From Cyclobacteriaceae bacterium (GTDB lineage Bacteria; Bacteroidota; Bacteroidia; Cytophagales; Cyclobacteriaceae): a DNA stretch of 34,357 nt. How positions within the stretch are numbered: position 1 is the first letter of the stretch; every line of letters starts with the position of its first letter. Made by a program: the position numbers and the translations under genes. Below the pieces are notes generated by a model. It searched no databases, was not told where the DNA came from, and worked only from the letters and a program-made list of their open reading frames with translations. The DNA lies in contig JANWWN010000031.1 of the NCBI GenBank assembly GCA_025055435.1, forward strand, positions 1 through 34,357, read 5' to 3'. This document shows positions 1 through 34,357 of the stretch, piece after piece.

Positions 1-590
1 TTACCGAACAGAATAAAGAAGAAAAGCGTGAGCAGATACGGCAGGTAGGTTTCGTAGCGGTGGCCGATATTGGGCTTTACAATTTCATCGCGCACAAAAA
101 CGATGATGGGTTCAAAAAACGACTGAATACCGGAAGGCGCACGGCTTTTATTTTTTTGATAACCTTCAGCAACAGACAGAAACACGGCTACCAGTAAAGC
201 AGCATTGATTAAAAGCATGGCCACATTTTTGGTAATCGAAACATCGAGTACCGGCTTTCCCGAGTCGGCCAGGTAGATGTGACCGTGTTCCATTTTATAT
301 CCATTATATTCTACCAGGTTGTGATTTTCATCATAAAAATTTTTCGAAGAGAAGACATCCCATCCTTTTTCTTTGGAGTAGACGATAACGGGGAGATAAA
401 TTGTTCCGTAATGCCCATCCCAGAAATGCCAGATGTGGTCGTCTTTAACGTGATGAAGAATAACTTCGCCTGCATCAAAACTTTTGCTTTCTGTACCTTC
501 GGAAGCCTTAAGGGAAGGCGAAAAAAGAATCGCACCGAGCGCAGTGCAAAAAACAAATAAACGTCTGATAATCAATAAAAAAAGGGGCAT
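1..590 (-). CDS. atpB: F0F1 ATP synthase subunit a, partial (N-terminal 196 residues)
   Basis: Reading the minus strand from the ATG at 590 gives an open frame that runs off the window edge. It forms the membrane channel subunit of F-type ATP synthase, which passes protons or sodium ions to the c-ring. It starts with a hydrophobic signal-like leader (MPLFLLIIRRLFVFCTALGA), typical of Bacteroidota subunit a. A soluble stretch with HHVKDDHIWHFWDGHYG follows, then a membrane segment (VAMLLINAALLVAVFLSV), the conserved loop SGIQSFFEPIIVFVRDEIV, and IGHRYETYLPYLLTLFFF leading into the next helix. The functional C-terminal helices, including the essential arginine, lie outside the window. It is a housekeeping gene and marks the left border of the xylan locus. 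A consensus promoter element lies just upstream, so it is probably transcribed separately from the sugar operon. Identification is confident from the loop sequence. Confidence 0.93.
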   Translation of the reverse strand, partial: MPLFLLIIRRLFVFCTALGAILFSPSLKASEGTESKSFDAGEVILHHVKDDHIWHFWDGHYGTIYLPVIVYSKEKGWDVFSSKNFYDENHNLVEYNGYKMEHGHIYLADSGKPVLDVSITKNVAMLLINAALLVAVFLSVAEGYQKNKSRAPSGIQSFFEPIIVFVRDEIVKPNIGHRYETYLPYLLTLFFFILFG

Positions 591-627
591 CAGCAGCCTG
601 ATTTTAAGGGTTTTTAAAATCCGACCG

Positions 628-635
628 CAAAGGTA
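628..635 (-). promoter_or_regulatory. Candidate -7 element for atpB
   Basis: On the minus strand this reads TACCTTTG, an exact match to the Bacteroidota -7 consensus TAnnTTTG, 38 nt upstream of the atpB start codon. No clear -33 TTG was found at the expected spacing, so the assignment rests on one element and its position. Confidence 0.5.
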
Positions 636-701
636 GAAATTTAGGTTTCAGAATAAAATGATTTGAATTTTTTTCACCTGAACTCCAGCGCACGGATAAC
701 A

Positions 702-1397
702 TCACCCTTGCTGATATTTCCTTGCAACTTTGACAGCCGACGTAACATTCTCCCGGATAGCAGTTAAATCGAATTGACCATCGGCTTTACGTGCCAGGAG
801 GCTGGAGCCAAGGCCAATACATGCCGCTCCGGCTTTAAACCATGCCTCCAGTTCGTTAGCACCGCAGGAAATACCACCTGTCGGCATCAGCGAGAGTCCC
901 GGAATAACCTGAAGTACGGCTTCGATAAATGACGGTCCCAATGCCGATGCCGGAAAAATTTTTATGATGGACGCACCCGCAGCCTGCGCATGAAATATTT
1001 CAGTAGGCGTAGCACAACCGGGTATCCACAAGGCCTGATGGTGCCTGCATACTTCCGCAAGGGCTGGGTTGAACACTGGTGAAACAATGAAATGGGCACC
1101 GGCTTTCAGGTAGGTTAAGGCCTGTTTTTCGCTGAGAATGGTGCCTATCCCTAAAACAAGGTCGGGGTATTTGCGGGCATGATGCAACAGGTGATTAAAA
1201 ACCTCGGGGGCTTCTTTGCCGCGATGCGTGAATTCAAAAGCGCGGGCCCCGCCTGCATAGCACGCATCCAGTACATCGCTGGCCAATTCGGTTTCGGAGT
1301 GAAAAAAAACCGGTATAATCCCGGAAGTTTTTATCCGGTAAGCCTGTTCATCTTTTCCGCCCAAAGGTGCTTTATCTGGAAATGACTCCTGTGCCAT
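702..1397 (-). CDS. kdgA: 2-keto-3-deoxy-6-phosphogluconate (KDPG) aldolase
   Basis: Class I aldolase that splits KDPG into pyruvate and glyceraldehyde 3-phosphate, the last step of the glucuronate branch. Visible KDPG/KHG aldolase motifs are the glutamate-containing strand RAFEFTHRG, VLGIGTIL, the Schiff-base lysine region IIKIFPASALGP, and the phosphate-binding loop MPTGGIS. The ATG at 1397 gives 231 residues, near the family's usual 205-215 plus a short leader. A frame open further upstream to 1418 would need a TTG start, so ATG is preferred. The start overlaps the 3' end of the KDG kinase by 26 nt, indicating co-transcription and probably translational coupling. It is the last gene of xylB-xylA-kdgK-kdgA. 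The same enzyme can act on KHG-type substrates, but the adjacent KDG kinase and uxaC/uxuA elsewhere in the locus support KDPG. Confidence 0.9.
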   Translation of the reverse strand: MAQESFPDKAPLGGKDEQAYRIKTSGIIPVFFHSETELASDVLDACYAGGARAFEFTHRGKEAPEVFNHLLHHARKYPDLVLGIGTILSEKQALTYLKAGAHFIVSPVFNPALAEVCRHHQALWIPGCATPTEIFHAQAAGASIIKIFPASALGPSFIEAVLQVIPGLSLMPTGGISCGANELEAWFKAGAACIGLGSSLLARKADGQFDLTAIRENVTSAVKVARKYQQG

Positions 1398-2391
1398 TGC
1401 CTTGCATAAGTTGTTCAACCTCTGCCTTTGTAATCAGATTAAAGTCTCCGCGAATGGTGTGTTTCAAGGAAGCGGCAGCAACAGCAAAATTCACTGTTTT
1501 CCTGTCATCTTCTGCAAATTGCATCAGGCCATAAAGCAAACCAGCAGTGAGTGCATCGCCTCCTCCGATACGATCAACGATATGGGTTATTTCGCATTCA
1601 TCCGACTTCACAAGTTCTTTGCCGTTCCAAAGGGCAGCTCCGATTATATTATGGTTGGCATTGATATATTTTCTGATGCTCATAACAATCTTACGAGCCT
1701 GCGGATAACGGGAGGCAAGGGTTTCACAACAGGAAGTTAACCTTTCCGATTCCGAGTGTCCCTTCCCTCTGATGCCCAGTATCTGGATGAGGGCATCCTC
1801 ATTGCCGATAATAATATGGCAAAAGGGCAGTAGTCGGTTCATAACCTCACCCGCACTTTGCCCCCATTTCCAAAGTTTTGCACGATAATTCAAATCGGTG
1901 GATACGGTTAATCCGAGTCTGAAAGCTGTCTCGCAGGCTTCGATGCATACCTCAGCAGCACTTTGCGATACCGCAGGAGTAATACCTGACCAATGAAACC
2001 AGGTGCAGTCCTTCAGAACTTTTGCCCAGTCGATATCTCCTTTTTTTAGTGTAGCAAAGGCACTGTGATTACGATCGTATATCACTTTACTTCCGCGGTG
2101 CACCGCTCCTTCCTCTACAAAATAAATTCCCAGTCGCTCACCACCACGCAGTACCCCGGAAGTATCTACACGGTGTGCGCGAAGCGTGGCCAAAGCTGCA
2201 TCGGCCAGTTCGTGATTGGGTAAACGGGTAATAAACGATGTTGGTATGCCTAATGCAGCAAGTGAAACGGCTACATTCACCTCGGCTCCGCCAAAACACA
2301 TTTCAAAAGAGTTGGCCTGTCCAAAGCGCAGGTAGTGGGGTGTTGTAAGCCGGAGCAACAATTCGCCAAAGGCTGCAACTTTCTTTTCCAT
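1372..2391 (-). CDS. kdgK: 2-keto-3-deoxygluconate (KDG) kinase, PfkB family
   Basis: PfkB/ribokinase-family kinase expected to phosphorylate KDG to KDPG with ATP in the cytoplasm. The N-terminal family signature appears as FGGAEVNVAVSLAALG, and the C-terminal anion-hole and catalytic-base motif as DRIGGGDALTAGLLYGL, with the catalytic aspartate in GGGDA. The ATG at 2391 (MEKKVAAFGELLLRLT) starts directly at the first beta strand and gives 339 residues. An upstream in-frame GTG would overlap xylA and is unlikely. The start lies 7 nt after the xylA stop, and the stop lies inside kdgA. Substrate is inferred from position: uxaC, uxuA and an SDR in the same locus generate KDG, and kdgA follows immediately. 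Sequence alone would also allow another sugar kinase of this family, such as fructokinase. Confidence 0.87.
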   Translation of the reverse strand: MEKKVAAFGELLLRLTTPHYLRFGQANSFEMCFGGAEVNVAVSLAALGIPTSFITRLPNHELADAALATLRAHRVDTSGVLRGGERLGIYFVEEGAVHRGSKVIYDRNHSAFATLKKGDIDWAKVLKDCTWFHWSGITPAVSQSAAEVCIEACETAFRLGLTVSTDLNYRAKLWKWGQSAGEVMNRLLPFCHIIIGNEDALIQILGIRGKGHSESERLTSCCETLASRYPQARKIVMSIRKYINANHNIIGAALWNGKELVKSDECEITHIVDRIGGGDALTAGLLYGLMQFAEDDRKTVNFAVAAASLKHTIRGDFNLITKAEVEQLMQGNGTGVISR

Positions 2392-2398
2392 TAGCTGA

Positions 2399-3721
2399 CT
2401 ATATAAAACGATTGATAAGGTTTTCGAAATATTCCTGCCTACCACTAATCAGCTCCGGCTCTCCTGATTTTTCTGCCAGCGCTTTCAGGTCGGTAAGGGA
2501 TAGTTTTCCCTGTTCGAATTGTTTGCCGTGGCCGGAATCGAATGAGCGATAACGTTCTTTTCTGAGTTTTAGATATTCGCCGTCTTCCAGAATGGCATGG
2601 GCTGCGAGCAATGCCCGGGCAAAAGTGTCCATACCTCCGATATGCGCATAGAAGATATCTTCCGGGTCGGTGGAATTTCTACGGGTTTTAGCATCGAAGT
2701 TTATTCCACCGGTTTTAAAGCCGCCCGACTGCAGAATGATCAGCATGGCTTCGGTTAGTTCAAGCACGTTGTTAGGAAACTGATCGGTATCCCATCCATT
2801 CTGATAGTCACCGCGGTTGGCATCAATGCTACCCAGTAAGCCGGCATCGGCTGCTACCTGTAATTCGTGCTGAAACGTGTGGTGGGCCAATGTAGCATGG
2901 TTAACTTCAATATTCAGCTTAAAATCATGTATCAGGTCATACTCTCGTAAAAAAGAAATAACCGTAGCCGCATCAAAATCATACTGATGCTTGGAAGGCT
3001 CCATGGGTTTCGGTTCGATAAGGAAAACGCCTTTGAATCCGTTTTGCCTGCCGTAATCTTTTGCCATGTGCAGGAAGCGCGCCAGATGTTCCTGCTCCCT
3101 TTTCATATCGGTATTCAATAACGACAGGTAACCTTCTCTTCCTCCCCAAAATACGTAGTTACTCCCGCCCAACGCCACAGTTGCATCGATGGCGTTTTTA
3201 ACTTGTGCTGCAGCATGACACACCACCCTGAAATCGGGATTGGTGGCTGCGCCGTTCATATAACGCGGATGAGAAAAAAGATTGGCAGTTCCCCACAACA
3301 ACCTGATGCCGGTTTGTTTTTGTTTTTGGCGGGCATAATCAATCAGTTTTGTTAGTCGCGCTTCCGATTCTTTAAGGGAAGGTGCCTCATCAACCAAATC
3401 GTAATCGTGAAAGCAGTAAAATGGCGTTCCAATTTTAGTCATAAACTCAAAGGCAGCATCCATTTTGTCCATGGCACGCTGTACCGGATCGGCGTTTTCC
3501 AGCCAGGGGAATTTTTTGGTTGGTGCACCAAACGGATCGGCCCCCGTTCCGCAGAAAGTATGCCAGTAGGCAGTGGCAAAGCGCAAATGCTCTTCCATGG
3601 TTTTCTTGCCTACCTTTCGCTTGGCATCGTAATACCGGAAGGCAAGCGGATTGTCGGATTCTTTTCCTTCGAACTTAATTTTCGGAATACCTTTAAAGTA
3701 TTCGCTTCGTGTTTTCGTCAT
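2399..3721 (-). CDS. xylA: Xylose isomerase
   Basis: Converts D-xylose to D-xylulose in the cytoplasm, using two divalent metal ions. The 440-residue length matches class II xylose isomerases. The catalytic histidine and its partner are in [11 protein letters not shown] (H105, D108). The sugar-binding strand is [18 protein letters not shown]. Metal and substrate ligands are in [18 protein letters not shown] (E236, K238), and HTFQHEL follows. All key residues look intact. The ATG at 3721 gives the standard N-terminus ([21 protein letters not shown]). It sits 14 nt after xylB and 7 nt before kdgK, in a four-gene minus-strand operon that serves both the xylose and glucuronate branches of xylan catabolism. 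In Bacteroidota this enzyme is normally the main xylose route. Identification is essentially certain. Confidence 0.97.
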
Positions 3722-3735
3722 AGAAACTCAGGTTA

Positions 3736-5241
3736 TTAGTGATTAAGTAATTGTTGATTCAATTTTTCTTTCCATAGGTCGTAAGCCTGCCGGTACTTTT
3801 CCGAGAATTCCGGCCCGGGTTCGTAAAACCTGATACAGGTTAGGTTCGAATACGCTTCTTCAAAATTTGCATAAATCCCTACACCTAAACCTGCACCGCG
3901 AGCTGCTCCCTGTGCTCCGTCGGTATTATATAAGGAGAGTTGCGCACCAATTACATTGGTAAAGGCTTCGCAAAACAGGTCACTCAGAAACATATTGGCC
4001 GACCCGGCGCGTATCACATCGGTTTTGACTCCGAGCTCTTTTAAAACCTCAAAACCATACCCCAGGGAAAATACGATTCCCTCCTGCACTGCTCTTAACA
4101 TATGACCCAAGGTATGCCGGTTCAGGTTTAGCCCGTGAATACTGGCACCGATGTTTCTGTTTTGCAAAATCCGTTCAGCACCGTTGCCAAATGGCAGTAC
4201 AACCAGATGATCCGACCCGAGAGGAGCTGATGCAGCGAGGCGATTTAACTCCTGATACGTGGGGAGGTTTCCGGTCAGTGCCAGATTTTTCCTCAGCCAA
4301 CTGTTCATTATGCCTGTTCCATTAATGCAGAGTAAGATTCCTAGTTTTGGATCATGTGCTGAATGGTTTACATGGGCAAAGGTATTTACACGGGCCAGAC
4401 GGTCGGCCACCGGCTTATCGGTAACACCATAAATAACCCCTGAAGTACCGGCCGTTGCCGCTGTTTCGCCCGGGTGGAGCACGTTAAGTGCAAAAGCATT
4501 GTTGGGTTGGTCGCCGGCGCGATAGCTCACCGGTGTGCCTGGAGCAAGACCCAGCTCGGAGGCAGCCGTTTCGCTAAGCCTGCCCTGAATTGAAAAGGTA
4601 GGCACTGCTTCAGGCAGGATATCCTTTTGGATGTTATAATAATTAAGGAGTCGATCGGCAAGGGTATGCTTTTGAAAATCCCAAAATATTCCTTCTGAGA
4701 GGCCTGGTATGGTTGTATTGACTTCACCGGTTAGCCGCATGACCAGATAGTCGCCCGGAAGCATGGCTTTGAAAATTTTATCATAAATACGAGGCTCGTT
4801 GTCCTGCACCCATTTTAGTTTGGAAGCGGTAAAGTTCCCAGGGGCATTCAACAGCCGCTCCATACAGTACCATTCGCCCAGCTGATGGAAAGCCCTGTTC
4901 CCGATTTCCACGGCCCGACTATCGCACCAAATAATGGAAGGGCGCAAAACCTGCTTTTGCCTGTCGATAAGTACAAGGCCATGCATTTGATAGGCGACTC
5001 CCAAACCGACAATGTATTTTGGATTTATACCGGCGGCTTTCAAAACTTTATGGGTTGCGGCAACGGCATGTTTCCACCACAATTCCGGATGTTGTTCAGC
5101 CCAGTCATCAAATGGGCTAACAATTTCCATCTCCTGGTCCGGGGACTGAGCTGAAGCAAGTAGTTGTCCTGAGGCAGCCTCCAGCAGGGCAACTTTCACG
5201 GATGAGCTGCCTAAGTCGAAACCCATCAGATAAGACTTCAT
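3736..5241 (-). CDS. xylB: Xylulokinase, FGGY family
   Basis: Phosphorylates D-xylulose to D-xylulose 5-phosphate, which enters the pentose phosphate pathway. The FGGY fold is recognised by the N-terminal nucleotide-binding strand LMGFDLGSSSVKVALLEA, substrate motifs GVGLGVAYQMHGLVLID and IIWCDSRAVEIG, the catalytic aspartate in SYRAGDQPNNAFALN, and the C-terminal ATP-site motif IRAGSANMFLSDLFCEA followed by TDGAQGAARGAGLG. The ATG at 5241 (MKSYLMGFDLGS) gives 501 residues, close to the family norm; a longer TTG start would add only seven residues. It is the first gene of the minus-strand operon and diverges from susC across a 238-nt control region with LacI-type operators, so it is probably xylan- or xylose-inducible. 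Pairing with xylA makes the substrate assignment strong. Confidence 0.95.
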   Translation of the reverse strand: MKSYLMGFDLGSSSVKVALLEAASGQLLASAQSPDQEMEIVSPFDDWAEQHPELWWKHAVAATHKVLKAAGINPKYIVGLGVAYQMHGLVLIDRQKQVLRPSIIWCDSRAVEIGNRAFHQLGEWYCMERLLNAPGNFTASKLKWVQDNEPRIYDKIFKAMLPGDYLVMRLTGEVNTTIPGLSEGIFWDFQKHTLADRLLNYYNIQKDILPEAVPTFSIQGRLSETAASELGLAPGTPVSYRAGDQPNNAFALNVLHPGETAATAGTSGVIYGVTDKPVADRLARVNTFAHVNHSAHDPKLGILLCINGTGIMNSWLRKNLALTGNLPTYQELNRLAASAPLGSDHLVVLPFGNGAERILQNRNIGASIHGLNLNRHTLGHMLRAVQEGIVFSLGYGFEVLKELGVKTDVIRAGSANMFLSDLFCEAFTNVIGAQLSLYNTDGAQGAARGAGLGVGIYANFEEAYSNLTCIRFYEPGPEFSEKYRQAYDLWKEKLNQQLLNH

Positions 5242-5298
5242 GAATGGATAACCAAAGTTCAATTCAGCGCAAAAAAGGCGAGAAATGCAATAAAAAAA

Positions 5299-5314
5299 TA
5301 TAAATCGGTTGCAT
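5299..5314. promoter_or_regulatory. Possible second LacI-type half operator near xylB
   Basis: The last 12 bases, AATCGGTTGCAT, are identical to the full operator at 5364-5379. The first four bases diverge, so only one half site is strong. It lies 58 nt upstream of the xylB start and could allow looping with the other site or control of xylB. Support is sequence similarity only. Confidence 0.45.
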
Positions 5315-5340
5315 TGCGCAATATTATTTTTTGAGCAAAT

Positions 5341-5350
5341 TAAACGTTTA
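5341..5350. promoter_or_regulatory. Perfect 10-bp palindrome TAAACGTTTA
   Basis: TAAACGTTTA is its own reverse complement and has the central CG seen in many LacI/PurR-type operators. Its half-site differs from that of the GCAATCGGTTGC operators on either side. It lies between them in the xylB-susC divergent region. It could be the site of a second regulator, or chance in AT-rich DNA. Confidence 0.3.
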
Positions 5351-5363
5351 TAAAAAAATTTCT

Positions 5364-5379
5364 ATGCAATCGGTTGCAT
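5364..5379. promoter_or_regulatory. LacI-family operator upstream of susC
   Basis: ATGCAATCGGTTGCAT is a near-perfect inverted repeat with a central CG step and flanking T/A that extends the symmetry to 18 bp (5363-5380). The same 15-base core occurs in inverse orientation at 25031-25046, next to the LacI-family gene. It ends 9 nt before the candidate -7 element of susC, where a bound repressor would cover the -33 region. Binding by the locus regulator is inferred from this pairing. Confidence 0.78.
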
Positions 5380-5388
5380 AATTAAAAA

Positions 5389-5397
5389 TATTCTTTG
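5389..5397 (+). promoter_or_regulatory. Candidate -7 element for susC
   Basis: TATTCTTTG resembles the Bacteroidota -7 consensus TAnnTTTG with one extra spacer base. It lies about 82 nt upstream of the susC start, giving a leader of roughly 75 nt. The leader holds a 6-bp inverted repeat, GTAGGC (5406-5411) with GCCTAC (5425-5430), of unknown role. Confidence 0.4.
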
Positions 5398-5479
5398 ACC
5401 TTAGTGTAGGCAGCCGGAGAACCAGCCTACCGGATTTCCAGTTGCCGGATTTTCCATTTAACCAAAACCTTCAAAGCTT

Positions 5480-8400
5480 ATGATGCATTTTAACCCTCCT
5501 TTACTTCCAAAAGGGCGAAAGCTGGCCTTCAGTCTATGGCTGTCAGTGCTGGCTATATCGCTTTCGCCTGAGTTATTCGGGCAAATCACCGTCAGGGGAA
5601 AAATAACCGATGAGTCTGGAACGGGGATGCCTGGCGTGAACGTCCTTGTTAAGGGCACTGCTGTTGGAACCACTTCCGATGCACAGGGCGAATATTCCAT
5701 TGCAGTACCTGAGGGCAGCCAACGCGTTCTGGTATTCTCATTTATTGGTTATGCTTCACAGGAAGTACCTGTTGATGGCCGAACCGTCATTGATGTTCAG
5801 CTGACGCCCAGTGTTGAAGCACTGAGTGAGGTGGTTGTGGTGGGATACGGAGTTCAACGAAAGACCGATTTAACCGGCTCGTTGGTTCAGGTAGACCAAA
5901 AAGCTTTAGCCGAAGTACCGGTTGGTAACATCGGTATGGCCTTGCAAGGCAGGGCGGCAGGCGTAGATATTCAACGCACTTCTTCCAGGCCTGGAGCCAA
6001 CCCTCAAATCCGAATACGAGGTAACCGGTCCTTAGGAGGAACCAACGACCCATTAATTGTTTTGGATGGAATTCCTTTTGCAGGTAGCATAAATGATATC
6101 AATCCAAATGACATTGTTTCGATTAATGTTTTGAAAGATGCTTCTGCCACAGCCATCTATGGCTCAAGAAGTTCTAACGGTGTAATTCTTATAAACACAA
6201 AACGCGGAAAGGTCGGGGCTCCAACCTTAAGTTACGACGGCTATGTTGGGCTTAATACGGTTTTAGGTAAATACGATTTGATGAACGGAGAGGAATATGC
6301 AAGATTTAAAGATATCGCCAATACTTATCCTTACACAGCAACTGAAATCGAGTCGATGCTGCTGGGCCGCTCAACTGATTGGCAGGATGTTATGTATAAA
6401 AACGGAATCATGACCAACCATGACATAACCGTTTCCGGTGGGTCAGATGAAACCCAATACTCAATTGGTGCCGGATATTTTCGCGAAACAACCGTATTAC
6501 CAGGCCAGGCTTTCACCCGTTACGCATTACGTGCAACGATTGACCAGAAAGTCGGTAATCGAATAAAAATCGGAATCAACACGTTGAATAACGTTGGCAT
6601 TACAGATGGGGAAAATGTGAACCCGATGTTTCAGATTCTTACTTTAAGTCCTCTGTATGTACCCTACACCGAAACCGGACAAATCAACGAACTACCTGCA
6701 ATAGGAAGTGTAGATGAACCTACCCGAAATCCGCTGCTTTTGTACCGTGAGGATTTGTGGAAACAACAACGCAGGCGACTCAGAACTTTCAACAGTTTAT
6801 ATGGAGAATTAAAAATTCTCAACGACTTAAAATACCGTATTAATGTTGGATTAGATTATCGTCAGGACGAGTACGGAGAATACCTCGGCTCGAACACACC
6901 TTTTCGTAATGGCGCTGTAAATCAGGCAGCAGTAGAAAACGGTGATGCCTGGAGTTATACTGTGGAAAATTTGCTCATCTATGATAAAACATTCGCTGAT
7001 AAACACACCGTTAACTTTACAGCTCTCTACAGCGTACAGGAGGAAGAAGGAAACAGTTCGCGAACTACCGTTGAAGGAGTATATGCCGACTATGTTCAAT
7101 ACTACAACCTTGGTTTAGCCGACAGGATTCAAAGCGCTACGGGCAATTATTACCGGTGGGGGCTGTTGTCCTACATGGGCAGATTAAATTACAATTATGC
7201 CAACCGGTATCTGCTTACGGTTACATATCGGGCTGATGGTTCCTCGCGCCTGGCCGAGGGCAATAAATGGTTTAATTATCCTGCCTTTGCACTAGGCTGG
7301 AATGTTCATAATGAATCGTTCATGAGCAATGTGCCCGTACTGTCTACTTTGAAATTACGGTTTGGTTATGGACTCACTTCCAATCAGGCCATTAACCCGT
7401 ATTCATCGCTTGGAAACCTAAGCAGAATACCCTACAACTTTGGAAGTACCGGAACATTTGGATTTTTGGTGAACTCCCTCCCGAACAAAAATCTTACCTG
7501 GGAATTTACCCGAACAGCCAATATCGGTTTTGACTTTGGCTTATTCACAAACCGTATAACAGGTACAGTCGAACTGTATCAGCAAAAAACATCCGATATC
7601 CTGCAAAACCGTCAGCTTCCTGTAACTGCCGGTGTGCCGGGAGTTTATGCACAAAATATTGGTAAAACTGAAAACAAAGGTATCGAGGTTACCCTTGGTG
7701 CAATAGTTTTAGAGCGCCCCAATGGCTTTACCTGGAGTGTAGATGCCAACTTTTTTCTGAATCGTGAAAAAATAACCCAGCTGTCTGATCCAACTGTTAC
7801 ACGCGATATAGTTAACGGATGGCACGTGGGCCACCCCGTTGATGTGATTTATGATTTTGAAAAAATTGGGATCTGGCAAACCGGTGAGAGCGGTGGCACA
7901 CCCGGACAGATTAAGCTCCGAGACCTTAACGGAGATAACGTAATTGATCCGGACAATGATCGCAAAATTTTAGGCTACCTGCAGCCCAAATGGCAAGGGG
8001 GTATCACCACCCGTATCGCCTACAAAGGCTTCGACTTATCGGTAGTGGCATTTGGAAGGTACGGAGGTATGTTGGTTAGCACTTTGTATCAGGCCAACAT
8101 TGGATTCCCGGTAAACTCACTTGAAGGCCGGAGAAATGGACCACGTGTTGACTATTGGACACCCACCAACCCGACTAATAAATATCCTAAACCAGGTATG
8201 GGGCAGGTACCCGTCGGACCTGATCAGGGTTCAACACTGGGCTATTTCGATGCAACCTACCTGAAAATAAGAAGCATTAATTTAGGTTACCAGATTCCTT
8301 CCTCTGTTTTAAGAAGAACCGGAATCAGTTCACTCCGGGTTTATGCCACAGTACAAAGTCCGTTTAAAGCCTTCTTCTCGGAGTATGTAAAAGAAGGAGG

Positions 8401-8533
8401 GTTAGACCCCGAACCTACCGGGCGTGGTGGTTCTGTAACACCGGGATTTGGTGCCGGTTCAAACCGCTTAACCGTGCAGCCCAACACCCCGCTTACCCGA
8501 ACATTCATCTTTGGTTTTAACGTAAGGTATTGA
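5480..8533 (+). CDS. susC: SusC/RagA-family TonB-linked outer-membrane transporter
   Basis: Outer-membrane barrel that imports oligosaccharides, here probably xylo-oligosaccharides, powered by TonB. In order: a signal peptide (hydrophobic core LAFSLWLSVLAISL, likely cleavage near LFGQ); a carboxypeptidase-regulatory-like domain (about residues 35-110, ITVRGKITDESGTGMPGVNV); the conserved SusC sequence LSEVVVVGYGVQRKTDLTGS; a plug domain (about 120-240, with IRIRGNRSL, DPLIVLDGIPF and NVLKDASATAIYGSRSSNGV); then a long beta barrel ending in an aromatic-rich strand (TRTFIFGFNVRY). The 1017-residue length is normal. It is followed 27 nt later by susD. Transport substrate is inferred from neighbours; the sequence itself does not show it. 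Expression is probably controlled by the operator at 5364-5379. Confidence 0.95.
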   Translation: MMHFNPPLLPKGRKLAFSLWLSVLAISLSPELFGQITVRGKITDESGTGMPGVNVLVKGTAVGTTSDAQGEYSIAVPEGSQRVLVFSFIGYASQEVPVDGRTVIDVQLTPSVEALSEVVVVGYGVQRKTDLTGSLVQVDQKALAEVPVGNIGMALQGRAAGVDIQRTSSRPGANPQIRIRGNRSLGGTNDPLIVLDGIPFAGSINDINPNDIVSINVLKDASATAIYGSRSSNGVILINTKRGKVGAPTLSYDGYVGLNTVLGKYDLMNGEEYARFKDIANTYPYTATEIESMLLGRSTDWQDVMYKNGIMTNHDITVSGGSDETQYSIGAGYFRETTVLPGQAFTRYALRATIDQKVGNRIKIGINTLNNVGITDGENVNPMFQILTLSPLYVPYTETGQINELPAIGSVDEPTRNPLLLYREDLWKQQRRRLRTFNSLYGELKILNDLKYRINVGLDYRQDEYGEYLGSNTPFRNGAVNQAAVENGDAWSYTVENLLIYDKTFADKHTVNFTALYSVQEEEGNSSRTTVEGVYADYVQYYNLGLADRIQSATGNYYRWGLLSYMGRLNYNYANRYLLTVTYRADGSSRLAEGNKWFNYPAFALGWNVHNESFMSNVPVLSTLKLRFGYGLTSNQAINPYSSLGNLSRIPYNFGSTGTFGFLVNSLPNKNLTWEFTRTANIGFDFGLFTNRITGTVELYQQKTSDILQNRQLPVTAGVPGVYAQNIGKTENKGIEVTLGAIVLERPNGFTWSVDANFFLNREKITQLSDPTVTRDIVNGWHVGHPVDVIYDFEKIGIWQTGESGGTPGQIKLRDLNGDNVIDPDNDRKILGYLQPKWQGGITTRIAYKGFDLSVVAFGRYGGMLVSTLYQANIGFPVNSLEGRRNGPRVDYWTPTNPTNKYPKPGMGQVPVGPDQGSTLGYFDATYLKIRSINLGYQIPSSVLRRTGISSLRVYATVQSPFKAFFSEYVKEGGLDPEPTGRGGSVTPGFGAGSNRLTVQPNTPLTRTFIFGFNVRY

Positions 8534-8560
8534 CCGGGAAAATTAAACATCGCAAGACGT

Positions 8561-10411
8561 ATGAAAACAAAAAACACAAAACTACTGGTGCTCTTTTTAA
8601 GCACATTTATGATTTTACTAACCAATTCATGCAACGATGTGCTTGAAGAAAAACCTCGTTCAGTGTTGGTTCCTGACTTCTTCAAAACGGCTGCGGGAAT
8701 CAACGCCGGCTTAACGGCTGCTTATGCCTATTTCAGGTACTATTACGGTACCGAAGGAGGAATGAATCTCACCGTATATGGCACAGATGAATTTACGCAT
8801 GGACAACAAACTTCCAACCCTCCGTTTAATATCTACGAAGGAGTGAACAGCATTAACCCCGGCCTGGGCGATTTGCTTACTCCGTGGAACAGGGCTTACC
8901 CTGCAATAAACACTTGCAACGGTATTGTTGATATTGGTTCGCAGGCTACCGACTTAAGCCCCGAACAAAAAGCAAGATTAATTGCAGAGGCTAAATTTAT
9001 CCGTGCCCAATGGTACTTTATTCTAGTGCAGACTTTTGGTGGGGTTACACTTGATTTAGGCTCCGGACCCCTGAGATTTAACACTAATCCGACAAATGTA
9101 TCTGTTCGTGCTTCCGCTGCCGAAGTGTACGATGCCATAATTAGCGACCTGGAGGATGCTGTCGCCAACTTGCCGGCCTCACGGCCAACGACCCCTGGAA
9201 GAGTATGGAAAGCCACAGCTTTGCACCTTCTTTCTAAAGTACACCTAACACGTGGTTCAAAATCCGAACTGGCTCAGCCGAACGATTTGCAAAAAGCTTA
9301 TAACTATGCCAAAGATTTGATTGATAACCGTACTGCTTACGGCGTACAGTTGCTCCCGGATTTTGCCCAGGTGCATGCACAGGGCAATGAGAACAACGCG
9401 GAAGTGCTTTGGGCTGTACAGTGGATTGATGATCCGCAATTCAATAACAATAACGGTTTCCTGGGTGGCGATGAGGCCCTTCGGCAAAACCGCAGCAACT
9501 TCTTTTTCCGTTGCTTTTATCACAACAATATGCCGGGCGTGATACGCGATGTTGCAAACGGACGTCCTTTTGTTCGGTATAAACCCACACCCTGGTTACT
9601 GGATGTGGCTTTTGCCGATAAGGTTAATGATTCGCGCTACTTCAAGTCATTTCAAATTGTATGGAGATGTAATTCTACAACTACCACCCCGGCCATTCCT
9701 ACATGGACAGCCGCCGATGTAACTGCCGGTTACCAGGATCAACGAGGTAATCCGGCCGTTGCCGGCCAGCCAAAATTTACGCTGGGTGATACCGCATTGT
9801 TCATGGTGCCCAGCAACCTGGTAACAAAATATACCAACCGGCCACCCACCCGTCCTGTAACGTACAGAATTTTGTTCCCTTCTGAAATCAACAGCCAGAA
9901 CATGTATTACCCCAGTTTAAGTAAATATAATGCTACCCAGCCGCGAGCCAATAATGATCCCAACATTTCGTCTGTAAGGCCCTTTATCGTTTACCGCCTT
10001 GCAGAAACGTATTTGATTGCTGCCGAGGCAGCCCATCTGCTGGGAAATAACACGGAGGCAGCCAATCTGATTAACGTAGTCAGGACTCGGGCCGCCACTT
10101 CTCCGGCTCATGTTCCTGCTATGCAGATAACAGCCAGTGATGTTACCATTGACTTCATTTTGGACGAACGGGCACGCGAGCTATGTGGTGAACAAATGAG
10201 ATGGTTTGACCTGGTGCGAACCGGCAAGCTCATTCAACGGATTAAGAACAGTTATACATTATCCTTCAACGGTGGAGCGCCAACTGCCGGTCAGGCCGCA
10301 CCCAACCCTCAGCCAAAACATTATTTGCGGCCTATACCCCAGTCGCAAATTGATTTGGCAGTAGATCCTACGGCTCCCGATCGAAAGTATCCGCAAAACC
10401 CGGGTTATTGA
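8561..10411 (+). CDS. susD: SusD/RagB-family outer-membrane lipoprotein
   Basis: Surface lipoprotein that forms the lid of the SusC transporter and binds the incoming glycan. The N-terminus is a lipoprotein signal with the lipidated cysteine at residue 24 (LLTNSCNDVLEEKP). The conserved SusD features are FFKTAAGINAGLTAAYAYFR, the TPR-like segment around LIAEAKFIRAQWYFILVQTFGG, and the C-terminal block LAETYLIAAEAAHLLGN...AANLINVVRTRAA, then FILDERARELCGEQMRWFDLVRTG and HYLRPIPQSQIDL. Length (616 residues) is typical. It lies 27 nt downstream of susC and 24 nt upstream of the TIG-domain lipoprotein, so the three are one operon. Ligand specificity for xylan fragments is inferred from the surrounding glycosidases. 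Confidence 0.95.
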   Translation: MKTKNTKLLVLFLSTFMILLTNSCNDVLEEKPRSVLVPDFFKTAAGINAGLTAAYAYFRYYYGTEGGMNLTVYGTDEFTHGQQTSNPPFNIYEGVNSINPGLGDLLTPWNRAYPAINTCNGIVDIGSQATDLSPEQKARLIAEAKFIRAQWYFILVQTFGGVTLDLGSGPLRFNTNPTNVSVRASAAEVYDAIISDLEDAVANLPASRPTTPGRVWKATALHLLSKVHLTRGSKSELAQPNDLQKAYNYAKDLIDNRTAYGVQLLPDFAQVHAQGNENNAEVLWAVQWIDDPQFNNNNGFLGGDEALRQNRSNFFFRCFYHNNMPGVIRDVANGRPFVRYKPTPWLLDVAFADKVNDSRYFKSFQIVWRCNSTTTTPAIPTWTAADVTAGYQDQRGNPAVAGQPKFTLGDTALFMVPSNLVTKYTNRPPTRPVTYRILFPSEINSQNMYYPSLSKYNATQPRANNDPNISSVRPFIVYRLAETYLIAAEAAHLLGNNTEAANLINVVRTRAATSPAHVPAMQITASDVTIDFILDERARELCGEQMRWFDLVRTGKLIQRIKNSYTLSFNGGAPTAGQAAPNPQPKHYLRPIPQSQIDLAVDPTAPDRKYPQNPGY

Positions 10412-10435
10412 TGTTCAACTATCAACATTTATAAA

Positions 10436-11644
10436 ATGAAAGCATTGAAGTCTTTAATCATGTTATTCGCACTAACAGTATGGTTTAGTTGCGAAGAAGA
10501 TAAGCTTACGGGCTCCAACCCCACCGGCTCAATAAAAGACGTAAGTGAGCGAATTACCGGATTTAGCAACCCGAAAACAGGTGCTGGTGCAACTTTAACT
10601 GTTTTAGGGAACAACCTTCAGGACGTTGTTCGGGTGATATTTGACGGTAAAGTGGTTAACCAGAATTTAGTTGTTACCGAAAGTAGCGTAAGTTTTCGAG
10701 TGCCCACTACGGTATCGCTTGGGGTAAAACAGTTTTCCCTGTTGTTCAGTGGTAATTTGATTGCTAACGCTGAGATTGAGGTTATACCTCTGCCAGCCTT
10801 ATCATTTGCTGATCCGGTTGCTGGTAATGCAGGAACATCGGTCACCCTGCACGGTGTTAACATGAATACCATAACTGCAGTTAAGGTTGGTGATATTCCT
10901 GCCACGATATCGGGTACCCCTACCGCAACAACGGTTACATTCACGGTACCAACCGGAGCCACAACTTCCAAGATAACTGTTGAATCCACAGGTGGACCGG
11001 TGCAAAGCACGTTCGATTTCATTGTTTGCTCGAGCAGCCCTAATCACGTACAATGTCTGCCCGTTTTAAACGGAAACCTGGGTTTTGAAAACGGTACTAT
11101 AGGTGGCAGCCTGGGTGGCGATTGTTTTACAGCTGGCTCTACAGCAGTGTGGGAAATCATCGCCTCACCCGGAGGAGCACCCGGCTTAGGTACAAAAACT
11201 TTACAGGTAAGAGTTAATGATTTACAATCCAATCCCGCCCCCTCTCCGGGTGGCAGCGGGGATACCTGGAGGATCCAGCTCGTTATTAACGGACCTTTCC
11301 CCAGCCCAAATCCTGATAACATTCAGGGCTTTCCCGTTAATCCGGGCAGAAGGTTCGCTATTTTGGGTAGGATTTGGGCCGACCAGTCAGGAAGAATCGT
11401 AAGAATTACCGGAGGAAGAAGAACACCCTGCTGTGGTGACTTTGCAGGTACCCGGGATATCACCCTGAACAGCGGATGGAATTACATCCAGGTTGAAGTT
11501 CAGCACTCCGATGCTGACCATGCAGCCGGATACCCAAGAAACGTACATGCCTCCATTCAGGCTAACATTAACTTTACTGCGAATCTTAACGCGCTGCTGC
11601 GTTTCGATGACTTCCGTATGGTGGACATCGGACCACGACAGTGA
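10436..11644 (+). CDS. IPT/TIG-domain surface glycan-binding lipoprotein with a C-terminal CBM-like domain
   Basis: Occupies the SusE-like position after susD and is probably a surface glycan-binding protein. The lipidated cysteine is at residue 19 (LTVWFSCEED). Two immunoglobulin-like IPT/TIG repeats follow, at about 40-115 (TGFSNPKTGAGATLTVLGNNL) and 120-195 (LSFADPVAGNAGTSVTLHGVNM). The rest, about 205-402, has the layout of a CBM4/CBM9/CBM22-type beta sandwich: it opens with NGNLGFENGTIGG, has GTKTLQVRV and WRIQLVINGPF, and ends with LLRFDDFRMVDI. This part has five cysteines, including a CC pair, which could form disulfides. The TIG repeats probably act as a spacer, holding the binding module away from the membrane. 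Xylan binding is inferred; no ligand is proven. A strong terminator follows 29 nt later. Confidence 0.8.
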   Translation: MKALKSLIMLFALTVWFSCEEDKLTGSNPTGSIKDVSERITGFSNPKTGAGATLTVLGNNLQDVVRVIFDGKVVNQNLVVTESSVSFRVPTTVSLGVKQFSLLFSGNLIANAEIEVIPLPALSFADPVAGNAGTSVTLHGVNMNTITAVKVGDIPATISGTPTATTVTFTVPTGATTSKITVESTGGPVQSTFDFIVCSSSPNHVQCLPVLNGNLGFENGTIGGSLGGDCFTAGSTAVWEIIASPGGAPGLGTKTLQVRVNDLQSNPAPSPGGSGDTWRIQLVINGPFPSPNPDNIQGFPVNPGRRFAILGRIWADQSGRIVRITGGRRTPCCGDFAGTRDITLNSGWNYIQVEVQHSDADHAAGYPRNVHASIQANINFTANLNALLRFDDFRMVDIGPRQ

Positions 11645-11673
11645 TTCTCATAGGTAGGTTTAGAATAAACTCT

Positions 11674-11706
11674 GTAAGTCGTCAGTAAAACTGACGACTT
11701 ACTTTT
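11674..11706 (+). terminator. Rho-independent terminator after the susCD operon
   Basis: A perfect 13-bp stem (GTAAGTCGTCAGT with ACTGACGACTTAC), loop AAA, followed by TTTT. It lies 29 nt after the TIG lipoprotein stop and 44 nt before the GH10 start. It may cap the transport operon or attenuate read-through into the enzymes. Confidence 0.88.
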
Positions 11707-11750
11707 ATCAAGACAAAAGTTTGAGGATGGGTTCGATAAATACACTGATT

Positions 11751-13019
11751 ATGAAACTCCCGGCATTATTAATTTTCATCGTATGCAGCTTACCGCTAAA
11801 TGTTTACAGCCAGATTGCCGCCGGAAAATGCAAATTCCTCGGCAATGTCATTAACAACAGCGTACCACCTACATTTAACACCTATTGGAATCAGGTAACT
11901 CCTGAAAACGGTGGTAAATGGGGGGTTGTTGAATCCACACGCGATGTTATGAACTGGACCACCCTGGACCTCGCCTTTAATCATGCAAAAAATAATCGAT
12001 TTCCATTCAGGCTTCACACGCTTATCTGGGGCAACCAACAACCACTTTGGATTGCCAGCCTCCCACCTGCCGAGCAACTCGAAGAAATTATCGAATGGTT
12101 CTCCCTGGCAGGAGCCAGGTATCCCGGAACAGGATGGCCGGAAGATGTACCTTTTTTTATTGATGTGGTAAATGAACCCATCAACGACCCGCCCAATCAG
12201 GGAGGTGACGGCGGAAATTACATTCAGGCACTGCTGGGGCCGACCGGATCTGGTTATGATTGGATTATTAAAGCTTTTGAACTGGCACGCCAGTATTTCC
12301 CTACTGCCAAACTTCACATCAACGAGTATAACGTTATTAATAATGACAGCCGGACAACAGAGTACCTGTACATCATCAACCTGCTGAAAGCACGTAATCT
12401 TATCGATGGTATTGGAATACAGTGTCATCGGTTTGAAATTGAAACCGCTCCCTCCAGTCAGTTAACCAATAATTTGAATCGACTGGCCGAAACCGGGCTC
12501 CCGATTTTTATTACTGAGTTTGATGCCGGAAATATTGGCGGAACCGGGACGCCAGACGACAATCAACAGCTTGAGGTTTACCAAAGAGTTTTTCCATTAC
12601 TATGGAATCACCCGGCAGTACACGGGATAACTTTGTGGGGTTACATTGAAGGCCAGACCTGGCAATCAACAGCTTATCTTTTACGCAGTAATGGTACCGA
12701 ACGTCCCGCGCTTACCTGGCTAAAAGGTTTTGTTCCCACTACACAGGGAGGAACATTCTGCCTGACCACCGATTTGGAAAAAGAAAGACTTAAATTCCAT
12801 GTTTACCCAAATCCCTCCTCCTCTGGCCGGTTTATTGTGGAGTCACAGGTAAACAACCTGTTCATAACGGTTTATGATGTGCATGGCAGGATACTGGTTC
12901 ATCGATTACTATCTGCAAGCAATCCCACCGAGTTGCACGTTTCAGATCATCAGGGCATATATCTGATGGAAATTAAAGAGGGAAACAAAACCCATTACAG
13001 GAAATTGCTAATCAGATAG
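11751..13019 (+). CDS. GH10 endo-1,4-beta-xylanase with T9SS C-terminal sorting domain
   Basis: Secreted endoxylanase that cuts the xylan backbone with retention of configuration. The signal peptide is MKLPALLIFIVCSLPLNVYS. The GH10 domain spans about residues 25-330: NQVTPENGGKW, RLHTLIWGNQQPLW, the acid/base glutamate in DVVNEPIND (E142), the nucleophile glutamate in IFITEFDAG (E256), and TLWGYIEGQTW. The last ~80 residues (about 343-422) form a type A T9SS sorting domain: VYPNPSSSGRF, ITVYDVHGR, and the terminal GIYLMEI...YRKLLIR. The ATG at 11751 is chosen because it begins at the signal peptide; in-frame starts further upstream (ATG 11727, TTG 11721) only add a polar extension. The enzyme would be exported to the surface or medium, unlike the other glycosidases here. 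It stands alone between two terminators. Confidence 0.93.
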   Translation: MKLPALLIFIVCSLPLNVYSQIAAGKCKFLGNVINNSVPPTFNTYWNQVTPENGGKWGVVESTRDVMNWTTLDLAFNHAKNNRFPFRLHTLIWGNQQPLWIASLPPAEQLEEIIEWFSLAGARYPGTGWPEDVPFFIDVVNEPINDPPNQGGDGGNYIQALLGPTGSGYDWIIKAFELARQYFPTAKLHINEYNVINNDSRTTEYLYIINLLKARNLIDGIGIQCHRFEIETAPSSQLTNNLNRLAETGLPIFITEFDAGNIGGTGTPDDNQQLEVYQRVFPLLWNHPAVHGITLWGYIEGQTWQSTAYLLRSNGTERPALTWLKGFVPTTQGGTFCLTTDLEKERLKFHVYPNPSSSGRFIVESQVNNLFITVYDVHGRILVHRLLSASNPTELHVSDHQGIYLMEIKEGNKTHYRKLLIR

Positions 13020-13038
13020 TTCAGCCATGGCCTGACAC

Positions 13039-13067
13039 CTGCCTGTCGCATCGGACAGGCAGTTTTT
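13039..13067 (+). terminator. Rho-independent terminator after GH10
   Basis: A 9-bp stem (CTGCCTGTC with GACAGGCAG), 6-nt loop, followed by TTTTT, beginning 19 nt after the GH10 stop. The GH43 gene starts 33 nt further on, so any promoter for it must be very close or read-through must occur. Confidence 0.85.
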
Positions 13068-13099
13068 ATTTTGAATTTAAACCTTCAACCCCAACTCAA

Positions 13100-14176
13100 A
13101 TGAAATCACCATCTCTATCATTTCTATCTGCTATCGTATTAAGTTCTTTGCTTTGTACAGCTTGTTTCCGAAAAACCAAAACTGATGGGCCAGAAGAATC
13201 CCATAAACCTTTGCCTATTTCTCCACCCCTGGTCACTCACCTTTACACGGCCGACCCATCGGCTCACGTCTTTAATAATCGCATCTACATTTATCCCTCT
13301 CACGATATCGAATCGGGCATCCCCGAAGATGACCTCGGCTCGCATTTCGACATGCGCGATTACCACGTTTTCTCCATGGAAAACATCCCCGGCAAAGTAA
13401 CCGATCATGGCGTTGCACTTCACATTAAGGATGTTCCCTGGGCCTCCCGCCAGATGTGGGCACCCGATGCCGCATTCGCCAATAACACCTACTACCTCTA
13501 TTTTCCGGCAAAAGACAAGGCGGATGTTTTTCGCATTGGCGTGGCCAGTGCAAGCAATCCCGAAGGTCCCTTCGTTCCGGAAAAAGAACCCATTGCGGGC
13601 AGTTACAGCATCGATCCGGCTGTTTTCCGCGATGACGACGGAAGTTATTACATGTACTTTGGCGGCATATGGGGCGGACAGCTCCAGCGATGGAACAATA
13701 ACCGTTACAACCCCGAAGCAAAAAACAGGCTGCCTCATGAACAGGCTGTTCTGCCACGGGTGGCAAAACTCGCAGCCGATATGAAGAGCTTCGCTGAAGA
13801 AGTACGCGAACTAAAGCTCACCGATGAAAACGGAAATCTGTTTCTGGAAAAAGATAATGACAAGCGATTCTTCGAAGCACCCTGGATGCACAAATACAAC
13901 GGTCTGTACTATTTTTCCTATTCAACCGGAGATACGCATCGGATTTGCTATGCTACAGGCGATTCACCCTACGGCCCTTTTGTTTACCGTGGCATCATCC
14001 TTGAGCCTGTGTGGGGATGGACCAATCATCATTCCATTGTTGAGTTTAAAGGAAAATGGTATTTGTTTTATCATGACACCGAATTATCGGGTAAAACGCA
14101 TCTGCGTAACATGAAAGTTACCGAACTGCACCATCGTGATGATGGGAGTATTGAAACCATAGTACCTTACCAGTAA
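13100..14176 (+). CDS. GH43-family beta-xylosidase/alpha-L-arabinofuranosidase, lipoprotein
   Basis: Five-bladed beta-propeller glycosidase, inverting, acting on xylo-oligosaccharides or arabinosyl side chains. A lipoprotein signal precedes Cys22 (SSLLCTACFRK), so it is membrane-anchored. The three GH43 catalytic acids are visible: general base D52 in LYTADPSAHVFNN, pKa-modulating D172 in YSIDPAVFRDDDGSYYMYF, and general acid E259 in RFFEAPWMHKYNGLYYF. The late propeller histidine region NHHSIVEFKGKWYLFYHD is present. At 358 residues it is a single catalytic domain without an added CBM. It lies 4 nt before the GH51 gene and is the first gene of a likely six-gene run through to the sugar kinase. 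Whether it prefers xylose or arabinose cannot be read from sequence; the GH43 subfamily would have to be assigned by alignment. Confidence 0.9.
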   Translation: MKSPSLSFLSAIVLSSLLCTACFRKTKTDGPEESHKPLPISPPLVTHLYTADPSAHVFNNRIYIYPSHDIESGIPEDDLGSHFDMRDYHVFSMENIPGKVTDHGVALHIKDVPWASRQMWAPDAAFANNTYYLYFPAKDKADVFRIGVASASNPEGPFVPEKEPIAGSYSIDPAVFRDDDGSYYMYFGGIWGGQLQRWNNNRYNPEAKNRLPHEQAVLPRVAKLAADMKSFAEEVRELKLTDENGNLFLEKDNDKRFFEAPWMHKYNGLYYFSYSTGDTHRICYATGDSPYGPFVYRGIILEPVWGWTNHHSIVEFKGKWYLFYHDTELSGKTHLRNMKVTELHHRDDGSIETIVPYQ

Positions 14177-14180
14177 GCCG

Positions 14181-15716
14181 ATGATGAAAAAACTTTTAGC
14201 TTTATTCTTTCTTACGCCCGCATTTGCCTTCTCGCAGAATCTCATCACCATTCGAACCCATGAAGGCAGGGATACCATCAGCCGCCATATTTATGGCCAT
14301 TTTGCCGAGCACCTGGGTCGTTGCATTTACGAAGGACTCTATGTGGGCGAGGGAAACACATCCATACCTAACAAAAATGGTATTCGACTGGATGTTGTTG
14401 AAGCGTTAAAGAAACTGAAAGTGCCCGTACTGCGGTGGCCTGGTGGATGCTTTGCCGATGCCTACCATTGGCGCGATGGCATAGGCCCGAAATCGCAAAG
14501 GCGACACACGGAAAATGTGTGGTGGGGTAATGTGCGCGAGGATAACAGCTTCGGAACGCACGAATTTCTGGAGCTTTGTGAAATGCTCGGTGCCGAACCC
14601 TACCTGGCCGTAAACGTAGGAAGTGGCACCGTACAGGAAGCTGCCGAGTGGGTACAATACGTGAACCACAAAAACGGAACAAGCGCATTAACCGATTTGC
14701 GCAGGCAAAACGGCCGCGATAATCCCTGGAAAGTGCAGTATTGGGGCATAGGTAATGAATCGTGGGGGTGCGGTGGCAATATGACGGTTGAATATTATGT
14801 AAACCTCTACCGGCAGTTTGCCACCTTCATGACCAGCTATTCCAACTCCGAAAAACTTTTTCGTATAGCTGTAGGGCCCGGAACCGAGGATTACCATTGG
14901 ACTGAAGTATTGATGCGCGATATTCCCCGAAATATGATAGATGGGGTCTCCATTCATCATTACTCGGTAATCAACTGGCGCAACAAAGGATCGGCAACCC
15001 GGTTTTCAGGGCAAGAGTATTATTCCACCATCAGGGAAGCCTTACGGGTTGATAAGATCATAACCCGCCATAAGGCAGTAATGGACAAATATGATCCGCA
15101 AAAAAAAGTAGCCTTGATTGTTGACGAATGGGGTACCTGGTACAACGTGGAGCCGGGAACCAACGGGGCTTTTTTGTATCAGCAAAATACACTGCGCGAT
15201 GCGGTGGTGGCCGGCCTGTCTCTCAACATCTTTAACCAGCACTGCGACCGGGTAAAAATGGCGAACCTTGCCCAGATGGTAAATGTACTTCAGGCAGTTA
15301 TCCTTACCGAGCGTGAAAAAATGCTGTTAACGCCCACTTACCATGTGATGGAAATGTACACCGTACACCATGACGCACTGCTATTGCCCATAGTAAAAAA
15401 AGTGAATCAACGCATTCTGGCCGGAGATACCTTAAGTGTAATATCGGCATCGGCATCCAGAAAAAATAATACAGTAAGTATATCACTGGTTAATATCGAT
15501 TTGGAAGAAACACAAAAAGTAAACATTACACTCGAAGGCATGCCGATTAAAAAAATCTCCGGGCGAATACTGAAAAGTGATGCCGTTCAGGATCACAATA
15601 CATTTGCCCGGCCTGATAAGGTTAAACCTGCTGCTTTTTCTGATTTCAAATTCAACGGCAATACACTCGAAACCGCACTTCCTCCGTTCAGTGTGGTGGT
15701 TCTTCAGATAAACTGA
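14181..15716 (+). CDS. GH51 alpha-L-arabinofuranosidase, secreted
   Basis: Retaining glycosidase that releases L-arabinose from arabinoxylan side chains. A Sec signal peptide (MMKKLLALFFLTPAFAFSQ) indicates export to the periplasm, although many GH51 enzymes are cytoplasmic. The (beta/alpha)8 catalytic domain spans about residues 25-370. Markers are YGHFAEHLGRCIYEGLYVG, VLRWPGGCFADAYHWRDGIG, the acid/base glutamate in WGIGNESWGCGG (E193), SIHHYSV, and the nucleophile glutamate in IVDEWGTWY (E316). The C-terminal beta-sandwich domain ends with LPPFSVVVLQIN. Length (511) is normal for the family. It follows GH43 by 4 nt and precedes the esterase by 27 nt. The arabinose it releases has no isomerase/ribulokinase route in this window, which bears on the role of the kinase at 19781. 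Confidence 0.94.
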   Translation: MMKKLLALFFLTPAFAFSQNLITIRTHEGRDTISRHIYGHFAEHLGRCIYEGLYVGEGNTSIPNKNGIRLDVVEALKKLKVPVLRWPGGCFADAYHWRDGIGPKSQRRHTENVWWGNVREDNSFGTHEFLELCEMLGAEPYLAVNVGSGTVQEAAEWVQYVNHKNGTSALTDLRRQNGRDNPWKVQYWGIGNESWGCGGNMTVEYYVNLYRQFATFMTSYSNSEKLFRIAVGPGTEDYHWTEVLMRDIPRNMIDGVSIHHYSVINWRNKGSATRFSGQEYYSTIREALRVDKIITRHKAVMDKYDPQKKVALIVDEWGTWYNVEPGTNGAFLYQQNTLRDAVVAGLSLNIFNQHCDRVKMANLAQMVNVLQAVILTEREKMLLTPTYHVMEMYTVHHDALLLPIVKKVNQRILAGDTLSVISASASRKNNTVSISLVNIDLEETQKVNITLEGMPIKKISGRILKSDAVQDHNTFARPDKVKPAAFSDFKFNGNTLETALPPFSVVVLQIN

Positions 15717-15743
15717 AGTCAGTAAAATTCTTACTGTATCGTT

Positions 15744-17666
15744 ATGATACGTTTACTCCTGATACCCGCACTTATTTCGGCAAGTGGCCTGCAGCCCGTG
15801 TTGTGCCAGATAAAACTGCACCGGCTGATAAGCGATGGCGCCGTACTGCAACGCAATGTGCCGGTTCCGCTCCAGGGGACCAGCACGCCTTTCGAAGTCA
15901 TTACCCTGACTTTTGGCAACGCCCTATTCACTACCCGAGCCGACAGCACAGGTATGTGGAAAATACTTCTTCCACCTCAGCCTGCCGGTGGGCCGCACAC
16001 CTTGCGATTTAGCGGAACCAATGAAGTCGTTGTTCATAACATACTGTTTGGCGATGTGTGGATTTGCTCGGGACAGTCGAATATGGAGATGACCGTAGAA
16101 CGCGTAAAAGAAAAATACCGGGCACTGATTGAACAATCTTTCAATCCGTATATACGGCATTTCGAAGTACCCGATCGCTATGATTTTAAAAGACCGCACC
16201 CGGAACTAACAGGTGGACAATGGAAAGAAGCCAATCCAGAAAATGTGCTCGAATTCTCAGCCGTAGCCTGGTTCTTCGCAAAAGACCTGTTTGAACACTA
16301 CAAAGTGCCTATCGGTTTAATCAATGCCTCGCTGGGTGGCTCGCCGGCCGAAGCATGGATGAGCGAAGATGCGCTAAAAGCTTTTCCCGAAGCCTATGCG
16401 GAAATGCAACGTTTCAAAGATGATGCACAAATTAAAGAGATTGAAAGTACGGACTCAAAAAATGCCTCCGAATGGTACTACCGGCTTAACACAACCGATA
16501 GCGGATTACGTAAATGGCATTTACCTAATCTGGATGATACCGATTGGCCAACACTGGAGCTGCCCACCTATTGGCCTGCCGGCTCAGGTCTTACCACCGG
16601 TGCCATATGGTTACGAAAAGTAATCGAAGTGCCGGAAAAATTATGCGGAAAAAGCGGAAGTCTGTGGCTGGGCCGGATTGTGGATGCCGACTCGGTGTTT
16701 ATTAATGGCGAATTTGTCGGAACAACTTCTTACCAATATCCGCCACGTCGTTATTCCTTCGGCCCCGGCGTGCTTCACCCCGGCAAAAACATCATCGCTG
16801 TTCGCGTTATCAACAGTGCCGGCCGTGGTGGCTTCGTCCCCGATAAACCCTATTTTCTTGCAGTGGGCAGCGATACCCTTGATTTAACAGGCTCATGGAA
16901 ATACCGGCAAGGTTGCAAAATGCCACCTATTGCCCCGCAAACTTTCATCCGTTGGAAACCAGGAGGATTGTATAACGGCATGATTGCGCCTTTAATTCAG
17001 TTTCCAGTTAAAGGAGTTCTATGGTATCAGGGCGAATCCAACACAAATAATCCGCAGCGGTACCGCGAAGTTTTTCCTTCCCTCATTTCCAACTGGCGCG
17101 AAAAATGGAAGCTGGGTAACCTGCCCTTTCTGTATGTGCAACTGGCCAATTTTATGGAAGCAAAACCTCAGCCTTCCGAGAGCAACTGGGCCGAACTGAG
17201 GCAGGCACAACTGGAAACCCTGAACAAGGTACCCGCCGTGGCTATGGTTGTTACCATTGATACTGGCGAATGGAATGATATTCACCCTTTAGATAAACAA
17301 ACAGTTGGCAAGCGCCTGGCGCTGGCTGCCCGCCATGTGGCATACGGTGAAAACCAACTGGTTTACTCAGGGCCTTTGTACAAGAGGCACACCATTCGAA
17401 GAAACAAAGTAGTCTTGTATTTTAATCACACCGGCAGCGGATTATGGGCAAAAGGAAGTAACGCACTGCAGCATTTCAGCATAGCCGGTGCTGATAAAAA
17501 ATTTGTGTGGGCCAATGCCAGGATAAAAAACAATAAAGTAATTGTTTGGAGCGATGCCGTTCAAAAGCCTGCTGTTGTACGTTACGCATGGGCCGACAAC
17601 CCGCATGGTGCCAATTTATACAACAAGGAAGGGTTGCCGGCATCACCTTTTACCACCGGTAATTGA
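15744..17666 (+). CDS. SASA-family (sialate O-acetylesterase-like) carbohydrate acetylesterase
   Basis: Probable acetyl-xylan esterase of the SGNH-like SASA family, exported by a signal peptide (MIRLLLIPALISASGLQPVLCQ). The catalytic serine is in ICSGQSNMEM (S112). Oxyanion-hole and core motifs are GLINASLGGSPAEAWM and GVLWYQGESNTNN, and the Asp-x-His pair is in EWNDIHPLDK (D512, H514). Between the two halves of the esterase domain, about residues 255-385, is an inserted jelly-roll domain like the sugar-binding domain of GH2 enzymes (ADSVFINGEFVGTTSY, HPGKNIIAVRVINSAGRGG). The 640-residue length fits this split layout. The family name comes from sialic acid esterases, but no sialic acid genes are present here, and its position between GH51 and pentose enzymes supports removal of acetyl groups from xylan. 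Confidence 0.87.
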   Translation: MIRLLLIPALISASGLQPVLCQIKLHRLISDGAVLQRNVPVPLQGTSTPFEVITLTFGNALFTTRADSTGMWKILLPPQPAGGPHTLRFSGTNEVVVHNILFGDVWICSGQSNMEMTVERVKEKYRALIEQSFNPYIRHFEVPDRYDFKRPHPELTGGQWKEANPENVLEFSAVAWFFAKDLFEHYKVPIGLINASLGGSPAEAWMSEDALKAFPEAYAEMQRFKDDAQIKEIESTDSKNASEWYYRLNTTDSGLRKWHLPNLDDTDWPTLELPTYWPAGSGLTTGAIWLRKVIEVPEKLCGKSGSLWLGRIVDADSVFINGEFVGTTSYQYPPRRYSFGPGVLHPGKNIIAVRVINSAGRGGFVPDKPYFLAVGSDTLDLTGSWKYRQGCKMPPIAPQTFIRWKPGGLYNGMIAPLIQFPVKGVLWYQGESNTNNPQRYREVFPSLISNWREKWKLGNLPFLYVQLANFMEAKPQPSESNWAELRQAQLETLNKVPAVAMVVTIDTGEWNDIHPLDKQTVGKRLALAARHVAYGENQLVYSGPLYKRHTIRRNKVVLYFNHTGSGLWAKGSNALQHFSIAGADKKFVWANARIKNNKVIVWSDAVQKPAVVRYAWADNPHGANLYNKEGLPASPFTTGN

Positions 17667-17727
17667 GAACCAGTAGTACGACCCTCCGGCTTTATCTATC
17701 TTTTGGCAGCAATTACCTAATTAAATC

Positions 17728-18771
17728 GTGAACTCAGCTTCAGGAAAATGGGAAAAGCGCTGGCACCCGTTACGCGAAGAATGGGTGGTGTATTCTGCTC
17801 ATCGCAACACCCGCCCCTGGCATGGAGCTCCGCCTGTTGAATCACAACCCATGCCTGCCTACGACCCAACGTGTTATTTATGTCCGGGAAATAAACGGGT
17901 AAATCATCAGTCAAATCCACATTACTCCGATATTTTCATATTTGAAAACGACCTGCCTGTAGTTTCCTTTTCGGCACCCGATATTCCTGTTGAACAAACA
18001 ATCGGTTTATACCGCAAGGCCAGAGCAACAGGTGTAGCAAAAGTCATCTGTTACGACCCACGGCATAACGTTACCCTGGCGCAGATGAAACAGGATGCAG
18101 TGTACAAAGTATTCCGTGCTTTCAGGCAGGAAATGACTGAGTTGAGTAAAATTCCAGAGATCCGTTATGTCCATATCTTCGAAAACAAAGGGCAAGCCGT
18201 TGGCGTAAGTAATCCCCATCCGCATTGTCAGCTTTATGCTACCGATTTTGTTTTCAAATTCGTTGAACAACAACTTGCCGTTGCCGAAAAATACCGATCA
18301 AATCATCAACGAAATATTTACGAAGACATTATCCGGCAGGAACAACTTGATGAAATCCGGATTATATCCGAAAATGAATACGCCATTTCCTTCTTGCCTT
18401 TCTTCGCGCGCTACGCCTATGAAACATTAATCTTCCCCAAAAAGCATCACGCCAGCCTGATAACTCTGACCGACTACGAACTTGAGGGCCTGACAGCCGT
18501 ATTTCACGAAACCGTTCGTAAAATGGATATGAACTTTAACACCGATTTTCCTTACGTGATGTCGGTAATGCAGGCACCTGTTGACGGACTTAGCTATCCT
18601 GAATTTCGCATGCATCTGTGGCTGCAACCCCCGTACCGCCAGCCCGGCCTGATTAAATACCTGGCCGGCCCTGAGATCGGTGGTGGTAATTTCATGGCCG
18701 ACACCATGCCCGAAGATAAAGCAGCCGAACTTCGTGCGCAGGATGCAAAAAAATATCCCTTTGAAAAATGA
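17728..18771 (+). CDS. galT: GalT-like hexose/pentose-1-phosphate uridylyltransferase
   Basis: HIT-superfamily nucleotidyltransferase that, in classical form, swaps UMP between UDP-glucose and galactose 1-phosphate. The active site is intact: NPHPHCQLYA carries the catalytic histidine H166 and zinc ligand H164, with zinc ligands C49 and C52 in CYLCPG and H113 in DPRHNVTL. Length (347) is normal. The start is GTG at 17728, the first start after an in-frame stop; the next ATG would remove conserved sequence (WEKRWHPLREEWVVYSAHR). The stop overlaps the next gene by 4 nt (ATGA), implying coupled translation. Its setting, between xylan enzymes and a kinase resembling L-arabinokinase, suggests that the substrate may be L-arabinose 1-phosphate; that is inference. 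Ordinary galactose metabolism is the conservative reading, since galactosyl side chains occur on some xylans. Confidence 0.88.
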   Translation: MNSASGKWEKRWHPLREEWVVYSAHRNTRPWHGAPPVESQPMPAYDPTCYLCPGNKRVNHQSNPHYSDIFIFENDLPVVSFSAPDIPVEQTIGLYRKARATGVAKVICYDPRHNVTLAQMKQDAVYKVFRAFRQEMTELSKIPEIRYVHIFENKGQAVGVSNPHPHCQLYATDFVFKFVEQQLAVAEKYRSNHQRNIYEDIIRQEQLDEIRIISENEYAISFLPFFARYAYETLIFPKKHHASLITLTDYELEGLTAVFHETVRKMDMNFNTDFPYVMSVMQAPVDGLSYPEFRMHLWLQPPYRQPGLIKYLAGPEIGGGNFMADTMPEDKAAELRAQDAKKYPFEK

Positions 18772-19784
18772 ACCATGCATTGATAAAAAATTTGTTGCTG
18801 GATGCCGGTAAAGCTATAAGGCAACACCTCATTCATTCATTATCTGCACAAAGCGTTCATGATTTATCCCTGATCCGTGAGCAAAAGCAGGAAGACACCA
18901 TCTTTGCCATCGACCGTGAAGTAGAACCTGTATTGTTACAGATTTTCCATGAATATCAGGAAGCGGTGGGCGGTATTGTACTAATTGCCGAGGGTGTAGG
19001 CGATGAAAGCGGACATGTGGTACTGCCGCAAAATATACCGATACATCAGGCACAGGTACGAATTATTGTTGACCCAATTGACGGAACACGCGGCCTTATG
19101 TACAATAAACGCCCTGCCTTTTTTCTTGCCGGTGCAGCTCCCAACAAGGGCCAGGCAACAGGCCTTTCTGATATTGAGGTGGCCGTTATGGTGGAGTTGC
19201 CGGTAAGCAAACAGTATCTGGCCGATACCCTGTGGGCTATTAAAGGCAAGGGTGTGCAGGGGGTAAGGGATAACATCCTGACCGGAACATCCGAACAAAT
19301 TTTTGTTGCTCCATCAAAAGCTACTTCCATTTTAGGTGGGTTTTCGCAATTTGCCCGTTTCTTTCCTCCGGGCCGTGAAATCCTCTCGGCTATTGAAGAG
19401 GAATTTATACGTGCGGTCACTCCCAAGTCGGCAGAAAAGGCGCTTGTATTTGAAGACCAATACATATCCAGTGGCGGGCAACTCTATGAATTGCTCATGG
19501 GGCACGATCGTTTTGTGGCCGATATCCGCGGTCTGCTCTACCAAAAACTCCGAAAAGAGGGTAAGGCAGGCGGACATGTTTGCCATCCATATGATGTGTG
19601 TGCGCACCTCATCGGGTGCGAAGCAGGGCTGGTGATTACTGATGAATACGGCAACGAACTAAACGCCCCGCTTAACCTCACCCACGAAATCAACTGGATA
19701 GGATATGCAAACAGTCAGTTATGTTCACACTTGAAACCCGAATTGCTTTCGCTCTTAAAAAAACATCAACTCATTGAACCATGA
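18768..19784 (+). CDS. FIG/inositol-monophosphatase-superfamily sugar phosphatase
   Basis: Lithium-sensitive-type phosphatase fold (IMPase/FBPase/bisphosphate nucleotidase superfamily). Metal-binding residues are visible as E75 in VLIAEGVGDE, D102 and D105 in IIVDPIDGTRGLMYNKR (the DPxDGT motif), and D276 in HPYDVCAHLIGCEAG, which replaces the usual WDxAAG. An early EDTIFAIDREVE matches the conserved aspartate segment. At 338 residues it is longer than typical IMPases (about 260-270). No signal peptide, so cytoplasmic. It overlaps galT upstream and the sugar kinase downstream by 4 nt each. The substrate is not known from sequence. A sugar 1-phosphate produced by the neighbouring GalT-like enzyme, such as xylose 1-phosphate, is an attractive inference; inositol phosphate or a nucleotide are alternatives. 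Confidence 0.78.
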   Translation: MNHALIKNLLLDAGKAIRQHLIHSLSAQSVHDLSLIREQKQEDTIFAIDREVEPVLLQIFHEYQEAVGGIVLIAEGVGDESGHVVLPQNIPIHQAQVRIIVDPIDGTRGLMYNKRPAFFLAGAAPNKGQATGLSDIEVAVMVELPVSKQYLADTLWAIKGKGVQGVRDNILTGTSEQIFVAPSKATSILGGFSQFARFFPPGREILSAIEEEFIRAVTPKSAEKALVFEDQYISSGGQLYELLMGHDRFVADIRGLLYQKLRKEGKAGGHVCHPYDVCAHLIGCEAGLVITDEYGNELNAPLNLTHEINWIGYANSQLCSHLKPELLSLLKKHQLIEP

Positions 19785-21088
19785 GCAGTAATACCTTCAG
19801 TGCCTCTGCACCGGGACGCCTCGATGTAATGGGTGGCATAGCCGATTATTCCGGCTCGATGGTATTGCAAAAAGCTATTCGCCTCAAAACGCATGTTCAA
19901 ATAAAACTTCGAACAGATTACATCTGTAGCATCACCAGTACTGTACCAGCCGGAGAAACCTTGCATTTCGCAGGCGACTACCGGAATTTTCTCGAAAACG
20001 GTAATGTCAGCTATCCCTTTGCCCGCAACATCTTCTCCCAAAACCCCAAAAGCCAATGGGTCGCTTACATTATCGGTTGCATTCTTGTTCTTCAAAATGA
20101 AAAACAAATTGATTTCCGCGGGGCCGATTTTTCTATCCGGTCCGAAGTACCTTACGGAAAGGGGGTGGCCTCATCAGCGGCCCTTGAAGTTGCCGTGTTG
20201 AAAGCGCTGACGAAAGCTTTTGGAGTTACATGCCATGGAACAGAACTGGCACGTTATGCCCAAATGGCCGAAAATCATGTGGCAGGTGCACCTTGCGGAC
20301 TGATGGACCAACTGGCTTCAGCATTTGGCCCTACGAATGCATTACTGCCGATTGTTTGTCAACCTGATCAACTCCTTCAACCTGTCACAATTCCGGAGTG
20401 GATAAAGTTTATAGGCATCGACAGCGGCATTCGTCATCAGGTTGCGGGAGCATCGTATGCCGATGTACGTTGTGCAGCTTTTATGGGTTACACCATACTT
20501 ATCCGCTCACTCGGCTGTACCGAAAAGGAAATCCATGATGCCACAGCCACCCAAAACTTCAGTTGCTTACCCTATCAGGGATATCTGAGTAATATTTCGG
20601 TGGAAGATTTTGAAAAAAGATACGCTTCCATTCTTCCCGAATCCATGAAAGGGCGTGATTTTATAAATCAGTTCGGTAGAAGCACCGACACCATTACTGC
20701 GGTTGAACCGGATAAAATTTATCAAATCAAAGTATGTACAGCTCATCCTATTTACGAAAACCGGCGCGTAAACGAATTTTTGAAATTAATTAGGAGTATA
20801 CCTGACCAGCCCGATGCGTCTGCACAACAAACTGCCTCAGGATTGGGAGCGCTCATGCTGGAATCGCATAGCAGTTATTCCGCCTGCGGACTGGGAACTA
20901 TCCGCACCGATGAAATTGTAAAGCTTGCCCAGGAATTACCCGGGATTACCGGGGCACGGGTAACCGGTGGAGGTAATGGCGGCACCGTATGTGTGCTGGC
21001 CGCAGGTGACGAGGGTGCTCGTTCGGTTGCCAGGCTTCATCAATTGGTATGCAACCAATATGGAGAAAATCTAATGCTTTTTGATTAA
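19781..21088 (+). CDS. GHMP-family sugar kinase, resembling the L-arabinokinase (ARA1) kinase domain
   Basis: ATP-dependent anomeric sugar kinase. The ATP-binding GHMP loop is VPYGKGVASSAALEVAVL (about 123-140), the catalytic aspartate is D176 in APCGLMDQLAS, and motif 3 is GARVTGGGNGGTVCVLA. At the N-terminus, where galactokinases have GEHTDYN, this protein reads APGRLDVMGGIADYSGS: the Glu and His that contact galactose are replaced by Gly and Ile. As I recall it, the plant L-arabinokinase kinase domain carries this same sequence, as well as GIDSGIRH, HPIYEN and YSACGLG, all present here. The 435-residue length matches a stand-alone kinase domain. It would make L-arabinose 1-phosphate, fitting the two arabinofuranosidase-type genes upstream. 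Automated annotation would probably say galactokinase. It ends in a stop codon that overlaps the convergent symporter gene. Confidence 0.82.
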   Translation: MSSNTFSASAPGRLDVMGGIADYSGSMVLQKAIRLKTHVQIKLRTDYICSITSTVPAGETLHFAGDYRNFLENGNVSYPFARNIFSQNPKSQWVAYIIGCILVLQNEKQIDFRGADFSIRSEVPYGKGVASSAALEVAVLKALTKAFGVTCHGTELARYAQMAENHVAGAPCGLMDQLASAFGPTNALLPIVCQPDQLLQPVTIPEWIKFIGIDSGIRHQVAGASYADVRCAAFMGYTILIRSLGCTEKEIHDATATQNFSCLPYQGYLSNISVEDFEKRYASILPESMKGRDFINQFGRSTDTITAVEPDKIYQIKVCTAHPIYENRRVNEFLKLIRSIPDQPDASAQQTASGLGALMLESHSSYSACGLGTIRTDEIVKLAQELPGITGARVTGGGNGGTVCVLAAGDEGARSVARLHQLVCNQYGENLMLFD

Positions 21089-22710
21089 CCCGCCACACCC
21101 AACGGAGAGAAATATACGAACACGCTGATAATAATCAGCACAACAATCAGGGAAAGCACCACGTCTTTCGCATTCCAGGTAGCTCTGGATTTTTCCCGGT
21201 CTTCCAGCACAGTAGTTGCGAAGGTTAACCCTTTGATGCGTTCTTCAGCCGGTTTTTCAGTAAGCAGGCTCACGCCCACCAGAAGCAAAATACAAAATAC
21301 GAATAGCGCAATACAGAAATACAGAAAATTGAGCGTAGCAAACTGATATAAAAACCCGGAAAGCGATTCTTTATTTAATTCAAGAAATATGCGCAGCCCC
21401 CCGATAAGTGCACCTGCCACCAGTGTAGCCATGGCTCCGTGTGCATTTATGCGTTTGGAAAAGATACCTAAAAGAAAAACCGCAGCAATGGGAGGTGCCA
21501 GATAGGACTGCACACTTTGAAGATACTTATACAGCACTCCGGAAATGCCGCTCATCAGCGGAATCCATAAAATGCCTAAACCCACTACCACAGCGGTGGC
21601 TATCCGACCTACGGTTACCAGATTCTTTTCCGGTGTTTCAGGACGCATTTTTTTGTAAATATCCATGGTGAATAATGTAGAGCAGGAATTAAACACCGAA
21701 GCAAGCGAGCTCATTAATGCCGCCAGTAAGCCTCCGGCAATTAATCCCCGCAGTCCGTTCGGTAACAGGGTTTTTACCAGTGTCGGAAAGGCACTGTCGG
21801 CCGAGGCGAGTTCGATTTTACCCTGTGCCGTCAATGCAGTGGCAATTAAGCCCGGTATCAGGAAGATGAAAAAGGGGAAGAGCTTAAGATAGGCCGCAAA
21901 GATAGTACCGCGCCTGGCCTGTTGTTCATCCCGGGCCGTAAGGCAACGTTGTACGATGTATTGATCCGTACACCAGTACCATAATCCAACGATGGGCGAA
22001 GCAAACAATATGCCCGCCCAGGGAAAGTCCGGATCAGATAACGGCGGGAACATATTCAGTTTGGCCTTAGGTGTGGCGCTTATCATTGCGTCCCAGCCCC
22101 CCAGCTCGTGTAAACCTATGATTGTTAGAATTAATGAGCCGGCAATCAGCAGAACTGCCTGAAGCGATTCGGTGTACACCACGGCACGCATTCCACCCAA
22201 TACGGTGTATAAACCTGTAAGGACAACCAATACCATTGCACTGGTCCAGAAATCGAAACCCATAAACGAAGCAATAACCACGGCCCCGGCGTAAACCGTG
22301 ACCGATACCTTGGTAAGCACATAACTGAGAAGTGAGATTACCGAAAGAAACCAGCGCGCAGATGAATTATACCTGCGCTCCAGAAACTCAGGCATGGTAA
22401 AAACACCGCTGCGAACATAAAAAGGTATAAATACCCACCCCAACAGTAACACAATCCAGGAATGTAATTCATAATGCCCCATTACCAGGCCACTTTCGGC
22501 TGCCGTACCCGATAGTCCAACAACGTGTTCACTACCCACATTGGATGCGAGTATTGATGCTCCCACAACAAACCATCCGACGTTCCGGCCGGCCAGAAAG
22601 TATTCCTGGGTAGTTTCTTTTTTCCGTTTCATTGACCAGATTGCTATGCCACCTATGGCAATAAAATACACAGCCACCACAGCCCAGTCGAGTGATGAAA
22701 GTAATTCCAT
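21085..22710 (-). CDS. Sodium/sugar symporter, SSS family (SGLT-like)
   Basis: Inner-membrane cotransporter expected to import a monosaccharide, most likely xylose or a related xylan sugar, with sodium. About 14 hydrophobic segments run through 541 residues. SGLT-type signatures include YFLAGRNVGWFVVGASILAS followed by NVGSEHVVGLSG, WVFIPFYVRSGVFTMPEFLE with RRYN, GGMRAVVYTESLQAVLLI, and GLWYWCTDQYIVQRCLTAR, which resembles the galactose-binding region of vSGLT. A hydrophilic loop (about 470-510) precedes the last membrane helix. The ATG at 22710 lies 42 nt after the GH3 stop, so the two form a minus-strand operon. Its stop codon overlaps that of the convergent kinase. The exact sugar cannot be read from the sequence; glucuronate is less likely because that is usually carried by other families. 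Confidence 0.9.
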   Translation of the reverse strand: MELLSSLDWAVVAVYFIAIGGIAIWSMKRKKETTQEYFLAGRNVGWFVVGASILASNVGSEHVVGLSGTAAESGLVMGHYELHSWIVLLLGWVFIPFYVRSGVFTMPEFLERRYNSSARWFLSVISLLSYVLTKVSVTVYAGAVVIASFMGFDFWTSAMVLVVLTGLYTVLGGMRAVVYTESLQAVLLIAGSLILTIIGLHELGGWDAMISATPKAKLNMFPPLSDPDFPWAGILFASPIVGLWYWCTDQYIVQRCLTARDEQQARRGTIFAAYLKLFPFFIFLIPGLIATALTAQGKIELASADSAFPTLVKTLLPNGLRGLIAGGLLAALMSSLASVFNSCSTLFTMDIYKKMRPETPEKNLVTVGRIATAVVVGLGILWIPLMSGISGVLYKYLQSVQSYLAPPIAAVFLLGIFSKRINAHGAMATLVAGALIGGLRIFLELNKESLSGFLYQFATLNFLYFCIALFVFCILLLVGVSLLTEKPAEERIKGLTFATTVLEDREKSRATWNAKDVVLSLIVVLIIISVFVYFSPLGVAG

Positions 22711-22752
22711 ACGTTAGATCAGGTTAGGATTGGTTTGGAGTAAATTTCAATG

Positions 22753-24933
22753 CTATTTTTTAACTGTAAAAACAGCTTGTTGCGAACGGGCAGCACCCAG
22801 CGCTTCACTTCTTGGGCCGGGCAATGCGCCACCTATATAAACCCGAACCGGACCCGGTTCAACTACCGGATTTCCATTATTATCAATTACTGCAAACATG
22901 TCGGGCGTAAGTGTAAATACTACTTCAGCCGAAGCACCGGGTGGCAGCTTAACCCGCTTTATTCCCGATAATTTGAACAAAGGTGCAATGTGCCGGCTGT
23001 TGGGTGTGGAAAGATATAACTGAACAACTTCTTCCGCTGTGTTTTTTCCGGTATTGGTAACGGTAACACGAGCATCGACCGATTGATTTCTTTTTACCTC
23101 GCCGGATGAGAGCCGGATGGCCGAGTAGGAAAAAGTACTATAGCTTAACCCAAACCCAAACGGATAAAGAGGTTCAACTTGCATGTAGCGGTAGGTACGA
23201 CCTTTCATGGTGTAATCTTCGTATGGCGGCAAATCTTCCAGTGATTTGGGAAAGGTTATCGGAAGACGACCGGATGGCGAAACTTTTCCGAATATAACAT
23301 CGGCCACCGCATGCCCCCCCTCCTGGCCCGGATACCAAACCAACAGTACCGCATCAGCCAGCTCATGAACTTCAGCCAGGTTCATCGGACTGCCTCCGGT
23401 AATGATGGCAATAACGGGGTTATTATGGCCCTCTTTGAGTTTTTTTAGAAAATCAATCTGGTGCCTGGGTAAATTATAATCCAGCCGGTCGCCAAAATAA
23501 GGCGAGGCGATCGACTCACCTTCTTCACCTTCCAGTAACCCCGATATGCCCATCACAACAAAGGTGGCATCGCTGTTTCGGGCATTGCCGGTGGTCCAGT
23601 CCTGTGGGTTGGCATTTGGCCGGTCTAACATAATTCCCTGCCGATACTGCAACTGGCTGGCCGGATGAATAGCTGCGGCAATGCCTTCCAGAATGGTAAC
23701 CATTTCGGGATTGACACCATAATAATTACCCAGCAGCACCTCAACACTGGCTGCATTGGGCCCGGTGATGAAGTATTTGCCCAGGTCGTTGCGCAAGGGA
23801 AGCACGCCATTATTTTTCAGCATAACAATCGATTTTTGGGCAGCTTCACGTGCCAAAGCGCGGTGAGCCGGACTGTTAATTACATCTGCCGGAATTCGAT
23901 TGTAAGGGTTTCGCTCCGCCGGATCGAAAAGGCCCAGTTTAAAGCGGGTACGAAGCAAGACCGTCAGCGCTTCATCGATTTCTTTTTCGGTGATAAGATT
24001 CTTTTGAACCGCTTCCAATAATGCATGGTATTCGTTGCCACAGTTCAGATTTACACCATATTTTACAGCCAGAGCCGAGGCTTCCGCAGCATTGTTCACC
24101 ACATTATGACCGTTATAGAAATCGGCAATGGCCCAGCAGTCGCTGACTACGTGTCCTTTAAAACCCCATTCTTTACGAAGTATTTCCGTGAGCAGCAGCG
24201 GACTGGCACAACAGGGACTTCCGTTGGTTCGGTTGTACGCACACATTACGGCCTCCACACCTGCATTGACCAGCGCTTTAAAAGCCGGCAGATAGGTTTC
24301 GCGTAAATCTTTCGGAGTGGCAACCGCATTGAATTCATGTCGCAGTTTTTCCGGGCCACTGTGCACGGCATAGTGCTTGGCGCAGGCTGCTGCCTTAAGG
24401 TAAACAGGGTGATTGCCCTGAAGCCCTTTCACAAAAGCCACACCCAACTTTGCGGTCAAATAGGGGTCTTCACCATAAGTCTCCTGTCCTCGGCCCCATC
24501 TTGGGTCGCGGAAAATATTAATGTTTGGTGTCCAGAAGGTAAGCCCGCCGTATTGGAGATGATAGCCTTTAGCCGTCGCTGCATTAAATCGGGCCCGTGC
24601 TTCGTCCGAAATGGCTGTGGCAACCCTGAACATCAGGTCCTCGTCAAAAGAGGCCGCCAGCCCGATGGCTTGCGGAAAGATGGTGGCCACACCGCTGCGC
24701 CCTACCCCGTGAAGGGCTTCGTTCCACCAGTTATAGGCGGGTATGCCTAGCCTGGGTATGCCAGGCGCGTTATGCATCATTTGTTGTACCTTCTCCTCCA
24801 GGGTAAGTCTGGAAACCAGGTCGTTAACCCTTTTCTCAAGCGGCAGGTCAACATTTAAATAATCCGGTTGCTGGCCAAAAACTGTGCAAACGACAAATGT
24901 TGCATAAAAAACAAGGTTACTTTTAGCTGTCAT
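22753..24933 (-). CDS. GH3 beta-xylosidase/beta-glucosidase
   Basis: Exo-acting retaining glycosidase, probably releasing xylose from xylo-oligosaccharides in the periplasm. A signal peptide (SNLVFYATFVVCTVFGQQ) is present. The GH3 N-terminal barrel spans about residues 25-340: GIPAYNWWNEALHGVGRSG, TPNINIFRDPRWGRGQETYG, KHYAVHSGPE, and nucleophile D265 in GHVVSDCWAI. The alpha/beta sandwich domain follows (SIVMLKNNGVLPL, LLEGEEGE). A C-terminal fibronectin III-like domain (FGFGLSYSTFSYS, VTVTNTGKNTAEEVVQLYLS) ends the protein at 726 residues. No PA14 insertion was seen. The WNEALHG motif is typical of GH3 xylosidase-type members. It is first in an operon with the symporter, and its promoter region contains the operator at 25031-25046. 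Glucosidase side activity is possible, but context favours xylose. Confidence 0.92.
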   Translation of the reverse strand: MTAKSNLVFYATFVVCTVFGQQPDYLNVDLPLEKRVNDLVSRLTLEEKVQQMMHNAPGIPRLGIPAYNWWNEALHGVGRSGVATIFPQAIGLAASFDEDLMFRVATAISDEARARFNAATAKGYHLQYGGLTFWTPNINIFRDPRWGRGQETYGEDPYLTAKLGVAFVKGLQGNHPVYLKAAACAKHYAVHSGPEKLRHEFNAVATPKDLRETYLPAFKALVNAGVEAVMCAYNRTNGSPCCASPLLLTEILRKEWGFKGHVVSDCWAIADFYNGHNVVNNAAEASALAVKYGVNLNCGNEYHALLEAVQKNLITEKEIDEALTVLLRTRFKLGLFDPAERNPYNRIPADVINSPAHRALAREAAQKSIVMLKNNGVLPLRNDLGKYFITGPNAASVEVLLGNYYGVNPEMVTILEGIAAAIHPASQLQYRQGIMLDRPNANPQDWTTGNARNSDATFVVMGISGLLEGEEGESIASPYFGDRLDYNLPRHQIDFLKKLKEGHNNPVIAIITGGSPMNLAEVHELADAVLLVWYPGQEGGHAVADVIFGKVSPSGRLPITFPKSLEDLPPYEDYTMKGRTYRYMQVEPLYPFGFGLSYSTFSYSAIRLSSGEVKRNQSVDARVTVTNTGKNTAEEVVQLYLSTPNSRHIAPLFKLSGIKRVKLPPGASAEVVFTLTPDMFAVIDNNGNPVVEPGPVRVYIGGALPGPRSEALGAARSQQAVFTVKK

Positions 24934-25014
24934 TCTTTACCGTATTTTCAAGTAATCCGCTTATTTACAGTGATTTTAAAGGTATTTTAGGATGATTTGA
25001 ATCCATTGCTCCTG

Positions 25015-25022
25015 GAAAGGTA
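25015..25022 (-). promoter_or_regulatory. Candidate -7 element for the GH3-symporter operon
   Basis: On the minus strand this reads TACCTTTC, one mismatch from TAnnTTTG, 82 nt upstream of the GH3 start. The LacI-type operator ends 8 nt before it, almost the same geometry as at susC. Confidence 0.4.
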
Positions 25023-25030
25023 TGAAATTA

Positions 25031-25046
25031 ATGCAACCGATTGCAA
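25031..25046. promoter_or_regulatory. LacI-family operator between GH3 and lacI
   Basis: ATGCAACCGATTGCAA is the reverse complement of TTGCAATCGGTTGCAT, so it shares 15 of 16 bases with the susC operator at 5364-5379. It lies between the divergent GH3 and LacI-family genes and could control both. Binding by the adjacent regulator is inferred. Confidence 0.8.
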
Positions 25047-25096
25047 AAAAATATTTCAATAATCCTTATTTTTTACATTTTTGTGGTTAATTTGAT

Positions 25097-25112
25097 ATGT
25101 AATCGATTGAAA
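25097..25112. promoter_or_regulatory. Possible weak operator overlapping the lacI start
   Basis: ATGTAATCGATTGAAA keeps the central AATCGATT and matches the strong operators at 12 of 16 positions. It runs into the A of the lacI start codon, a position suited to autorepression. It is degenerate at both outer ends, so confidence is low. Confidence 0.4.
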
Positions 25113-26134
25113 TGAGTTCTTCCAAAGAAGTTACCATATACGATATAGCAGAGGCCCTGAACATTTCTCCGGCTACCGTAAGCCGGGGCCTGAAAGACCA
25201 TCCCGGCATTCGAAAGGATACAAAAAAGAAAATTCTTGAAATGGCCCGTAAAATGGGCTATCAGCACAATACGTTCGCCAGTAACCTGCGCAGAAAAAGT
25301 ACCAACACCATCGGCATTATTGTTCCGCGTTTGAACAGTTATTTCATGTCCACCGTAATTGCCGGTATGGAAAAGGTAGCCAATGAAAACGGCTACAATG
25401 TCATCATCAGCCAGTCACTTGAATCTTATAAAAAGGAAATAGCCAGTGCAAATACCCTGTTCAACAGTCGTGTTGACGGGTTGATTGTTTCGGTGGCATC
25501 GGATACACCGGACAGCGATCATTTCGATATGTTTTTTAAAAAACACATTCCGCTGATTTTCTTCGACCGTGTACTGGAACGCCCGGGGTGCACCACTATC
25601 ATCATTGACAACCATCGGGCAGGCTATGACGCAACACGGCACTTGTTAGATCAGGGATGCCGACGCATTGTACATATTGCAGGGAACCTTAACCGAAATG
25701 TGTATGCGGGAAGACTGGAAGGCTATAAACAAGCCCTGCAGGAACGAAATATTCCATACGATCCTTCGCTGGTTATTTCCTGCAATCTTACTGAGCAATG
25801 CGGAACCCAGGCGGCCCGGCAAATACTGGAAATGAATCCGCGGCCCGATGGAATTTTTGCGGCCAACGACACCTCGGTGGTGGCCTGTATGCGCGAACTG
25901 AAACACGCAGGTATTGAAATACCCGGACAACTGGGGGTAGTTGGTTTTAACAACGACCCGATTTCCAAAGTAATTGAGCCCAACCTCACCACCATTAACT
26001 ACCCCGGACAGGAGATGGGCGAAATTGCTGCTTCAACCCTAATTAATAAAATCACAAAATCGGGCAACTCCAGCCTGGATACCATTGTGCTTCGCCACGA
26101 ACTGATCATCCGGCAATCCTCCCTTCGAAAATGA
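25112..26134 (+). CDS. LacI/GalR-family transcriptional regulator of the xylan locus
   Basis: DNA-binding repressor or activator that responds to a sugar ligand. The N-terminal LacI helix-turn-helix is at about residues 7-55 (VTIYDIAEALNISPATVSRG, then IRKDTKKKILEMARKMGY). The hinge includes NTFASNLRRKSTNTIGIIVP. A periplasmic-binding-protein-like effector domain follows (SRVDGLIVSVASDTPD, PLIFFDRVL, PDGIFAANDTSVVACMRE, LGVVGFNNDPISKVIEPNLT, QEMGEIAASTLINKI). Length (340) is standard. It overlaps GH67 by 4 nt (ATGA) and heads the GH67-SDR-uxuA-uxaC run, so it is co-transcribed with genes it probably controls. Operators sit at 25031-25046 and 5364-5379. The inducer is unknown; xylose, xylobiose or a glucuronate intermediate are candidates. 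Most studied Bacteroides xylan loci use hybrid two-component regulators instead. Confidence 0.93.
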   Translation: MSSSKEVTIYDIAEALNISPATVSRGLKDHPGIRKDTKKKILEMARKMGYQHNTFASNLRRKSTNTIGIIVPRLNSYFMSTVIAGMEKVANENGYNVIISQSLESYKKEIASANTLFNSRVDGLIVSVASDTPDSDHFDMFFKKHIPLIFFDRVLERPGCTTIIIDNHRAGYDATRHLLDQGCRRIVHIAGNLNRNVYAGRLEGYKQALQERNIPYDPSLVISCNLTEQCGTQAARQILEMNPRPDGIFAANDTSVVACMRELKHAGIEIPGQLGVVGFNNDPISKVIEPNLTTINYPGQEMGEIAASTLINKITKSGNSSLDTIVLRHELIIRQSSLRK

Positions 26135-28308
26135 AACTTTCGGTTGTCATGATCCGCACGTTGCTGTTTTTTCTTATCCTGTGTTCAATTATCCGGTCGA
26201 AGGCTGAGGACGGCTACCGGCTATGGCTTCGCTACGAGCGCATAACAAACGTCAGTCTTCTCAAAAATTACACCCGCCAGCTTACATCAGTTCACATCGG
26301 CAAACTTTCGCCAACTATTCAGGTGGCCGTTGAAGAACTTCAGCTGGCCATAAAAAGCATGCTCGTTAAAGAACTTGCCCTTACTGCGCAAGTGCAATCC
26401 GGCACGCTGCTGCTCGGCACTCCCGCATCAACTCCTGTAATCCAAGCGATGAACATTTCGGAAAAGTTAAGAAACACCGGGCCGGAGGGCTACCTCATCA
26501 TGAGCACGGCCTGGAATGGCAAAAAAGTCATCGTGATAACCGCCAACACAGACAAAGGCGTGCTGTACGGAGTTTTCCATTTCATCCGGCTGATTCAAAC
26601 CCAACAGGATATCAGTGATTTAAATATCAGCAGCGCGCCCAAAATCAAGCTTCGGTTACTAAATCACTGGGATAACCTGGATCGCACGGTTGAACGCGGC
26701 TATGCCGGCTTTTCAATATGGGATTGGCACAAGCTGCCTGATTTCATCGACCCCCGCTATAAAGACTATGCCCGGGCCAATGCTTCAATAGGAATTAACG
26801 GAACCGTACTCACCAACGTTAATGCAAATGCCTGGGTACTTACCCCGCACTACCTTGAGAAAGTAGCAGCATTGGCTAATGTTTTCCGCCCTTATGGCAT
26901 TCGTGTTTACCTGACTGCCCGTTTCAGCGCTCCGACCGAAATCGGTGGGTTACCAACGGCTGATCCGCTCAATCCGGATGTTCAGCAGTGGTGGAATAAA
27001 AAAGTACGCGAAATCTATAACCTGATACCCGACTTCGGAGGCTTTTTGGTAAAAGCTAACTCCGAAGGACAACCCGGTCCGCAAAATTTCGGCCGAACCC
27101 ATGCCGAGGGTGCCAACATGCTGGCCAGGGCACTGGCACCATTCAACGGGGTTGTTATGTGGCGCGCTTTTGTTTATGATGATAAAATCCCGGACGACCG
27201 TGCCAAGCAAGCCTTTAACGAATTTAAACCTCTGGATGGCGCCTTTCTGCCTAACGTTTTGGTACAGGTAAAAAACGGCCCCATTGATTTTCAGCCCAGA
27301 GAACCGTTTCATCCATTGTTTGGCGCAATGCCCGCTACGCCATTGATGATGGAGTTTCAGATTACCCAGGAATACACCGGCTTCAGCACCCACCTCGTAT
27401 ATCTGGCTAATCAGTTTAAAGAGTGCCTGTCTTCCGATACCTATGCCCGGGGTGAAGGCTCAACCGTTGCCAGGGTCATTGACGGTTCCTTACACAATTA
27501 CCCGATAACCGGGATGGCCGGCGTTGCAAACATCGGCACCGACCGCAACTGGACGGGCCACCATTTTGGCCAGGCAAACTGGTATGCGTTTGGTCGGCTG
27601 GCCTGGAATCATGAGCTGACCGCCATGTCGGTTGCTGAAGAATGGATACGGATGACCTTTACCAATGAACTCCATGTTGTAAACACCATTAAGAAGCTTA
27701 TGGACTCCTCCTGGGAAACAACTGTGAACTACATGACGCCTCTTGGATTACACCACATTATGGGCTGGAACCATCATTACGGTCCGGCACCGTGGATACA
27801 AGATAAACACCGGGCCGACTGGACATCGGTTTATTATCACCGCGCTGATGAAAAAGGCCTCGGATTTGACCGCACTCCCTCCGGTAGCAACGCAGTTTCA
27901 CAATACACGCAACGCGTAAGTGAAAAATTTGGCTCACGGCTAAACTGCCCCGAAAAATTTCTTCTCTGGTTTCACCATGTTGGATGGACCGAACAACTTT
28001 CATCAGGTAAAACTTTGTGGGAAGAACTTTGCCTTGCCTATTATCGTGGAGCTGCTGAAGTAAAGCAAATGCTTGAAACTTGGTCCACCTTACAAGGAAA
28101 AATAGATGACGACCGGTATGAACATGTCCGCACCATGCTTTCCATCCAGCACAAAGAAGCCATCTGGTGGAGAAATGCCTGCGTACTCTATTTTCAGACT
28201 TTCTCTAAAATGGAAATTCCCGCCCACCTCGAAAAACCCGATAAACCACTTTCCTATTATATGCAACTGGAATTTCCGTATGCACCAGGTATCAAACCAA
28301 AATGGTAA
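26131..28308 (+). CDS. GH67 alpha-glucuronidase
   Basis: Inverting enzyme that removes (4-O-methyl-)D-glucuronic acid from the non-reducing end of xylo-oligosaccharides, acting after GH10. A signal peptide (about residues 1-25, core LLFFLILCSI) points to the periplasm. The N-terminal alpha/beta domain covers about 30-165. The catalytic barrel has the acid E312 in LVKANSEGQPGPQNFGRTHA, the base pair D386 in QVKNGPIDFQPREP and E414 in MEFQITQEYTGFSTH; spacing between these matches the three catalytic acids recalled for Cellvibrio GlcA67A. The C-terminal helical domain includes LHHIMGWNHHYGPAPWI and FHHVGW. Its 725-residue length is typical. It is coupled to the regulator gene by a 4-nt overlap, with the SDR 18 nt downstream. 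The glucuronate released feeds uxaC, SDR and uxuA in the same run. Confidence 0.96.
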   Translation: MKLSVVMIRTLLFFLILCSIIRSKAEDGYRLWLRYERITNVSLLKNYTRQLTSVHIGKLSPTIQVAVEELQLAIKSMLVKELALTAQVQSGTLLLGTPASTPVIQAMNISEKLRNTGPEGYLIMSTAWNGKKVIVITANTDKGVLYGVFHFIRLIQTQQDISDLNISSAPKIKLRLLNHWDNLDRTVERGYAGFSIWDWHKLPDFIDPRYKDYARANASIGINGTVLTNVNANAWVLTPHYLEKVAALANVFRPYGIRVYLTARFSAPTEIGGLPTADPLNPDVQQWWNKKVREIYNLIPDFGGFLVKANSEGQPGPQNFGRTHAEGANMLARALAPFNGVVMWRAFVYDDKIPDDRAKQAFNEFKPLDGAFLPNVLVQVKNGPIDFQPREPFHPLFGAMPATPLMMEFQITQEYTGFSTHLVYLANQFKECLSSDTYARGEGSTVARVIDGSLHNYPITGMAGVANIGTDRNWTGHHFGQANWYAFGRLAWNHELTAMSVAEEWIRMTFTNELHVVNTIKKLMDSSWETTVNYMTPLGLHHIMGWNHHYGPAPWIQDKHRADWTSVYYHRADEKGLGFDRTPSGSNAVSQYTQRVSEKFGSRLNCPEKFLLWFHHVGWTEQLSSGKTLWEELCLAYYRGAAEVKQMLETWSTLQGKIDDDRYEHVRTMLSIQHKEAIWWRNACVLYFQTFSKMEIPAHLEKPDKPLSYYMQLEFPYAPGIKPKW

Positions 28309-28326
28309 AATCAAAAACAAAGTATC

Positions 28327-29067
28327 ATGGATAAGAAAATAGCAATAGTAACCGGAGGCGCCTCGGGAATAGGACTGGCAACAGCTAAAACACTTGCCGG
28401 ACGGAACATATACACAATCATCATCGGAAGGGACGAACTTAAACTGGAGCATGCTGTAAAAGCAATAGGCGAAAATTGCGAGGGCATCGCCTTCGACCTT
28501 AACCAAACGGCAAAAATCCCTGAACTGGTTCAGCGCATTCTGAACCATCATCATAAAATTGATATCCTGGTTAACAATGCTGGCATAAATCTGAAAAAAC
28601 CCGCACTCGAAGTTTCGGATGAAGAGTTTCAAAGAATTCTGCAAACCAATTTGATCAGCGTATTTGCACTTACACGCGAAGTTGCCCGCATAATGGTAAA
28701 AAACAAAAGCGGAAGCATCATCAACATCAGTTCAATGGCAGCGCAATATGGCTTACCGGGTGTAGTGGCCTACACGGCATCAAAAACAGCTATCGAAGGC
28801 ATTACTCGAGCCCTGGCTACCGAACTTTCGCCCTCAGGCGTGCGTGTCAACTGCATCGCTCCCGGTTTTATTTTAACCAGTATGTCGGCAGCGGCATTTA
28901 ATGGCGACCCGGAGCGCAAACAGAAAGTGCTGGCACGTACCCCGATGGGAAAACTGGGCGACCCGCAGGACGTGGCTAATGCCGTTTATTTTCTGGCCTC
29001 CGATGAGGCTTCGTTTATTACCGGCACGGTCATTCCTGTAGATGGTGGCAATTCCATAGGATTCTAA
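28327..29067 (+). CDS. Classical short-chain dehydrogenase, probable D-mannonate oxidoreductase (fructuronate reductase)
   Basis: NAD(P)-dependent oxidoreductase of the classical SDR type, 246 residues. The cofactor loop is TGGASGIG (about 9-16), followed by NNAG (83-86) and the catalytic set S136, Y149 and K153 (NISSMAAQ, YTASK). The C-terminal PVDGG motif is present. It lies between GH67 and uxuA, exactly where the reduction of D-fructuronate to D-mannonate is needed and where no polyol-type UxuB is found. An SDR is known to do this step in Bacillus-type uxu clusters, so the assignment is reasonable but rests on context. Other sugar-acid reductions are possible. It is clearly not an extended SDR, so it is not a UDP-sugar 4-epimerase. 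Cytoplasmic. Confidence 0.8.
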   Translation: MDKKIAIVTGGASGIGLATAKTLAGRNIYTIIIGRDELKLEHAVKAIGENCEGIAFDLNQTAKIPELVQRILNHHHKIDILVNNAGINLKKPALEVSDEEFQRILQTNLISVFALTREVARIMVKNKSGSIINISSMAAQYGLPGVVAYTASKTAIEGITRALATELSPSGVRVNCIAPGFILTSMSAAAFNGDPERKQKVLARTPMGKLGDPQDVANAVYFLASDEASFITGTVIPVDGGNSIGF

Positions 29068-29088
29068 ACCACTCCGGCTATGTATCTG

Positions 29089-30261
29089 ATGGAACAAACT
29101 ATGCGTTGGTATGGCCCGAAAGACCCGGTGCCCCTTTCACATATTCGACAGGCCGGTTGCACTGGAGTAGTAACAGCGCTTCATCACATTCCGCCGGGCG
29201 AAGTGTGGAGCACGGAAGAAATCAGCGCGCGTAAAAAATTAATTGAAAAATCCGGTCTTTCCTGGACGGTGGTGGAAAGTTTGCCTGTTCACGAAGATAT
29301 TAAGCGCCGATCCGGTAATTACCGACAATTCATAGAAAACTATAAAGCCAGTTTGCGTAACCTTGCCGCATGCGGTATAAAAGTAGTTACCTATAACTTC
29401 ATGCCGGTGCTCGACTGGCTCCGGACAGACGTTGATTATACTTTACCCGATGGCAGTAAAGCTCTTTACTTTGAGAAAGCTGCTTTCGTTGCATTCGATT
29501 TATTTATGCTGAAACGACCGAATGCCGAGGCCGATTACACCGATGACGAAATAAAAAAAGCTACCGACCGGTACGCGCGAATGAATGACGAAGAAAAAAA
29601 AAGATTGTTCAACAACGCCCTTTTAGGTCTTCCGGGAAGCGATGAAAATTTTACGCCACAGCAAGTACTCGCGGCGCTGGATAAATACCGCAGCATAGAC
29701 GCCCGACAACTGAAAGAGAATCTCTTCTTTTTTCTCAGGGAAATTGCACCGGTTGCTGAAGATACCGGCATCAAACTGGCTATCCATCCCGATGACCCAC
29801 CCTATTCTGTTCTGGGCCTTCCGCGAATCGTAAGCACAGACCATGATCTGCAGGAAATTGTAAACGCTGCTCCTCGTGCAGCCAACGGCCTGTGTTTCTG
29901 CACCGGCTCGTTGGGTGTGCGTCCTGAAAACGATCTCCCTGGCATGATCCGAAAGTATGGCGAACGTATTCACTTCCTTCACCTGCGCAACACGTTAAGG
30001 GATAATGAGGGGAATTTTGTGGAGGCCAATCATCTGGACGGTAACACCAACATGGCTGAAGTAGTCAGGGAAATCCTCATCATCATGCAAAAAAGAAAGC
30101 AGTCCATCCCCATGCGTCCCGACCACGGACACCAGATGCTTGATGACCTGAATAAAAAAACCTATCCAGGATACTCGGCTATCGGAAGGCTGAAGGGACT
30201 TGCGGAGTTACGCGGACTGGAGCGTGGACTGGCTACTTCACTTTTTGGCTACAACCCTTAA
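29089..30261 (+). CDS. uxuA: Mannonate dehydratase
   Basis: Dehydrates D-mannonate to 2-keto-3-deoxygluconate, needing Fe(II) or Mn(II). The N-terminus [20 protein letters not shown] closely follows the UxuA pattern, which is why the ATG at 29089 is chosen over one 9 nt upstream. Conserved family blocks are [31 protein letters not shown], the metal and substrate region [25 protein letters not shown] with its conserved cysteine nearby, HFLHLRNT, and MRPDHGHQ. Length (390) is standard. It lies 21 nt after the SDR and 21 nt before uxaC. Its product is taken by kdgK and kdgA at the other end of the locus, 26 kb away. Confidence 0.96.
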
Positions 30262-30282
30262 ATTAAAATCGAGTAAAGTACA

Positions 30283-31701
30283 ATGAGTTTCATTACTGAA
30301 GATTTCCTGCTAACCGGCTCTTTCGCTAAAAAATTATATCACGATTACGCCGAAAATCTGCCAATAATCGATTATCACAACCATCTTTCGCCTGCTGATA
30401 TCGCCTCAAACCGCAAGTTTGAAAACCTCACTCGCCTTTGGCTGGAAGGCGATCACTATAAATGGCGCGCAATGCGCACGCTCGGAATTGAAGAAGACTA
30501 TATTACCGGCCTGGCAACCGATGAGGAAAAATTTTACAAGTGGGCTTACACTGTTCCATATACTTTACGCAATCCGCTGTACCACTGGACTCATCTCGAA
30601 CTGAAACGTTATTTCGGTATCACCGCCATACTTAACCCGCAAACGGCTGAGTATATTTATCAAACTGTTCAGGAAAAGCTTCAGGCGGATGAATTCCGGG
30701 CACGGGGCCTGCTGCAAAAAATGTGCGTAGAGCTGCTCTGCACAACCGATGACCCCATTGACGATTTAAGCCATCATCAGCAAATTAAAAAAGAAGAAAA
30801 AACCATTCGCGTATTGCCGGCCTTCCGCCCTGACAATGTCTGGGCATTTAATGACCCGAACTATCCGGCATATCTGCAAAAACTGTCTGCCACTACCGAA
30901 ATAACCATCAACCGTTTTGCTGATTTGCTGGAGGCACTTGAAAAAAGAATCAATTATTTCCACACCCAGGGCTGCCGGATTGCTGACCATGGATTAGAAT
31001 GCCTGCCTCTTCCTGCGCGTACGACTTCCAACAATACCGAAGTTCTGTTTAGTCGGGTACTGCGGCAACAGCCGCTGACTGAAGAAGAAAAAGATCATCT
31101 TACTCATTCCCTGCTTACTGAGTTATGTAAAATGTATCACGCCCGCGGATGGGTGCAACAGTTTCATCTGGGCGCACTTCGGAATGTAAATACGCGCTTG
31201 CTTAAAAGGCTCGGCCCTAACACGGGATTTGACTCGATAGGCGACTTTAGCCAGGCCACATCACTGGCTGTTTTTCTTAATCATTTAGATAAATCGAATC
31301 AGCTCACCAAAACCATACTTTACAATCTTAATCCTGCTCAAAACGAAGTGTTCGCTGCCATGATCGGCAACTTTAACGATGGGTCGGTAAAAGGAAAAAT
31401 TCAATGGGGTGCCGCCTGGTGGTTTCTCGATCAAAAAGATGGCATCGAAAGACACCTTCAGGCACTCTCTAATCTCAGCCTGCTGAGCTGCTTTATCGGT
31501 ATGGTTACCGATTCACGCAGTTTCCTGTCCTTTCCCCGCCACGAATATTTCAGACGAATACTTTGCAACCTCATCGGCCGCGATGTTGATAACGGTGAAT
31601 TACCTGCAGACGAAAAGTGGCTGGGTAAACTGGTAGCCGACATTTGTTACCACAACGCAAAACTGTTTTTCAATTTCAGCTGCAACGATCCGGGATTATA
31701 A
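30283..31701 (+). CDS. uxaC: Glucuronate isomerase
   Basis: Converts D-glucuronate to D-fructuronate, the first cytoplasmic step for glucuronic acid released by GH67; it also accepts galacturonate in many bacteria. The amidohydrolase-like metal motif is in IIDYHNHLSPADIA (H32, H34). Other family blocks are LTRLWLEGDHYKWRAMR, RNPLYHWTHLELKRYFGI, LLCTTDDPIDDL, GWVQQFHLGALRN, WGAAWWFLDQKDG and MVTDSRSFLSFPRHEYFRR. Length (472) matches the family. It is the last gene of the regulator-GH67-SDR-uxuA-uxaC run and converges with the SdpI-family gene. Identification is firm. Confidence 0.96.
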   Translation: MSFITEDFLLTGSFAKKLYHDYAENLPIIDYHNHLSPADIASNRKFENLTRLWLEGDHYKWRAMRTLGIEEDYITGLATDEEKFYKWAYTVPYTLRNPLYHWTHLELKRYFGITAILNPQTAEYIYQTVQEKLQADEFRARGLLQKMCVELLCTTDDPIDDLSHHQQIKKEEKTIRVLPAFRPDNVWAFNDPNYPAYLQKLSATTEITINRFADLLEALEKRINYFHTQGCRIADHGLECLPLPARTTSNNTEVLFSRVLRQQPLTEEEKDHLTHSLLTELCKMYHARGWVQQFHLGALRNVNTRLLKRLGPNTGFDSIGDFSQATSLAVFLNHLDKSNQLTKTILYNLNPAQNEVFAAMIGNFNDGSVKGKIQWGAAWWFLDQKDGIERHLQALSNLSLLSCFIGMVTDSRSFLSFPRHEYFRRILCNLIGRDVDNGELPADEKWLGKLVADICYHNAKLFFNFSCNDPGL

Positions 31702-31717
31702 ATATTGGTGCGTTATG

Positions 31718-31746
31718 TTTGGGCGGTGATGGATTATCCGGCCAAA
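31718..31746. terminator. Possible hairpin between convergent uxaC and the SdpI-family gene
   Basis: TTTGG-G-CGG pairs with CCG-G-CCAAA, giving 5 and 3 bp around one G/G mismatch with an 11-nt loop. It lies in the 70-nt gap between convergent genes, a place for a shared terminator, but no clear T-tract follows on either strand. Confidence 0.3.
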
Positions 31747-31771
31747 TCGTTTCCATCCAATCCATTATAAA

Positions 31772-32107
31772 TCAGGTAAATCCTTTTTTCTGCAGCATCC
31801 GCTCGGTAACCGGAAAAACAGAAATCAGGGAAACAACCAAAAACACCGAGGAAAAAAACAGGGCCTTCTTCACAGGAAAGAAAGTGAGAGCTAAAGCCTG
31901 CATCAGGCAGGTAATCAACGATACCCTAAGTAAATATTTTGCGCTGAAACGGTTGGCAAAATCCCAGGCCGCCTGACTTTTCATGGAACGAAATGTACGA
32001 TAACCATACAGGTAGTTTACTTTTCGGGGCGGAAAAAAGAAAAAGAGTGATGCAAACAACAACATCAAAGGCCCTAAAGCCAGGTGGGCAAAAAGAAGCT
32101 TATTCAT
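31772..32107 (-). CDS. SdpI-family small membrane protein
   Basis: Small integral membrane protein with three hydrophobic segments (LLFAHLALGPLMLLFASLFF, YLLRVSLITCLMQALALTFF, ALFFSSVFLVVSLISVF). Between the first two lies the conserved cytoplasmic-type sequence YLYGYRTFRSMKSQAAWDFA, the hallmark of SdpI/YhfL-like proteins. The ATG at 32107 gives 111 residues; an ATG 9 nt upstream is also possible. It overlaps the end of mazG by 8 nt and is probably co-transcribed with it. SdpI of Bacillus is an immunity and signalling protein against a toxin, but short Bacteroidota members have no known role, so no function is assigned. It belongs to the housekeeping flank and not to the xylan locus. Confidence 0.75.
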   Translation of the reverse strand: MNKLLFAHLALGPLMLLFASLFFFFPPRKVNYLYGYRTFRSMKSQAAWDFANRFSAKYLLRVSLITCLMQALALTFFPVKKALFFSSVFLVVSLISVFPVTERMLQKKGFT

Positions 32108-32930
32108 GGCTATCATGTTTATCGAAAGCTTTTGCTCTCTCCCAGTATAAATCCATTTCAGTTAGTGTCATGTCCTGTAATTTTTTGCCGTCTTTGGCCG
32201 ATTCGCTTTCAAGATACCTGAATCTTGAAATAAATTTTTTGTTTGTCCGCTCCAATGCTTCCTCCGGGTCAATTCCGATAAAACGTGCATAATTCACCAG
32301 CGAAAACAACACATCGCCAAATTCGGCCATAATTTTTTGTCGATCGGCCGCAGGTGCTGAAGCAACTTCGTGTAGTTCCTTTAATTCTTCCTGCACTTTT
32401 TCCCACACCTGTTCCGGCTTTTCCCAGTCGAAGCCCACACCGCGTGCCTTATCCTGAATGCGCATGGCTTTCACCAAAGCGGGCAGCGATTGGGGAACGC
32501 CTTCCAGCACCGACTTTTTGCCTTCTTTCAGCTTCAGTTTCTCCCAGTTGGCTTTAACTGTTTGTTCGTCTTCGGCAACCACATCACTGTAGATATGCGG
32601 ATGCCGTTCTATGAGTTTATCGCAAATCGCATTTAATACATCTGCTATATCAAAAGCACCCTGTTCGGAGGCGATGCGTGCATAAAATACATTATGCAGC
32701 ATCAGGTCGCCCAGTTCTTTTTTTATTTCCTCCAGCTTGTTTTCCAAAATAGCATCCGAAAGTTCATAGGTTTCTTCAATGGTAAGATGGCGCAAACTTT
32801 CCAAGGTTTGCTTTTTATCCCACGGACAATTTTCGCGCAATTCATCCATAATGGTAAGCAGCCGGTCGAAGGCCCTGAGTTTCTCGGCCCGGCGTTCATC
32901 GGGCTTCGACAAGGGTTTTTTATGTTTCAT
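32100..32930 (-). CDS. mazG: Nucleoside triphosphate pyrophosphohydrolase MazG
   Basis: All-alpha NTP pyrophosphohydrolase that hydrolyses (d)NTPs to monophosphates and pyrophosphate, cleaning the nucleotide pool. Two MazG domains are visible. The first (about 20-125) has the ENCPWDKKQTLESLRHLTIE start, EETYELSDAI metal glutamates, and EEIKKELGDLMLHNVFYARI. The linker has ERHPHIYSDV and NWEKLKLKEGKKSVLEGVP. The second (about 150-265) has KAMRIQDKARGVGFDWE, EELKELHEV, and EFGDVLFSLVNYARFIGIDP with EEALE. Length (276) is typical. The ATG at 32930 starts divergently from the small membrane-protein gene. It is a housekeeping gene that marks the right border of the locus. Confidence 0.95.
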   Translation of the reverse strand: MKHKKPLSKPDERRAEKLRAFDRLLTIMDELRENCPWDKKQTLESLRHLTIEETYELSDAILENKLEEIKKELGDLMLHNVFYARIASEQGAFDIADVLNAICDKLIERHPHIYSDVVAEDEQTVKANWEKLKLKEGKKSVLEGVPQSLPALVKAMRIQDKARGVGFDWEKPEQVWEKVQEELKELHEVASAPAADRQKIMAEFGDVLFSLVNYARFIGIDPEEALERTNKKFISRFRYLESESAKDGKKLQDMTLTEMDLYWERAKAFDKHDSHE

Positions 32931-32959
32931 AAAAACTTATCCGTGAAGTTGAATGTTGT

Positions 32960-32967
32960 TACCTTTG
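32960..32967 (+). promoter_or_regulatory. Candidate -7 element for the small membrane protein
   Basis: TACCTTTG is an exact match to TAnnTTTG, 28 nt before the ATG at 32995. Transcription starting a few bases downstream would exclude an in-frame start at 32953, which supports the shorter protein. Confidence 0.5.
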
Positions 32968-32994
32968 TTACGCAAAGTTTACATTTATTTACAC

Positions 32995-33222
32995 ATGGTG
33001 TGGCTTCTTTCCATCGGCATCCTGGCTTTATTCTTCATTTTAATGTCGGTACGCCTGATTTTTGTTAAAGATGGTGAATTTCGCGGCACCTGTGCATCGC
33101 AAAGTCCTTGGCTTAATAAAGAAGGAGCAACCTGCGGCTATTGTGGCAAAACCCTCACAGCCGATGACAAATCATGTGGTAATCCTGAAGTGACTCCACT
33201 TCCTCCAGTTTCGAAAAAATAA
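32995..33222 (+). CDS. Small Cys-rich membrane protein of Bacteroidota
   Basis: A 75-residue protein with one N-terminal transmembrane or signal-anchor helix (MVWLLSIGILALFFILMSVR) followed by a short soluble tail. The tail has the pattern FVKDGEFRGTCASQSPWLNK, then ATCGYCGKTLTADDKSCG. Its four cysteines, including a CxxC pair, could bind a metal. Similar small proteins are widespread in Bacteroidota and are usually labelled membrane or secreted protein; no function is known to me. The ATG at 32995 is preferred over an in-frame start at 32953 because the promoter-like element at 32960-32967 would lie inside the longer version. It sits 50 nt before glmM on the same strand. Confidence 0.75.
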   Translation: MVWLLSIGILALFFILMSVRLIFVKDGEFRGTCASQSPWLNKEGATCGYCGKTLTADDKSCGNPEVTPLPPVSKK

Positions 33223-33242
33223 GCCTGGGTTGATTAATCTGT

Positions 33243-33250
33243 TAATTTTG
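33243..33250 (+). promoter_or_regulatory. Candidate -7 element for glmM
   Basis: TAATTTTG matches TAnnTTTG exactly, 22 nt before the GTG at 33273. No -33 element was recognised at normal spacing. Confidence 0.4.
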
Positions 33251-33272
33251 CCCGGTCTTAACCGAGCATACT

Positions 33273-34357
33273 GTGGCCTTAATGAAATCCATTTCGGGTA
33301 TCCGCGGAACCATTGGCGGAGCCCCCGGTGATAATCTTACCCCGGTCGATATAGTGCGCTACACCGCAGCATTCGGCACGTGGATTTTAACGCGGAAAGG
33401 AAAAACGGTGGTTATTGGCCGGGATGCGCGCATCTCGGGTGAACTGGTTAGCAACCTGGTGAGCAATACCCTTCGTGCACTGGGACTACATGTTGTTGAC
33501 CTCGGGTTGTCCACTACACCTACTGTTGAAATGGCGGTGCCATTGGAAAAAGCTGCCGGTGGCATCATCATCACAGCCAGCCACAACCCGATGGAATGGA
33601 ATGCTCTTAAACTGTTAAACGAAAAAGGAGAATTTATCTCAGCAGGCGATGGCGCGCAGGTACTGAGATTAGCCGAAGAAGAATCATTCACCTTTGCGCC
33701 GGTAGAACGACTGGGCAAATACACGTATAAATCAGGTTATCTGGAGAAGCACATTAACCTCATCATAAAAAACAAATGGGTTGATGTAAAAGCCATTCGC
33801 AAAGCACGCTTCAAAGTAGCTGTAGATGCTGTTAACTCCACTGGAGGCCTGGCCGTGCCCCTGCTGCTGAAAAGTCTGGGCGTCCGGGATATTGTTGTGC
33901 TTAATGGCGAACCCAACGGAAAATTTGCGCACAATCCCGAGCCGCTCCCGGAAAACATCCGTCAGATTTGTCGAACAGTAAAACAAGAACATTGTGATTT
34001 GGGTATTGTGGTTGATCCGGATGTTGACCGGCTTGCGCTGATTATGGAAAACGGAAAGCCCTTTGGCGAAGAATACACCCTGGTGGCTGTAGCCGATTAT
34101 ATCCTGAAAAAGAAGAAAGGCAACACCGTATCGAACCTGTCGTCCACTCGGGCCCTGCGCGACATTACCGAACGGGCGGGTGGAAATTATTTTGCATCGG
34201 CCGTTGGCGAGGTTAATGTTGTGGAGATGATGAAAAAAACCAAAGCCATTATCGGTGGCGAAGGCAACGGTGGCGTGATTTTTCCTGAACTGCATTACGG
34301 AAGAGATGCGCTGATGGGAATCGCATTATTTCTATCCCACCTGGCCAAGTCCGCAAG
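33273..34357 (+). CDS. glmM: Phosphoglucosamine mutase/phosphohexomutase, partial (N-terminal 361 residues)
   Basis: Alpha-D-phosphohexomutase that interconverts glucosamine 6-phosphate and glucosamine 1-phosphate for UDP-GlcNAc and peptidoglycan synthesis. The N-terminus KSISGIRGTIGG is the usual one in Bacteroidota. The phosphoserine loop is IIITASHNPMEWNALK, the metal loop VVDPDVDRLAL (DxDxD), and the sugar-binding loop GGEGNGGVIFPELHYGRDAL. The frame runs off the right edge, so the C-terminal phosphate-binding domain is missing. The start is set at GTG 33273 (reading VALMKSISGIRG) because family members normally have three or four residues before KSISGIRG; the ATG at 33282 is the alternative. 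Substrate could also be another hexose phosphate, as this Bacteroidota branch is often annotated either way. Confidence 0.9.
   Translation, partial: MALMKSISGIRGTIGGAPGDNLTPVDIVRYTAAFGTWILTRKGKTVVIGRDARISGELVSNLVSNTLRALGLHVVDLGLSTTPTVEMAVPLEKAAGGIIITASHNPMEWNALKLLNEKGEFISAGDGAQVLRLAEEESFTFAPVERLGKYTYKSGYLEKHINLIIKNKWVDVKAIRKARFKVAVDAVNSTGGLAVPLLLKSLGVRDIVVLNGEPNGKFAHNPEPLPENIRQICRTVKQEHCDLGIVVDPDVDRLALIMENGKPFGEEYTLVAVADYILKKKKGNTVSNLSSTRALRDITERAGGNYFASAVGEVNVVEMMKKTKAIIGGEGNGGVIFPELHYGRDALMGIALFLSHLAKSA

Follow-up and report, generated by a model that had tools for sequence, protein, structure and literature searches.

How is L-arabinose used by a bacterium whose xylan-utilisation locus encodes an arabinofuranosidase and none of the genes araA, araB and araD? 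L-arabinose is a major plant cell-wall sugar, and its catabolism is, to our knowledge, taught as closed, comprising AraBAD, oxidative routes and a reductive route in fungi. The question is raised by a stretch of 34,357 nucleotides from a Cyclobacteriaceae bacterium (the window), in which three adjacent genes, for a GalT-like uridylyltransferase, a phosphatase and a GHMP kinase, follow a run of glycosidase genes (Table 1). The first-pass annotation read this trio as an arabinose-to-xylose shunt, and this reading is supported here, most of the checks that can be made on sequence having come out in its favour.

Table 1. Position, strand and profile evidence of the trio and of the surrounding genes in the window.
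Feature	Position	Strand	Profile evidence
Xylose isomerase XylA	2399..3721	-	TIGR02630, 683.8 bits (cut-off 533.25)
Xylulokinase-like XylB	3736..5262	-	TIGR01312 best family, 286.5 bits (below cut-off 380.25)
SusC/SusD-like outer-membrane pair, xylan locus	5480-8533 and 8561-10411	+	PF07715/PF00593; PF07980/PF14322
GH10 xylanase with T9SS sorting tail, substrate context	11721..13019	+	PF00331, TIGR04183
GH43 glycosidase, opens the run leading into the trio	13100..14176	+	PF04616
GH51-type alpha-L-arabinofuranosidase	14181..15716	+	PF06964, PF22848
SASA-family carbohydrate esterase	15744..17666	+	PF03629
GalT-like uridylyltransferase	17728..18771	+	PF01087/PF02744, TIGR00209
Inositol-monophosphatase-family phosphatase	18768..19784	+	PF00459
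GHMP kinase, arabinokinase-like family	19781..21088	+	PF00288/PF10509/PF08544
SSF sodium/solute symporter, convergent with the kinase	21085..22710	-	PF00474, TIGR00813 (over cut-off)
GH3, beta-xylosidase-like, substrate context	22753..24933	-	NF041776, 820.7 bits (below cut-off 1250)

The three reading frames, each in frame and with a single stop at its end, are coupled as had been described, through 4-nt ATGA overlaps at 18768-18771 and 19781-19784. The GH43 and GH51 genes reported for the locus lie upstream on the same strand, followed by the SASA esterase gene, and a terminator-like hairpin (a consensus match only) stands directly 5' of the GH43 gene at 13039-13062. The GH51 enzyme, which reaches 262 bits against the ArfA model NF051901, below its cut-off of 625, is the likely source of L-arabinose, and the SSF symporter, which L139, L140 and L034 (the same as L141) also keep close to the trio, is a candidate pentose transporter. 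The XylA and XylB genes that had been placed in the same locus are indeed in the window, but on the minus strand and about 12 kb away, outside the operon of the trio. The absence of araA, araB and araD holds for all the window ORFs scanned, and in the whole host genome (completeness 97.37%) there is no match to araA (PF02610) or to an araD-type Aldolase_II (PF00596).

Among the best 80 named relatives of the kinase, 57 have a GalT gene within 4 kb (the cassettes), a linkage that is not due to chance. Profile matches agree with the enzyme classes first assigned to the trio. The GalT-like enzyme carries the N- and C-terminal GalP_UDP_transf domains and reaches 262.1 bits against TIGR00209 (cut-off 102.1), and the NCBI galT_1 cut-off is exceeded by both cassette GalTs tested, those of the window and L100. 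Cys52, Cys55, His115 and His164 (E. coli numbers), which we take to be the Zn ligands, the presumed nucleophile His166, and Gln168 are kept in all 53 cassette GalT rows (52 distinct sequences). The presumed iron site of E. coli GalT (Glu182, His281, His296 and His298) is not reproduced in the window enzyme, which has Gln, Met, His and Trp at these positions, and they are variable among the remaining cassette GalTs and, in part, among canonical ones. The Glc-1-P site of human GALT comprises, according to an excerpt of PMC5081055, Lys334, Phe335, Val337, Tyr339, Glu340 and Gln346; an excerpt of PMC8056384 contains nothing on the galactose site. In the cassette GalTs, the Lys and Glu of this site are kept in 53/53 rows, Val is replaced by Ala in 50 and by Gly in three, Tyr (Tyr316) is Pro in 53/53, and Gln (Gln323) is Met or Leu in 53/53, in a column that adjoins a one-residue gap and is less surely paired. 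As a set, the hexose-specific residues of the Glc-1-P site do not occur in these enzymes.

The phosphatase is placed in the FIG superfamily by its match to Inositol_P (PF00459, E 7.8e-9), a match found in all 25 members of its alignment, and its metal-ligand motifs AEG, DPIDGT and HPYD, at residues 74, 102 and 273, contain invariant positions of that alignment; its relation to solved structures is weak.

The kinase belongs to the GHMP superfamily, with the N and C domains (PF00288, PF08544) and a catalytic Asp, which stands at the MDQ position in 95 of 97 kinase rows (87 distinct sequences; Asn in L127 and L128). Against the galactokinase model TIGR00131 it reaches 145.4 bits, below the cut-off of 226.65, as does the L100 kinase with 152.9 bits, and the galactokinase signature PF10509 (GalKase_gal_bdg) is barely over its cut-off (24.8 against 23.1 bits). 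Where galactokinases carry LIGEHTDY, the kinase has DVMGGIADYSG, and the Glu position of GEHxDY is Gly, in a GGIADY-type motif, in 97/97 rows (87/87 distinct), a constancy that is partly built in, given that the relatives, the best 80 of 262 confirmed, were found partly by the pattern DVMGGIAD. Gly is also found in all the kinases reached without this pattern (the window, L006, L007, L009, L121, L127 and L128), and the same position in 25 GalK-type rows is Glu in 24 and Asp in one. This Glu presumably contacts O6 of galactose, and L-arabinose is D-galactose minus C6. The family forms a clade apart from GalK; we take it to resemble the plant L-arabinokinase ARA1 in sequence, and its closest solved relative is PDB 9ulx (E 7e-108), whose name, AbGHMP, was not found in the open-licence PMC literature. 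A plasmid search with the kinase gave no match of at least 60% identity, and the best 20 of its 66 plasmid matches are galactokinase-like or unannotated.

The trio is probably the core of a Leloir-type UDP-pentose cycle that leads from L-arabinose to D-xylose. The GHMP kinase would phosphorylate L-arabinose at C1 with ATP, and the GalT-like enzyme would reversibly convert the resulting L-Ara-1-P and UDP-D-Xyl to UDP-L-Ara and D-Xyl-1-P. A GalE-type 4-epimerase, whose gene is unlinked here and, in some relatives, part of the same run, would return UDP-L-Ara to UDP-Xyl, so that the UDP-pentose pool would be catalytic, and UDP-Glc could prime it. As we know of no glycolytic mutase exit for D-Xyl-1-P, the IMPase-family phosphatase would free D-xylose from it, which would then enter XylA and XylB, with the net reaction L-Ara + ATP -> D-Xyl + ADP + Pi. 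What each of the three enzymes acts on, the role of UDP-xylose as donor and the direction of the cycle are inferred from the gene content, gene order, residue changes and co-occurrence that were observed. For the epimerase predicted to be encoded elsewhere, the host has a candidate in an unlinked GalE (G000:C64:850-1845; 414.6 bits, cut-off 262.3), and no UDP-xylose synthase was found among 3 of 7 lesser GalE-like loci checked, which match best a dTDP-glucose dehydratase, a cinnamoyl-CoA-reductase-like oxidoreductase and an epimerase/dehydratase.

Gene order in the relatives, which include Chryseotalea sanaruensis (L034) and Pollutibacter soli (L077), points the same way. GalE and XylA stand in one run in some other genomes, as the cycle predicts: for example, L100 has the operon-like run GH51-GalT-phosphatase-kinase-GalE-XylA-GH127, and L089 and L096 have GalT-phosphatase-kinase-GalE-XylA. 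Other runs are GH51-GalT-phosphatase-kinase-sugar binding protein-XylA-GH5-like-GH51-GH51 (L104), GalE-GalT-phosphatase-kinase-SSF (L145) and GalK-GalM-XylB-GalT-kinase-XylA (L069 and L077, the GalK member being GalK-like). GalT and phosphatase are both near the kinase in 25 of the 80 loci, the phosphatase is missing within 4 kb in 32 of the 57 GalT-kinase pairs, some of whose contigs end nearby, and many Cytophagales pairs sit amid unrelated genes. Both the window and several relatives show a gene context of the xylan/arabinan kind, not galactan. That the trio might occur mainly in galactan loci, an outcome the first-pass annotation had named as adverse, was not borne out, no galactan-specific family being present among the best 25 of 164 neighbour families, with one GH2 gene downstream at L105. 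A Pfam scan of 80 of 136 filtered neighbour ORFs (104 were aligned first, then 80; long ORFs and some others were dropped by hand) found GH127 in five of the 80, one of which (L100) had already been seen beforehand.

The suggested co-occurrence was also recovered, the cassette being found with arabinofuranosidases and xylose isomerase, and araA is present in 0/57 cassette genomes as against 5/23 with the kinase only (p 0.0014, ignoring kinship and with many incomplete MAGs). An Emticicia-type clade has the kinase but no GalT, and araA in 5 of its 7 genomes, which counts against the proposed cycle. At least one of GH51, GH127, GH43, XylA or XylB lies near 19/57 cassettes, 4/23 kinase-only loci and 1/20 galK control loci, the controls coming from the host's order only and not being matched to the phyla of the cassettes; no such gene is near the other 38 cassettes in the DNA covered. 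In the 50 of 57 cassette genomes searched for XylA and galactokinase, a XylA-like gene was found in 46 and not in four. In a survey of the host's order, whose genomes are not phylogenetically independent, araA is present in 0/13 genomes with the kinase and 61/228 without, and XylA in 13/13 and 118/228. Two divergent kinase homologues (G059 and G075; 171 bits, both with araA) were left out of this test, and with them counted the araA contrast becomes 2/15 against 59/226 (p 0.22). Given that GalT is found at 6 of the 14 kinase loci examined in the order, within the DNA covered, this survey bears on the kinase and not on the cassette, and it overlaps with the first, since the kinase sequences of 9 of its 13 genomes recur among the named loci. 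We lean towards the broader view that a complete, previously undescribed L-arabinose route of this kind replaces AraBAD in about ten phylum-level groups, some of which encode it in one run that extends from an arabinofuranosidase to a xylose isomerase.

A standard Leloir module for galactose, with the kinase as a divergent galactokinase and GalT acting on Gal-1-P, would account for the galT_1 score, for the trio's GalT being the sole GalT match in a genome that also has galK and galE, for the PF10509 signature, and for the GalK-like gene and GalM in the L069 and L077 runs. It was rejected as the main reading, and is very improbable, because the kinase falls under the galactokinase cut-off, separate galactokinases over the cut-off exist in the host (at C14; TIGR00131, 305.6 bits) and in 40 of 50 cassette genomes, and the context is one of arabinofuranosidase and xylose isomerase; the replacement of Glu by Gly in the sugar motif of every distinct kinase also stands against it. 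A single GalT-like enzyme may, however, serve both galactose, through the separate galK, and L-arabinose, through the trio kinase, which is compatible with the proposed cycle. The host's one GalT beside a separate galK suggests this, as do the runs that join GalK-like, GalM and arabinokinase-like genes, but the Tyr316 and Gln323 replacements in every cassette GalT speak against it, and such dual use is possible without being likely.

The kinase and GalT might also make UDP-L-arabinose for glycans, in the manner of plant ARA1 and USP, and not for catabolism. Excerpts of PMC5897480 and PMC12281597 describe the plant arabinokinase as supplying UDP-L-Arap synthesis, the gene 3' of the host GalE encodes an aminotransferase of the kind found in surface-sugar clusters, and GalT is absent near the kinase in Asgard relatives and in the Emticicia-type clade. 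Such salvage is nevertheless unlikely, considering the position of the trio in a xylan-utilisation locus with GH43, GH51 and a phosphatase, the runs with XylA, XylB, transporters and GH127, and the absence of araA. As improbable as the galactose module is a GalT that uses UDP-Glc and releases Glc-1-P, with no free xylose made from arabinose by the phosphatase; L103 has a PGM/PMM-family gene between the kinase and GalE, which would be more in keeping with Glc-1-P as the product, and the 32 cassettes with no phosphatase nearby agree with it. By stoichiometry, however, a 4-epimerase cannot regenerate UDP-Glc from UDP-Ara, so that UDP-Glc would only be able to prime, and a phosphatase is present in the window and, together with GalT, near 25 of the 80 kinases.

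No Leloir-type arabinose-to-xylose pathway appears in the titles and abstract openings of the open-licence PMC literature, among the matches listed. If true, the UDP-pentose cycle would explain the use of arabinoxylan by degraders that have no araA, correct a misleading GalT annotation and supply enzymes for pentose interconversion.

The proposed cycle shares its enzyme classes and logic with the Leloir galactose pathway (GalK, GalT and GalE), that is, a sugar-1-kinase, uridylyl exchange and a 4-epimerase, but its substrate would be a pentose and its kinase lies outside GalK; the Leloir product reaches glycolysis via phosphoglucomutase, whereas the sugar-1-phosphate would here be dephosphorylated and D-xylose then isomerised by XylA. 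With the plant ARA1 and USP salvage it would share an L-arabinokinase that produces L-Arap-1-P, and plant UGE1 and UGE3 are given in an excerpt of PMC5897480 as bifunctional, epimerising UDP-Xyl and UDP-L-Arap; plant salvage, however, uses the pyrophosphorylase USP and builds nucleotide sugars, whereas GalT, phosphatase and XylA here point to catabolism. The motif DVMGGIADYSG is common to the trio kinase and to AbGHMP (PDB 9ulx/9uly). An oxidative ara locus is described for Halomonas in an excerpt of PMC5507952. Like AraBAD, the cycle would bring L-arabinose carbon to D-xylulose-5-P, but no ara-type isomerase or 4-epimerase was found here, C4 would be inverted at the level of the UDP-sugar, and by stoichiometry the route would cost one extra ATP.

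The window is a glucuronoarabinoxylan locus, whose gene order is listed in the table together with those of its relatives, and it forms contig C25 of a host that shares its genus with genome G013; the kinase of G013 is identical to that of locus L080, from Cyclobacteriaceae bacterium KatS3mg032. The three overlapping genes described here by the first-pass annotation were confirmed, with all the ORFs intact and an ATGA shared at both junctions. By the window coordinates, the genes upstream lie on one strand with gaps of 4 bases (GH43-GH51), 27 bases (GH51-esterase) and 61 bases (esterase-GalT), and, given these short gaps, the trio may plausibly be the 3' end of a single GH43-GH51-esterase-GalT-phosphatase-kinase transcript.

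Features of the window and of loci carrying related genes
Locus	Feature	Position	Strand
Window	KDPG aldolase, PfkB kinase, XylA, XylB	702-5262	minus
Window	SusC/D pair, GH10, GH43, GH51, SASA esterase	between XylB and trio	
Window	GalT-like uridylyltransferase	17728-18771	plus
Window	IMPase-family phosphatase	18768-19784	plus
Window	GHMP kinase	19781-21088	plus
Window	SSF symporter, GH3	downstream of trio	
Window	LacI regulator, GH67, SDR, UxuA, UxaC (glucuronate branch)	25112-31701	
L100 (Pyrinomonadaceae)	GH51	260-1930	
L100	GalT	1938-2978	
L100	Phosphatase	2975-4006	
L100	Kinase	4009-5493	
L100	GalE	5505-6485	
L100	XylA	to 7665	
L100	GH127 beta-L-arabinofuranosidase	7662-9995	
L069	Amidohydrolase-like and 6-phosphogluconolactonase/glucosamine-isomerase-like genes, immediately 3' of XylA	7892-10432	
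L077	The same genes, immediately 3' of XylA	12917-15443	
L103 (planctomycete)	Cassette that includes a PGM/PMM-family gene between kinase and GalE	5323-9450	
G302, contig C12	XylA in two overlapping pieces	61819-63139	

In the proposed cycle, L-Ara would be phosphorylated with ATP to L-Ara-1-P, which would react with UDP-Xyl to yield UDP-L-Ara and Xyl-1-P; the UDP-L-Ara would then be returned to UDP-Xyl, and the Xyl-1-P would be cleaved to Pi and Xyl, which would pass through xylulose to xylulose-5-P. UDP-Glc could prime this cycle, and its turnover would require a UDP-pentose donor, because a 4-epimerase cannot convert UDP-Ara to UDP-Glc. No mutase is known to lead from Xyl-1-P to glycolysis, which would explain the phosphatase in the module.

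The window kinase has the GHMP domains, narrowly exceeds the cut-off of GalKase_gal_bdg (24.8 bits against 23.1) and scores 145.4 bits with the TIGR00131 galactokinase model (cut-off 226.65), for which a second host kinase, on contig C14, reaches 305.6 bits. Its closest solved structure is PDB 9ulx/9uly ('AbGHMP', E 7e-108), with the next solved relative, a galactokinase, far behind (E 6.4e-23). PDB 9ulx may be an assayed arabinokinase, in which case the first step of the cycle would be supported and that step less novel, leaving the novelty of the cycle untouched. When 97 family rows (87 distinct) were aligned with 25 galactokinase-type rows, Arg28, Asp37, Asp174 and Tyr223 (E. coli GalK numbering) were conserved in 95, 94, 95 and 94 of the 97, with Gly at position 34 in all of them and Ile at position 35 in 95; the galactokinase-type rows have Glu (24/25, Asp in one) and His (25/25) at these positions. 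Glu34 is equivalent to human Glu43, which contacts the galactose 6-hydroxyl, the group that distinguishes galactose from L-arabinopyranose. A FastTree tree also splits the family from seven GalK rows at a fully supported branch.

The host genome has a single GalT match. The 53 cassette GalT rows of at least 300 residues (a cassette being a kinase locus with GalT within 4 kb) were compared with E. coli GalT and the GalTs of four relatives, two of which are cut short, and all the cassette GalTs fall on one side of the branch from these five. The Zn and catalytic positions Cys52, Cys55, His115, His164, His166 and Gln168 (E. coli GalT) are invariant in 53/53 rows, as are Arg28, Arg31, Asn77, Asn153 and Ser161. 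Glu182, His281 and His298 belong to an iron site of the E. coli enzyme; the window has Gln, Met and Trp there, and the other cassette GalTs vary at these positions. In the human GALT structure, the Glc-1-P site comprises Lys334, Phe335, Val337, Tyr339, Glu340 and Gln346 of one chain and Gln188 and Asn173 of the other (PMC5081055). The counterparts of Lys334 and Glu340 are retained in all 53 cassette rows; that of Phe335 is Tyr in 41, Phe in 10 and His in 2, that of Val337 Ala in 50 and Gly in 3, that of Tyr339 Pro in all 53, and that of Gln346 Met in 31 and Leu in 22. The retention of the catalytic residues, together with these changes, points to enzymes that keep their catalysis and have an altered sugar pocket.

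PF00459 is matched by 25/25 aligned phosphatases, including that of the window; the metal motifs are intact and the relation to any solved structure is weak, which marks a distinct subfamily. Its gene overlaps that of GalT by approximately 4 nt in 12 of the 24 further loci having both on one strand.

The first-pass annotation had pointed to a locus without araA, araB or araD and to a 4-epimerase encoded elsewhere. The host genome (2.79 Mb, 97.37% complete) has no match to araA (PF02610) or Aldolase_II (PF00596; matched in 12/14 control genomes), and one clear GalE copy, on contig C64 (414.6 bits, cut-off 262.3), with an aminotransferase gene after it. Plant UGE1 and UGE3 are listed as bifunctional, acting on UDP-Glc/UDP-Gal and UDP-Xyl/UDP-L-Arap (PMC5897480), and a GalE-type enzyme is therefore capable of the UDP-L-Ara/UDP-Xyl step.

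Several relatives have transcript-like runs that contain steps of the cycle absent from the window. Among the best 80 of the 262 confirmed named relatives of the kinase, GalT lies within 4 kb in 57, the phosphatase in 28 and both in 25, one of which (L079) has its phosphatase on the opposite strand. The GalT-positive loci, mostly from MAGs and some possibly misbinned, are labelled as Bacteroidota, Acidobacteriota, Planctomycetota, Chloroflexota, Gemmatimonadota, Myxococcota, Rhodothermota, Abditibacteriota, Omnitrophota and KSB1. Cultured environmental carriers include Chryseotalea sanaruensis and Pollutibacter soli. The run of L100 includes XylA (535.1 bits, cut-off 447), GalE (416.6, cut-off 262.3) and PF07944 (E 1e-136), and L104 shares this core, with a sugar-binding protein replacing GalE, XylA at 536 bits and three GH51-type genes. 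The order is GalT-phosphatase-kinase-GalE-XylA in L089 and L096, with XylA and GalE exceeding the cut-off in each, GalK-GalM-XylB-GalT-kinase-XylA in L069 and L077, GalT-phosphatase-kinase-GH51-GH127 in L090, and GalE-GalT-phosphatase-kinase-SSF in L145, from the host's order; in L105, genes for a sugar ABC transporter and a GH2 protein come after GalT-phosphatase-kinase. Each XylA piece in G302, a near relative, is 90% identical, as if split by a frameshift or misassembly.

The distribution of araA was compared using Fisher tests that ignore phylogeny. It was found in 0/57 genomes of GalT-positive loci (0/50 plus 0/7) vs 5/23 kinase-only genomes (p 0.0014), although all five belong to the Emticicia-type clade (5/7 of the clade), so that this is effectively one lineage, with genome completeness not given. 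Among 241 genomes of the host's order, 13, spanning nine genera, have a kinase match of at least 267 bits, and araA occurs in 0/13 of these vs 61/228 others (p 0.02), XylA in 13/13 vs 118/228 (p 3e-4), and araA among XylA-positive genomes in 0/13 vs 58/118 (p 3e-4). The two surveys are not independent, since nine of the 13 share kinase sequences with the named loci. The survey of the order also speaks to the kinase and not to the cassette, since only 6/14 of its kinase loci examined have GalT in the sequence covered around them. When two divergent homologues (30-32% identity) are included, the araA contrast becomes 2/15 vs 59/226 (p 0.22), and p 0.009 in XylA-positive genomes. These homologues, L127 and L128 (genomes G059 and G075, both with araA), have a GGTAEY motif and Asn in place of the catalytic Asp, and are perhaps no longer kinases.

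Fifty of the 57 cassette genomes were searched further: 46 have XylA-like proteins (strong class II in 37, weak in nine, with TIGR02631 XylA over the cut-off at the loci of four of the nine) and 40 have a galactokinase over the cut-off. In the sequence covered around each locus, GH51, GH127, GH43, XylA or XylB lie near 19/57 cassettes, 4/23 kinase-only loci and 1/20 of the relatives' galK loci (cassettes vs galK loci, p 0.009), the sole positive galK locus being an FGGY-kinase match. GH127 was the top-ranked family (5/80 ORFs) in a Pfam scan of 80 of the 136 large neighbour ORFs.

The Emticicia-type loci (L054, L057, L061, L065, L066, L068 and L071) have the kinase without GalT, with GH127 near three of the seven. 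In L071, the one scanned, the kinase lies among GH109, NagP-like MFS transporter, thiolase and M20 hydrolase genes, and genes of the same clusters occur in the others. In this clade, where five of the seven genomes have araA, the kinase perhaps has another use. The same kinase family is found in L059, L064 and L073, labelled Asgard (Lokiarchaeota, Sigynarchaeota), where GalT is absent within 4 kb and, in L059 and L073, the kinase gene adjoins a HAD-type hydrolase cluster.

Two observations count against the cycle, namely the 32/57 cassettes without a near phosphatase and the PGM/PMM gene of L103, which may be a sign of a different product route. Taken together, the anatomy of the locus and the comparative genomics support well the earlier reading of the cassette as a putative Leloir-like cycle from L-arabinose to D-xylose. 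No prior description of such a pathway was found in the open-licence literature searched. The cassette would work in the manner of the Leloir pathway, yet it does not resemble the galactose pathway.
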